From the NCBI GenBank assembly GCA_037074705.1, contig CM073591.1, positions 90,376,032-90,440,031 of the forward strand: DNA of 64,000 nt. Direction: 5' to 3'. The position numbers were made by a program, and so were the translations under genes. The notes beneath the pieces were generated by a model. It had not been told where the DNA came from and ran no database searches. It worked only from the letters and a program-made list of their open reading frames with translations. The stretch is from Zhengitettix transpicula (Eukaryota; Arthropoda; Insecta; Orthoptera; Tetrigidae). Shown here piece by piece: positions 1 to 64,000 of this stretch (positions are counted from its first letter, which is position 1; the number at the start of each line of letters is the position of its first letter).

Positions 1-2310
1 TTAGATTCAGAAATATTACTACAATGGATTATTCTAACTTACATCTATTTTTACTTTATTTTAATATAACGAGTCAATTTTATTCTTCCCGTTTTTGATC
101 AAGAATTTCACTCGGTTGTCTAACAATTTCCTTATTTATTTACAAAATTTATCAACCTATTCTCCTGGTACGTAGATTACCAACGTAAACAGATATTCAT
201 CAACTGTCAAATTCTCCCGCAATTTGTCAGGGTCATTGTGATTTCACCTTTAAAGATATCGGTACACATCATGTTTCATTACAGGTATTACCGTTGAATC
301 TATAATCAGCTTCCGTTCTGTAAGCTTTTATGGAGATAAGAACAATTTCCTCCAGTGGTTCTTACATTTGAATAATTACGAAGTACATACGAATGCGTTC
401 CAATTGAGCTTTTACCGTGTTAACCTTTGACAGGTCTTACATCGCGTTGGCAAGGTTTATGCATCTACCTTCACTAAGTTGGTGTTTAGAAGTTTTACGT
501 CACCCATTTACATGTACGTTTAAACTGTGCTTTATTTTACAAATCCTTAAGCTATTAACTTCATTCAACAATTCACTAGCAAAATATTCATATACGCAGT
601 TTCTATTCTGATCCTTTTATCTAGCGTAGTGAAATGAAGAAATAGATAGTTTTTCTCAAAGAGAATAAAAACAATATACGATGTGTATAAACCACTTAGT
701 AAATTGCGTTTCTAGCTTCTTTTGAGACCTTTAACAATAACGGAAACCACAATAGCAATTACTCCTTTAATTACAACAACTTTGAATTACAGAACAAGAA
801 ATACAAAGGTGAAAATAAAAACAGAATAAAATACTAAAGATGTCACAAATTATTTCTTTTTCTTGAATTCAAAGCCAGTTTATTTGAATAATTTTTATAT
901 TTACGTCTGATTTCAACATAAATATATAATGGACTACGATAAAAATACACTTAATTCAGACTACAGCCTGAAGAGGCTAAAAAGATTTACAGGGACGTTG
1001 TGCTGTTAAATAAAAATTTTTATTATTGTTAAATTATTTTTTGAACTATAATATGTCTAATGGTAATTTTTCATATTTTATCATTTTAGTTAAGTCAAAT
1101 AATATTTTGGGTTTTCACAATTTTATAAACGTCCAAAATTAATACCAAAACGCAATATACAAATTATTTGTCGATATAAATCTTATACAGTGTTTTAAGT
1201 CTGTTATTTTATTGTCGTTAATTTTATATGCAGAATTACAACTACTCACATATCTAATACATTTTAATAAATAATATAAATTTACCAATCCGTGTTTGAT
1301 AATTTAAATATTTGAAGGGAAAGACTGGATAATAATGTTTTATCTATAACCGTTCTATTCTTAAACGAGTCGCCCTCTACCTTTTGTTAGATTGAAGTGA
1401 TCTCTTTTGAAACATAATTAGTCTAGTAACAAGATTGAGTCACTAGAGTGAATCGTGTACATTGCACAAATACATGTCTTGTTCCTTCTCTTCCATTTTT
1501 CGGTTCGTTTTATGCTCTTTTATATCGTAAAGTTTTGTCGGCCGATTTTTTTTAATGAACACAAAGTGTCAAACTATTCCTTCCAATACGGACACCGGAA
1601 CTTAGCACTGTAATTCATAATTTGTTTGCCCACAGACGAGTTCGTGATTTCCTTCGCCTCGTAAAATGTTATTGAGAAAATGTAACATTTTCCATTGAAA
1701 AAGTTCATTACATGCCCGTACACAGCACCATTACCTCAGAACAAACAGTAAGTAGAATCTGGGCTTTTGATACTACTATAGTGTCCCTATGCGTAGAAGT
1801 CTTCGTACGTTTTATCAAAGTAAGAATATCTCCAGGTCATCTGCTCATTTTACCTCTTCGGCTGAAGCGACTCATACACATGCAATATTATAAAACATTT
1901 ATTTTCTTGTGTTGTACAATTATGTAGGCCCATGCATTTGTAACAATTTATAAATACAATAAAAAATTTCCTACTGTTATGTTATTGTTAGTGATCAATG
2001 CTTTATGCTATATAATATATACCATTTAATAAGGGATTAATTTGATAATATAATATTGTTTAATTTAATTGGAGTTGAGTGGAACAAAACCATTTGAGGT
2101 GGTAATTAATAGTCATTCTGTGCATTAGAACCTTTATGGCTGTTATTGATTTAAAGTTTGTACTGCAAAATACGTGCTGGTGATTGTTTATAAACGACGG
2201 TACACGAAAATTGACGTAGGATACCAAAGTTTTGTCTTAGATTTCACCATTACAGAACTTGTAGAGAAAAACGCGTGGTTGAGTTTCGCTATATTGTATT
2301 ATTCTCGTCG
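1..2310. other. AT-rich stretch with no recognised gene
   Basis: This stretch is uniformly AT-rich with dense stops in all frames. The open frames present are 60 to 70 codons and have no recognisable domain. I see no repeat shared with the rest of the window and no tRNA-like promoter boxes. Confidence 0.5.
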
Positions 2311-2314
2311 TATA

Positions 2315-3215
2315 GAAGCGGGCCCTAATCTTCAATATTATTGTCCATATATTGCACAATAATTGATGTTGCACAATAATATTGACTATATGTGGATCAT
2401 TGAAATATTACACAATATCGGTCAGTCAAAAAGAGTTAGATATTTATTGTGCAATAATAAAAATATTGTATCGTCTGTGGGTAATATTGCGCAATATTGC
2501 GTGAGTTGTGTCAACGCATATATGCAGTGAATATCGAACTATAGTGAGAATATCCTGATTAAAATTTTTCAATTTAATTTATGAGACGGCTACGAAAAAG
2601 AATCCGAAGAAATTAAATTAATTTTTGAATTTATAGACTTATATCAGAATTTACATGCTTTTTGGAATATTAAAAGCAATAAATATTGAAACAGAGTTAA
2701 AAAATTAAAACCCGAACGTATGCTTTGTAAAAATATAGAGATGTATCCAGGTGTTGATGAGTTGCAATTATTTAAAAAAGAATTAATTCGTTGCGCACTA
2801 ACTTTAGAAAATTATTGAAGCGGTTGAAGGTTGCTGAAAAATGCGGTGCTGGAATACGTGGCGTAATAGCAACAACATTATGGTAGACTGAATAAATAAA
2901 GTTTCTAATAGGTTGGGAGAACCAGGTACGTCACAAAATACCAAGGCAAGGGAGAGGCTGAGAGTTCCGTGGACAGTTTGGATAGTATTGGAATAAATAT
3001 GACTTCCTTCGCCCATCTGTATTTTTTCTCCTTATTTTTATGGCTATAACTAAAGCAATTGCCACACAACTTGCTTTATTCTTATTCCACATATTGACTG
3101 TAGAAGTGTCAGTCGTAAAATAAATTATTGGGCAATAATATTGCAAAGTGTGTGTCGTTCCAGTAATATATTGTGCAATATTATTGACGTTAATATTGAT
3201 CGTCTAGGGGCAGCT
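2315..3215. mobile_element. DNA-transposon-like element enclosing an MADF remnant
   Basis: Both ends carry clusters of the same short motif in opposite orientation. The left end (2331-2520) has repeated TTGCACAATAAT-type words. The right end (3121-3205) has their complement, such as TATTGTGCAATATTATTGA. Between them lies a decayed MADF-domain coding region. Terminal inverted repeats around an MADF or Myb-like gene are typical of PIF/Harbinger transposons, whose second protein carries such a DNA-binding domain. I could not fix the exact ends or a target-site duplication, and I saw no DDE transposase, so this is probably a defective or internally deleted copy. A host MADF pseudogene trapped between unrelated AT-rich repeats is the alternative. 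Confidence 0.45.
2597..2960 (+). pseudogene. MADF-domain DNA-binding protein remnant
   Basis: One reading frame gives KESEEIKLIFEFIDLYQN, then LHAFWNIKSNKY, a stop, and NRVKKLK. This matches the MADF signature: an acidic start, a FI-x-LY helix, a W-x-I-K-S-x-Y motif and an N-R-x-K-K segment. Further on the same frame has LIRCALTLENY and then a shifted segment with LW and IKFLIGWENQVR, resembling the region after the MADF domain that often reads LWYxxxxxFL. There are several stops and at least one frameshift, so it cannot make protein. MADF proteins are sequence-specific DNA binders and occur both as host regulators and as the accessory protein of Harbinger transposons. The inverted repeats around this copy favour the transposon origin. 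Confidence 0.6.
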
Positions 3216-4740
3216 TGAGTGTTATAACCACAAAGTCTTCCTCCTTGCCCCAGTTCGGAGTGCTGCCTGGTACATTTCAATAACGCAAACCTTATGGAGC
3301 CCATTACGTCCGTGTTTAACTTTTGCTGGAGATGGTTCTTAGTCCTACAATGGCCTGAGAATTATCTGGGGAAAAATACTTGAATTAATTAATATTACTT
3401 TTGGTAATGTATAGAAAGCCCGCTCTCGTCGGAGGAGCGACTATCCTCGGCCGCCTCGCCGGCTGCCGCCATCGCCTCCGCCGCCAGAGAAGCACGGCCA
3501 CGCGGCGCTGCTCCGGCTGGAAATGCTAATCAAATGTAATGCGAATGGAGCACTTAAAGTAACCACTAAAATATTCTGACATTACCTCTGGGCTCTCAAG
3601 GTTAGGGGAAAAGTATATTTATGTGTGAAATGTAAATTAAATTCCTTCTTCAACCAAATAAATTTAAAAATTGACGCAGGCTTCCGCTGTGACAAGCTAA
3701 TGCAATAAAAAAAATTGCCACAGCAACCTACCAGGAATAAAGTGGTGGAAAATACATGCAAATGTGACTTACCTGATTCACTAAAAATATAAACAACACT
3801 TTTGTTTAAAATTAAACTATTTCATATAAAAAATAGATAATAAAAGCAAAATATTACAAGGTAAAATCATCAATACAACACAACGTTCTTCCAAACCTGG
3901 TGGCTTTCAGGCGTTGAAAATTTATCAACTCAAACTGTTGAAATTAAATAGCTTAAAATTTTAAGAAAATGTTGCAAAGTTAAAAATTTCCTACATTTAT
4001 AAGTCAGAAAATTGACAAAATGACTTCTTCTGCTATACCTTTGACTAATGATGAAAAATGTCCCCCAATGTTGAGTGTTGTAGTACTGAAATAATCAAAG
4101 ACTATCGACTCGAATGTTTCATAATATGATGCACACCGCCGTGTCTCATTACCACTATTAGCATATTGATTTATAAAAACTTAATTCGTGTTCTCAGTTT
4201 CAAAGAGTTGATGTCGGGATCCTCCGGTATTTTTATGAATGATCAAATAAAGAAGTAGATAATTATTATTTTTGGTTATTTTAACAATATATATAAACCG
4301 GCTACAATTTTACAAGCTGAAAAATACGTGACAATTGGAGAATTTAATATTTTATAAATACGATTTTGTCTTTAGCACTGTAAAGAAAATCAGTCCTGAA
4401 GTTCTTTATTAAGTAAGGAAAAGTTTATCACATAATTGTAGTAATTTATATATTTATATAAAATAGAAATTTATTACCTATATATTTAATTTATGTAAGA
4501 TACAAAACTTTCCTTCTCAGTGATTAGGGACCTCTTCAGTTGCGTTTAATTAACTAAGTATGAATTAAACAGAAAAATTTTGATTTCATCCAATAACATT
4601 CAGGGTCTAAATTTAATTATAAAATATAATTTCTGACTTATTGCTATTTTTTATTAATTATATCTGCTTATTTTTATAATAATATGTGAACATTATAATT
4701 TTTTATTATTATACTCTGTTAGACTGATTAAAACATTATG
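3216..4740. other. AT-rich DNA with a short GC-rich island
   Basis: Most of this interval is AT-rich and unrecognised. A sharp GC-rich patch lies at about 3416-3540, with many GCC and CGC triplets on both strands. It could be part of an exon or a CpG-rich regulatory patch, but no open frame with recognisable similarity covers it. The 4395-4545 part is described separately as a weak inverted pair. Confidence 0.35.
4395..4545. repeat. Degenerate inverted pair of hammerhead-like ends, facing inward
   Basis: On the plus strand from 4399 the sequence reads CTGAAG, a spacer, then GGAAAAGTTT. On the minus strand from 4539 it reads CTGAAGAGGTCCC, a spacer, then GGAAAGTTTTG, and both continue with ATCxxACATAA-like words. 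The two copies face each other, opposite to the outward arrangement seen at 51.0, 56.4 and 61.2 kb. The catalytic-core likeness is weak because GAAAC is altered in both. Confidence 0.35.
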
Positions 4741-4746
4741 ATAATT

Positions 4747-4885
4747 CAGAACAGAATAAATGCTTTCAATCAAGCTCGTCACTAAAGGGGGTTACAAAAG
4801 GAAATTAACAGATCTGGATAAAAAAAACTCGATATTGTCCCGAATATCCTGGATGTCGATTCCCGTTCCAGTCGAGAATCTTTTA
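4747..4885 (+). mobile_element. tRNA-derived SINE copy
   Basis: A head segment, CAGAACAGAATAAATGCTTT, recurs in near-identical form at 59.88 kb and more loosely at 13.47 kb. Downstream, GATGTCGATTCC (4852-4863) resembles the pol III B box, followed by a GTTCCAGTCGAGAATCTTTT tail that parallels the GGTCCGGTC tail of the other copies. The A box is not clear here. The shared head plus tRNA-like tail in several places supports a dispersed SINE family rather than a tRNA gene. Confidence 0.55.
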
Positions 4886-4889
4886 TCCT

Positions 4890-7070
4890 ATTATGTTAAT
4901 TATGAAAGTTTTGATAGAAATATTATGTAGAATTGTATTTTTAAATGAAGTTTAATAAACCTGTTTTAATGGAAATCACTCGTTTAAAAGAAAATTACAT
5001 GTTATCATACAAATTGAAGACAATTAGACCGGAATAATAATAAGTCAGCATCACACTATCATTCACAATAAATCTGCAGGCGTACTCAACGTTTCGTGAA
5101 AGTTTAATTTTTATTTCCGCTCTAAAATTCACTTTAACAATGACGCGCCTGGACTTGATCCAAACGTCGCTGAAGCGTGTGGATAGCGGAGTTCTGTGGA
5201 AGGCCGAGCGGGGCAGCACTTTACGGACAGATCCAAAAATTACGCCTTTAGTTACAGTTACAGAAACGAATCATTTTATTTACCATGGCACATACACTAT
5301 TTTTTAGAAATTAGTACATGTTACGATCTTTTTTTTTTAAATATTGACCCTAAAAATATATTTAAAAGGAGTCCATAATTTATTAAATATTCATGGATCC
5401 TTACTGATTGCGGAGGTTTTTATAATAGCAAATGGTAGATTTTAGTACATTGTGCCTACTTACTATTAGATTACATGGAGGAATGATCACTCTGAGTTAC
5501 ATTAAACACTAATAGATCTGTATTTTATTTTCGTCAATTTGAATAATTAATAAAAAATCAATTACTTTGAGTTCCTTGTTTTTTCTACTATCTATTCCAA
5601 TTTGAATACCAAACACCTCACTGATTATAAGCACAATAGAGTATACATAAACATAAAAATTAATTTTAGCACATAACAATATTCATTTGTCAGATATGTT
5701 TTTGTATTCTTTTTTAATATATTTATAACGAGATGCTTTCTATTCGATTCTTCTAATTAAACGATAATGTGTTGAAATACAATTCACCAATATATTTATT
5801 ACGCTATAGATTCCGGACTGATTTAAAAATAAGAATAATTGGTAAGTTTCTTTATTACTTAAGGTCATATAGTTTGAAATTATTAATATCTTTTCTTCAA
5901 ACATTTAAATTTAATATGACTGGTATGCAACAGAATTATGCTATTTGTATTTTATCCTCCATGTTTTTGCATTTTTATAGTAAAAGTAATTAATAATTTT
6001 GTAAAATTATTTAATTTTGAAAATATAGACCTTTTGGAAATATTGCCATATTTTTCTGTCTGTAAAAAAATATATATTTTACAGAAAATTAATGTTTTAA
6101 AATATTTTTATGTATGAGATTCTTTTTTAATATTAAAGGTTTTTAAAGAATTATAATTTTTTCCTGCACGGATGAATATGGAATATTTCAGAAAGCGCCA
6201 GCATTTCAAAATTATATAATATTATATTATTAATTAGTTTTCATATTTAAATCCAACTGATATAATACATGGTGGAGAAAATACAAAAAATTATGAGTAA
6301 ATTTTGCGTTAATCAGTTCAGAAATATTATTTTTGAAACGATTTACTTTTAGCTAAAAAAGTTCAAATACTTTGTTAATAGGATTATTTTACCGCCATTT
6401 CAGCAGCGCTGTAATGGATCGTATCATTTTAAAGAGAATAATAGAATATCCTTTAATTTCTGTGAAAGATAAATCCTTTCTCCTACTAATTTATATTCCC
6501 TGATTTAAATAATTACTTCTTTTCGTTATTCATCCAAACATACTTATAGGCATGTTTAATAATGATGTTATAGATATATTATGTAATCTGATAACATTTG
6601 ATATTTACCAATTTTTTGTATCGAGAAATAACGTAAATGAAAGTAAACGTACATTCTATTCCAATAATCAGAAAATTAAGGATAACTTGGTTATCCAATT
6701 CTTACGATATTAATGTGAAATAAAAAAACAATGACACATGAAACAAATAATTATAATTTTTTCACATCGTTTTGGTAAGTCATATTATATTGAATTATAA
6801 CAGTCAAGTTGATGTTCTGCAGGACTACGTGATGCCAATGTATCATAAATATTTTATTGTTGTTCTTCGTTTGTATTTTAATTGAAATTTTGAATAAAAC
6901 GTTTGGTCTCTAATTGTTCGTTTTTCTACCTACTTCCAGTTTCCCAACAATTTCTGCAATGAACTTGAAATAAAATATTTACAACTGAAACATATAGTAA
7001 CTCGAGTAGCAATGATTTCAATACAAACGCCACGTGAAGAAAGTAAAAGTTTATTCATCTTTTAAAATGT
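4890..7070. other. AT-rich stretch with no recognised gene
   Basis: Very AT-rich sequence. A slightly GC-richer patch at about 5130-5230 has no recognisable coding content. The open frames are short and their composition is what AT-rich DNA gives by chance (many I, F, L, K, N, Y). Confidence 0.5.
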
Positions 7071-7074
7071 ATGT

Positions 7075-7590
7075 GTTTGTGTGCGTGTTTCACGTACAAA
7101 TCCTTTCAAACCAGAAAGAATCACTGTGGGGGTAAGAAACGTCTACCATGTCCAGGGACGGGGGTGGAAATTTACAAACATGCTAAAACGGTCAATATTT
7201 GCGTCGAATAAATATTTTTCTGGGTGGGTCATTAAGATTTATAGTATTTCTCCCGATCATTATTGTGTATTCTTTCAACCCCATTTTAGATAGGATAGGT
7301 TGGGGTGGTGGTGGAGAGATGTTACATAAAAATAAAACAAAAACAACCAAGATTGAAGTCAAATCCGGGGTTATAGATGCTACTGAGTTTAATTATGGAA
7401 TCCAACTTGCTGTTTAATACCGAAGGCAAGGAGGATTGATGTGGATTTTTTCAAACATGCTAAAACGGCCAATGTTTCTGCAAAAGAAAAATTTTCGGGG
7501 TCAATGTCGTAGATGGCGTTTCTCCAGATATTTTTGTGTATAATTTCAACACATTGGTTGGGGAGCAAAAAAAAACAAGAGATCTGAGTT
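7075..7590 (+). repeat. Repeat family B, two diverged monomers
   Basis: Two tandem units share the landmarks AAACATGCTAAAACGG (about 7177 and 7454), a following GTCAATATTTGCGTCGAAT-like word, a TTCAACCCC segment, and, in the first unit, a TCAAATCCGGGGTTATAGAT segment with GAGTTTAATTATG after it. The same landmarks in the same order occur at 10.2-10.8 kb and, on the other strand, at 42.7-45.2 kb. The leading part (GTTTCACGTACAAATCC) corresponds to the head of the family. I see no coding capacity. It resembles short dispersed insect repeats with internal tandem units. Confidence 0.7.
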
Positions 7591-7879
7591 TAATTATGTC
7601 AACCTGGGAATTACCGGGAATATAGGCCAATATAAAGGTAAGTTTTTAAAGTGTTTATATTTAAGTATAATTACGTTAAGAATAAGTATTGGTTCTGGAT
7701 CGTTTCTTTTAAAATTCATCTGAAAGTAAGTCTGAATTATTTCATTATCCAAGGCTGAGGTAAGGTTCAAACTGTATACAAAAGTAGAGGGGTATTTGAG
7801 CAGCGATTATGTACCAAATTTATGCAGTTATTGTGATTCCGGAGACAGTAGAACGTTACCTGCAAGTCCGCGTGTTCAT

Positions 7880-8050
7880 CCTAGCGTTGGGCGCTAATAA
7901 CCACCAATCCGGCGTGGTCCCTCTAATGCATATTAATCGGCGAACCGCCTAACTTCTTGGGCTGTTTGTGCTGCGGCGATGAGTTCGTCTGCTTGACCGC
8001 TCTTGGAAACAACCTGCGGCCGGCTTCAGGAGACTCCTCGTCTCTAAGAC
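7880..8050. other. GC-richer, apparently unique island
   Basis: About 170 bases with balanced composition stand out from AT-rich flanks. A 62-codon minus-strand frame crosses it but looks unremarkable. The patch is not repeated elsewhere in the window. Conserved non-coding DNA or a short exon are both possible. Confidence 0.3.
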
Positions 8051-8054
8051 GGAT

Positions 8055-10135
8055 AACTAGCTTCAATGCAAAACACTTAACATAAAACAATGAGCTTGAA
8101 AAACACACCATAGAGAATACGTAATGTGGAAGGAAATGCGTGCCAAGTTAACCTGTAAAGGTTTAAAATAAATAATTTATTATATAACTCATATATATGT
8201 TTTCAAACATAATTTTATAGATGATTATAAATTAAAACTTAAATCCAATAATAATGTAGAAAATGTATTGAGAAACATGAAATCAAATATCCATGATAGA
8301 AAAAATGTTATCTAATATACAAAATTAATTTTAGGAGCAGAAATCATTATGCATAGGTCGAATCAGAAAACTTTACTCTACCACATTCAAAATAACTTAA
8401 AACTCTGTGTTATAATCAATATGGTCATCTAATTACACGCGAAGAGCAAATTATCGGGAATTTATTTTATGAAGTACATATACTGCCTATTATGAAACAT
8501 ATATTTAAAATAATGAAGGAGGCAATTTATATTTTATGAAAAAAATTAACTAGACATTGAATACTATACAGAAGCAGGAATTTTAAGTAAGATTCATGAG
8601 AATTTTCAAATTTAATTTCATTAGTAATTATCTAAATTCCTGAAAGCCTAAATTGATTTACCGATAATATTGGGTTTCCATCGTTACTACTACTACAAAT
8701 ATTTTTTTCAGCTTATAAATTGTCACTACTCTTGCTAATAAGTTTTTGGATCGCAGTTTGAATTACGAGTGACTGTTGCCATAATTTTAAATTTTAAATT
8801 ACAAATTGTTTGAATAATCAACGAGGTTTATGTAGGTTTGCAACAAAGTTTTAACTGGTATGAAAGGTACAAATGATTTATAAATAACATATTTTCATGT
8901 AATATTGGGTCTCTGCGCCAAAAGCGCATCAATATATAATGAATAAATAATTGAGACTGTTTACGCTTTATTTTTGTATGGGATTTAGCTCAGTCTTTTT
9001 AGTTATATTCAATTACCATTAAGAAATATTTTATAAGACGCGCTCATTTTAATTTTCAACACATTCCCGCGGATATCTACGATATAATTTGTTCATCTTT
9101 CTTACTGCGTTTCTTAATTTACTACAAAATATAAAAAAAATTGTTGTTGTAAACAATTTGTGTGGGTCAGTGGTATCTATCAGATTCGTTTTTCTATTGG
9201 CATCCTGTTATAAATTTCTTATTATAAGTTTCATGTATCAAATTGGATAAATCCCGGCAGTATGACTAACAAATATATGAGCGTACACTAAATTAAAATT
9301 TTGAGAAGATAAGTATTCTAAATAGTATAAAATATCGTTGAAATTATCCACACTTCTTAAACTCTTCAGAAACCAAAAAAGATCTGCAAGCTGTTTATGA
9401 TTATTAGTTACTGTAGAGGAATTATGCACTTCACGGTTATTAAATCTCCTAGTTGCTGGACGATTTTTATCACACAGCGGTTCAGGTAAATTGTTCCAGA
9501 CGCTTATCGATCTGTTAAAATCTGAAAATTACCCTTCGTATCGTTTTTCAAGCTCATCCCGAATTTTTTTCCACTAGGGCACAAAGCATGTTTCTTCCTT
9601 CTGGTTGCCAAATATTTCCAACTAAATGTTATCTCGTTCTCGCCAAGCTCTCGTTAATTCGTTTCTTCCGTTTCAAGGAAACGAAAAGGGGAGCAATGAT
9701 CAAGCTTGCTTCAAATGTCGCGAGTGGTTCTTAACGTCCTGCACCAATAATATCCAAATTTTTGCTTCTATCGAGACAACGAAAACATTTTGACTGGATC
9801 GAATCTTAATAGCATATCACACAATAACACCATGCATCAAGTTTTTAATGTCTCTCATCCGAGCACGTACGCAATAAATATTGGCGATAGTATTCACACT
9901 TCTTGGTACATACACATACAAGAAGATTCATGTCTTAAGATACGATCATGAATTGAAAATTCCGTAAAATGTTTTTATAGGAATCGCGCAACAGTGCGAT
10001 TCGTGTACCACACACCATATTTCAGCCTAATCGGTTTATTATTCTTTATTTAGTGCCCGTTGTTCAGTGTGTGTGCTCACATACTTTTTCCTACCTAACA
10101 GAACCGCCAGTCGAATCCCTACTCTAGTTTCTGAC
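8055..10135. other. AT-rich stretch with an unassigned coding-like patch
   Basis: Mostly AT-rich. On the minus strand from about 9700 to 9238 the composition is more coding-like. One frame contains SVWNNLPEPLCDKNRPATRR and runs open to 9238. A VWNNLPE-type motif occurs near the C-terminal end of many non-LTR retrotransposon reverse transcriptases, but the rest does not match clearly, so I leave it unassigned. Confidence 0.3.
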
Positions 10136-10179
10136 ACTTCAATGCCTATCTTCTAATAAATAAAATTGCCTGTATGTGT

Positions 10180-10800
10180 GTTGGAATGTATGTGTGAGCG
10201 TATGTATAAATGTATGTTTGTTCTGCATACAAATCTTCACCCGGGGAGCTAATTTCACCAAACTTCGTACACTTGTTCCTTGTGACCAGGTATCAAACAT
10301 TGTGGGGGGTAAGACACGTATACTACCGCCAGCGGTAGGGGCGGGAGGAGGCTGATATTTTCAAACATACTCAAATGGCCAATATTTAAGTCAAATAAAT
10401 ATTTTAACTCCTTTCGACATAGCAGGGGAACACGCTTAGGAGCTGGGGTAGAGGTGCGTTACAAGACCAATGGAGTTAAATCCAAGGTTATGGATGTCGC
10501 TGAGTGTAATTATGACATTAAACTTGCTGTTTAATCGCCAGGGGTGATGGTGGAAATTTACAAAAATGTTAAAATTCTGGTATTTGCGTCGGATTTTTTG
10601 GGTTAAAGAGGTTGATAGGATTTCTACCGATGTTCTTTGCGTCTATTTTCAACCCCTTTCGGTATAGGAGGGAAGCATCATTAGTGAAGGAGCGCTACAA
10701 GAAAATAACGCGAATACAACCGAGATTTGAGTAAAATCCGGAGTTATGGATGTCGCTGAGTTTAATTATGACAACTTTGAATTATTGAAGTTAATTGAGG
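10180..10800 (+). repeat. Repeat family B, second block
   Basis: It begins with a head region (TACAAATCTTCACCCGGGG, then CACCAAACTTCGTACACTTG) that matches in order the terminal head of the 42.7-45.2 kb block on the opposite strand. It is followed by monomer landmarks TTTCAAACATACTCAAATGG, AAAAATGTTAAAATTC, TTCAACCCCTTTCGG and GTTATGGATGTCGCTGAGT, the last one twice. So this copy has a head plus about two monomers. Confidence 0.7.
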
Positions 10801-10899
10801 AATATGGATGGAAAAATGTCAGATCCTGAAATACAGATCCTGAATTACAGCCTCATGAAGGTTAAGGATGGAGGAATGTCGCACAGGGTTGGGAGACTA

Positions 10900-10985
10900 G
10901 AAGGATTAGCTCAGTGGTCGTAGAGGCCGCCCGGGTCGCGGAATATCCTTGGTTCGATTTCCGGTCCGGTCGACATTTTCCCATC
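10900..10985 (+). mobile_element. tRNA-derived SINE promoter region
   Basis: This is the best tRNA-like copy. TAGCTCAGTGG at 10907-10917 is a textbook A box, and GGTTCGATTTCC at 10951-10962 matches the B box with the usual spacing. After it comes GGTCCGGTCGACATTTT, and the GGTCCGG tail recurs in the copies at 11.5 and 13.6 kb. The acceptor and anticodon arms do not close as in a real tRNA, so I call it a SINE head with its internal pol III promoter, lying just beyond a block of repeat B. Confidence 0.65.
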
Positions 10986-11322
10986 CAAATTCCTTAATTA
11001 TTTTTATTTAATTTCGAGTTTTCATAATTAATTTTTTCTTAAACTACTACAAATGTTTTTGTATTTAAGAAACCATTTACATATTTCAATTAACATTTAC
11101 TACGATATCTTACAACATATTTATTATTAATAACATAAAATAGCTTTAATGGCAGCACGCATATTGTTAATAATTAATGTTACTCCAAAAATTGAACATC
11201 CACACAAGAAGTTCTTCATAAAGCATTGCACACATTTCCCCTCCACACACAGGGAACACGGAAAAATAAAAAATAAGAATATTCCGATATGATATTAAAA
11301 TAAAGAATCCCTCCGCGCAAAA

Positions 11323-11358
11323 CTACATTACGAAGCGTTACAACGCTTCGTAATGTAG
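11323..11358. repeat. Perfect 17-bp inverted repeat (hairpin)
   Basis: CTACATTACGAAGCGTT is followed after two bases by its exact reverse complement. The arms have no mismatch, unlike the decayed surroundings. It has no T-run, and nothing nearby suggests a gene end. Confidence 0.85.
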
Positions 11359-11454
11359 CCAGTATAGATTCTCATATTTAAACAGTATCATTATGCTTCT
11401 CCTAAATTAGCATTAATTATAATATTTAAACTTGATTTCTAACATACTCAGGAA

Positions 11455-11600
11455 CAGCAGAAGAATTAAAGGATCAGAATAGAATATTCTGGACCGGACC
11501 GAGAATCGATCAGAACTAGCCTGGTCGAATGACTGCCGGTTGTGATCTTTCTCAACCTGAAGACAGGCTCATCTTAAATGTACTAAATCACTTTCTTCAA
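11455..11600 (-). mobile_element. SINE copy, minus strand
   Basis: Read on the minus strand it has GATCGATTCTCGGTCCGGTC, the B box plus tail of the family, then AGAATATTCTATTCTGATCC. Upstream, the CAGGTTGAGAAAGATC segment parallels CAGGTTGAAAAAATCT in the 59.9-kb copy. It lies head to head with the plus-strand copy that follows. Confidence 0.5.
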
Positions 11601-11725
11601 CGCGAAAGTTATTCGATGAAGAATTGATAATATATGTAAATTGATTCAATGATTTAATTCAAGTAATTCAAATATGGTCCTTGATTCGATTTACAGTCCG
11701 GTCAAGATATTTCTATACTCATCCT
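11600..11725 (+). mobile_element. SINE copy, partial
   Basis: GATGAAGAATTGATAATATA followed by TGTAAATTGATTCAATG matches the segment just ahead of the SINE at 59.84-59.88 kb (AATGAAGAATAGGTATTATA, then TGTAAATTGATCATGG). It ends in a tRNA-like tail, CCTTGATTCGATTTACAGTC. The middle part of the element is missing. Confidence 0.5.
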
Positions 11726-11729
11726 TTTT

Positions 11730-13460
11730 CATAGTTTCAAGGCGTTTAGTGTTGATCTTACACTGAAAGCATTTCTTCTGGTCTTGAGAATAACAAATTT
11801 CATCTATGAAAGATCATTACGGTAGTTGTATAGTAGCGACTGTTGGTTGCAGTTTATTTCACTTGCCTCACCAAAAACATACATTTTGAGAAATATGCTT
11901 TGGCGGCGTGTTTAAATACAACGCGCAGATACATACAGAATATTAATAAATGCACACAAGCAGCCGTATTCAGTATTCGTGCAGACAGTGGTGGCATCCC
12001 AATCGCAGAACTTGATAGAATTTGACTTCTGTTAATTTTAATGTATAGAAATAAATACTGAAGTTCAACTAAATTCTAGATGATTTGTTATTAAAAATGA
12101 ACTACTCGTTTAATTCTCCATATTAAGTTTGCTTAAAAGATTTATACGCGTGTCCCGAACTTGAATTAGTATCACAATATTTATTATTTTCACAATCACT
12201 TCGAATATATGTTGAAAAATCCTGAGTTGCCAAACTTTTGCTAGTACAATTTGTCGCTATACCTTATCGTATATTCTAGGTTACACAATTAGTGGTTCGC
12301 CTTATCAGAAAAACACAATGGACTCGTAAAAACCGCTCGCTTTTAACTTTAACCTGGGATGCGAAGAGAATTTGTGTATAATAAGGCAAGTCTGAAACAT
12401 GTCAGAAAACTATTATACGGAAGCTGTACGCCATTATAAAACATCTGCGAGTTGTTTCGGAATTGTTCTAATTAAACTCCTCCATTCAACAGTGCCATTA
12501 GTTTGCTCATAAAGGACGTGCCAAAAGCTTTAATTAAGGCGGCAGTAGATTCATAGCTGGATTATATTCATTTATGGCCTCAATTAGTCAAGGACACTTA
12601 ATTCATTTGCATTGGATACAAAAACGTTTCTTTCGTAGAGCGACTGTCGTTGGCTTGAAACAACTTGACGGGAATTTCACTAAGCAAAGGAATATATCGC
12701 CTGGTCATTGCTAATAGATGATAATGCTGCACCTCGGTTCTCGTGTAAACGTGCAACCTTTGCCGTCGATTGCATTTGATTGGTGCACGATTACAACTGT
12801 CACCCATCATGTTATGGTTATTCTTCATAGTATCAAATTAATTATGTAAAATTTAAATACTATTGTGAAAAATTCACTATACACACATAAAGCTCCTTAC
12901 TACACAATTTTTCAATACATATTACGATATCCCCAGTAATAATATTATTCAACGTTTATATTAAGTTATTGAATGAATTTCTGTAGAAGCGGGTTGGTGA
13001 TTCGACGAAAGTGTTCTATATTTTTCCTAGTTGTCAAGTAGTTAGCAGAGTTATTATAATTTGTAGACATACATTAGTTCTAGTTAAGATTGTAATTTCA
13101 TAGATTCACGTTGAAGAAATATTTTTATTAACAATATAAAATTGTAATTTCATTCTACTTTTTTTAATATTAAAGCAGAAAATTTATTTATTTTGAATTA
13201 AAATCCTCCATATTAAGGAAAAGAGATGAAATCTCTATTATATTTCTCTTCTTTAAGACACTTCGTAGTGAAATAGAAATTTACTTACACATTTACGAAT
13301 TTCACGTAAAGTTGTTTCTGATTGAATGTCCCGTTTTGATTTTCTGATAATATTCATAGTCGATTAAATTGTGTATTAAATATAGGTGTCGGTAAAATGT
13401 TTTTGTATATTTATAGTTTACAAGATTTTTAATTACAAGTCATTTCTTCAGTATTACCGT
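11730..13460. other. AT-rich DNA with a homeodomain-site-like island
   Basis: No gene is recognised. Around 12420-12610 the sequence is less AT-skewed and contains several TAAT/ATTA-type words (CTAATTAAAC, TTTAATTAAGGCGGCAG, CTCAATTAGTCA) set in unique DNA, the usual look of a developmental enhancer. This is pattern recognition only. The rest is AT-rich. Confidence 0.3.
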
Positions 13461-13466
13461 TTAATT

Positions 13467-13645
13467 CAAGATAAGAAAAATACTTTCAATCAAAGATCAG
13501 CTCTTAGGGTTATCAAACTGTGTTCAGGTTTAAGCAACGGGTAGAGAACGCATAAGACCCATAGTTGACAAGGACGGATTGCTATTAGAGCGATCGCTTT
13601 CTTGGCGGAGGTCGTGAGTTCGATTCCTGGTCCGGCGAAGATTTT
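13467..13645 (+). mobile_element. tRNA-derived SINE copy
   Basis: The head (AATACTTTCAATCAAAGATC, then AGCTCTTAGGGTTATCAAA) parallels the heads at 4.75 and 59.88 kb. GAGTTCGATTCC at 13616-13627 is a strong B box, followed by the family tail GGTCCGGCGAAGATTTTT. The CTTGGCGGAGGTCGTGAG stretch before it is echoed as TCTGGCGGAGATTTG at 60.08 kb. Confidence 0.6.
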
Positions 13646-13649
13646 TATT

Positions 13650-14325
13650 TTGTAATTTGTTAATTACGATTTATAATATTTATTATTTTATGAATGACGA
13701 ATTTTTTACAATATGGGGATGTGTATTAGAATATATTTAAATCACTGAAACAAAAATTTTCCTGCATATGAAGTCAGTATATTGAACAGTTTTTTTATTC
13801 ACAGTAGATCCCCGTTAATCATACAGACGTTTAGATAATAAGTTAATTTACTATATTTAATTTGTTGTCAGTAATCTACATTCTTCACCATAATTTACGG
13901 GTTTCCAGAAAATGATCTACATGAATTCATAAAACTGGAATGAGTTTTAATTTAAACTGAAGTAGTATATAATGGTACAGCTTTGGTTCCAATTGTGAAA
14001 AAAATAAACATTTTTGTTTCCAAGAATAATTTATATTAAAATGAAAAAAATTTCGTGATTAAAAAAAATGAATAAGAAAGGTAGCCAATTCAGACGTTGT
14101 GTAGTATTTATATTACCACTTTTTTGTCTGAACAATTTATATTGTTGCATAAGTGATATTCAGATATTAAATGTTAAAAAGTAATATTTTTATTATTTAA
14201 GTTAAAAAATATTATGAATATTGTGAAATAAAATTCATAAGGTACTAGAAGAATATATTTTTCATATAAATATACAAATACACGGTCTTATAGAACAAAA
14301 TTATATTTATTAATAAAACATTAAA
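13650..14325. other. AT-rich stretch with a rearranged short repeat
   Basis: There is no coding content. At 14069-14133 two short segments occur that are also found at 29997-30058, but with one of them inverted relative to the other. Confidence 0.45.
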
Positions 14326-14329
14326 TGAA

Positions 14330-14360
14330 CGACATTTCGTTCATTTTAGGACCTCTTCAG
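14330..14360 (-). ncRNA. Hammerhead-like core motif, single end
   Basis: On the minus strand: CTGAAGAGGTCC, a short loop, then ACGAAATGTCG. The CTGANGA box and a GAAA box are present, but the base after GAAA is T rather than C, and the stem between the boxes is weak. The downstream sequence resembles the outer parts of the paired elements. I found no convincing partner end nearby. Confidence 0.4.
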
Positions 14361-14984
14361 ATTTAATAATTTTTGTGAAAAAGGCCGTATATTACTTTAT
14401 TTATATTATTGTAAATGTCATATTTTTTCATAAGTAATATTTTTATTACTGCAAGCCTACCCGTACAATCCTTGCAGTTACCTCACAATTTTTCTATTTG
14501 TTCAGAGACTGTAATTATTAAGGCAACCGAAAAGTTTATATTTACCAGTAATAATACCAATTTTTTTAAAATAAAAACAGTAGTTCTAAATGTTAATAAT
14601 ATGAAATTAATTAAATAAATGCGTTCATAATTTCTAATTCAGTTTTGGAAGTAGTAATTTTGACAGAAATTTATTATCTTTCACCAGAAACTTGAGGTCT
14701 TGGTTTGAAAATGCACCCTACACGAATATAAAAGGAACAACAACATTAATTTTGAAAATCAACCAATTATTCATGACTTTTCGTCCACACATTCACGGAA
14801 TCTCGCATTTAAACGAATCTCTTGATTTCAAAGATAAAGCATTGCCCCTGATGTTTGTTATTTCCAAAACGTTTCTATTGAGGACGACTATGAAAGGCAC
14901 CGTTAATAGGCCGAGTCCTTTAATTTCTACGGTGAAGCTGCTGCTTCTTTTGTTCTTACCTCCTGAGCCATAGGAGGCCCACGG

Positions 14985-15350
14985 AGCGTGTCTCGTTTAC
15001 CGCAATGGTCGCCATTTTGTACGGCCGTTCTACTCGCTAGTTCCTCGTGGGAAGAGTTTAGTTTTTATTCTCTCGTGTCGAAAAAACCGCTCCGCTGTCG
15101 TCGTTTCATACTGCTGTTTCATGGTAATTTAATTGCGCTGGTAATTACGGACAAAGGCGGGTGTGGGGTGCGTATTATGTCTTACGTAATAAGTGAAAGA
15201 GTTCTCGTCGTGCGTTTCTGGGTATGGGAGCTGATAACCCAGGAAGGCGAGCGTCGTGGGCGAACAATGCTTCTGCGCAATCCTTGGAGACATTCTTACG
15301 GATATCTTACCTGTAAATCTAAGCATAGTCTCGAAACAGGTACTGATAAT
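14985..15350. other. GC-richer, apparently unique island
   Basis: Roughly 365 bases of balanced composition contain a 121-codon open frame on the plus strand that begins with GTG, and an overlapping 65-codon frame on the minus strand. Neither product shows a recognisable domain. The open frame may simply reflect low AT content, so I do not call it a gene. A conserved regulatory element or exon is possible. Confidence 0.3.
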
Positions 15351-15997
15351 TGACGCGGTCCTGTGAGCTACGCCACAAGAAAAACATCAGTAAGACTTCA
15401 AACAATAAAACGTTACGTATTAAGTGTTTAATCAAGTATAACTTTAACCTGGTTGAGCCAAGATGCGAGATTCATGGAAACGATCTGGAAAGAAAACAAG
15501 TTCTGTGAATCCAAAACCAAGACACTGATAGTATACAGATCAAATCTTGTCGACGCCATGAGAACAAATGAAGCAACGAAATATCTCGTTGTTTACTACA
15601 CGCGTCACATGATTACCCAGTTTGTCAATGTGGAATTCATCAGTCTCCAAGGATTTTCACATAAGTGTACGTTAACACGCTTTTTTTTTATCACACGGAA
15701 CGTGTAACTCCATAATCTTACAGTGAGGTTATTTTCGTTACGATGTCACCAATACGTTCATACATTTTACTCTCCGCGAAACATCTCTGATTGCCCGACC
15801 CTCAATACGTTAAATAATTTGATTTTATAACACCAATGTGTATAGATAGAATTAAAAATTAAATTTTAAGCAAGTCTAAATATTATTGTAATATGTCTGT
15901 GAAACGAGTTACATAACGTTCGTATTACGCCCTTCATCTGTGGATCAGAAATGTAGGATTATTGTTTGCCTTTAACACCTTGTTTATATTAAGATAT

Positions 15998-16109
15998 ATT
16001 ATTCATTCCACTAGTCCTCGATCGAGGAGATAGGATACGTCATAATATAAAATTACAAGAAAGAATCAAATGTTACAATTACAAAGTTTAAAAAGAAAAC
16101 ATTGTACTT

Positions 16110-16114
<5 letters not shown>
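15998..16114 (-). mobile_element. LINE 3' end, distal part (split copy)
   Basis: Read on the minus strand it has AAACTTTGTAATTG, then TATTATGACGTATCC, then CTCGATCGAGGACTAGTGGA and an AATAATAT tail. The same words in the same order end the LINE copy at 52.1-52.46 kb. It is the 3' terminal piece of the element whose coding part lies at 17.4-17.8 kb. The two pieces are separated by TA repeats and a roughly 970-bp insertion. Confidence 0.7.

Positions 16115-16168
<54 letters not shown>
16115..16168. repeat. TA microsatellite
   Basis: An uninterrupted AT/TA dinucleotide run flanks the left side of the LTR-like insertion. Confidence 0.95.
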
Positions 16169-16171
<3 letters not shown>

Positions 16172-17134
16172 AATATTTAAAAATAAAGGCATTTAATAAA
16201 AAATTATTCAAATTTACAAACAAACAAATTTATTATCAATGTTTAAAAACAATTACACAATTTAAAAATATCTCAGGGCCTCTACTGGGTTTGATAATGG
16301 CGAATCACTTTATTTCTCAACTTAAATACAAATTCCAATTTAAAAGAGAAAATATTTACTCGTTAATTAACTATGACGTGTCAACAAAATTAAACTTAAA
16401 AGATGGATTCTAATTAACAAATTTTAATCAAAAGAAGAAAACGAAATCAGACGTCTATCTTTTAATCAGGTTTACATAATTATTTGTTTTATATTGTTAC
16501 TCACGGCAGCATTCCAGGATACCTTGTACTTCACGAAACACTATGGCGGGTTTTTTCACAGCTTCTAAAAACTCACATATTCTAAAATTAATATTTTTAG
16601 ATAAAAAATCAGGAACCAGGATAATCTTCCTTTCGTCTCTCTCTCGATTGACTTCTGCTCGGCTATGTGCACCAAAAACTGTTTGTGTTTAGAAGTTTCG
16701 TATTTCTGCTCAAATGAATATTTCGTCTTGAGCAAAAATGTTCAGGGACCAATCAAAACTGTTGATTGGTAATTCTCGATGTTTCTCTGCAAATTTCCTT
16801 TGAATATTTGAAATTGTCTTGTCTATTTCAACTCGACCAATTTCTGTCGTGTCTGACTGCCCACTGCTTCTACTTAACTTTACTTTTTAAAAGAATATCT
16901 CGTCTATTTTAATACGACCTGTACTTGACCAAACCTTCCAGCCAACTAGACCTGAACTCTACCATATCATAATGTGAACTGGACTCTCGTAAATTTGAGC
17001 GCGCACTGCTTCTTCCTACAAAGGAAACAATACTTGGCTGTATTGTTGTTGTGTTCTGTACCGCCGTCAAGAATATATTTCTCAAACAATTTATTTTTTT
17101 AATTTCTCAATTAATGCTTTAGTTAATTGGCATT

Positions 17135-17138
<4 letters not shown>
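16168..17138. mobile_element. LTR-like insertion inside a TA microsatellite
   Basis: The segment starts TTGTAAT and ends ATTACAA, directly abutting TA repeats on both sides. If the outer T/A are taken as flank, it begins TG and ends CA, as a solo LTR would. Weak longer terminal similarity exists (AAAGGCATTTAATAAAAAAT at the left against AAAGCATTAATTGAGAAAT on the reversed right). It has no coding capacity. It interrupts a LINE 3' UTR whose uninterrupted counterpart is at 52.3 kb. A solo LTR or a TA-targeting DNA transposon without coding capacity are the two options; the microsatellite hides the target-site duplication. Confidence 0.5.

Positions 17139-17180
<42 letters not shown>
17139..17180. 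repeat. TA microsatellite
   Basis: A TA dinucleotide run flanks the right side of the insertion. It is probably the other half of the tract at 16115-16168. Confidence 0.95.
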
Positions 17181-17184
<4 letters not shown>

Positions 17185-17436
17185 AAAGAAACTTTCATAA
17201 TATTAATATAACAATAATGAAATAAATGATAACTATATTAATCTTCACTTTCCATTCGGCAGAGTTTCCAACAGCAAATCGTCGAAAATGAAATAGAAAA
17301 TAACTCGGCAGTTAAATTCACAAGATTATAATCATAAAATAATAGCATAAATTGAGAGGATACCAGGAAACTATTTTATTGAAGAGGATCTAATCTGTCC
17401 TTCCTTCTACCAACTCTTTTGGCGACCAACATGCTT
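17181..17436 (-). mobile_element. LINE 3' UTR, proximal part
   Basis: On the minus strand the words GATTATAATCTTGTGAATTT, TTTTCGACGA and GGAAACTCTGCCGAATG appear in the order seen in the plus-strand copy at 52.1-52.2 kb (GATAATAATCTAGAATTT, GTTCGACGGGA, GGAAACTCCGCCGAATG). It joins directly onto the reverse-transcriptase remnant. Confidence 0.65.
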
Positions 17437-17819
17437 CATTAATTAGCAAAGATTTACAACTCTTTATAAATAAATTTTGTATTGTTTAAGTTTTGTTTCG
17501 TCCGCAAGAATATTGTATAGATTTATCCCGGAATAATGAATGCTTGATTCAAAACTTTTTGGCGATGTTTTTCACTGCGGAGTTGAGAGCGATTTCTAGT
17601 GTTTTGTAAATGATTTGCTCCGTTTAGGGCATATAATTTAATGTTTCGTCAGACAAACTTTAAAATTTCTAGAATATACATCCCAAAATCCCAAGTTTAC
17701 GAAACAAAGGCTTGCAACTGGAATTCCAATCCGCACCAGATATGATTCTTTTTGTGATGGAAAATTTGAAACGCGTGATGTGAACGACCCCAGTTTGCTA
17801 TGCCGTAAGACATCACAAG
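17437..17819 (-). pseudogene. Non-LTR retrotransposon reverse transcriptase, C-terminal remnant
   Basis: One minus-strand frame reads VMSYGIANWGRSHHAFQIFH, then a C-x-LEF segment, MYILEILKFV, TRNRSQLRSEKHRQKVLNQA, and a final FIYKEL. This is the usual order after the catalytic YxDD region in CR1/jockey-type LINE proteins: a YGIxxWG motif, a YIxExLKFV motif, a TRxRSxLRxxxH motif and a last FKxxL. The catalytic part itself is absent, so the copy is 5'-truncated, as LINE insertions usually are. Four or more in-frame stops show it is dead. The sequence upstream (17820-18500) does not continue the protein. Its 3' UTR follows and is interrupted by an insertion. Confidence 0.7.
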
Positions 17820-17829
17820 TCTTGACTTC

Positions 17830-19330
17830 TTTTAGAGGATGTATATCACTGCGATCTTGTTACTCTATCAGCTTTCCTTCTTCTAGCTTCATGGTATATC
17901 ATTTTAGATATCTTATACTGTCCTCCTCCGGATGACATCGTCCTCATTTGGACCTTCTCAGATGAACTGTGACTAGGAACTCTAACGACAAACTGGTATG
18001 AACATTATCAGCAGACTTTGTCATGAATTCATCTCTCGACCTTTATCAGCAGACTGCGACGACCAATCCTGACGATGAACTGCGACGAACTGCTTACTTA
18101 TTCTCTTATTCAAAAACTACTCTTCAAATCTGCTTGGTCATACTTCTAACCTGACCATCGCCCAACGGCGACCTTCTGTCACGAAATTTCTGTACTAACT
18201 AACGAATTTTAAACATAAAATTCATCCCTTCTCCGTTTGCACTTGCACTATCTGGTGGTGAGAAAATAATAAATTTTTCGTACACAGATTTTTGGTGTTA
18301 TACATTTGACGCTTCACGCTGTTTCCAGGTCAACAGTGATAAAAAAAACGTCTGGAAATACTATAATTTCAGCGTTCTCACGCCACGCAGTCTGTTCAAA
18401 AATATTATTTTAACATCATGGCCATAATCTTACGCAACAAAGCCTATAATTGAACCATTTTGAAATGTATATGTTAATGCAGACATTGGTGAATGTTAAA
18501 TATATTTATATATTGTATTTAAAATATTAAAAGCAACCAAATCTGATATTGACATTTCTATATTTATTTATGAAAATGGAAGCAGTTTTGTTCAAGAATA
18601 TTTTATCTACCGAAATAAAATTTTATGTACTCCAACAAAATATGTTCTTATATAAAGTAATATGATGATATGATTTTCCGAATCGGAACATTATTATCTC
18701 ATGTGCTGGTAACCGGTTATCTGTACGTGAGATAAGTATGAGAATCTTTTTAAGTGAAACATGTCGCATTATTAACAAACAAAATTTTACTTCATTATTA
18801 TTACAGTTACCAAAAATATTAAAAATTACAAACTTTGTTTATATAATTTATTTTTTATTTTTCGAACCCTTCGTCTGACTAAGATGCCTATTTCATTGTC
18901 TGTCACAAAGTGGTGTCCGACTTCCTGCATTTCAGCCTCAACCCTGCCCTTCCCTCTGGACGAGTATCCCAAATCTAGGTTCTGAGAACACTCCGGGCTA
19001 GCCTACTTCACCCATCTTGTACAATGTTCTTACCATTGTACTTTATTTTTTAAATATTTATATCATGCTTTTATAATGGATTTAATATATTTATCATTAC
19101 TATTCACTCTCCAGCCACATTTACCAATAAAACATGGACCTATGTATTGGATTCATTCCTCCACAGAACAACACTTCACTCGAATAAAAAACCAATCCAT
19201 ATGCGTACGAGAGAGTAATATTTTTAAGTAATGGGTTTTTAATAAATTTAATGAAATTTTTAGTTTTAAAGAAGGATTATAAATTTATCTACTCTGACAC
19301 ATAATTATACAATATTTAGTACAAGTAAAT
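17830..19330. other. Unrecognised AT-rich DNA
   Basis: No gene is recognised. A 17880-18200 patch is moderately balanced with repeated GACGA/CGACGA words (ACTGCGACGACCAATCC, GAACTGCGACGAACTGC), which may be a decayed simple repeat. Confidence 0.4.
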
Positions 19331-19339
19331 TAGTTCCAA

Positions 19340-19930
19340 TGCCAAATAAATTTAATTCATTTTTCTCGCCGTAATAGTTGTTTTCGCAGAAGGTTTTAAT
19401 GTGGGACAAATACCAAATGTACTCCAAAGCGGTTTCAAGGCGTCCTCAATAATTATCACCAGTAACGAGTTAGACCGTACTCGAATGTAGTTTTTAGCGC
19501 GTACATTTTGTGCATATTTCCGTGCGGGCCGACAGTCCTTGTTTTCTTTTAACACCCTAAGAAAACATAAGAGTTGAGGTCAATGGTCGGTGGGGTGTTT
19601 GCGACAAAGAGAAGAAAGTGGTTGGGCCGCTGCAGATAAAAGGCACGTGTTCCGAGCGACAGAGCTCTGCGAGTAAGGCGGAAACGAGATATAAAAATGA
19701 GAGTTCACCGTGTGTTAGGAGACAGTTTTGATGCGGAACGAAGAGGAGTGTATTGATAGAAATGTCGTGGTTGAGGAGAAGGTTGGATAAGAAGTAATTG
19801 AGAATACTTGGGTTGAAAATTGCAATGAATGACCGTCGGGATACGATGAGAGCGACCGAAGGATCCACAAACGCCGCTGCTGAGGAGGGATCAGGACACT
19901 TGGCGAAGGTCGGAGCTATTCAAAGAGGTA
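19340..19930. other. Purine-rich balanced-composition island
   Basis: The plus strand is rich in G and A with little T, and carries frames with many charged residues, for example MNDRRDTMRATEGS followed by TNAAAEEGSGHLAKV. A 103-codon open frame on the opposite strand is probably its shadow. I recognise no domain. It could be a decayed element or an exon. Confidence 0.3.
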
Positions 19931-20497
19931 TTGAAGATTCGAAACTAATATAACTAATATCATGCTTTCATAATGCCCAGTATCAGTTTAATTGCGTAGT
20001 TGACTCTTATAATTAAAATTAAACATCCAAAAATAATAAGTTTAAAGTTTGCATTAGTATTTAAATGGAATAAAAACTGTTTGCATTTGAATTATTCATT
20101 CATTTAACGCTGATGGAAACATTAATCAGTTTTGTGAACCTTTCATGAGGACATTGTTCCAGTTCGTTCCCTTGGGAATATAAGAAAAATCGAAAGACTT
20201 CTTATACACACCTTTATTGCGAGTATTAAAGGCACAAGGCGGAATCGATTTGAATCCTGTCAAGCGAAGTCCAAAATAAGCATTATAAGGAATACAAAAA
20301 CTATCAGGAAAATTGTTAATTTAGATGTAAATAAAATAAATTACTGCTCTAGGTTTCAGATATTTGAACATAAGCATGAAAACAGGTATAATTAATTATG
20401 TTAGTAAGAGCATACGAAATACATTACGTTATTTTCAGGCCATAAAAAGATGTGTTTCTTTTATTTTTTTACCGTAACATTCTACATGAGGTTAATC

Positions 20498-20650
20498 AGC
20501 TTGTAGAAACTCTCCTTTAATAGGATAGGAAGGGATTTAAAAGGAGATATGCGGAAGGGTAGAACACGTAGCCAAGAGTTAACTATGATCCTTTAAAGGA
20601 CCCTATCCAGCATTAGCCTAAAAGTGATGCAGGGAAATCCCTAGAAAATT
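20498..20650 (+). repeat. Repeat family A, truncated copy
   Basis: It carries the 5' part of the family: ATAGGAAGGGATTTAAAAGG, TGCGGAAGGGTAGAA, TAGCCAAGAGTTAACTA, and ends at AAAAGTGATGCAGGGAAATC. The GC-rich 3' half is missing. It uses the CTTTAATAG variant of the 5' end. Confidence 0.8.
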
Positions 20651-20954
20651 ATTTTATAACTAAGGATTTGCTAACCTTATTCATTTTATTGATTTACTTA
20701 AATAAATCAATACACTCGAGTAAAGCCATACACCTTATATTTATGGTACAAGCGGCTTTTCAAATAATTCTGTATCGATTTGTGATCAATTTTTAATCAT
20801 GAAATTATAGAGCGACAAAACGGTAAAATCATTTGGTGATAGGACTGCCTATTGTCGATTATTTTAAACATCACAATTCGATCTTTCTTTTCGAGTTCGC
20901 CACGTAAATCTGTTGACACCGATATGTTTGATTAAGATTTCCATTCAAATTACA

Positions 20955-21480
20955 AAGCCGGAAGGCCTGGGCAAGAGCCTTTATTCCAGAAAAACACCTC
21001 TGGTGCACACATGAAGGAGAAGGGGTTAGGGCCTCGGCCAACGAAGTTACTCGTCCAACAGCAGCGCCGCGTCGGCAATTGCGGAACTAATTTAAATATC
21101 CATCCGCCAGGCCGGGTGTTATTACGCCACGCTGCCTCCGCTAATACTACCTGCCAGCGCCACCAACCCCAATACAAATTATTGCCACCGAGTGATAGAA
21201 CTAAATAGTATGCAAATCTGCGTAGGCAACCCTCTCCCGCTAATCTGCCATTTTCTCTGCGCCATCCATTCGCACGTCACCGCAATCTCGACGTTTTAAC
21301 TCGGAAATTGGATGCACAGACAGGACCCCCTCCTATCCCCCTGCCCAATTCCCTTCGTCCCACATCACTCTGGCTCCTGTGAGGATGTTATTAGCTGCAG
21401 CACCTTGTGACATCATCACTTACCTTAGTACAGAGACGCTCGGAATCAACGACAAGCTCCTTTATTCTGGCCGATTACCA
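20955..21480. other. GC-richer, apparently unique island
   Basis: More than 400 bases of balanced sequence with no repeats in the window. Open frames of 65 and 75 codons overlap on opposite strands, which argues against either being real. Words such as GCAATTGCGGAACTAATTTA and TCCGCTAATACTACCTGCC give it the look of ancient conserved non-coding DNA. Confidence 0.35.
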
Positions 21481-21489
21481 GTAAAATAG

Positions 21490-22285
21490 GGAATGTAAAA
21501 CAGCGACAGCTTAACGGAAACTAAGGAAGATTATAAATATCCTCAACATAGTTTGGGTTGTATTCTTTGACAGTTGTTTTACTTCGTTCCAAAAAATATT
21601 ACGAAACAATAAACTAGACGTAATTTTTGAAAGCGATTCAATCTACTCTTCACAGGCCAATGATAATGAAAACACTTGGAAATATTCCCAAAAACCTAAA
21701 AAGCAACAAACTGTAACTCGCCCCGAACTTTCTTTAAAAATACCAATAAAAAGCTAGTCCATGCTGGAGCGATTCCTATAGTAATTAATATAAATCTGAT
21801 GACAAACGAACATAACAATCATCAGTCAATTAAACACTCGCAAGAATTGCGATCGCGATGAAACCGCCCTCTCCCCAACTCAAAGGAAATGCGGCAGCGA
21901 GTTTGAGCTATGCTGAATATTTTGTGCATAACACGAGACTTTTCACTTGAATATGCCGCCAGCGGAATGACTCTAATACATGTGTTGTATGAAGATAATT
22001 CTTGAGACATAACCTCCAAACTTTTCATTCGCTGTAAAATGAGATCACCTATTTTGGGGGGAATATTTAATTAAACTACCTGCCAGGTTAAGGTGAAATT
22101 TATAACCATCCTGAATTGAAACGAGAAGAAAATGGATTCTAAAAGGGTGTCAAATTGTTAAGATAAGTAACAACATTCTCAGAATGCTAAGAAGTCAAAA
22201 GGATACTTTCCAACCAAATGGTAAGAGGAAACTCGCTCTGTTTTCAGAGTGGAGAATTCAGAGAATGTTTTACGCTGGCCATTAT
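21490..22285. other. Stretch with no recognised gene
   Basis: Moderately AT-rich DNA with only short, unremarkable open frames and no repeat shared with other parts of the window. Confidence 0.4.
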
Positions 22286-22289
22286 TTTT

Positions 22290-22790
22290 AAGGTGTAGAC
22301 AGGCTATGTATAGGGTAATAATTCACATAGTGGTAACTCCCCTCTTATAGCATAGGAAAAGGATTTGAAAGGTAGAGGAAGGTAGCCAAGGGTTAACTAG
22401 GGCCTCCGGGCTATAGTTTAAGGATCCTACCCGGCAATTCGCCTAAAAGTGATGCAGGGAAAAACCTAGAAAAACCTGCATCAGGTAGGTCGGGCATTTG
22501 GTACTTTCCCACGCCCTTCCGATGGCGGGAGAGGGGTTAGCTGTGGGGTCGCAGCTTTCCCTCGCCATTCCTTGACCGGTTTAGGTTGCAGTTGGCCGAC
22601 TATTCCAATAGGAATAGCGGACAACTCTTACCATATGCCCAAGGTCTGCGACCCCGGAACATACACCTCTCAAAACAGGCCAAAGTGCCTCGGCATATGG
22701 GAAACTTAGTTCAAAAAACCAGAGAGATGTGAAGGCATCCCCAAAGGTAGCCTCCGGCAGAGCTCTCTGCGTGATCTGGCCATTCAGCTT
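22290..22790 (+). repeat. Repeat family A, near full-length copy
   Basis: This is the best plus-strand reference copy. Landmarks in order: AGGCTATGTATAGGGTAAT, AACTCCCCTCTTATAGCATA, GTAGCCAAGGGTTAACTAGG, GGGCTATAGTTTAAGGATCC, AAAAGTGATGCAGGGAAAAA, GTAGGTCGGGCATTTGGTAC, TCCGATGGCGGGAGAGG, GGCCGACTATTCCAATAGGA, TACACCTCTCAAAACAGGCC, GAAGGCATCCCCAAAGGTAG, ending near CAGAGCTCTCTGCG. The 5' third is AT/purine-rich and the 3' two-thirds is GC-rich. The 3' half has open frames that are not kept consistently between copies, so I infer a non-coding dispersed element. Confidence 0.85.
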
Positions 22791-22794
22791 CTCT

Positions 22795-23450
22795 CAGAAT
22801 AAAGGGATATCACTCCAAAAATCGGCCGTGAGTGAGTATATACAAATGGATGATTTGGAGTGACAGGATGAGTTGGATTCCCAATTAGTCCAAAATCCAG
22901 TGGCGCAAAACGAATCATTTATCCATTCGTCATTCAATTTATCGTGAATCAGAAACTCAAGTAGAATGACACCGAACCACTTTATCGTCATTGTAATAAA
23001 CGTGGTCCAAATTAGTCTAATATTTTTATCATCATTCAAAGAGTAAAAACACTTGTTTTTATTTGAAGTACTATTATATATATTTTCGCCCTTTGTTTTG
23101 GTTTCCTTATGAGGCAACAGATGTCCAGAGAATTAAATTTTTTACCCTTTTTTGACATTTTAACAGAAGAATAAATCAAGATAAACAAAAGAACAGAGTA
23201 AATACTAAACTAAATACCTGGCGTAACTATGAATTTGGTAATTTTTATGGATGTTATCCAAAAGGATGGCATATATTGGATTTGATCCATTCTGAGCGAA
23301 TATAAATGGCCATCTTTATGAACTCAGAAAGACATGTCTAAACTTTTGGAACAGATTTTTACCAAACATTTGTTTTTATCTGTTATTTGACTATTTATTT
23401 AACTAATTAGAGAATTTAATCTAAATAAGAAATATATTACTTCCAAATAG
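22795..23450. other. Stretch with no recognised gene
   Basis: AT-rich DNA. A 107-codon minus-strand frame (22794-23117) is open, but its product is dominated by N, S, I, F and W with no recognisable domain. I judge it a chance frame. Confidence 0.4.
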
Positions 23451-23454
23451 TGGC

Positions 23455-23620
23455 AGAGTTCTCGGGTTTCTAGTCAGGTGATGTCATTTATTGCACACAA
23501 CGTTTCCGTGGCTGGCACCGCCATCTTCTTCTTCACTTCACCTGAAGAAGATGACTCTGTCAGCCATGGAAACGTTGTGTGCAACAAATTAGATCACCCG
23601 ACTGGAAACCGGAGAACTCT
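23455..23620. mobile_element. Foldback (inverted-repeat) element
   Basis: Two arms of about 77 bases form an imperfect inverted repeat around a roughly 12-base centre. The left arm contains TTGCACACAACGTTTCCGTG (23491-23510) and the right arm its complement, CATGGAAACGTTGTGTGCAA; both outer ends read AGAGTTCTC. The arms differ at scattered positions, so it is not an assembly echo. One frame across the right arm reads TSPEEDDSVSHGNVVCNK, reminiscent of repeat-derived peptides common in insect gene models. I classify it as a MITE-like foldback. Confidence 0.7.
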
Positions 23621-24292
23621 TCATCCAGCGTCTACGTCCGGAAAACCTACGATATCCAATATATTTCTTATTTATTCCTGTTTCAGGATTATTAAATAAT
23701 CCTTAATTATTTTTTATACTGATTTATTTCCTCGCATCAACAGGTGAGACTATCAGCGACTCAATAAAGGATCTCATTTGGCTATTTTCGGGGCCCTGAT
23801 TTGACGAGAGTTTCTCTCACGCACAGAAACATCCATTCCCTCGCCGGGATGCAAGCGCTGGGCATGTGGCTTTCGGAATGTTGACCAAGACCCGTACTTT
23901 TAGCACCCATCCAGTACTTTTTCACTCTATAGACTACAGTACGAGCAATAAGTTCCAGAACACAGCATTATTCATTTTGCAGATATAGTTTTACATTATT
24001 TCTTTCTTCTAGGAATTGTAACATTTTTCTACATCTGGAAGTAATCTGTTATGAATATACAAGAATATATTAATGAATAGTTGGGTGATGACAACAGCAC
24101 AAGTCATACATCAATAGCATTTATAGTATTTGAAAAGTACTTTTATATGTTGAGGATGGTAGACGAGATGTCACCAAGTCATGGCTGATGACACAACTAT
24201 GTGCTTGTGTACTAACTGATTTCTGTTACTGCCCAGCTTGATTCTACTTTGATGGGTGGTATAGACTACTAAAATATACCTTATTATTATAT

Positions 24293-24505
24293 ATTAAAAT
24301 TAACCTTAAATCTTGCCAACATATAAAATTTCATAGATGTAATATATCTATTCGATATAATTATTTATCAGAAGCTTTCGTCGTTTTCAGGCTAAAGGCG
24401 AAGATAAACGACGAAAGCTTCTGAAAAATAATTGTAAGGTATATATTATATATATGAAATTGTATATATTTACAGGATTGACGGTTAATTTAAAACAGTT
24501 GAAAA
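24293..24505. mobile_element. Foldback element with TTCGTCGTTT core
   Basis: The central arms TCAGAAGCTTTCGTCGTTT (from 24370) and its exact complement enclose a 19-base loop. The similarity extends outward, with gaps, for about 90 bases on each side (AAAATTTCATAGATGTAATA on the left against a reversed AATTTCATATATATAATA on the right). This is a typical small non-autonomous foldback. The core word CTTTCGTCGTTT is of the same type as, but not identical to, the GAAACGTCG words in the hammerhead-like family. Confidence 0.7.
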
Positions 24506-24679
24506 TTTAATATTAAAATTGTATGTAATGTAGTGGTAGGTTTTTAAATGATAAATTAAGATGATATTTTACAGAATTTATTAATTAACTATCTGAACAT
24601 GGACAAAAAAATAAAAGTAAAAAATACAGTGTTCAGTTAGCATGACAAAACAAGCTGATCTCTTAATCTCAGTTAAACA

Positions 24680-24990
24680 TGGTCTACGGTAATTCCCCCT
24701 AGGCGCGTCAGGCCCCTCGCTGGATGTCAAAAATCGATCGTCTCGATCATCTTTTGATCGATCTTTCCTGAACCAAGAAATGTCATTGGTTCAGGCAGTC
24801 ACGTGTTAATTCAAATTTCTGGGATTTTCAGCGAACGTTTCCCACGGTGTGACAGTCCACGTAAATTCCGAGGGTCAAATCATACGTGTCCCATTCCAGA
24901 CTGGAGGGATTATCTCCCCGTCTCGGCGGCGCCTGCTCAAATTCCAACTTACCAAGCTCTCAACCCTTGCTAAAATCTAATTATATTAAA
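24680..24990. other. Balanced-composition island
   Basis: About 300 bases of mixed composition with no repeat and no convincing frame. It contains the symmetrical word GATCGTCTCGATC and several CGATC words. It is unique in the window and may be regulatory. Confidence 0.25.
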
Positions 24991-25009
24991 ATTAAATATA
25001 TATATATAT

Positions 25010-26450
25010 CAATAAGAAAACTATCGCGCTACAGTAAATAAGTTATACATTTTTTGTCAAGGAATTATGGTTGGAAGTGTAACGCGTTGAGTTACAAACA
25101 CCAAAAATGAGTCATGAAAAGGAAAACATTGTTTATTTACATCGACGTAAAATGCTTCTATCAAGCAATGTTTAACAAAAAATACTCAAAATTGTGATCA
25201 CCAACAGAAATGCGAGACTCAACTGATCGACTGTCAATTTCGGCCGCAAGCGTGAGCGAAATTCTTGGCATGTTTGGAATTCTTCGCCAATCACTCTTTC
25301 GACATTACCAAGCATGTATCACTTTTCAGCGCTTATCGTAAACATTTCTGTAAGAAAAAAGTACTGTGCGTTTATCATATAAATAAACAATATTTTCTTC
25401 TTTTCGTGTCTTTCAGTTCGTACCTCAACGCGCCACTCCCAAACATACATTCCAAAACAAAAAAAATTGTGATATGATATAGTAATCTCTACCATCCCTC
25501 AAAGTTTGTCACGTGACAAACCTGTACACGAAAGCGAATAACATGTGAAATATTCCTACTGTAAATAGATGCGCATTCTAAGAGCAGTAAAATCTTCACC
25601 CTTAATCTAAACTAGCAAGATTTTAATAATAATCTTTCAATTCTTTCTCTACTTTAATTTTGTATAATTATATCAACCCTGATTTCCAAAAAAAATTTAC
25701 TTAACGCACAAGTTTCATTATTATTCTTAATATACATTTGATTCAAATACTCACTATAATTCTATGCAAATCTATGCAAGATAACTGTGAACTTAATTAA
25801 AATGCTAGATTTGGGCAGAAAATTAAACTAGTATTCTTGGCTAAAATACATTTAATTACTCATAAAACACAGAATGATTTCATAAAAACTAATAATAATA
25901 GTATCTCGTGAGATAATATTAAGTAATAATATTAAACTACCGTGGATATCAATGTAACAATAGTATATTAGCTTGTTATCAACAATACATCGTAAATTTA
26001 GGATAATTTCGCCCCCTTGAATTGTTGGTAGCGACTGTACCGCAGAACGCGTCGACTGTACAACTATTTGCCTATGAATGGAAGCGCATCCGCGGCAGGA
26101 GTTAAGGTCCTGACACTGTGATTTTCCGCGCGGCTGGGCCGATCTGATAAAGCGCGTGACGCACGCACATTGTCCGAGACTGTCAGCCGCAAAGTACGAG
26201 CTCAAGTGTCCTCGCCTCCAAAAAATCAAGTAGGCTTACTCAATTATTACGGCAACAGCCCGCGTCGGTCTTTGCATTCTACCAACAATGCTGTCATTCT
26301 TTCACAGGCGTCGAGGGCAATAGTTTCGCTCTGCCGGAGAATATATTGCCATACACTTTATGTGCTTTGTTCTATTACATATCATGTCTATTTTGACACC
26401 TCGTAAAAATATGTAAATACATTATTCGTGATGACTTAGTATCATAAATG
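25010..26450. other. AT-rich DNA with a GC-richer core
   Basis: No gene is recognised. The part from about 26030 to 26340 is GC-richer and carries a 125-codon minus-strand frame (25852-26229) and an overlapping plus-strand frame, neither with a recognisable domain. Confidence 0.3.
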
Positions 26451-26455
26451 GTAAT

Positions 26456-26582
26456 GATTTTGGTGAGAATAGCCTCAATCTTTTCTTGGAAAATGAATGT
26501 TATAAACCATAATTTCCTGATTTTGGTGAGAATAGCCACAATATTTTCTTGGAAAAATGAATGTTATAAACCATAATTTCCT
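26456..26582 (+). repeat. Tandem duplication of a 63/64-bp unit
   Basis: GATTTTGGTGAGAATAGCC begins both copies (26456 and 26519), and both end ATAAACCATAATTTCCT. They differ by only a few bases and one inserted A, so the duplication is young relative to the surroundings. Confidence 0.9.
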
Positions 26583-27073
26583 TTAATTTTGCTCCTGTAT
26601 AATTTTTACTGGAAATGGAACTATAATTGATGTTTAAGACGTCGGATTTTGTCGTACGCGCAGAGAAATTATCTGCCGAAAGTAAACAATATAATTTAAT
26701 TGAAAACTATAATGCATAAATTTGGTTATAATTTATTTCTGTTGTAAATATTTATTTCGTTTTATAACAGTATGTGTCGTAAATGTATCGCAGTCCACAT
26801 AAATGAAACAGTACTTTTATCTTATATTGCTTAGAATGAAGGCATTTTACATGTATACGTTCATCGGGAGGTCCGAAACCAATGTCATCTTGACTTTTCG
26901 TAACGTTGATATTATTCTCTTTCCACAAATAATGGGATGGATCGATTCTTAAGAACATGTACGTCGATTTCACACAGAACCGTGAGAAGGTACTTTCCGA
27001 TATAAAACTGTCATCAGAATTACGTATCTTCCAAAATATTGATTTCTAATACAAATGAGAAAGAGAGATTGCA

Positions 27074-27118
27074 TTTCAATGTTATAGTGAATTTCAATGT
27101 TATAGTGAATTTCAATGA
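27074..27118 (+). repeat. Short tandem repeat
   Basis: The unit TTTCAATGTTATAGTGAA occurs twice in a row, with a third partial unit TTTCAATGATC. Confidence 0.85.
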
Positions 27119-27124
27119 TCAATA

Positions 27125-28360
27125 AATATTTTACTTTGAGCTTACGATAGACTGTTGTGACATAAAAGGGAAAAACTAAGAAAGAGGAACTTAAGAGGGA
27201 AAATATTGAAGCTGTTATGTATATTATCACCACTATTTTTTTCGAGAACAACGAGGCAATTAAATAAAAATATTCTATAGGAAAAAACATAAGGAAATAA
27301 AATACCAATTCTAAAGGGTATCACTGAAGAAGGATATTTTTGTATAGTTGTGGTAATAGTTATTGTCTGATTGGTAAATTTCTCAGAGAATTACAGAACT
27401 TTCTGAGGTCGAGGTGACTCTATGGGATGAACTAGCGATCGAGACGGTCACGTGACGGTCAAATGATTTGACAGAGAAAAAGTTTTAAATAGTTTTATTT
27501 ATCAAAGTACATCAAGTAATTACAGTTCTAATTTCTAATTCGTATCTGACATATATAGCAAAACGAGCCGGCTGCTCCAATAATTAGCACGGGGCGAATT
27601 ACTACATCCTGCTCGCTGCAACTGAGTTATAGGAGAAGCCAGGGTGGAAGCAGGTCCACGTTGATGTTTTGGGGGGCAAAATACGTCGCTGAAGAACAAA
27701 TTACGATCTAAGTTCACACCAAATTTACCGTGTGGAAGCTGTGGTAGAATATTCACCATTATGAAGATAATTTGCCAATAACTATAAGATATAAAACTCA
27801 CAATCTTAATATTTCTGTCAAATACTTTCATAAATCTCGATAATATGCAGGAATATTTCTAATGATCTGTTTTTATTTGGCATATCTCGATCCTCAATAC
27901 CTTGATTAGAAGGAGATCTTTTCAATAGAAAATTTAATGCTGGAGAAATTGTATGTTTGTGTAAATCGATATTATAACTTTTATGGTTATTCATAATTAT
28001 TTGCAGCCAAACAAACAGTGTTAAAAGAAAATTGTCTTTAAAATACTTTAACCTGTTATTTTGTTTTAGTAAATATTTACGTGGTTAAAAATCAGTATTT
28101 TGTGATGTATAAATCAGGTGATGGTGTCCGAGCGTAGGAAATTGCTAGCAGATGTTTGGGTTGTGTATCGCAAAGCTGATAGCGAAATTTAATAACAATT
28201 ATAAGTTTATAAATATTTGAAATATTATTTTTACAACCTGTGTTTGTAAATTTATATATTTTTTTTGTTACTGTGGAACAATGTTTCAATGTAATTCATT
28301 CAGACATAAATAAATTTTATTAACACTGGTGTATTTATAAAATTAATATATTTACACTGG
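27125..28360. other. Stretch with no recognised gene
   Basis: AT-rich DNA. The 27540-27740 part is more balanced and contains a 98-codon minus-strand frame without a recognisable domain. I see no shared repeat. Confidence 0.35.
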
Positions 28361-28364
28361 CAAC

Positions 28365-28580
28365 ATTGTCTAAGTTTGTGGTAGTGCATGTGAGGCTGAG
28401 CGCCAGATGTGTGCCATGTGCGCGTCTCCGCCCTGGGGCGTCGGGCACCGCGCCTAATCGCAGATTATGGCACACAGTAGCCACGGAGCCACCGCAAGGC
28501 AGGAGACTAACCTGTCATAAAGGGAACTCTTTCACTTCCGACACGACATATGTTCACGAGACAACCGCCCCAAGCTACAA
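28365..28580. other. GC-richer, apparently unique island
   Basis: A sharp rise in GC in otherwise AT-rich DNA, with a 72-codon plus-strand frame of uncertain meaning. GCCAGATGTGTGCCATGTGC followed by a CGCGTCTCCGCCCTGGGGCG stretch resembles CpG-rich regulatory DNA. Confidence 0.3.
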
Positions 28581-28899
28581 CTGAATTTTATTCAAACGTT
28601 TACTGAGGTCATGCCTATTTAACTTTGGATAAAATCGACAGCGTAACATATCGACCTTGATTGTACACATAAACATTTAAATATGAGGTGTATTGAAATA
28701 TACATGAACTGTCCCCGTGTGAATAAACAAAAAAGGAGTGCAGTTAGAAAATAAAACAGAAATATTTATCCAACCCAAAAATATAGAAATATACTTAAAA
28801 ACACACGAGCCTTCACCTACACAAACGGAAATAAAAAATATGAATAATGATGACCATCTGACATATATTAATATATAAATAAATAACCTGGTCATAAGT

Positions 28900-28987
28900 C
28901 AGAAAAAGTTAATAATTGACAATGCTATTAAATACAATAAACAAATATTATTCCGACGTTTCATCACTAATATGGGATTTCATCATG
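28900..28987 (-). ncRNA. Hammerhead-like end downstream of a Penelope-like remnant
   Basis: On the minus strand the core (28987 to 28953) reads CATGATGAAATCCC, a loop, then GATGAAACGTCGG. After it come TTTATTG words and then TTTCTGACTTATGACC with a TTTATTTAT tail, matching the outer flank of the 56.4-kb element (TTTTCTGACTCGAGACC, TTTATTTAA). It lies on the same strand as, and about 400 bases downstream of, the GIY-YIG remnant at 29385-29700. That is where a Penelope-like terminal repeat would be. The first box has ATGATGA instead of CTGATGA. Confidence 0.5.
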
Positions 28988-29384
28988 TGTGCATTAATTG
29001 TTAAATAAGATAGATATATAAGGTCGTAATTTTTAATTCCAGAACAAAATCTTCAACGAAGATGTATTTAAACATGTCTTAAAAAATGTTTTGTATAAAA
29101 TTATATAAAACTGGTTTCACTTACAATTTGCATACAATTCCAAGATCACCCTGTAAAACCTTCCAAACATTAATATTAAATAAATAAATTTATAAATAAA
29201 GTTAGTTTAAATTTCAAAGGCGCGGTTAGGTTTCGTAGACTGTTGCGATACAGAAATAACAGCGTGTTGCAAGGAATACGTATACATTGATTAACACAGA
29301 CAAAATTTTGGTACTAATTCAAATTAAATATGTATAAGTCTATTTCAAATTATTTCAATACTGTACCAATGTTTAATATATTTG

Positions 29385-29700
29385 TTAATTTATTAGCGCA
29401 AATTTTAATATTTCTTTCTGTACCTTTAGATAGAATATACATCGTTTACTCATCAATCTTGAAAAATACTTATTTTCTTCATATAGGATTTTTATATTAT
29501 GCAAATCAAAACTATTTTTATGGAGATAAACATGCTTGGACACAGGTAAATAATTTTTAATATTAAATTTGTGATTATCTATTTCTTCATTAATTCGTGG
29601 TTTTAAGAATTTTTCAGTTTGTCCTACATAACAAGCATTACTTCATAAAGAATTAATTTGGTAAATAATATTGTGTTTGTAAAAATAATAAACAGGATTT
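29385..29700 (-). pseudogene. Penelope-like element GIY-YIG endonuclease remnant
   Basis: The minus-strand frame reads NPVYYFYKHNIIYQINSL, one stop, then SNACYVGQTEKFLKPRINEE, IDNHKFN, PVSKHVYLHKNSFDLHNIKI, LYEENKYFSRLMSK and a stop at 29385. IIYQI and CYVGQT are the GIY and YIG halves of the nuclease fold. They are followed by the conserved R-I-x-E helix and an S-K-H-V ... F-D-L-x-x-I-K-I-L-x-E segment typical of the C-terminal endonuclease of Penelope-like retroelements. Here GIY is IIY and YIG is YVG. An in-frame stop falls between the two halves. The upstream reverse transcriptase is not recognisable. A free-standing GIY-YIG gene is less likely given the neighbouring hammerhead-like terminus. 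Confidence 0.75.
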
Positions 29701-29829
29701 ACAATTTATACAAAGTTAAACAATTGCATTATTTAAATATGATAATTAATTTTTCTTCAGTTATTTTCCTTATTATTTCTTAATTTTTGACTTATGGCAA
29801 GTTTTTTTATTTACACTAAAAAAATTTTA

Positions 29830-30520
29830 AAAAAATTATCTGACAAAATTCTAAGAATCCAGTTCCTCTGTACAGTAAACTCAATGATATACACACTGAA
29901 ATTGAGAAGGTGCAGTCTATCATAATTGAATAATTGCAAATTTGTTAATTAATGTATAATTCAGGGATTGAATTTCATTTTAATTTACTGCGATCATTGT
30001 GTGGTATTTATATTAACACTTTTTGTCGAATTGACTACCTCTCTTATTCATTATTTTCAATCAGACGTAAATTTTTCATGATAATTAGTCTCCTGGACTG
30101 CAAGAACTCCTTTACCAAAACAACATAAAACAAATTCATATGCCTTACAATCTGAGTTATATTGGAAAGTAAAATCTTTATAACGATCTGGAAATCCCTA
30201 TGACACAGAAAATAATACGACATTCGGAATGATCAGTCATGTCAAGCGATTCCACACGACAGCCTCTTCCAGACTGAATGACCCAACACCTGAAAATCAA
30301 ATTTCCTCAGGAACTATTAAACATTTGTTAATCAATTATTTATTGGAATGTTGTTAACTATTCGTTCAGTAATTATTTGATTTATTATTGATCAGGCGTA
30401 ATTAACATCTGTTAGAGGACAGCCAATAGGTTTACCCTCCTTATTCAACGTTCAAATTAATTAGGTCTTTTGACTTGCATACATACGCCATCAGCAAAGT
30501 GTAGCGTTTCTTGAACAATA
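29830..30520. other. Stretch with no recognised gene
   Basis: AT-rich DNA containing at 29997-30058 the short segment shared, in rearranged form, with 14069-14133. No coding content is recognised. Confidence 0.4.
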
Positions 30521-30527
30521 ATTTGTT

Positions 30528-30960
30528 TTTAGGGTAAGAGGCTACATTAGGGTAATCCACATGGTGGCAACTCCCATTTAATAGCATAGGAAGGGATTTG
30601 AAAGGGGGGATGCGGAAGGGTAGAGGAAGGTAGCCAAGGGTTAACTACGGCCCCTTAGAAAAACCTGAATCGGGTAGGTCGGGCATTGTGTACTTTTCCC
30701 ACGCTCTTCCGATAGCGGGAGAAGAGTTTGCTGTGGGGTCGCAGCATTCCCTTCTCCGTACCTCGACCAGTTTAGGAGGCAGCTGGCCGACTGTTCCAAT
30801 GGTAACAGTGAACAACTCTTGCCGTATGCCCAAGGTCTGTGACCCCGGAAAATACACATCTCAAAACAGGCCGAGGTGCCGCGGCTTGTGGGAACGTTAG
30901 TTCAAAAACGGAGAGAGGAAAAGGCATCCCCAAAGGTAGTCCCTTCTGTCTCTCCTACAA
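30528..30960 (+). repeat. Repeat family A, internally deleted copy
   Basis: The 5' part (GGGTAATCCACATGGTGGCA, AGCATAGGAAGGGATTTG) and the 3' part (GGTAGGTCGGGCATTG, AACAGGCCGAGGTGCC, AAGGCATCCCCAAAGGTAG) are present. About 75 bases around the GGGCTAT to GCAGGGAAAACCC segment are missing (junction near 30653). It uses the CATTTAATAG subtype 5' end. Opposite-strand open frames here are shadows of the repeat. Confidence 0.85.
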
Positions 30961-30964
30961 GGTT

Positions 30965-31024
30965 CTGCCTGCGAGAGAACATCCCTCGCAGGTACTGCCT
31001 GCGAGAGAATAGCCCTCGCAGACA
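30965..31024. repeat. Two tandem 30-bp hairpin units
   Basis: CTGCCTGCGAGAGAAC followed by ATCCCTCGCAGG, then a second unit CTGCCTGCGAGAGAAT with AGCCCTCGCAG. Each unit can fold, pairing CTGCGAGGG with CCTGCGAG-type arms. They sit right at the 3' end of a repeat A copy. A related CCGCGAGAGAAAAGCC word is found at the outer end of the palindrome at 47.43 kb. Confidence 0.85.
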
Positions 31025-31029
31025 GCTGT

Positions 31030-33300
31030 TATTGATTCCTTGAACAATAAATTGCACATTAAACGAAAAAATTAGGAGTACGCAATTACGATTGGTAAAC
31101 CTGTCCTATTATTTTACGCGAGGTGACAAGTATGAGCATAGTGTATGTGTAACAAAGAAAACCTGTTAAATATTTAGTGAATTATGTAACGACTTTTATG
31201 AAGAGATTTTGGATATAGGTGATTAAATCACAAAAATTACATATAATGTGTGTACGGTAAGTATTCGTAATATATTTGTCATAATCCACGCCTCAATTTA
31301 GGTTTAAATTACAGCAATGCAATTTTTATTTATTTTCATTTCTGCTTCGGGAGGTTAAACTTTCATCTCTGTAGTAGTAAAATGTTACATTATCACCGAT
31401 TAATGGGCATGGAGTGGACAAATATTTTGAAAATAAATATCAACAGACACGCGTTTAGCGAGCTTTTGCTTGACCTTGATGCCTTAATGTAATATAAACC
31501 GACACATTATTTAAAGCAAAGCTAAAAGGTAGCAATAATCTGTGTAACATTTGGTCCATGCAAGACAAACTTATGGCATTTATACGCACTACGACGATCA
31601 TGTAGTTCATGTGAAGGTGTTTCCTAGTTGTTGAATATCTGGATGATTTAAATTACAGTGTTACGTCTATAATTATTCAGAATAATAAAATGTACTGTAA
31701 TGAGAAAGTACCAATAAAACAGAAAAAATGGTTTAGGGCTAAAATAAATACTGATTTCATGTTAGTATTTGACCAGAATCAGTACCGATGTAGTAGGCTT
31801 AATCATATCTAACTAACCTAACTGTTAATGCTTACATTTAACTAAATAGTGCATTGACAGCAATAATTGTTAGTCGGTAAGGCACAAAGAAGACCGAGTG
31901 TTGTTCAATAACGTGCTGAAAGTAGCCATAATGGTGTTTTTGTAAGGCATGGTTACTGACCTCAGCATTTTAGAGGGAATGTTAAAGTAGAAACCGTCAG
32001 GACATTACAGGTATGACAGAGAGGCAATGATCATGTTCGTTCATTTTAGAGCAAGTCAGTTTTTCATGTAGATAGTATTAGAATCAGTTATCATCGTGTG
32101 TGGGAAACAGCGGTTCACGACAATCCAGATGCCAAAATTCCCATGCGTCGTCAATAATCGCAGAAAACGCATTAGTCATAGAAATTATCTCGTCATGAGA
32201 ACATATTGTGAGAACGTGAGTGTCACTTTGTTATAGCAAACGGTCTAAAAGTTGTCCTCTTTTACGTAATGTTCATATTATTTTTCATAAATATGTGCGT
32301 GATTAAAAAACTATTATTACAATTCAATACTATTAGTATAACAGCTAGTATCTTATGTTAATTAGAACTTCAATTTTTATATATTAAATTTGTATTAAAA
32401 TGATTTAAATTAAGTTTTATGGATATTCAATGGAGGTCAGTATCAATTAATAACAATAACATTAATAACAAATACATTTATTTGTATAATTATACATTAT
32501 GTCTCATATGACAACGGTTCAAATTGTCGAAATCTCAATTGACAGTAATAAATATGAGACTGGTTTTTCAAATTTGCACAAATTCTTTACTTGATTACAA
32601 ATTATTACTAAGGAGAACTTCTTTTTACACTGGAATGTTAACTCTGAATGCAATGTTCAGCTTACCCTTATTTTTAATATCTCATTCCTTACCTAAATCT
32701 GTAATTTACCTGGATTAACTATTCAATGTTAATTTATTTTTCCCTGCCTACTTGAAGTTTAATCTAACAAAAAAATTCAATGGAAAGCACACTACAATTA
32801 ATTAAAGTTCATGTGTAATTTATGTACATGAGAAAATAGAATCTTACCAGGCTATTAAGAATAAGAGGTACATATAAATATCTTATTCGTTTTGTATTAT
32901 GTAAGGGACTAAATATAAATGTTATAATAATACCGAAATGTATGTTTTTAATGGCATAATTTCTAGTCGAGGTGATGAATATTTATTTGGCATAATCAGC
33001 AGTCATAATAAATAAATTATTCTTTAATCTAATACGTTGAAAATGTCGTTACGAGGTCCCCTCCATCGATAGTCATTATTTAGGACTAGAATGTAGAAGG
33101 TTCCTTTAATTACTTTTGTTTTTATCTCTTACGTACAATATTAAATTTGTAAATAACTGTATTCATACAAGAGGGTTTGCGAACTTTGTAATAGTTAGTA
33201 TCCGAAATAAGTAAGTTAACAGTGTTGGTTTTTCATTATTGTCTAATGAAACCAAGGCCGACTGTTGGTATAAGATTTCCAGAATTATTTGGAAATATGT
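31030..33300. other. Stretch with no recognised gene
   Basis: AT-rich DNA. The 31890-32220 part has a slightly more coding-like composition (one frame has YHRVWETAVHDNPDAKIPMR), but stops are frequent and I cannot assign a family. Confidence 0.35.
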
Positions 33301-33301
33301 G

Positions 33302-33302
<1 letters not shown>

Positions 33303-33339
<37 letters not shown>
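33303..33339. repeat. TA microsatellite
   Basis: An uninterrupted TA dinucleotide run. Confidence 0.95.
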
Positions 33340-33342
<3 letters not shown>

Positions 33343-34850
33343 CATAATCATGGCTTCCTTTTGAGAATATGCGTATTGTTTGTGTTGACTTGTTAATGGG
33401 TCACAAATGATCGCGCGGGAAGAAAAGTGAGTGTTGTTCCACAGTCTGCGTTAGGAATGGAGAGAGTCTTGGTGGCACTTTGTCGCGAGCGGTGCTCAAT
33501 ATTTCGTCTCGAATAGTTATCTGCTTGTGCTTACGAAAGCAAGGAGACTAAATGAGTCATTCATACAACAAATTGACTATTTGATGACAATTATAGATTG
33601 CACATATTTCATTGCTCGACAAAAATTTTTATTTAATATAAATATTTTATTAATTTTATAATAAAAATAATAATAAATTGTGAAATCTGGAGAGGATACG
33701 ATAACCAACCTAACTGGTGAAGCTGAGAAACTTTGGCTTGTGGACAATAAAAATCAGGTTAAAACGTGCGTCAATTTGTAGTATTTTACGTCCAATAAAG
33801 AATGCAAAATCAATTAAAACAAATTAATATTTATTAACTGCAAAGAATTATAATTTACATTATCAATTAATCTTTTACAATAAAATGACTATTTCTTAGA
33901 ATCGTTTACTAGGTCTTTAATAAAGAAATACTTGTTAACAATCAAATTTTATCTAGCTATTTTGGACTTAATTCATCAATAGATTAATACAATGCAAAAA
34001 CATTAAATATGAACATCAAATTCTGAACGAAATTCGAAATCTGGCTATAATATCTATACTTATGAGTTAACAGATAGTAACTCTGTGGAATTTTACCTTA
34101 CTGTCTCTGGTACTTAAGGAAAATGTCTCGTTTGTACACACACACTTATTGCACTTTATAGACAGGCCATTTTTTATCCACTGACTCGAATCAACACTTT
34201 TAGTTTTCCAAAGGTTGGTTCACTGTTCGTTTAAGAAATCCTATTATCTCGTTCCGAAGATTGTTAACTGCTGGATGCAGTTACCTGGGCTTCCAAAATT
34301 GAAGAAATGGTCTGAATCGAAAATATAGTAATTTAACCTCAACACACTAAATAATTAGCGTTGAATGTTACGTAGTTATCTCACAGACTGCAACTTGTAG
34401 AAACTGTTTTAGCTGTTGTTACATGTATCTAGACACTTTCTGGATTTTATACTTTTTGTCTGTCTACCAGTTATATTTACACGAATACTTTACTGGAGCT
34501 CGGTTCCCCACAGACTATGCTATGAGCGTCTAGCGAACCAACCTCTACAATACCCACAAACATTGCATTCTTGCCACATTCTTGTATACGACTTGTGTGT
34601 TTTATGCCGCTAATAATGCGAGTCCAAATTCTTGTTTATTAATTAATTATTTCCTCTTAATTACCACTATATGTATATAACTATAATTTCTCTACCCTAA
34701 AGGGTGAATTAGTATCAGTTTCAGTCACATCAGCGTCATACTCCTTGAATCGATCCTGGGAATGCGATTGTTTCGGAGAAACACTCCGAGCTATGGCATA
34801 ACTTTTAATTCTTACTGCGTGTTGTGACGTAGCACGCGCGCGGATCCAAA
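33340..34850. other. Stretch with no recognised gene
   Basis: AT-rich DNA, with a more balanced patch at 33400-33560 that contains no convincing frame or shared repeat. Confidence 0.4.
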
Positions 34851-35340
34851 TCAAGGTGTGAATTTTGTTAACTAAAAATATTTGTTAGTTGACACAAGAT
34901 TTCAACGCCCTTAACGGCCCGTCAAACCGCTGACAGGTCGCGGAATACACGAGTACCAACTATTTGCAAGGAAACCCCACATTCATATGATGTTCCACAA
35001 AGGACTTTAGCTTCACTTTGTTTGTGAGTCGGACGAGCACGAGAACTAAAAGAACAAGTTGAGAGTCATCCAATGATTCAGTAAATGCACAGTCCCCGAC
35101 GAAACAGCACGTGTGGCCATTGTTTGTAAATGCGAGCTCCACTATGGGAGGAGGGATTTCAAAGTCTAAACATCTGCTAACAGAATACCTGCCGTCCAAA
35201 TACGGAGCACTTTGTCGAAAAAAAGAGGAGATCTCGCTTGTTCTTGTAAATACATCGTTCCATTATTTTTTTTACTCTCATTGCTTAGAATTTTGTGCTG
35301 TACTTTAGTCGGAGATGGATGGACACGACCGCAATGATCT
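34850..35340. other. GC-richer, apparently unique island
   Basis: About 450 bases of balanced composition. A 79-codon minus-strand frame and a 65-codon plus-strand frame overlap, so neither is trustworthy. No repeat elsewhere in the window. The CAGCACGTGTGGCCATTGTT and AAATGCGAGCTCCACTATGG words look like unique, possibly regulatory DNA. Confidence 0.3.
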
Positions 35341-35344
35341 ATGA

Positions 35345-37260
35345 GGATCGAGTTTGTAGCTGTGTCCGGAAAGATATCGCAAATCTGACAAGAATAAATC
35401 AGGGCTTTCCTGCTAACTGTGCACTAAAAAGATCTTTTAACTAGAGAAATACGCTCATAATATCAAAATAATTTATTTTGTGCTTCGGGAATAACTAGTA
35501 ATAATTTGCTAAGAATTGAATAGATAGCAGAGTTCATTGTATAATACAATAATTAAAGTCAAAATAAAATTTCAAACATCCAGGCGTACGCGTGAACAAC
35601 TGAAGGATAGTTTTCCGGAAAAGTTATAAAAATAAAGAAAGTGTGGTAATTTTATTCCTTTAAATACGATATTTTATGCTTGAGTATTTTATGCGAATAG
35701 TGAGTAATTTATTTATCAGTATTCCCTAATCTTTATTATTCACTGCTACCAATAAAAATTACTGATATCGATTAAAATTTAATATGTTTTAAGGGAATTA
35801 CGTCCTTGTTTTATTATATTTAAAAAAATTGTTTCTATAACATGTCGCTGCATGGATTTAAATTTAATTTACTACGTTATCTATAATTCAATCACTTCAG
35901 TTCCTAGAACAAATGCCGCATCCTCATTCTATTGCGTAAGTACCCGAGAGTAATATGTGAGATCAATTCACCTCTATATGAAGTCTGATTATTTCATTTT
36001 GAGTTATTTCATATTGATTTAGCAAAAATGATAGAAACACTAGCAATAATTAACTACCTCAATACGAATTTTCAAATACAAAATCTTATCATTTTTGGAA
36101 TTTTTAAATATTTTCAGGATCAAATTACTTTACTTGACTTTTAAATATTTGTTTCCCGATATTCCACATCTTCTTTTTACAGTGTTTAATGCCGTTAGTC
36201 CTTGCATTTGGTAATTTATATCCCGACCAAAAGGACAAAAAAAATTATAAAAAACTCGTTGTTTAGATCAGATACTTTGTTTTATCTCCTAAGAGTTGCA
36301 AATCACAAACGTATTTGATGAAAGTAATTTAAAATTTTTTGTTTTAATTATATTCATCAAACCAACGCATCAGAAACATTTAACAAAATGTAATAATAGT
36401 AACAAGATTTTTAAATTGTTAATAAAAGACCACATGTCTCCAAGTTTATATTTATCAAACATTATCCACACATTCAGCTTATTGCCTTCAAATCAAATAA
36501 TTTAAAATGAGCAGGATCTTAGAGAAGTGGTTTGAAACTAATCATGTATGAAAATTAAAGAAATTTTGGATGTTAATAGAAAGGAGGGTATTTATTTAAT
36601 GCTACCTATTGCCGACCTAATAAGAAAAATGACTGTTGTAATACAACATTTAAAAAGAATATTACATACCAAACGGCAAATATTTCAATAAATTCGGAAA
36701 TATTTTATATCCTGAGTTTTAATATTTTCAAGATTTAAATTTATTTATTTTGTTCATTATTCGTCGAAAGATGATAATACAATACAAAAAATACTAAATT
36801 CTACATACAGAATTGCAGATAAAATTAATATTATAATTTGATATCCTAATTAATTTAAATTGATAATATAACAATATCATGTATCATTAACAATACATTC
36901 TAAAAAACTAAGATTAGTCATTAAATATATTTTAGATGTAAACTAAACAGTGAATATATCAGATATTTTAAAGAAACTAATATATAAATTGTATAAAATA
37001 AAGTCACCTAATGGCCGTTAAATATATTTGATACAGTAACTTTACATTACATTTAGACGATTAACGTTTGTTATAATTTAAAAAATAGTATTATTAATAA
37101 TAAAATATAATTTAATAATAAAATATAATTTAATAATAACAATTTCAAGTCATCAGTAATTTAATATTTATTATAAAAAATTTTAATTTACATTATTAAA
37201 CATTAAATATAATATAGAAAAATGAATTTAACATTCTAATATTAAGAAATATTTTGATCT
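35345..37260. other. Very AT-rich stretch with no recognised gene
   Basis: One of the most AT-rich parts of the window, with short tandem slips such as TAATAATAAAATATAATT repeated at about 37095-37135. No protein or RNA gene is recognised. Confidence 0.5.
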
Positions 37261-37304
37261 TACGCTATTAATTTTAAACTAGTCAGCATATAAGCCCCAT
37301 ATTT

Positions 37305-37600
37305 TATTTTTCCTCATTTAAAAACTTATTTATATTATTAAAAATGTATATTCCCTTCAAGAGTCCCCCTTTATTTGTGGATCATTCAACATGTAAACTT
37401 TGAATATTTTCCCAATTGACTTTGTGGTTTTTATTCATAAGGTGCAAAGAAAGTTGTGTATTAGTCATATATTATATATTTGCAATATTTTTATGGTGAT
37501 AAATCCTTTTACTAATGCTCATTCCAGTCATATCAATATATTTTAATTCACAGTTTTATCATGTAAACACAATTTTTCATACCTCAATCTTTATCCTATC
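37305..37600 (-). pseudogene. Penelope-like element GIY-YIG endonuclease remnant (second copy)
   Basis: The minus-strand frame reads KIEV, stop, KIV, two stops, then NCELKYIDMTGMSISKRIYH, HKNIANI, NTQLSLHLMNKNHKVNWENI, QSLHVE and a tail GIYIFNNINKFLNEEK. EV-stop-KIV stands where GIYKI should be, and KYIDMTG stands for the YIGMTG half. The following H-L-x-x-x-x-H-x-x-x-W-x-x-I-x-x-L-H-x-E segment is typical of Penelope-like nucleases. It is a different lineage from the 29.4-kb copy, which has YVGQT, so at least two subfamilies were once present. There are four or more stops, and no reverse transcriptase is recognisable upstream. Confidence 0.75.
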
Positions 37601-37895
37601 CTTCATGTTATTTATCCATTTACCTATTTTATTTATGAGTTATATGATAAAAAATAAATTATTTACGGCTTAAAACTGGTGTTATTAACTTATCGAAAAA
37701 TCTCCGTAGAACCCTAATAATCATAAAATATTTAATCGACGATACTGCAACGTTCTTGTACATATTATTAAGGTTGTTTATGACCGAAAGGTTAAATAAA
37801 TTTGTAATGAAAAAGTACTTATATCAATAAGTTTGATGTTCTGATACCGTCTAAGTACCTCAAAAGTAATCTTTATAGGCCCACTGGGAAAGCGT

Positions 37896-37930
37896 CTGAA
37901 GAGGGTACACGTGTATGTACAGAAACGTTG
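37896..37930 (+). ncRNA. Hammerhead ribozyme-like motif
   Basis: CTGAAGA at 37896 is followed by GGGTACACGTGTATGTACA and then GAAAC with GTTG after it. GTAC pairs with GTAC around a 7-base loop, giving a plausible stem II between the two invariant boxes. Both boxes match the hammerhead consensus (CUGANGA and GAAA followed by C). Stems I and III and the cleavage site are not assigned. It lies some 300 bases from the second GIY-YIG remnant, on the opposite strand. Confidence 0.5.
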
Positions 37931-37934
37931 TATT

Positions 37935-39545
37935 GTTAATTCAAAATTTTATAATTTTTTTTTTTTAATTATGAAAAAAGCAATTCGTCTTTAACGATAC
38001 TTGATTGTTTAAAGCACACGTAGAAATAATATATTAGTTACTATACGTAACAGTACATTTATGATCTTCTGTTATTTGTGGAATCTTTGTTGCGTCATCT
38101 TCTACAGAAATTATTCACGTCGAACGTGAAAGAAGCAAAGAGGACGACAGTTTAATTCAATAAAAAGAAAGCATTCTACATATTTACTCGACTATTGGAG
38201 ACGGTGTCAGAATTATTAATGATTTTTGAAGTAGTTTTTTTTATATATGTCAAGGTGTAATGATTCTGGATAATATTTATTTTGTTATACTAGCTTTTAT
38301 AGTTTTACAATATTGGTCTATCTTAATCTAATTATGGAAAACTGGAATGGAGAAGTATTATAAGATGATTATATTAAATAAAATCTTAAGTTTATTATAA
38401 GTAAAACATAGAGACATGTACTTCTAATACGACTTCTGAGAGGAAATATAAAACATAAAATCGACTATACAAAATGAATTCAAATTATAACAGCAGTAGC
38501 TTCCTAGGTCAGCATTTAGACGCAGTGTCAGTATTCGATTGACTTGACTCACGCTAAGGAGCTACTGGTTGTAAAGTCTCTGCCCGGTTTATTGGTTTAT
38601 AGCGAGCATCTGCGAAGGAGCTTTAGCATAAAACGAGACTCACGCTATCACGTACCTTATTTATTCTTTTACTGTTCATAGCTTGCGCTCCTAAGTATAG
38701 ACAACTGTGCTCAATTCGTTGGCGGAAAGTTTTCAGGTCATTCAACCCACCAGATGTGACTCTAATAAAACCTTAAATCGTGGCACGACTCTATTCCTAA
38801 CAATCATAAAAATAACAAATCACTGTTATACTTCTGACAGCAGCGTAACTGCTTGCCGTGAAAATATAATTAAGTTTTCTATATAACAATAAAAGCGTCC
38901 AATAGGGGAGGAGAAAATAGACTGAGTTGGAAAGGACAATGATATTAAATTTTTAAATAAATATTTTTTTAAGTAACTCAACTCTTAAATTTTAAGTAGT
39001 TCAAACACAATAGAGTTAATATACCCTGAAACCATTCAGTTCCTAGAAGTGAATATAAAAAACGTAGGCCTACCTCACATCAAGGAGGTCAAAAACTCTT
39101 TCAAGAAATGTATTACTTTATAAATATGATTTAAATGATAAAAGAGTCTTACTGGTCAATCAAAACAAAGACTTTCCCGACACTAAATATTATGGTAATG
39201 AAGAAAATTGATAAACAATTATTTTTATTAATTATCATTATCAACACGTAGGGCATAAAAATTATTATCAGAAAAAACTATTATTATACTAAATAATAAA
39301 CACGATTTTATTTAACACATATATCCAAACCAACCATTAATAACAAATAATACATCAGTTCATGACGATGAACTACAATTTTTTTACGATTGGAACAGAT
39401 CCAGCGAGGAATATTGGCAAGAAAACAGCCAATATTATCAATACATTGGTATCATAACGTGAGAGCATTAAAGTCCCCTCCATGAAGTCGATTTTTTAAC
39501 CAAAACTTTATCGCCACGAAATTGTTCACTTGCCTATGTGCTATA
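37935..39545. other. Stretch with no recognised gene
   Basis: AT-rich DNA; no repeats shared with the window and no coding signal. Confidence 0.45.
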
Positions 39546-39547
39546 TG

Positions 39548-39548
<1 letters not shown>

Positions 39549-39597
<49 letters not shown>
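39549..39597. repeat. TA microsatellite
   Basis: An uninterrupted TA dinucleotide run. Confidence 0.95.
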
Positions 39598-39599
<2 letters not shown>

Positions 39600-40069
39600 G
39601 GCTGGACTCGTCCTACAAAAGAAATCTTCCTATTGAATTGACAAAATAAGACCCTTTTAAACGACTAGAATAATGCAGAGTTAAATAATCGTAATAATTT
39701 TAATACTTCACAATACAACGTAATTATAACTATACAATCTTCCTGTTGAAGTAATTATTTTTTGTACTGCCAAAGTGTTGATTGTGTTGCTCTTAAAACT
39801 ATTTTTTTCACAAATATGTTATAAATTTTCGACTTTTCTTTAAGATTTTTCTAGAAATAAAACCACTTAAAGTCATGTCACATGGTTTTGTTTATGTTGC
39901 GACGTTTATGGTGACTTGTATAGGGTCTCCGTATAAAATTAAAACTTTTGGAATAAGTATTTTGTATAATATTATAGAGTCCCACATTGTGCTTACTATA
40001 TATTTTTTATTTCGCAAAATGTCATTCCGAAATATTTTCCGTTGAGAGAAAAATTTAAACACATTTTTT

Positions 40070-40135
40070 TAGGTAACAGGCTACATGAGAGTAATCCACC
40101 TGGTGGCATAGGAAAGGATTTGAAAGGTGGGATGA
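40070..40135 (+). repeat. Repeat family A, 5' fragment
   Basis: Only the first 65 bases of the family remain: TTAGGTAACAGGCTACATGA, TAATCCACCTGGTGGCATAG, AAAGGATTTGAAAGGTGGGA. A short stretch after GGTGGCA is deleted. The TTTTTTTAGG lead-in is shared with other copies and marks the 5' end of the element. Confidence 0.8.
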
Positions 40136-40139
40136 TCGA

Positions 40140-41695
40140 ACTTCCCAAAATGTGTTTACAAAAGTTTGATTTAAATACAGAATCAGATTAATTACTTTAT
40201 TTATTATTGTCTTACAGAATTTAATATTTTTTTTCGTCCTTTTCGTAATATTTTTTCATAATTATTTTGATTAAATTTAAAAGAGTTAATGTGAATGTTA
40301 ATTGTGAATTAAACTATTCAACTTAATTTTTCATATAAGTAGCATTGAGCAATATTAAGAAGAATTCTCAAAGTAAAGTAAGTAAAAACTATTTATCTAT
40401 GATCGGTAACTAATCGCAACAATAAGACCGCAGCCGATCCGGCCGCAAACGGTCCAGTGTGTTTTCGGGAATTCTCAATGGATTTTTAAAAGTAAAAGTA
40501 GGTATGCGATGGAAGTAAAATAAAATTCTATAAAACTTTTCTTCAATGACAAATAAGTTTAATGTCGACCATTTTGGATATATCAGCACTAGAAGAATGC
40601 CAAAATGCATTATTTTCGAATATATCATAAAATGTCGTAAATTTGACGAACCGTTTCTATCACTATTTCGATAGAATTTAGTAGCTAGATATACCATTAG
40701 ATGCAAAATTTTATGCTCTACAATTTATTACTGAATATTATTTTCAATAGATTTCTTTTTATAATAGCGTAAAACTGAAAATAGGAGCAAAATTTAGATT
40801 TTCCCGAGGTCTTTTGAATTGGAAAACTTGGTTTTTCAATAATGTCCACAACATATACAAGTTGTAAAATAAAATAAAATACCATACCTTTTGCTCGTGG
40901 GGTCCTTTTTCTTTGGACATTGTTACTGCAAATCTCATACTCTAACCCAGTAGCTATGTGACATTGTACATGTTCACGGAATTGCTAGAATCGCAAATTT
41001 AGGAGGGCTTTTAAGGACTGATTGGAAGTGCTAAATGAGGCGAGGAAACGATAATGAAAGGAGTTATAGTTCAAAAGAGGAGGATTAAACAGTGACGAGG
41101 TAACATGATGCAGTGAAACTCATGTAGAACTTGCATTATTATATTACGCCCCCCCTAAAGTCTGCAAAACATTCAAAGACTGGAGATAATTCTAGTCCCA
41201 GGAGAACAAACAAAAATCACCTAACATAATTTTATTCCATCTGCCTGTCCAAATCGTTCCCGTACAGCATAAGTATGAATTTTCGTATTGAGTCGTCCAA
41301 AAATATCATTTAGATTTCCTTTGGTGCTCGTCCCAAAAATTTTCCTCCTTTGGGAGTCAATGATCTTTTGTTTGCAAATAAGTTGAAAAATTAATATTCA
41401 TTAAATTAAATTACATTAAACCCCCATATTAATCTATTGAGTACAGTGCGTCATTCATTTTCTTTAAAAGGAACAAATTTCTTTGGTCTAATCTTGATGG
41501 CCATTAAATGTTTAATTTTTTTGCATTGTATTTGGAGAATTCAAATTTGTGACCTAATAATGAAGAATTGAAGGGAATTATTTTATTAAATTTTTATTTA
41601 TAAATGCGTGTTACAGGGAAATATTTATAGTATTTTAATCGTGCTTACTGATATAATTCTTGTAATTGTTATTGGATAATTAACCCCAGTAATTG
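40140..41695. other. Stretch with no recognised gene
   Basis: AT-rich DNA. A 98-codon minus-strand frame (40410-40706) has no recognisable domain. The 41100-41360 part is less AT-rich but without a family I know. Confidence 0.4.
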
Positions 41696-41699
41696 CCAA

Positions 41700-42185
41700 T
41701 AAGGGCTCGAGGATCGTAAGCATGGCGAGTCCTGCATCATGGGGGATCTCATTTTCACCCCTCCAATCCGTTAGTCAACTGTTGGTCACAACAGTGACAC
41801 ATTAGGGTCTGAAAAGGAGACCATTCTGTACACCAAATCTGAAATCGCAGCTTCTGAAAAGCTGCAGCAGATGTCGGGCGTGGCAGCCAGGTTCGCCAAC
41901 CCCACCACCTGTTCACGATTGCTGCTAACAGATTGTCGCACATTAAAGCTACCCCCAGTGTCCACCCACCCTGATGTATTGGCTGGTCCGTGAGATCATA
42001 AAGCCCTGCACGGGGAGGTTTCATTCCCTAAATGGATGGACTCCATCCGCAACACATGTCGACCGCTCCGCTTTGTGGTCGCCATTTGTCGCGACAAATT
42101 CGTTGGCAGTTAAGCCCGGAGGGCAATTGGTAGATCTCACTTTTCAGACAACGAGGACACCCTCGGCTTAAAGCTTAAGAAGCAC
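41700..42185 (-). other. GC-rich block with an 89-codon frame, possible element
   Basis: Abrupt edges on both sides separate about 480 bases of high GC from AT-rich DNA, as expected of an inserted element. The minus-strand frame at 42024-41755 has QGGWTLGVALMCDNLLAAIV and then a W-rich segment; an opposing plus-strand frame overlaps its start. The word TTTGTCGCGACAAA is a perfect palindrome near 42090. I recognise no domain or termini, so it is either an unknown element or an exon-like unique region. Confidence 0.35.
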
Positions 42186-42739
42186 AATGTGCTTCACCAT
42201 TTAACTGTGAACGAATTAGGTGAATTTAGTCCAATTTGAAGGACTTTGGAAGAGTAGTACGAACTATTGAAGCACTTTTATTGTGTAATTTACTTTTTAT
42301 CACATTTAAATTTATTTTCAACTCAGCACAAATAACTATTTTTCTATACTTTCTGAAGACTAATAGGCTGTTAAGTTTTAAGTCATGTGGTAATCTCTCT
42401 ACAGTCGTTTGACGTGGATGGACTGACATTGAAGTTATGACGATAGAAAAGTAAATACGGTCGGTCTTGCGAATGAGCGTGAGATAGATCTGAATTAAAA
42501 AATTAAATCCAAATTTCAGACAGGAACATAAATTAAAGATTAAAATCACAAGTATATTTTCAAAAAAGTAAAATAAAAATTTTGTTTGGCATAACAGAGA
42601 TTCGATTTATTTTCCATATTAGAGAAATCAATTACGTTGCTGTGGAAAGTTTGGAAATAAATGACCAATAGGATAACTAACTCAAATTTTTAAATTTACT
42701 TTTTTTATTGTATCGACTCATAATTCAAATTACGATAAA

Positions 42740-45098
42740 TCGTACTTTATTTTTATACTGCCCGAGATGTCATTTTTCTATAACCCCAGATATGACTCCA
42801 ATTTCGGTTGCTTTTGCGCTATTTTTATGTAACGCTCCTCGAACCCTATCCCTAAATGTGCTCACCTCCCATGCCGAAGGGGGTTGAAGTCACTGACCAA
42901 ATTTGTCGGTCGTTTTTACATGTTAGAAGATTTTCGATAATCGAAAAGTATTTATTGCACGCAAAAATCGACCGATTACATTGTCTAAAAATTTCTACCC
43001 CCGCCCTCCACCTCTCAAACCCGTTGCGTTACCCAGGTAGACACAATTAGACACAGCGACAGTCATAGTCTCTGAATTGATTCGAATCTCGGTTGTTTAT
43101 TCGTTTTTTTAATTTAACGTACCTTCACCCAACCCCTAAGCTTGCTCCCCTCACAGGGTTTGAAATTATCCACAAACAGCATCGGTATAAAGACTTTCAA
43201 AGTAATTAACCCCAGGAAATAATTATCGCAAATATCGACCGTTTAACATGTTTGAAAATTTCCACCCCCGACCACTCCCGCTTCGGGGATATAAATGGCA
43301 AGTTTAATGTCTTAATTAAACTCAATGACAACTAAAGCTCCGGATTCGACTCCAATCTCAATGGTTTCTGCTTTCTTTTTATGTAATGCCACTTCACGCC
43401 CACCCTTAAGGGTGCACCCATCCAAATTGAAATTATACACAGAAAACATGTAGATAAATTTTATGAATCTCATTGATGCCGAAAAATATTTATTCGAAGC
43501 AAAAATCAGCCGGTTAACATGTTTGAAAATATATTCCCACACCCAACTCCGCCAAGCCCCTCACACCCCCGCACATCACCGCCAGTCCCCGTGCATTTCC
43601 CATGTTGTCATAAATACATTCACCTATATCTGGAATCTGGGAATTATTCACGTTATTTTCTAGTAACGTCCCTCCACCCCCACCCCTAACTGTGATCTTT
43701 CACGTGTGTCAAGGGGTTGAAATTAAAAGCAAAATCGGTAGAAATCTTATCAATGACATTGTCCCCGACAAATATTTATTCGCTACAAAAATCGACCGTT
43801 TAACATGTTTAAAAAATTTACACCCCCGTAACGTTTCCTTGGGGGAGTTAAACGAAATTTGGTGAAATTTGATTCACCGGTATAGATTTGTATTCTCCAC
43901 CCCAAACGCTAAGGGTGCTCTTTCCCCAGGTTGTAGAGGATGAAAATTATAGTCAGAAAACATCGATAGAAACACTATAAATCTCTTTGAACCCTAAAAA
44001 TATTTATCAGACTCAAATATCGGCTGTTTTAACATGTTTTAATATTTCCACCCCTGACCACACCCGCTCCTGGGGGGTGGTAATCGTGTCTCACCCAGAC
44101 AGTGTTTGTTACCTAGTCGCAAAGAACACGTGTACGAAATTTGGTGAAATTTGCTCCACCGGTGTAGATTTGTATAAGGAACATACAAACAAATATATAT
44201 ACAAACACTGCTTTATTTATAAGACAAGCTGGTTGGCCGGCGTTGCCCGAGATATCATTTATCTATAACCCCGATATGACTCCAATTTCAATTACTTTTG
44301 CGCTATTTTTATGTAACGCTTCGCGAACACTATCCCTAAATGTGCTCACCTCCCATGCCGAAGGGGGTTGAAATCATTGACCAAATATATCGACCGTTTT
44401 TACATGACTACTCCCACGTTGGGGACTTAAACGGGAAGTCTAATGTCGTAATTAAACTCAGTGACAACTATAACCCCGGATTAGACTCCAATCTCGATAG
44501 TTTCTGCTTTATTTTAATGTAATGCCACTACACGCCCACCCTTAAGGGTGCACCCCTCGAAAGCCCGAAACTGGTTGAAATTACACGCATACAACATGAG
44601 TAGAAATACAATAAATATAATTAAACCTGAAAAATATTGATTCAACGCAAATATCTGCCGTGTTTGCATGTTCCAAAATTTCCACCCCTCTACCCCTGCA
44701 TCTGAGGGGAAAATGCCAAGTTGAATGTCATAACTAAACTAAGTGACATCCATAACCTTTGATTTGACTCCAACCTCGGTTGTATTCGCGTTATTTTCTT
44801 GTAAAGCATCTCCACCCCAAACCCTAAGGGTGCCCTTTCCCCAGAGTGTAGAGAATGAAAATTATATTCAGATAAAATCGGTAGAAACACTATAAATATC
44901 TTTGACTCCTAATAATATTAATCCGACTCAAATATCGACTGTTTTAGCATGTTTAAATATTTCCACGCCCGTCCACCCCAGCTTTTGAGGGTGGGAGACG
45001 CGTCTCACCCAGACAGTGTTTGTTTCCTTGTCGCAAAGAACACGTGTACGAAATTTGGTGAAATTTGTTACATCGGTGTAGATTTGTATAAGGAACAT

Positions 45099-45133
<35 letters not shown>

Positions 45134-45165
45134 AACAAACGCTCTGCTTTATTTATTAGATATAA
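42740..45165 (-). repeat. Repeat family B, about eight tandem monomers plus head
   Basis: Read on the minus strand it begins with a head (45165 to about 44985) containing TATACAAATCTACACCGATG, CACCAAATTTCGTACACGTG and CAAACACTGTCTGGGTGAGA, then monomers. The GGTGGAAATTTTCAAACATG-type landmark falls near plus-strand positions 42989, 43255, 43523, 43810, 44038, 44404 (damaged), 44672 and 44955, so spacing is about 230 to 370 bases with most near 270. A second head copy lies at 44060-44200, which suggests two elements joined in tandem or nested. There is no coding capacity. GGGGTGGGGGTGG-like runs in each unit could fold into G-rich structures. Confidence 0.75.
45103..45131. repeat. TA microsatellite at the head of repeat B
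   Basis: A dinucleotide run immediately outside the head of the repeat B block; the element may have inserted beside it or carried it. Confidence 0.9.
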
Positions 45166-45169
45166 ATCG

Positions 45170-47425
45170 CAAGCAAGATTTTCACTAAGAACTATCCTTT
45201 TTTCTGTGACTGAATGAACTGGTACGTCTTTCGATCTACTTATGAAATATTGGATAACATTAGTATTTTAGAAATACGTTTCGAGAAAATTTCATCAAAG
45301 CTCATGAAATGATTTGTTGCATTATATCGACGTGTCATTATCGTACTCGTGGTAATACTCAGTACCACATGTCTGTCGAAACAGCTAACCACATTTAATC
45401 AAGATGATGAAACATCTTGTAAATATCAATATTGTTCGAATGTGTTCTTATTCACCCTCTTTGAGAGAACACCATCAATCAGCGAACGAGGTGGTGAGTC
45501 AGCGCCTTCTATTAATCCACGGTAGTGTTTCGCCTAGGAGGCCATCTGGCTGAAGAGGGTGTCGATGTCCGGCGGATTGGGAAGGGCTGACCTCAAAGCT
45601 ATCCTGTTAGCCAGAAGCACAACAGCCATATATATGCTAAACGGGGACCGCCACCCCGACGCTAGGAAGTAATAGTCACCCTCCCAAACTGTCTTCTGGA
45701 TAGGTGCTTACGATCCCTGTCCCAGAAATTTGGGACTCTCGAAGGGAAAATTAAAGGAAGGTGCTGTGAACGCTCACTAAAGGTAATTATTGAAACAATT
45801 GTCACAGTATTTCCAGGATGTGAGAGAATTAAATCCTGATTCACTATCTAACTGAGGATAATGAATGCGTTGACCACAGTGAATACGTTAACGAACGATA
45901 TATTACAACACAATATAATTAAATTATTCATAATTAAATTTTTCCGTTTCATCGGAACCGTAAATAAACGATAGTAATAGTTTCATAAAGAATAATGTAG
46001 AAATTTCTATATTTGAAATTGTAAAAATTTACTGGAAGGGTTCTATAATTAAAGATTTTAGGAGAAATAAATTTAATTTATGGAAACGATTAAGTAATTG
46101 TGGAGGACGTTAAATTTATTTCATAGTGCTATGGTTTCAACATCGCCATTAAGTATTATTTTGATGTAGCGTTCCATACTCATTGGGATTCTGCTCTAGA
46201 AAATTTTACTGATTTTACACATCAGTCGAGAAAATATCTCGTCAGCATACCATACAACGCGTTTAAAATTCAAGCTGATAGAGGACTAAATTTGTAAGGC
46301 CCAATAATTGGAATTCAAATTTAATTTCGTAGTAGAACAACAATGTTACCCCCAACATCGCTCGAGTATTTTTAGTCTAATTGAAGACAACAAAGTATTA
46401 ATATAATCTAGTATTCTAGTAGTAAAATTCACCGTCACGAAATTATTCAAAACCATTTTTACTATAATCATAAAAAAAATAATTTAAACATGAATTCTTT
46501 CTGCCTTAGAAATAATATTCCACTGGTTGCTCTTGTTGAGCTTCGTAGAAACTCTAGCATCTTCGAAAAGGTTTACTACTCACGTATCATATATCGATTA
46601 AGATATTCCTTTTTTATTGAGACTGCATAATAAATATCTCATAACTCTACCAACTCACTATCTTTTATTATAAACAACTGTAAAGGTTCTATCTATAAGT
46701 TGGATAAGCATAATGTGATGTTCCAAATATCATGTGTGGACTGTAATGTATGAAACGCAGCCAAAAACAAAAGGGCATTAAAAACTTGCATGAAATAACA
46801 TATTTCTCGTTACCTAGTCACAAACATTCATTTCTCATACAACATGTGATTTTTAATAATCATAGCAATAATGATGCTACATTAGATTCTGTAATCATAC
46901 ATTACGCTAGATTAATGTTTGAAGAGATACTGTTATTATATTTTAGGGTCATTATTGTATTTCTCCCTAGAAGATTAGAATAAAAGGGGACAGGATGAAA
47001 GCTGAGCCGATCGAATGGCCATCGCGACTACTGTCTGTTCTCACCTCATCTAAAATACAGTGTAGTATATCGTTGCGTAAATGCAAGTCTACATTAAAAT
47101 CTGTCGATTTTTTTAAGTTTCATTTTCCATATTTTTAATTAAATTGGAACCCACATCGAAACTGGGTGAGTTTGATATATTGAAGGTCTCTCTTTCATTG
47201 TAAAGGTCTGAAAAATCGCTCATCCAAAGCGGAGCCCATGGTATCTCTCCATTTTCTTTCAATTATTTAATCCTATTTTAACTTTTACTTCAAATGTTGT
47301 GTTTAGACTTTTCCCGTCTCTCTCACTGTGTCAGAACATTTACGGACCAATTTACTTTCCTATTTTCTTTCCGTAATTTTCCTATTTCACCTAGCCTTAA
47401 CTTTACAGACGTCAGGCGCAGGCGG
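45170..47425. other. Mostly AT-rich DNA with a GC-rich patch
   Basis: The 45480-45780 patch is balanced, with sharp edges and words such as CTAGGAGGCCATCTGGCTGA and GGGGACCGCCACCCCGAC. It could be the 3' end of an element or unique DNA. A 60-codon minus-strand frame there is not recognisable. The rest is AT-rich and unassigned. Confidence 0.35.
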
Positions 47426-47428
47426 GTT

Positions 47429-47947
47429 AGGTACACCCGCGAGAGAAAAGCCTTCGCAGGCTTCCTTCTTGTAATCCATTTAGTTGCCACTCACCTGTTA
47501 TGGCAAAGGAAATAGACTGAAAGGGGGAATCGGGGGGGGGGTGTAGATAGGCTATGTAAAGGGTAATCCACATAGTGGCAACTCCCCTCTTATAGCATAG
47601 GAAAGGGATTTGAAAGGGGGGATGCGGTAGGGTGTAGGAAGGTAGCCAAGGGTTACTAGGGCCCCCGGGCTATATTTTAAGGATAGGATCCTTAAAATAT
47701 AGCCCGGGGGCCCTAGTAACCCTTGGCTACCTTCCTACACCCTACCGCATCCACCCTTTCAAATCCCTTTCTTATGCTATAAGAGGGGAGTTGCCATCAT
47801 GTGGATTACCCTATACATAGCCTATCTACAGCCCCCCCCCCACCCATTCCCCCTTTCAGTCTATTTCTTTTGCCATAACAGGTGAGTGGCAACTAAATGG
47901 ATTACAAGAAGGAAGCCTGCGAAGGCTTTTCTCTCGCGGGTGTACCT
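47429..47947. repeat. Long near-perfect palindrome built from repeat A
   Basis: The left arm (47429-47684) and right arm (47688-47947) are reverse complements with roughly ten differences in about 256 bases, separated by just three bases (AGG). The inner 150 bases of each arm are the 5' part of repeat A. The outer 110 bases carry a diverged second version of the same 5' part (TTGCCACTCACCTGTTATGG against TTGCCACTATGTGGATTACC-type sequence) plus CCGCGAGAGAAAAGCC. Poly-G and poly-C runs lie in the arms. The scattered differences argue against a simple assembly mirror. Confidence 0.9.
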
Positions 47948-47949
47948 TC

Positions 47950-48435
47950 CAAGACAGCTTGGCGGAGGCTTTCTTTGGGGATGCCTCCTCCTCTCTCTGG
48001 TTTCTTGATGTAAGGTTCCCACAAGCCGAGTCACGTCGGCTTGTTTTGAGATGTGTATATTCCGGGGATGCAGACCTTGGGCATACGGTAAGAGTTGTCC
48101 GCTATTCCTATTGGAATAGTCGTCCAGCTCTCTTTCAAACTGGCCGAGGCACGGAGAAGGGAATGCTGCGTCCTCACAGATATACCCTGTCCCGCTATCG
48201 GAATGGCATGGGACAAGTACCCAATGCCCGTTCTAAGTGATGCAGGTTTTCTAGGGTTTGACCTGCATTACCTTTAAGCGATTTCCGGATAGGATCCTTA
48301 AACCATAGCCCGCTGGACCTAGTTAACCCTTGGCTACCTTCCTCTACCCTTCCGCATCCTACCTTTCAAATCCCTTCCTATGTTATTAAAGGGGAGCTAC
48401 CACCACGTGGATTACTCTCACGTAGCCTGTTACTT
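47950..48435 (-). repeat. Repeat family A, near full-length minus-strand copy
   Basis: Directly abuts the palindrome. On the minus strand it runs from GTAACAGGCTACGTGAGAGT (48433) through AAAGGGATTTGAAAGG-like words, GGGCTATGGTTTAAGGATCC and CCAATAGGAATAGCGGACAA to the AGGCATCCCCAAAGAAAG 3' end. It uses the CTTTAATA 5' subtype, whereas the palindrome uses the CTCTTATAG subtype, so two different copies are joined here. Confidence 0.85.
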
Positions 48436-48499
48436 TGAAATAATCTATCCCTCATTTCATTCTGCGAACAATGAGAATACACATTAAATCCAATAGTTT

Positions 48500-48720
48500 A
48501 TCTATATTAATAACATTTTTGACTCTGTTCTTAAGTAATTTCTGTGGACTCATCATTTTTATATTTTTTTATTATTCGTAACCTCTTCGTCTTTATACTA
48601 TGATGTTTTGTGTGCCTTAAGGTACTGCTGATGAGGTCCACGAATTGCGGTAGAAAAGTTACGTGCAATAAATTTTGTGCGTATTTTTTTCCCTTATTAT
48701 CTGAGTTCTTGGACATTTCA
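48500..48720. mobile_element. Inverted pair of hammerhead-like ends, degenerate
   Basis: Minus strand from 48555: TGATGAGTCCACAGAAATTAC. Plus strand from 48628: CTGATGAGGTCC, a spacer, then GGTAGAAAAGTTACGTGC. The two motifs point outward from a core of about 70 bases. The right copy keeps CTGATGA exactly and a GAAA box, but the base after GAAA is A. The left copy has lost the loop between the boxes. Both continue into AT-rich flanks. Confidence 0.45.
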
Positions 48721-48938
48721 ATGTTAATTTTTAGTTAATGCTTAAGTATTGACGCTATAGCTGTAAATGAGCATGCAATAATTTTCTCGTTTAAATGTAT
48801 CAGTTATCAATCAGCAGGCATTTTTAACACACTCATTTTCATTAACGAAGTTCTAAATTATCGTACCAGGTCTTGTTTCACATCCAAATCCACTTTACAG
48901 AGTATATTAATTGTTGCTGTACGTAGGTTGTGCATACA

Positions 48939-49998
48939 TCGGGGGAGTCACACTGGCGGCCCGCGAAATGAACGCAGCCCCCAAGCTAATTTTTTGTAGC
49001 CCAAGATGCTATGAAATAAACCAAAAATAAATAACTGTTACGAAGAAAATAGCGCCTAGGAGAGATCGAGGCACGTCATCTGAGCAATCATAATTTTGTA
49101 TTGCAAGGCAAAGATCGTTTAATAACGAATATGCACGATGCAATTACATGTTTTGTACAAAAACTGACTTTGTCCAAAAATCATCTGCAAAGAAACATTT
49201 TGACATATTGTACTACGTGTGAGGAGTTAAACTCACAAAATAAAAATTACTAAATTTCATAAAATTGTTTTTAAACTGAACAAATTAAAAATTACTTCGA
49301 TAAACGTTACAGTGTAGGCAAAGACTGACAAGAATTTTTTTCCTTTTCATGGACATTTTTCATTTACAATTACAAATGCTTCCACATCGATACAACTGGA
49401 ATTATTTGATTTCCAGATTGACTAGGTTTTAAAGGACAAATATCGGGAAGCAGGAATTCCCAAAATATATTCTTATTTACGTGAAAAATATCCGTATATT
49501 AAAACGTTTGAATTCAATGATGTAAAGAGACTGCTTTCACAAGCCACAGGCCATATAAGGCCATGGCTAAGTTGAATTGAAAAGTTTACAAGAAACTTTT
49601 ATGCTATTTAAGGGAGTACGTACTTTAGTGCGCCACTATTCTCGTCTATGAAATTAAATAAAACGGCATACACATCAAGATTAACTGATAAACAGCTGTC
49701 TTCTTTAATGAAGATTATCGTTATTGAGTCTTTGAATCCGTATATTGATAGAAGGAAAGCGATTGCATGTTTCGTGTAAGATCGAATAATTTTTGTTTTA
49801 CAAAAACATTAAATTAAATAAATGCTTAAATAAAATTAATTAATAGTGTTTTAATTATCCTTTCCATATTCCTAAATCCTTACTTCAGAATAATATAAAT
49901 TTAACAAAATTTGTAAGTGCGATGTGGCTTGCGTAAATATTGTCTGTTACACCAAATGGCCCGTGTTTTAATTCAGTTCGACACCCGCGGTCTAAATT
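48939..49998 (+). mobile_element. hAT DNA transposon relic (ZBED type)
   Basis: The left end reads GGGGGAGTCACACTGGCGGC followed by CCGCG. The right end, reversed, reads GGGTGTCGAACTGAATTAAA then ACACGGGCC. Both fit the familiar GGGGTGTCxAACT...CGGGCC termini of ZBED-type hAT elements. A transposase C-terminal pseudogene lies between them in the plus orientation. At about 1.06 kb the copy is far shorter than an intact element, so the 5' part of the gene is deleted. An 8-bp target-site duplication was not clear. Confidence 0.6.
49339..49780 (+). pseudogene. hAT transposase C-terminal remnant (ZBED/GTF2IRD2-like)
   Basis: A single frame with few stops reads FPFHGHFSFTITNASTSIQL, ELFDFQID, stop, VLKDKYREAGIPKIYSYLRE, KYPYIKTFEFN, and later FTRNFYAI, stop, GSTYFSAPLFSSMKLNKTAY, TSRLTDKQLSSLMKI, ending in a stop near 49780. 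The LQLELxDxQxD segment, the FGSTYxCExxFSxMKxxKxxxRSRLTDxxL motif and the short tail are the hAT dimerisation region of the ZBED5/GTF2IRD2-type transposases. The zinc-finger and catalytic parts are missing. A 20-residue stretch around KRLLSQATGHIRPWLS looks like local divergence or an insertion. Confidence 0.75.
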
Positions 49999-50149
49999 CT
50001 TCGAACGGTTTTATTATATGTAAATGTGCTCCTAAGGCTCTGTAATGCCTCTGTAAATCAGCTTCCAAGCACAAGCACTTCAGAAGGCTCAAATTGATTT
50101 TTTTCTGTTTATATAAACATATTAAGGCCCTTGAAAAATCTGATCAAAA

Positions 50150-50860
50150 ATCAAGGTTCTCCATACAGTTAGAGTAAGTTGGATTTCATAAACCAGTGTG
50201 GTTTCAGTTATTTCTGGCAAGAGTACTACACTGACGAGAAAATAATATTGTCTTGCAGGAATTCCTCTGACAGAGAGATGATACTGAGGAACTACGGCCG
50301 ACAGTCTAAGGATGCACGCAGGGGAATTACCCGAAAGACCAGGTATGAAGTCATGTGGCACTATTCGGTAATGAATAATGCGTACAAAGAAATCTCTCCT
50401 GGCGGAGACCCAACTCGGACGCCGTTAAAAAACAAACTTGTTTAAAAGTGGAGCCTTTGAAAGCACCTGGCGGGCACATTTACATGCTGGGGGGCGGGGG
50501 ACGGAACTGATTACTCCCCCCGCCCCAACCTCCCCTAAAAAAAAAAAAAGAAGTGCGCTGCGACTTTTTCCTTCATTACGGCGCCGGAGCCAAGATGGCC
50601 GCATAATTGTCAAACGCAATGAGCTGCTTTGGTTAATTCTGAAACACATTTGCTGAGACGTTGGATTAAGAGAGAACTGAATGCATTAAGAAGAGAGGTA
50701 AGAAAAAAGTGGAGGGAGAAAACTTTACTTTGGAGGCGACGTCTCTATCTTTACTTTTTTTTCCCTCCCCAGAATTCTTTGAAAGCTTCGTGTCGATGCT
50801 GTAAAAAAAGTGTTCCCGTCTGCAAAGCGTGGTACAAATGACGGATACTCCCTCGATCAT
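50150..50860. other. GC-richer, apparently unique island
   Basis: This patch has a long run of balanced composition, an A13 tract at 50538-50550, and open frames on both strands (88 codons plus-strand at 50179, starting with TTG; 79 codons minus-strand at 50361). The 88-codon product contains SSDREMILRNYGRQSKDARR and looks protein-like but is unrecognised. AGCCAAGATGGCCGCATAAT near 50589 is a YY1-like word. Regulatory DNA or an exon are both possible. Confidence 0.35.
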
Positions 50861-50984
50861 TTTTCGGGAGATCGAGGAGATGTAGACATCTGATCTACAG
50901 ATAAGGTTTGAAGATTTATAACGTCTTTATATAACTGATAGATGTAGATTCTGTTTCAAATAAATTTTGTGTTCTCAATTGGTC

Positions 50985-51225
50985 AAAAATCATTAATCAA
51001 GCAAAACCAAAAATCATTACGATACGACGTTTCGCCCACAATTCTGAATTTTTATCATGCTATAATTTAGTCAAAATATAATTTTAATGCCGGCGCCCTA
51101 AGATAATTGTAAATTTAACTTCCAATTTTAACATATATATGCATACATTAAAAACTGATGAAGTCCAAAAAATGTGGACGAAACGATTAATTGAATTTTT
51201 TTTGCTTGATTAGTACAATTCTTCT
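50985..51225. mobile_element. Inverted-repeat element with hammerhead-like ends
   Basis: The left end (minus strand, core 51059-51025) reads CATGATAAAAATTC, a loop, then GTGGGCGAAACGTCG. The right end (plus strand, core 51155-51186) reads CTGATGAAGTCC, a loop, then GTGGACGAAACG. Outside each core the flanks are mirror images: CATTAATCAAGCAAAAC on the left and TTTTTTGCTTGATTAGTAC on the right. The core motifs point outward around roughly 95 bases of unrelated DNA. There is no coding capacity. Confidence 0.65.
51155..51186 (+). ncRNA. Hammerhead ribozyme-like motif
   Basis: This is one of the two best cores in the window: CTGATGA, A, GTCC, a 9-base loop, GGAC, GAAAC. GTCC pairs perfectly with GGAC as stem II. 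One extra A after CTGATGA separates it from the textbook form, which may weaken or abolish activity. The flanks give no certain stems I and III. Confidence 0.5.
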
Positions 51226-51229
51226 GAGA

Positions 51230-52100
51230 AATTGAATTTTTTCTGTTTATTAATAAAAAAACGTTATTTTGAATTCGGAATTTTCTCAGAATTCAAAATA
51301 TGCAAAAGTATATAATAAATGACAGCTAAATAATAACCATTACTATTTTTCTTAATTCAGGAAGATTTTAATACAAAATTCACTTCATTGTTTAAATTGA
51401 CAATTAAATAAATACAATTTGAAAAACACCGAGTTTTTACTCTAATTTGGGACATCAGCAGGTGAATATAATAATTGTTTTAAAAGAAAATACCCTGGAA
51501 TCAACTTTTGTGATAAAAGCTTCTTTCAGGATGATGAATATTTGAGTCGGATATAACTGCCAGTCCTTGCATTTTGAGTTTTATTCATAATTATTTTCTG
51601 TCATATTAAATATGTTTTTGAACCTACAAATTGAAGATCTTGACGCTTTATTCAATCATATTAATATAAAAATTCAACACTATGTATAATATTTTTATTA
51701 CAAAAATTAATTATTAAGTTTTCGTCTTTTTTTAACTATTTTCATGTTCACTTCATGAAATAAAATTTAGGTACAAAACGTTGTATTCTTTCAAATGTCA
51801 TTGATTTCAATGACAATCTATGCACCGAGGTGAATATTTCGCATTTAACTTGTTCTGTCTTATTGGTCATTATATTTATTTACTTTTTTATTATAAGTCA
51901 TTTAAAATATTAGTTTTTAAACTACTTGCGATTGTGTAAAAATAATAATTAAAACTATATATAGAATTTTAAAAATGTTATTTGTAGTACACATAACCGT
52001 TTTCAAAAACAACGTCCTCCTAACGATCACAATCGTGTTGTTTACGGATATGCAATTCATATAATCGTGCAGATCAATTTAAAATATTTAATAGCACGCC
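51230..52100. other. AT-rich stretch with no recognised gene
   Basis: No protein, RNA gene or shared repeat is recognised here; it lies between the inverted-repeat element and the LINE 3' end. Confidence 0.45.
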
Positions 52101-52104
52101 ACGC

Positions 52105-52455
52105 TTTTTACGATGATAATAATCTAGAATTTAACTTATGACTTACTTTCTTTTTCATGTTCGACGGGAATCGATGTAAGATTTTCTACTGGAAACTCCG
52201 CCGAATGAAAATTAGTAATTAGTAATTAAAGAAATGATAAGTATTTTAATTCATTTTCGTCTTATTCATATCTTTATCGTTGTTTTAAATCAATATTTAA
52301 CGTAGTTTTAAATCATATACTTTTTTTGTAAAGTGCAATGTTAGTTTTTTAAACTTTGTATGTGTAATAATTATTATTTTCATTGTAAACTTATATTATG
52401 GCGTATCCTATTTTCTCGATCGAGGACTAATGGAATGAATAATAAATCTAAATCT
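52105..52455 (+). mobile_element. LINE 3' end (intact at the insertion point)
   Basis: The sequence follows the 17.4-kb LINE in order: GATAATAATCTAGAATTT, GTTCGACGGGA, GGAAACTCCGCCGAATG, then without interruption GTAAAGTGCAATG, AAACTTTGTATGTG, TATTATGGCGTATCC and CTCGATCGAGGACTAATGGA, finishing with an AATAATAAATCTAAATCTAG tail. Only the 3' UTR is present, a severe 5' truncation normal for LINEs. It shows what the site at 16.1-17.2 kb looked like before the TA-flanked insertion. Confidence 0.65.
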
Positions 52456-52669
52456 AGTGATGTATGATTCTAAACTTCTGTGGAGAAATTTTCTATTTGA
52501 AGTATAAACGCCTAATTTATGCCACTATCTTAACGTCTTGTTTCGGCAGCTCTTCTTTAAAATGTTTAGACGAAATGAGCCGTTTATTAGTTTGAGGATT
52601 ACTGTTTTAATTTGCTCATAAATGATAGAAAACGAAGATATAAGAGAGCATGACGCTTATACTGGCGGT

Positions 52670-53000
52670 TCCAATGATTAGTTGATCGAGTGCATTGATA
52701 TATGTGCAGAGCGGGATTCTTGTCACGCAGTGGGTCATTGTTGTGAGTGCTCAGTATGCGTGCCCCTTACCGCGAGCCTGGTGGCGACGGAGGTATATTT
52801 GTGAGAGAAGACGACCTAGGGTTTATCGCCGGCAGGTTGGTCAGCCCGGACATCCATCACCATCCATCTTGCCGTCTGTCAGTCAGCACAGTGGGCCGGC
52901 AAACAACACACATTCAGCTCCGATACCGTGAGAGTACAGTCGGTTCGATGGCCAAGTGAAACTCGGTACGACGTAACGACATGGCCATAAAGCAATGTAC
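52670..53000. other. GC-richer, apparently unique island
   Basis: A balanced patch with three overlapping open frames of 60 to 80 codons on both strands, none recognisable. It contains GCCGGCAGGTTGGTCAGCCC and other CpG-containing words. It may be regulatory DNA or a first exon. Confidence 0.3.
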
Positions 53001-53679
53001 AGACGCAAAAACATGTAAACATAGAAAAAGCTTGAATTTGCAGCTACGTCTGTATTATTTCGTGTTGAAATTAACGGGTGTTCCATTGTCTATAGTCGAT
53101 TATATTAGGAGCGAAGGCCTCGATAGCTGAATCATTGGAATTATCTGAATCTTTTACGTTTGTTTCATTAAGGATTTTTCTGTCTTGTGCTTAGCTATGA
53201 TTCTTAATCCTTTTCCCAGAAGACGATCAGAATTTATAAAAATTGGAAACGTCGGAGTATCTCTTCTGCTCTTTCAAAATGTCTCTACCAGCAAACAAAA
53301 GAAATAAACCCAACATATGCATCTGTATTGTATTAAACGACGTGGTAACACGTTAAACAAATTGGCTGGCAATGTTTGCTCTTCTGACTCTTCTGATTTT
53401 CAAAAATCAACAATATTCTGGAGAAGAAATTCTACTTCTTTCGTTATATGTCCAACTACGAAGACAGAAATACCTTATTGTTTTTCGAGAACACTGAATT
53501 AATTATCGCAGGTACGGACGTCAGTTACGGTTCCTGCGCAACTAGGACCTAGTTAATAACTTTCCTTTGTAAAATCAAGAAAATGGCGAGTAAGAAAATC
53601 CAACACCCATGCCTGCCATCTAATGATACTATCCAATGTGTAATAATTACTGTTTGAAGGATAATTCAATCTCTACATT

Positions 53680-54172
53680 TTTCTGGTAGTCTTCCCAGAG
53701 AGCTCTGGCGGATGCCTTCACATCTTTCTGGTTTTTTGAAATAAAGTTCCCGCACGCCGAGGCACCTGGGCCATTTTAAGAGGTGTATGTTCCGGGGTCG
53801 CAGACTTTGGGTATACGGTAAGAGTTGTCCGCTATTACTATTGGAATAGTCGGCCAGCTGCCTCCTAAACCGGTCAAGGTATGGCGAGGGAAAAGACGCG
53901 ACCCCACAGCTAACCCCTCTCCCGCCATCGGAAGGGTGTGGGACAAGTACCAAATGCCCGACCTACCTGTTTCAGGTTTATCTAGGGTTTTCCCTGCATC
54001 AGTTTTAGGCGAATTGGAGGGTAGTATTCTTAAACCATAACCCGGGAGCCCTAGCTAACCCTTGGCTACCGTTCTCTACCCTTCCGCATCCCCCCTTTCA
54101 AAACCCCTTCCTATGCTATTAAAGGGGAGTTGCCACCATGTGGATTACCCCCATGTAGCCTGTTACCCTAAA
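53680..54172 (-). repeat. Repeat family A, near full-length minus-strand copy
   Basis: Read on the minus strand from 54172: TTTTTTTTAGGGTAACAGGC, TACATGGGGGTAATCCACAT, then all landmarks of the family through AAGGCATCCGCCAGAGCTCT at the 3' end (near 53690). It is the best complete copy with the TTTAATAG 5' subtype. The 95-codon minus-strand frame and its 71-codon opposite are shadows of the repeat. Confidence 0.85.
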
Positions 54173-54529
54173 AAAAAGATTAATGATTACACACTAAATT
54201 TATTTAAGACATTATACACCCATTGTGTAAATAATTTTTTACGTCATTATAAATAATTATATTATTACAATATATTTATTATATCCGTTTAAAATGAATA
54301 TATAATTATAATAATAAAACATTATACTCCCATTTTAATTAGACGCTCGTACACTCATTCTCGCCTTAATTAGGGACTCGCCATGGAGCATGTGGTGTGA
54401 TCGTGTACCTCATATATAATTTTTTAAGGATAAAATTTTATATTTTGACGTTAACGACAGATACAATGTACGCACAATATGCAACAAGAATTTGCTTTCG
54501 TAAGAAAAACAGAACGCCGAGATGTGGAT

Positions 54530-54845
54530 TCTTCGTAGGAACACTTTTTTTGTCTTGACCACGCAGCGGGTGGTCAGAGGAGCTGAAAAGGGTCAACGGA
54601 GACGTGAGTTTGCATAGAGGCAGTAGAGCTCGTGGAAAAGCGAACTGGACGGTTGGAGATTGAGGATCCAGTTTGGCAACGTGCGTCTGGATACAGACAA
54701 AATATGGTGTTATGCAAGTCTACAAGTTAATACATTTATGAGTTTGAGAGTAATACGTACAATTTTGTTTGTGAATGTAATATGTACCGAACATTGGTAT
54801 TTAAAATTAACATTATATAGTAGTATGAAGAAGTTGAGCGTAGAC
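54530..54845. other. Balanced-composition stretch upstream of an open frame
   Basis: The 54540-54680 part is GC-richer (CCACGCAGCGGGTGGTCAG, CTGGACGGTTGGAGATTGAG). It leads into the open frame described next. No promoter or splice signals can be assigned with confidence. Confidence 0.25.
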
Positions 54846-55139
54846 GACCTACCAGTTCATATATGGACGCGAGACTAAGCGCCATCGGCGATTACATGCA
54901 AGAAAAGGACGTCAGGAAGACATACGAGATCGCAATACACAAGAGATAGATATTACAACACCGTGCCAGCTCATAAATACATCGTCTTTGTTGGAGAAAA
55001 TTGCCGCCGACGGAGAAACTTTCGTAAGTCTTGTACGTACCGTAGAAAATAAATTGGTCTGTAATAGTAAAGGTTCATCATACAAAGTTATCGGCAATAT
55101 TATTCTAAGGATTGCTGAACTTGACTTTAACTCTTCTTA
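54846..55139 (+). CDS. Unassigned coding-like frame without a start codon
   Basis: A frame free of stops for about 97 codons ends with TAA at 55137-55139 but contains no methionine at all, so it could only be an exon or a fragment. The product has TKRHRRLHARKGRQEDIRDR, then a stretch ITTPCQLINTSSLLEKIAAD, GETFVSLVRTVENKL and KVIGNIILRIAELDFNSS. It looks like a real protein (mixed charge, amphipathic LLEKIAADGETFVSLVRTV helix) more than most frames here. I do not recognise a family. An acceptor site near 54846 is possible but unproven. A transposon-derived fragment is equally possible. Confidence 0.3.
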
Positions 55140-55144
55140 AAATT

Positions 55145-56315
55145 AAAAATTGACAGTTTATAAATTAATTTATTGATGTATGGCCAATTAAGTCGAAAAA
55201 TTAATAAATATTACATTCAATATTTAATCATTCACATTCACACTAAAAAGTTAAATAAAGATATATCTCATGTAGGTATCTCAACTTTCGGGATTTTGAC
55301 GTTAATATTGTGTGGTTTAATATTTTTCATGGGCAAAAATTCACTGTGATGGAAAAACTTGTAAACTGTTTAGTGTAGATTTCCTTTACACTAATTTTTC
55401 ATCGTAAATGTAAAATATTAAAATAAATTTATTACTTAACTTATTTAATAAATTTCTGACTAATTTTTCGTAAATAATTGTATTAATTTTAATGCTTTTG
55501 TATTGTGAAAATAAATTTTGCGGTGATAAAAAATATGTTTACGAAATCATATGAATTAACCGTAAATCATGATCTTTGTAATACTTGAATAAATAATATA
55601 ATTATACAAAAAATTAATTTATTTTGAGTAACATATTTAGAGTATACGGTCTTAAAAATTTATGTGCATATAAATGAAAATAAAGTTTATTCAGTAACTA
55701 TAAATATGCTTAAGTGTCAAAAAATTCTACATTGAATTGTCAATTCCATTGAAATAGTAATAAATTCGAAGAAAACTAATTCAATTTAATATTACAGATG
55801 AATATGCAAGAAAACAGTTTCGAAATCTCCTGTGTATGACCACATCCAATTTGGCGTGAATAATTTTTATATGAAATATGAAAGCCTACATTTTTTTTAA
55901 TATTCGATTAAAATTAAAGACAGCTTCGATGTATTTACCGTTTCAGAAAACAAATCCATTCTGCCATGTTTGCATAAAGCAATTAAAATTAGGTATTGGA
56001 ACGATCGCCATTTAGTCTGGAGATGTCGGAAGGCAGTTTGTTATTGTTAAATACCTTTTCACTCTTCTACCTAAAAACGACGGATATTTTATCGAAATCG
56101 GTCCGATAAGTTTCTCGTGGAAACGGAACGAACTGAGAAATACAGGGAGACATGAATTTAGATGTAATTCGTTTCGGATCGTGAAATGTGCAGATATACT
56201 AAACTTATTGGATGCAAAGGACTGTACAGACCAAATTGTTCTTTTCTTTACTAGCTTTATAGCGACTGAGTGCGCCATAAAATTAAAATAATGATAAAAA
56301 ATATCTGACATTTGT
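55145..56315. other. AT-rich stretch with no recognised gene
   Basis: AT-rich throughout. The 99-codon minus-strand frame at 56012-56311 has no recognisable domain and I treat it as chance. Confidence 0.45.
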
Positions 56316-56318
56316 AAT

Positions 56319-56615
56319 ATTATAAACGGCCTTGAGTCAGAAAAATGTTTATTAACAAAAAAAAATTAAATACACCGACATTTCGACTTTCTTTTAGGAC
56401 GTATGGAGGTTTAGTAATTTCATATTTAAATCATACAAAACATTTATTGTTTAATATTAATTGCAATAGGAAAGACATCTAAACCTGGGCTCCAAATTTT
56501 TTGTACGATTTATATATGAATTTTCTAAACCTGAAAAGTTCCTAAAACAAGGGCGAAACGTCGTAAATTTAATAAACTATTTTCTGACTCGAGACCGTTC
56601 ATTTATTTAATCATA
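56319..56615. mobile_element. Inverted-repeat element with hammerhead-like ends
   Basis: The left end reads AACGGCCTTGAGTCAGAAAA, then TGTTTATTAAC, AAATTAAATACACC, GACATTTCG. The right end reversed reads AACGGTCTCGAGTCAGAAAA, then TAGTTTATTAA, ATTTACGACGTTTCG. So about 60 bases of each end are clear inverted repeats, and just inside each lies a hammerhead-like core pointing outward: right CTGAAAAGTTCC ... GGGCGAAACGTCG, left (minus strand) CGTCCTAAAAG ... GTCGAAATGTCG. About 120 bases of AT-rich DNA lie between. This is the clearest copy for the outer flank consensus. Confidence 0.7.
56531..56563 (+). ncRNA. Hammerhead-like core, degenerate first box
   Basis: CTGAAAA stands where CTGANGA is expected, followed by GTTCC, a loop, GGGC and a perfect GAAAC with GTCG. 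Stem II could form with a G-T pair (TTCC against GGGC is imperfect). It has the family layout but is probably inactive. Confidence 0.4.
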
Positions 56616-56619
56616 AAAT

Positions 56620-57165
56620 TAAGCGTCTCAGAGTCGACTGCTTTCCCAATGAAGTGAAAAAATTACAAATGTATTTATTAAACATATAGTATAATTATAA
56701 TAATGAGCTATAATGTACTATTTAATATAAAATCACTTAAAGAGTGTCAAAATTTTCAGTTGTGAGTAAATATTAAACATAAAACAAATCTTTCATTAGT
56801 ACGTATGACAAATGGCAGATGCTTTGCGTTGACTCATCAGCTATTATATGCTGGATTTAATTCAAACAATATTCAAATAAATTGATACAGGAGCAATGAG
56901 TTATATCAATTTTCGTCGTATAATATCAATATCATTGTAGTGACAATACCATCTGGAACCGTGCTTAATTTTTCCATCTCTATAGGAGAGACGAGTAACC
57001 AACCAGTGATAATGATTTATTTTTAAAAAAAATTGGAATTTATTAATATTTTTTCATTGGTTAAGAAATGTGTATATTCGGATATAAAAACTTAAGTGCT
57101 TTTAATTTAACCATAATTCAAATAAACGCGTATTATTTTTCCAATAAGGAACTGGATTTTTTTAG
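56620..57165. other. AT-rich stretch with no recognised gene
   Basis: No coding or repeat signal recognised between the inverted-repeat element and the GC-richer island that follows. Confidence 0.45.
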
Positions 57166-57169
57166 CGGG

Positions 57170-57600
57170 ATTTCTGTTAATTGAATGCCCCAGCTCTGGA
57201 CGAGTGACACATTTTGAAAATATTTTGGACCGTTGGTAATTTGAGAGCCACGCGCTGTTTAAGGCAGACTGCGCGTTCCATCATTGCCAGGTGCCGCTGC
57301 AAACACCACAACCATCGCCTTCTAAAGCACACAATGTGAACTGCTCCCGCCATAAATCCACCAGCACCGCAAAAGTGCCGCATGCGATCTTGTACGAATA
57401 ATGGGACCTGTTTAAAATGCGAACAAGTCAAGATAAGGCGGCTGTCTGACAGTTTTTATTACCCCGCGTTTAGCGACCGCGGCGGGGGCAAAATTGGTTC
57501 GTTGGAAATATTTCTCGGGGAAGTTAAACTTGAAAGAAGGGTTCGTTTGAAAGATGGCGCACTGTCACGCACTTAAGAGCTTTCTTCGCTATTTAAGTAG
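57170..57600. other. GC-richer, apparently unique island
   Basis: About 430 bases of balanced, non-repetitive DNA with an 84-codon minus-strand frame and a partly overlapping 64-codon plus-strand frame, both unrecognised. CGCGTTTAGCGACCGCGGCG near 57465 is CpG-dense. It directly precedes the 3' end of the unassigned minus-strand frame at 57609-57881. Confidence 0.3.
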
Positions 57601-57608
57601 CTTTCTGC

Positions 57609-57881
57609 TTAGGTTTCCGACTCATGTTCCTTGCGGGGATCGCCGTCGAATTTATGTTGTACTAGTAGAATCCTATCGTCCCGATCACTAATCTGACTTT
57701 TATGAGCGTCATAACCAGGCTGAGCGCCTACAGTACCTCTAATAATACCATGTTTTCTAATAATAATTTCACATAATGTCTCAATACTCTTCTGATAGTT
57801 CCGTCCAACAGAAGCAACATGGAAACCGGTCCCCCTGTTAGACTCAACTTCCTCAACTGAGGCATTTTCATTATATTTCAT
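57609..57881 (-). CDS. Unassigned protein-like 90-codon frame
   Basis: Of all ATG-started frames in the window this has the most protein-like composition. It begins MKYNENASVEEVESNRGTGF, then HVASVGRNYQKSIETLCEII, and ends in HKFDGDPRKEHESET before TAA. It is hydrophilic, with no signal peptide or membrane segment. Upstream (58000 and beyond on the plus coordinate) is AT-rich with no visible continuation, so it is either a small gene, a terminal exon (an AG occurs just before TTGAGGAAGTTGAG) or a fragment of an element. I recognise no family. Confidence 0.35.
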   Translation of the reverse strand: MKYNENASVEEVESNRGTGFHVASVGRNYQKSIETLCEIIIRKHGIIRGTVGAQPGYDAHKSQISDRDDRILLVQHKFDGDPRKEHESET

Positions 57882-57884
57882 TTA

Positions 57885-58390
57885 AAAAAATCTGAATTTA
57901 TACAAACACTATTGTACTAGTCTGTCATTTTTAATAATGGAAATATGAAGCTCATTTATGTAAATAAATAATTAATATATAATAAATTATATTTATTAAT
58001 TTTAGTAGTATTCAGAGGTTGAAGTCAATTATTTTTTTAAAATAAATTTTTTTGAATGTTAAATTAATTTTTAAAGGAAGTCTGAAAATTTAATAAAAAC
58101 AAGCTGAAGTTACAGAAGAAATTGGGACGCACCAAAAATTTCGTGCGAATATTCAAATATTTAATTAGTAAAATTGTTATTAAATTATATAAATATTATG
58201 TATATATTAATTATTATCATTATTTACACTTTGAAATCTACATATGACTAACATCCCTTTTTATCCAAAAAAAATTTTCGTTATTCAGAAAAGTGCTAGC
58301 AATCGTATTATGCAAAATAAAATATTGAACTCAACCTTAAGGGGAAAAAACCTACGGTGTACTTTCAGCTTGGTGATCACCTGGTGTCTT
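57885..58390. other. AT-rich stretch with no recognised gene
   Basis: Dense stops in all frames and no shared repeat. Confidence 0.45.
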
Positions 58391-58444
58391 TAGGTGAGTC
58401 AAGGTCGAAGTCCTTTTACAGTGAACATAATAGAAGTCCATACA

Positions 58445-58830
58445 TTAATTCTTGACCCTTTACAGCTTCTTTAGAGGTTCCAATTTGTCTACTGAACTCA
58501 ATTTATTTAATTGAATGGATGTCAATTCTGTACGGCTGCCCTCGATGTGACTATCATCTGTGTATAAAAACTTATCCACACTATCATTTCGTAGGTGATC
58601 ATGTTTGGATCCGACAGTGAACATGTACAAAATTGATATTTACATATTCACCATCAGAGTCTGAAAATTTTGTCAGTCTCTTCACCACACCTTTGTTAGC
58701 GAATTTTCCCCAAGAACCGTAACCTTCAATTTTCAGGTTTTGTTTGTGCTTGAATACCAAAATAATCCATCTGGCATTAGTTGTGAGATTAAAGAGTGGT
58801 CCAGTTTTCTAACCCTCTATGTATTCAACA
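58445..58830 (-). pseudogene. Decayed protein-coding remnant, family not recognised
   Basis: On the minus strand one frame reads GPLFNLTTNARWIILVFKHK, then QNLKIEGYGSWGKFANKGVV, KRLTKFSDSDGEYVNINF. After a frameshift near 58620 it continues as SKHDHLRNDSVDKFLYTDDS, HIEGSRTELTSIQLNKLSSV, DKLEPLKKL and a stop near 58462. Two long adjoining frames with protein-like composition, linked by one frameshift, are good evidence of an old coding sequence. I cannot name the family. It may be a host processed pseudogene, since no intron breaks the homology, or a transposon protein. Confidence 0.5.
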
Positions 58831-59064
58831 GTTTAGTACCACATTTCTCTAGGTTTCCTCCGATCTCTCCATCAGCACAACATATAATTTCTTTTATGTA
58901 TCCTTAATAATATATTACACTAAAGTTCAATAAAGATTACGTCGACCTAAGAAAACTAGATGTCACGCGTTATTATAGTTTTAGACTGTTCAAAAAGTCA
59001 AATATACTCGCTTATAAATATTTTCCCTTCAACAACAGCACGATTTAGTCTACCGTCGTATTTT

Positions 59065-59425
59065 TTTTAGGTTTACATAGGCTATATATATAGGATAATC
59101 CACATAGTGGCAACCCCCCTCTTATAGCATAGGAAAGAGATTTAAAAGATGGGGTGCGAAAGGGTAGAGGAGGTTGCCAATATTTAACTAGAGCCCCCGG
59201 GCTATGGTTTAAGGATCTTACCCAGCAATTCGCCTAAAAGTGATGCAGGGAAAACCCTAGAAAAACCTGCATCAGGTAGGTCGGGTATTTGGTACTTGTC
59301 CCACGCCCTTCCGATGGCGGGAGAGGGTTTTGATGTGGGGTCGTATCTTTCCCCTCGCTATTCCTTGACCAGTTTAGGAGGCAGCTGGCCGACTATTCCA
59401 ATGGGAATAGCTTAATACAGGTCTT
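59065..59425 (+). repeat. Repeat family A, 3'-truncated copy
   Basis: It starts with TTTTTTTTAGGTTTACATAG and runs through AACCCCCCTCTTATAGCATA, GGGCTATGGTTTAAGGATCT, AAAAGTGATGCAGGGAAAAC and TCCGATGGCGGGAGAGGG to CCGACTATTCCAATGGGAAT, then stops abruptly. A short TAATACAGGTCTTAATACAG duplication follows at the break. CTCTTATAG 5' subtype. Confidence 0.85.
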
Positions 59426-59429
59426 AATA

Positions 59430-59870
59430 CAGGTCGCCAGTTACAAGAACAGAGTTCTATTATAACACCAAATAGTATAACTTGGACTACATGACTTGTA
59501 CTTTTCGTTTATATGTCTCGGAAAAAATAATCTTAAAATCTTTCGTTAGATTAGTTGATGTTTACGATCGCCGCTGATATTAAATCTGCTATTATATAAC
59601 AACGATGTTGTTGGCAGTTTCTTCGTCGATACGTTCAACGCATCACTGAATTAACTCTTAACTTATGTGAACATTATTCTAAAGAGGCAAAGTATTATAG
59701 TCGTTTTTGATAACAAATATAAACTTTCCTTCTCCAAACGGGACGATTGATACATTCTTCTACAATCGGAATATTGTTAGTCGCACGTGGTCAGTGTAGC
59801 GATTCTCACGGCCTAAATTTAGGACTTCAATGAAGAATAGGTATTATATGTAAATTGATCATGGGTGTAA
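59430..59870. other. Stretch with no recognised gene
   Basis: AT-rich DNA between a repeat A copy and a SINE; nothing recognised. Confidence 0.45.
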
Positions 59871-59875
59871 TGATT

Positions 59876-60125
59876 TCAATTCAAGAACAGAATAATTGCT
59901 TTCAGACAAAGCTCAGTAACAGAGGCTATGAAATTGTATTAAAGGATCAGGTTGAAAAAATCTAGGCCGTGAATAATGTGTTTTAGTAAATTGTACGTTA
60001 GGCCGTCGCAGGGAGTATACAATAGATGGAGTCGACTCGGATAACTCAGATTGAAAAGTTGATTTGATTCAGTATCCGCCTTTCTGGCGGAGATTTGTTT
60101 GAAAGCAATTCTTACGATACTGAAA
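59876..60125 (+). mobile_element. SINE copy, diverged
   Basis: The head TCAAGAACAGAATAATTGCT, TTCAGACAAAGCTCAGTAAC matches the 4.75-kb copy, and the preceding AATGAAGAATAGGTATTATA matches the partial copy at 11.6 kb. CAGGTTGAAAAAATCTAGGC and TTCTGGCGGAGATTTG match internal words at 11.5 and 13.6 kb. The tRNA-like B box is not recognisable, so this copy is probably promoter-dead. Confidence 0.5.
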
Positions 60126-60129
60126 TTTT

Positions 60130-60540
60130 ATATTATTTAGAGGTAGAACGGACTGTAAATTAAGAATACACGTTGTTTATAGAGCTTTGTATTCCGTCAC
60201 CGTAAAACGTAGAAGAAAGTGTGATGCATAAAATATATTACCAAATTTATAAATAAGTATATATTCGATGTCAAAACGTAAAATTTTTACTTGCAAACGT
60301 TTTCAATTTCTCGGGCCCTAGTAAGTCGATGTAGTGTATCAATTCAAGTACAACTTCATAGTAATTATCATTAAGAAACTAATATAACAAAAATCGTAAC
60401 ATTGTTCTTCTTGTATAATTCATTAAAATGTGACAATGTCGTATTTCTTTAATTTATCTTCAAATTTTCAAGTTTATTTATTGATAATTCAGAATTTTTT
60501 ACTTCTGTTGAAAATATTGTTTGAGTGCATGAAAACATTT
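60130..60540. other. AT-rich stretch with no recognised gene
   Basis: No coding signal or shared repeat recognised. Confidence 0.45.
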
Positions 60541-60544
60541 ATTT

Positions 60545-60870
60545 ACATAAATGGTCATTTTGAGAGGACTTGAAAACAAAAGCAGCGACTTGCAGACGTC
60601 AGCTGGCGCATCCATCACGCGGCCTCCAAAAAGGAGCTATCCCTGTTTTCCAGTGCGAGGTTTTTGCTCCCACAAGCATTCCTACGCTTTAAATACAATA
60701 CGTCGGCTCCACACATTAATTAATCCATCTCTCGGAAGTTTACGAGCGCTCAACCCGTGTTAGGGTTTTTATGTTACACGATGAGCGGACGGAGGTGGAG
60801 GGGCAAGAGAGACCTGCTTATAATGTGGAGGTATTATCCATACACACTGACAGGTCTTTCGTTCTGCGAC
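60545..60870. other. GC-richer, apparently unique island
   Basis: A balanced patch with a 70-codon plus-strand frame of no known family. The words ACACATTAATTAATCCATCT and CACGCGGCCTCCAAAAAGGA in unique DNA again give an enhancer-like impression. Confidence 0.3.
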
Positions 60871-61099
60871 TGCAAAAATGTAATAATTCATATACACTAG
60901 CTCCAAGAAACTATCAGATAAGCTGAATTGGTGAACAATTAACTATGATAGAGAGAAGTTAGCCCGCTCACTATTTACCAGGATTGAAACCCCAGAATTA
61001 TAATTACAATTAGCAATGATTTAAAAATACAATAACATTTAAATTTTTTCACGTATTTTAATAATAGAATAATTTGAGTACATTTATGAAACATTATAC

Positions 61100-61260
61100 A
61101 CGTAAAGCTATTATAATTTCTTAAAAGCTAAATTAATACATTACAAAACATAACACGTTTCCATTTTCTGAAATGTTTTATAATAACTAAAGAGGTTTTC
61201 GAGACTCGGGCGAAACGTCGTGTTTTGTTTTGTATTATCTAACTAATTTGTCGATGTTAA
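61100..61260. mobile_element. Small inverted-repeat element with a hammerhead-like end
   Basis: The right end (plus strand, 61187-61220) reads CTAAAGAGGTTTTC, then GACTCGGGCGAAACGTCG, followed by TGTTTTGTTTTGTATTATCT. The left end, reversed, reads CAGAAAATGGAAACGTGTTA followed by TGTTTTGTAATGTATTAA. So both ends share GAAACG, TGTTTTGT and GTATTA words in opposite orientation with almost no core between them. The first box on the right is CTAAAGA instead of CTGANGA. Confidence 0.5.
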
Positions 61261-61264
61261 ACGA

Positions 61265-62020
61265 CTGTTTTTTTTACAAGAATTTTGAAAAGGAAATCTA
61301 AATTCATCATTTGATTTATTGTTAAACAATTGAGTTGTAAGGACTGACGAACTGATGTATGATCATTTATTATTTAGTTATCTTATGAAATGTAAGCTGT
61401 ATATATATTAAAATTACAGGTGAATATGGCTAATTGAAGGTTTAAAACTCCTGCTATATATGAATGACGAATTAAATTATTTTCTAATTTGTCGTAAAAA
61501 TAAAGACTGTTTTGATTATTCTTTATTAAAATTTCTGTACTAACTTTTAAGAAGCTATAATGTCTGTATGTGGCCACTGATTAATACCAATCATGTAACA
61601 GAAAAATAAAATCATTAATTCAGATATATTTAATGTATTTTAATTATGATGAGAGGTTGTCCTTTTATATTATATACAATTTAGAAAACTTCTGGATAAA
61701 TAATATTTTAAACAACGGAAGAGCAAAAAAATTATTGGATCCTTACCAAATATTATTTATGTAATCTTAAGGTAATCTTTAGCACAGTCACCTACAATTT
61801 ATTTTTTGCCTTCAAGTTTAATTTCATTAAACTACAGTTAGATGGGAAAGGTATGATGACGTTGATTCAAAGTTAGACCAAGAAATGGAATCATTACTCA
61901 AGTGTAAAATTATTTACAAGAACAGGCTTTCAGATTTGATGTCGTGATATTCCGATTTTCTTTACCAAACATAAGATAACTATTAATCGCAAGATTTCAT
62001 ACTTTCTCGACTTCCGCTTT
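61265..62020. other. AT-rich stretch with no recognised gene
   Basis: Nothing recognised; the open frames are short and of low complexity. Confidence 0.45.
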
Positions 62021-62024
62021 AGTT

Positions 62025-62414
62025 GTGTTTGGTTACTCCGATATGAAAGATGTTGAAGAATACCTCATTTCAATCGAAAGTAATTTGGTGGAATACGATT
62101 TTCAAACATTTCTCTATTCCACAATACGAGTTTCAGAATTGTTTTCAACGAACCGCCTGGTGACGTTATTCAAGACGATGACACGAAATGCGTGGAATAT
62201 GAATCGAAGAAAACAACCAAAGACGAGCCTGTATATGTATACAGTAGTTTCAGATGAGCGCAGTTGCATTACATCAATAAGGTTACACAAGTGCATTTTT
62301 TGCATGTCGAATAATTTTGGAAAAGTAATTTTTACAGTTATCAGTATACGATTACAAATTAATAATTTTAATCCAATAAATTTGACAGAGCTTTGTAAGA
62401 TTCCTGGTAACTGA
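62025..62414 (+). other. Longest open frame in the window, doubtful
   Basis: This frame is open for 129 codons starting with GTG; the first ATG is at 62043, giving 123 codons. The product (KDVEEYLISIESNLVEYDFQ near the start, then many M, N, R, I, F) has no recognisable domain. Composition at its start is protein-like, but the C-terminal third is not. It overlaps a 63-codon minus-strand frame. In 64 kb of AT-rich DNA one frame of this size is not surprising, so I list it only as a candidate. Confidence 0.2.
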
Positions 62415-62469
62415 GTTTGTGGGTCGTCATAAATCCATGCATGTATAGCAGGAAGGAATTAGTGTAGTC

Positions 62470-62860
62470 TGAGCGCCTAATGAGAGGAACAACGCTGCGA
62501 TACAAGGTCCTGAGACTCGGATGGGCAGGAAGCCGGTCGCGGATCTGTCACCGTAATAAACTCGGCCCCGAGGCCAGGCATTGTCCCCTGGCTAATACAC
62601 ACGCACGCTCGCATAGGGAGGGTTATTTAACCCCCTCGCCCCCAATTTCCCGGTCGGCGAGCGCCCAATGGAGGGCGATTTAGCGGCTGCCATTGTTGGG
62701 CGACAGGGCATTGTTGCTCGCCGCCATTAATCACACCTCGGAGTGACAGCAGTGGGTGCAACCCACCCCAGGGTCGCCTCGTTAGCACAGGGACGCTCAC
62801 ATCACCTGTGCTCGTGCTGCACTCGTTGCACAATCCTTTAAATAACTTCAACTTAATACT
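62470..62860. other. GC-richest island, apparently unique
   Basis: About 390 bases, the most GC- and CpG-rich part of the window along with 3.4 kb. Open frames occur on both strands (67 codons plus, 80 codons minus) with R, P and G-rich products, as expected from GC-rich DNA by chance. GGCTGCCATTGTTGGGCGAC, CCGCCATTAATCACACC and TCGCATAGGGAGGGTTATTT are typical of CpG-rich regulatory DNA. No repeat counterpart in the window. Confidence 0.35.
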
Positions 62861-62869
62861 TACATACAA

Positions 62870-64000
62870 TTGGTGTAATTTAAAACCCCTAAGTGGATTA
62901 ATTTAATCTCTTCGGAAGGAATTATTTATTCAATACGAAATGGAAAATTGTCACAATGACGTCTGATCTCCTTAGAAAACGAGGAACGGAAGCTTTTTTT
63001 TTGTTTTTTAAATCAATAAAGATTTCTAATGGAATAATAGAATAGTTATCATTCATGAGACTGATTTAGTGGATGTCTCAATACCTTTCGGAATACTGAC
63101 GTATGTTTCCATTCCTCGTGATATGATCAAAAATGTTTCTCCCCAATGCCGTCTTCCGATGTGTATACGATGAACCAAATGCGTAGCTCGACATCGCGAA
63201 CGCTGTAATGGCATTTATTGTCTCATAAACTGCAAATTGGCATTAAATAATTAAGTCAAATATGACGAACAATTACATAATATTTTCATTATCGTATGAG
63301 GCGTTCACGGCTTCCAGGTCATCAACCAATAAAAAAGCGAAAAAAATTAATATGTAGATATGATAAATTCACTGGTAAATCCTTTTCTTGAGCCTTAATG
63401 GATCAGTACTTCGCTATAGAAATAATTATATTTCTGAGGCCTAATTAGATTGGTCTGAGACTACAAACAATGACTCGACCAAAAAGTTATGTCTTATTTT
63501 CAGAGAATGTTTTTAAAAAACATTCAATAAATTTTTTAATATAACTTTTTCCCCAAAAATGCAAAAGAAAAATACCATAAGGACAGAAAAATGGAAGCAA
63601 ATTTATCTTTATTATGTTTTTGGTTCTGTTGAGAGGCCATTAAAATTTGAGATTAATTAATGTCTCATACTTTGTCCTATTTTTGAACATTCATTCCCAA
63701 TATAATTCTTACAAAATTAGAAGTTAAAATTGATAATATTCTTATACATATTAAAATTATAATATATATAATTAAATAAATTATAACATTTTAAAGGTAA
63801 TTTTAATTGGATAATTTTATAAATTACATTTGTAAATAAAATCCATTTTTTATATAAATATATATATGGAGCTCAAATTAATTAATCTAACATACAATAT
63901 ACTAGCATATAGACCACAAATAATTCACAATCATCTCAGAAATGATTAACATTATATTTAATAATACTCTTACCTTTAAAGTGACACATATGTAAAATCT
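62870..64000. other. AT-rich stretch with no recognised gene
   Basis: AT-rich to the end of the window. No repeat, RNA gene or coding signal recognised. Confidence 0.45.

What the first reader, a model, noticed from the sequence alone, without database searches (positions are those of the whole stretch)
48500..61260. A family of small inverted-repeat elements whose ends carry hammerhead ribozyme-like cores
At 51.0, 56.4 and 61.2 kb, and more weakly at 48.6 kb, two copies of a CTGANGA-stem-GAAAC-type motif point outward from a small core, with mirror-image flanks. Seen in sequence: shared box order, the recurring GAAACGTCG word, and conserved outer flanks at 56.4 kb. Known: Penelope-like retroelements carry hammerhead motifs in their terminal repeats. 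Inferred: these are non-autonomous derivatives of such elements, kept as outward-facing ribozyme pairs. I know of no named family of this shape.
Basis: partly seen in the sequence, partly recalled or inferred. Interest (0 to 1): 0.8.

Follow-up and report, generated by a model that had tools for sequence, protein, structure and literature searches.

The report
Mirror-image Penelope ends with ribozyme relics
This stretch of an unidentified, eukaryote-like genome holds several short, decayed repeats whose two mirror-image halves keep traces resembling a self-cutting RNA (hammerhead ribozyme), most simply read as leftover ends of Penelope-type jumping genes pasted head to head; the ingredients are known, the small gene-less form is less familiar.

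Summary
The observation largely holds and is broader than reported. GAAACGTCG occurs 5 times against 0.24 expected. Mirror-image flanks around outward-facing cores are clear at 56.5 kb, supported at 51.1, weak at 61.2, absent at 48.6 kb. Further loci were missed at 14.3, 23.5, 28.9 and 51.6 kb. The best core, 51155-51185, scores like weaker phage hammerheads (25.2 bits), but the pattern that gathered those phage cores fitted it from the start, and a lone core of this quality is not rare by chance (23 of 200 simulations). Rfam's silence is uninformative: it also called no hammerhead in 16 phage loci with such cores. No arm is catalytically intact; stem II shows no covariation.

Two elements carry flanking direct repeats of 11 and 17 bp, three copies share an extension on one arm, and arms mostly match their own mate best. 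This fits descriptions of Penelope-like inserts with head-to-head inverted pLTRs (PMC3846280). Best reading: gene-less inverted pLTR pairs with relic minimal hammerheads. No reverse transcriptase was seen in 20 ORFs scanned and the genome could not be searched; Penelope descent is inferred.

The parts
56287..56611 (.). best-preserved element: two inverted arms of 130 and 114 nt around a 48-nt middle
   Evidence: IR score 116 vs null max 63 of 100 shuffles; RNA fold z -9.6; ends set by flanking repeats
56276..56286 (+). left copy of 11-bp direct repeat (putative target-site duplication)
   Evidence: perfect 11/11; 4 of 2000 random placements reach it
56612..56622 (+). right copy of the 11-bp direct repeat
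56531..56562 (+). right core CTGAAAA..GAAACGTC (one box I change; stem II 4 bp with two wobbles)
   Evidence: 7.7 bits, E 4
56377..56408 (-). left core CTCCATA..GAAATGTC (box I lost)
14196..14431 (.). related element with one core; outer flanks of both arms present, right core missing
   Evidence: blastn 75% over 76 nt, E 2e-6 to 56345-56420
14179..14195 (+). left copy of 17-bp direct repeat (putative target-site duplication)
   Evidence: 17/17; 1 of 2000 random placements reach it
14432..14448 (+). right copy of the 17-bp direct repeat
14331..14360 (-). core CTGAAGA..GAAATGTC
   Evidence: 11.6 bits, E 0.46
28826..29001 (-). single arm (core 28955-28986, ATGATGA..GAAACGTC) with outer flank and extension like the 56.5 left arm; no partner arm recognised
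51353..51862 (.). inverted repeat with degenerate cores at 51430-51458 (-) and 51752-51782 (+)
   Evidence: IR score 62.5, top of one simulated window 37; left core 14.3 bits vs best of 40 simulated windows 10.8; outer arms p 0.001
50975..51235 (.). inverted repeat around cores at 51.1 kb
   Evidence: score 63 vs null max 51; anchored p 0.0007/0.005; outer 0.042; fold z -2.75
51155..51187 (+). best core: CTGATGA-A-GTCC..GGAC-GAAACG, followed by AT instead of TC (cleavage triplet lost)
   Evidence: 25.2 bits, E 2e-4 (pattern behind that model fits this core)
51019..51051 (-). left core of 51.1: GGGCGAAACGTCGT kept, box I lost
   Evidence: 15.4 bits vs simulated max 12.2, model holding its mate but not itself
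61130..61250 (.). weak inverted pair; right core 61187-61219 (+) CTAAAGA..GAAACGTC, left box II at 61157-61161 (-)
   Evidence: outer p 0.005, inner 0.06; 0.22; 8.6 bits, E 2.4
23422..23674 (.). inverted repeat, arms 23422-23531 and 23544-23674, with diverged cores reading GGAAACGTTG in both arms
   Evidence: score 119 vs null max 28; 81% over 168 nt; fold z -17.3
48628..48660 (+). lone weak core CTGATGAGGTCC..GAAAAGTT, no inverted partner
   Evidence: the hit there (10.6 bits, E 0.8) spans only 48628-48642
37896..37929 (+). lone core-like motif CTGAAGA..GAAACGTT, no partner seen
   Evidence: 12.3 bits, E 0.3

Best explanation
These are gene-less, decayed insertions of Penelope-like retroelements, each consisting of two pseudo-LTR (pLTR) fragments in head-to-head inverted orientation, and each pLTR once carried a minimal, loop-III-less type I hammerhead (CUGANGA-R-GUCC...GGRC-GAAAC-GUC). 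Likely course: reverse transcription primed at an AT-rich target copies a short pLTR-containing RNA; self-priming or template switching makes the inverted second arm, so the arms of one locus are copies of each other; repair leaves a target duplication of variable length; a short extension (tail) stays on one arm. Shown here: recurring cores, inverted arms, flanking direct repeats of 11 and 17 bp at two loci, a one-arm extension at three, own-mate similarity. Inferred: the Penelope enzyme, self-priming, past ribozyme activity. Present copies are inert relics; their transcripts would fold into long hairpins that hide the ribozyme.
For: GAAACGTCG 5 vs 0.24 expected; box I spacing, 3 of 5 vs 1.85%. 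Inverted arms at 56.5, 51.1, 51.6, 23.5 kb. Family similarity beyond the core among 14.3, 28.9 and 56.5 kb (blastn E 2e-6; composition-matched p 0.001 to 0.029 for four outer-flank pairs). A profile of those arms alone finds the 51.6-kb core above all 40 simulated windows. Direct repeats of 17 and 11 bp at element ends, 1 and 4 of 2000 random placements. One-arm extension shared by 56 left, 14 right, 28 left (p 0.002, 0.006, 0.002). Own mate is best match for 9 of 10 arms over -60..80. Phage-core model: 51155-51185 at 25.2 bits, and 6 of its 19 hits up to E 10 span candidate cores of this report. Literature: Penelope inserts with inverted pLTRs, 8-10 bp duplications, a 31-bp tail on one inverted pLTR, head-to-head as most frequent, self-priming proposed (PMC3846280, passages); PLE sequences carry hammerheads that are usually minimal (PMC6155905, passage; PMC7761336, passages).
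Against: No reverse transcriptase or GIY-YIG match in the 20 ORFs scanned. No intact arm; stem II shows no covariation (54.8% paired vs 61.6% in shuffles). A lone core with stem II of 4 bp or more appears in 23 of 200 simulated windows. The phage cores were gathered with a pattern that 51.1 right satisfies, so its score is not an independent test. The family core profile scores 51.1 (8.8, 8.0 bits) and 61.2 kb (6.7) within the range of simulated tops (10.8, 9.4, 8.4...). Flanking repeats are inconclusive at 23.5, 28.9, 51.1, 51.6 and 61.2 kb. The one-arm split is not clean: 56 right vs 28 left ends p 0.009. Own-mate similarity is partly built in, since some loci were found as inverted repeats, and is 8, 8 and 6 of 10 for other stretches. 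Gene conversion could also make mates alike.
Confidence: 0.55

Rival explanations
1. A retrozyme-like or SINE-like family that is mobilised as a whole inverted-repeat unit by a Penelope or LINE enzyme, the palindrome having formed once long ago rather than at each insertion.
For: Flanking repeats of differing length fit RNA-mediated insertion. Metazoan retrozymes carry type I hammerheads in small, self-paired RNAs and may use PLE enzymes (PMC7229834, PMC7761336, passages). 14.3 and 56.5 kb share arm-specific ends (56L-14R 0.002, 56R-14L 0.036).
Against: Retrozymes are described as direct tandem repeats; these are inverted. Arms match their own mate better than any other arm in 9 of 10 cases.
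Confidence: 0.2
2. Miniature inverted-repeat or foldback DNA transposons that contain a hammerhead-like motif, moved by a transposase.
For: Size 236 and 325 bp, AT-rich, inverted arms, no Pfam-recognised ORF.
Against: Flanking repeats of 11 and 17 bp differ in length (two loci only); the outermost ends of the two arms differ (56L-56R 0.15, 14R-14L 0.13).
Confidence: 0.12
3. Chance: AT-rich, partly palindromic DNA plus a few hammerhead-like words, at least for the hammerhead part.
For: A lone core as good as 51.1 right is seen in 23 of 200 simulations; 61.2 kb is weak; 48.6 and 37.9 kb have no partner; covariation negative; of ten inverted repeats found, only three hold cores.
Against: GAAACGTCG 0 of 200; 51.6 kb above all 40 simulated windows; blastn 56.5 vs 14.3 kb E 2e-6; fold z -9.6 and -17.3.
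Confidence: 0.08

Closest known systems
Penelope-like elements with inverted pLTRs (Adineta vaga Pen2a, Pen2, Pen5, Pen6; PMC3846280, passages read)
   Same: head-to-head inverted terminal pieces, short variable target duplications (9, 10, 8 bp there; 11, 17 bp here), an extension on one inverted pLTR, one arm shorter, AT-rich targets
   Different: those inserts hold a reverse transcriptase-endonuclease ORF or captured DNA, and some have no duplication or only direct pLTRs; here only a short middle and no recognised ORF; that paper's text has 0 occurrences of 'ribozyme'
[quoted passage not shown] known via PMC7761336 and PMC6155905 passages)
   Same: box I, stem II, GAAAC joined directly to the GUC cleavage triplet, no loop III
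   Different: described in tandem copies that may act as dimers; here inverted, so one transcript holds one sense and one antisense copy, and no copy is intact
Metazoan non-LTR retrozymes (PMC7229834, PMC7761336, passages)
   Same: small non-coding units, type I hammerhead, self-paired RNA
   Different: tandem direct units with working ribozymes; these are inverted pairs with no intact ribozyme
Phage hammerheads found here by pattern
   Same: core with one extra nucleotide between A9 and stem II (demanded by the pattern); 131 of 136 matches have stem II of 4 bp or more (three of the four pairs are demanded too)
   Different: in phage contigs; those printed close helix III and stem I by eye; no common descent claimed

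Membership tests
Penelope-like element | reverse transcriptase with GIY-YIG endonuclease, or remnants of them | tested here: not met
   0 RT or GIY-YIG matches in 20 ORFs scanned, not all ORFs of the window; gene-less derivatives would lack them, so filed only as a derivative
Penelope-like element | minimal type I hammerhead in pLTR-like repeats | tested here: inconclusive
   recurring core and spacing but no intact copy, no covariation
Penelope-like element | inverted (head-to-head) pLTR arrangement with optional one-sided tail | tested here: met
   arrangement; description from PMC3846280; that the arms are pLTRs is inferred
Penelope-like element | short target duplication of variable length | tested here: met
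   11 bp at 56.5 kb and 17 bp at 14.3 kb; 5 other loci inconclusive; no empty site available
Retrozyme (metazoan non-LTR) | direct tandem units with type I hammerhead | tested here: not met
   pairs are inverted; tandem repeats of the window do not overlap the cores
Hammerhead ribozyme (functional) | CUGANGA, stem II, GAAA, NUH cleavage triplet together in one copy | tested here: not met
   each of 11 arms listed lacks a feature or has extra nucleotides on both sides of a stem II
Hammerhead ribozyme (functional) | self-cleavage of transcript | not testable with these tools
   needs in vitro transcription
MITE / foldback DNA transposon | terminal inverted repeats with fixed-length target duplication | tested here: not met
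   repeats of 11 and 17 bp and differing outermost ends; only two loci informative

The most novel reading that the evidence does not exclude
The elements are DNA copies of a small rod-like RNA family: an inverted repeat makes a self-paired rod, and a hammerhead on one side of a rod automatically gives a hammerhead in the opposite polarity too, the anatomy of viroid-like RNAs processed in both polarities; Penelope-type enzymes would only paste them into the genome.
Probability: 0.04. Interest if true: 0.85.

Novelty: new variant of a known kind. Interest (0 to 1): 0.42.

Why it matters
Minimal hammerheads are reported by the thousand as mostly dispersed motifs in animal genomes, with their role called a mystery (PMC7761336, passage). 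If many sit in gene-less head-to-head pLTR pairs, much of that dispersion could be a by-product of Penelope self-priming, and the own-mate signature of the arms would let the unsettled priming step of Penelope transposition be read from genomes. It also warns that an inverted pair cannot supply two sense ribozymes on one transcript, so such copies are poor candidates for dimeric self-cleavage.

Tried and rejected
Rfam at gathering and at E up to 10 on 14 kb and on two pieces of 311 and 321 nt: no hammerhead. Positive control: 16 of 120 phage loci carrying the core pattern, six of them printed with stem II of 4-7 bp, gave no hammerhead, only twister types in 2; a piece of one locus at E up to 10 gave none. 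The Rfam negative is therefore dropped as evidence.

The phage-trained model was first meant as an independent test. It is not fully one: the gathering pattern was written with the 51.1-kb core in view and that core satisfies it. The 12 held-out pattern cores in 10 loci score 30.4-40.5 bits, other hits there 12.6-32.9; 51.1 right scores 25.2. The model used 29 of the 80 listed phage loci (30 rows); L002 and L008 were skipped.

No animal collection is on hand.

Stem II covariation: negative. Whole-locus alignments with permissive scoring were mostly not above null and discarded. The first arm alignment misplaced the 28.9-kb arm; redone by anchoring on the core. Of ten inverted repeats with score 50 or more, three hold cores (23.5, 51.6, 56.5 kb); those looked at among the rest (6.1, 24.4, 25.2, 37 kb) hold none that I recognise. 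53.2 kb (GAAACGTCG without box I) is undecided. Leave-one-locus-out profiles ranked the left-out locus first for 56.5, 14.3 and 51.1 kb, second for 61.2 (after 48.6), third for 51.6, fourth for 28.9.

Direct repeats were noticed before the boundary ranges tested were set, so those p-values are partly post hoc. The p-values (24 comparisons) are not corrected for multiple testing. Two ORFs of 110 aa or more (of 12) were not given to Pfam.


Full report
What the window is. 64 kb, 23-39% G+C per 2 kb, no tRNA found, no Pfam match above cut-off in the 20 ORFs scanned, many diverged repeats. It reads as non-coding DNA of a eukaryote; the organism was not identified, and the genome search did not complete.

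Noticed in passing
window 47429-47947: Long near-perfect palindrome (arms of 153 nt at 96% and 113 nt at 97%) built from a dispersed repeat unit with relatives at about 20.5, 22.5, 30.6, 48.2, 53.9 and 59.2 kb; no hammerhead core seen.
   Followed up: no
window 42785-45140 and 7160-10800: Diverged satellite-like array (spacings 228-634 nt) containing TTTAACATGTTT..AAAATTTCCACCCC, with an inverted relative at 7-10.8 kb.
   Followed up: no
window 24294-24494 and 5944-6287: Two further short inverted repeats without a recognised hammerhead core; 24.4 kb has AAACGACGAAAGCTTCTGA in both arms.
   Followed up: partly
L001-L120: IMG/VR phage contigs carry complete-looking hammerheads, some several per contig in the same direction (for example L037, L038), yet the Rfam search called none in the 16 loci tested.
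   Followed up: partly
L122:11436-11570: Contig with a perfect 20-nt inverted repeat GGTTACGACGTTTCGACTTT..AAAGTCGAAACGTCGTAACC, not hammerhead-like by eye.
   Followed up: no
window 53218-53267: GAAACGTCG without box I or inverted partner; appears among weak profile hits in several leave-one-out runs.
   Followed up: partly
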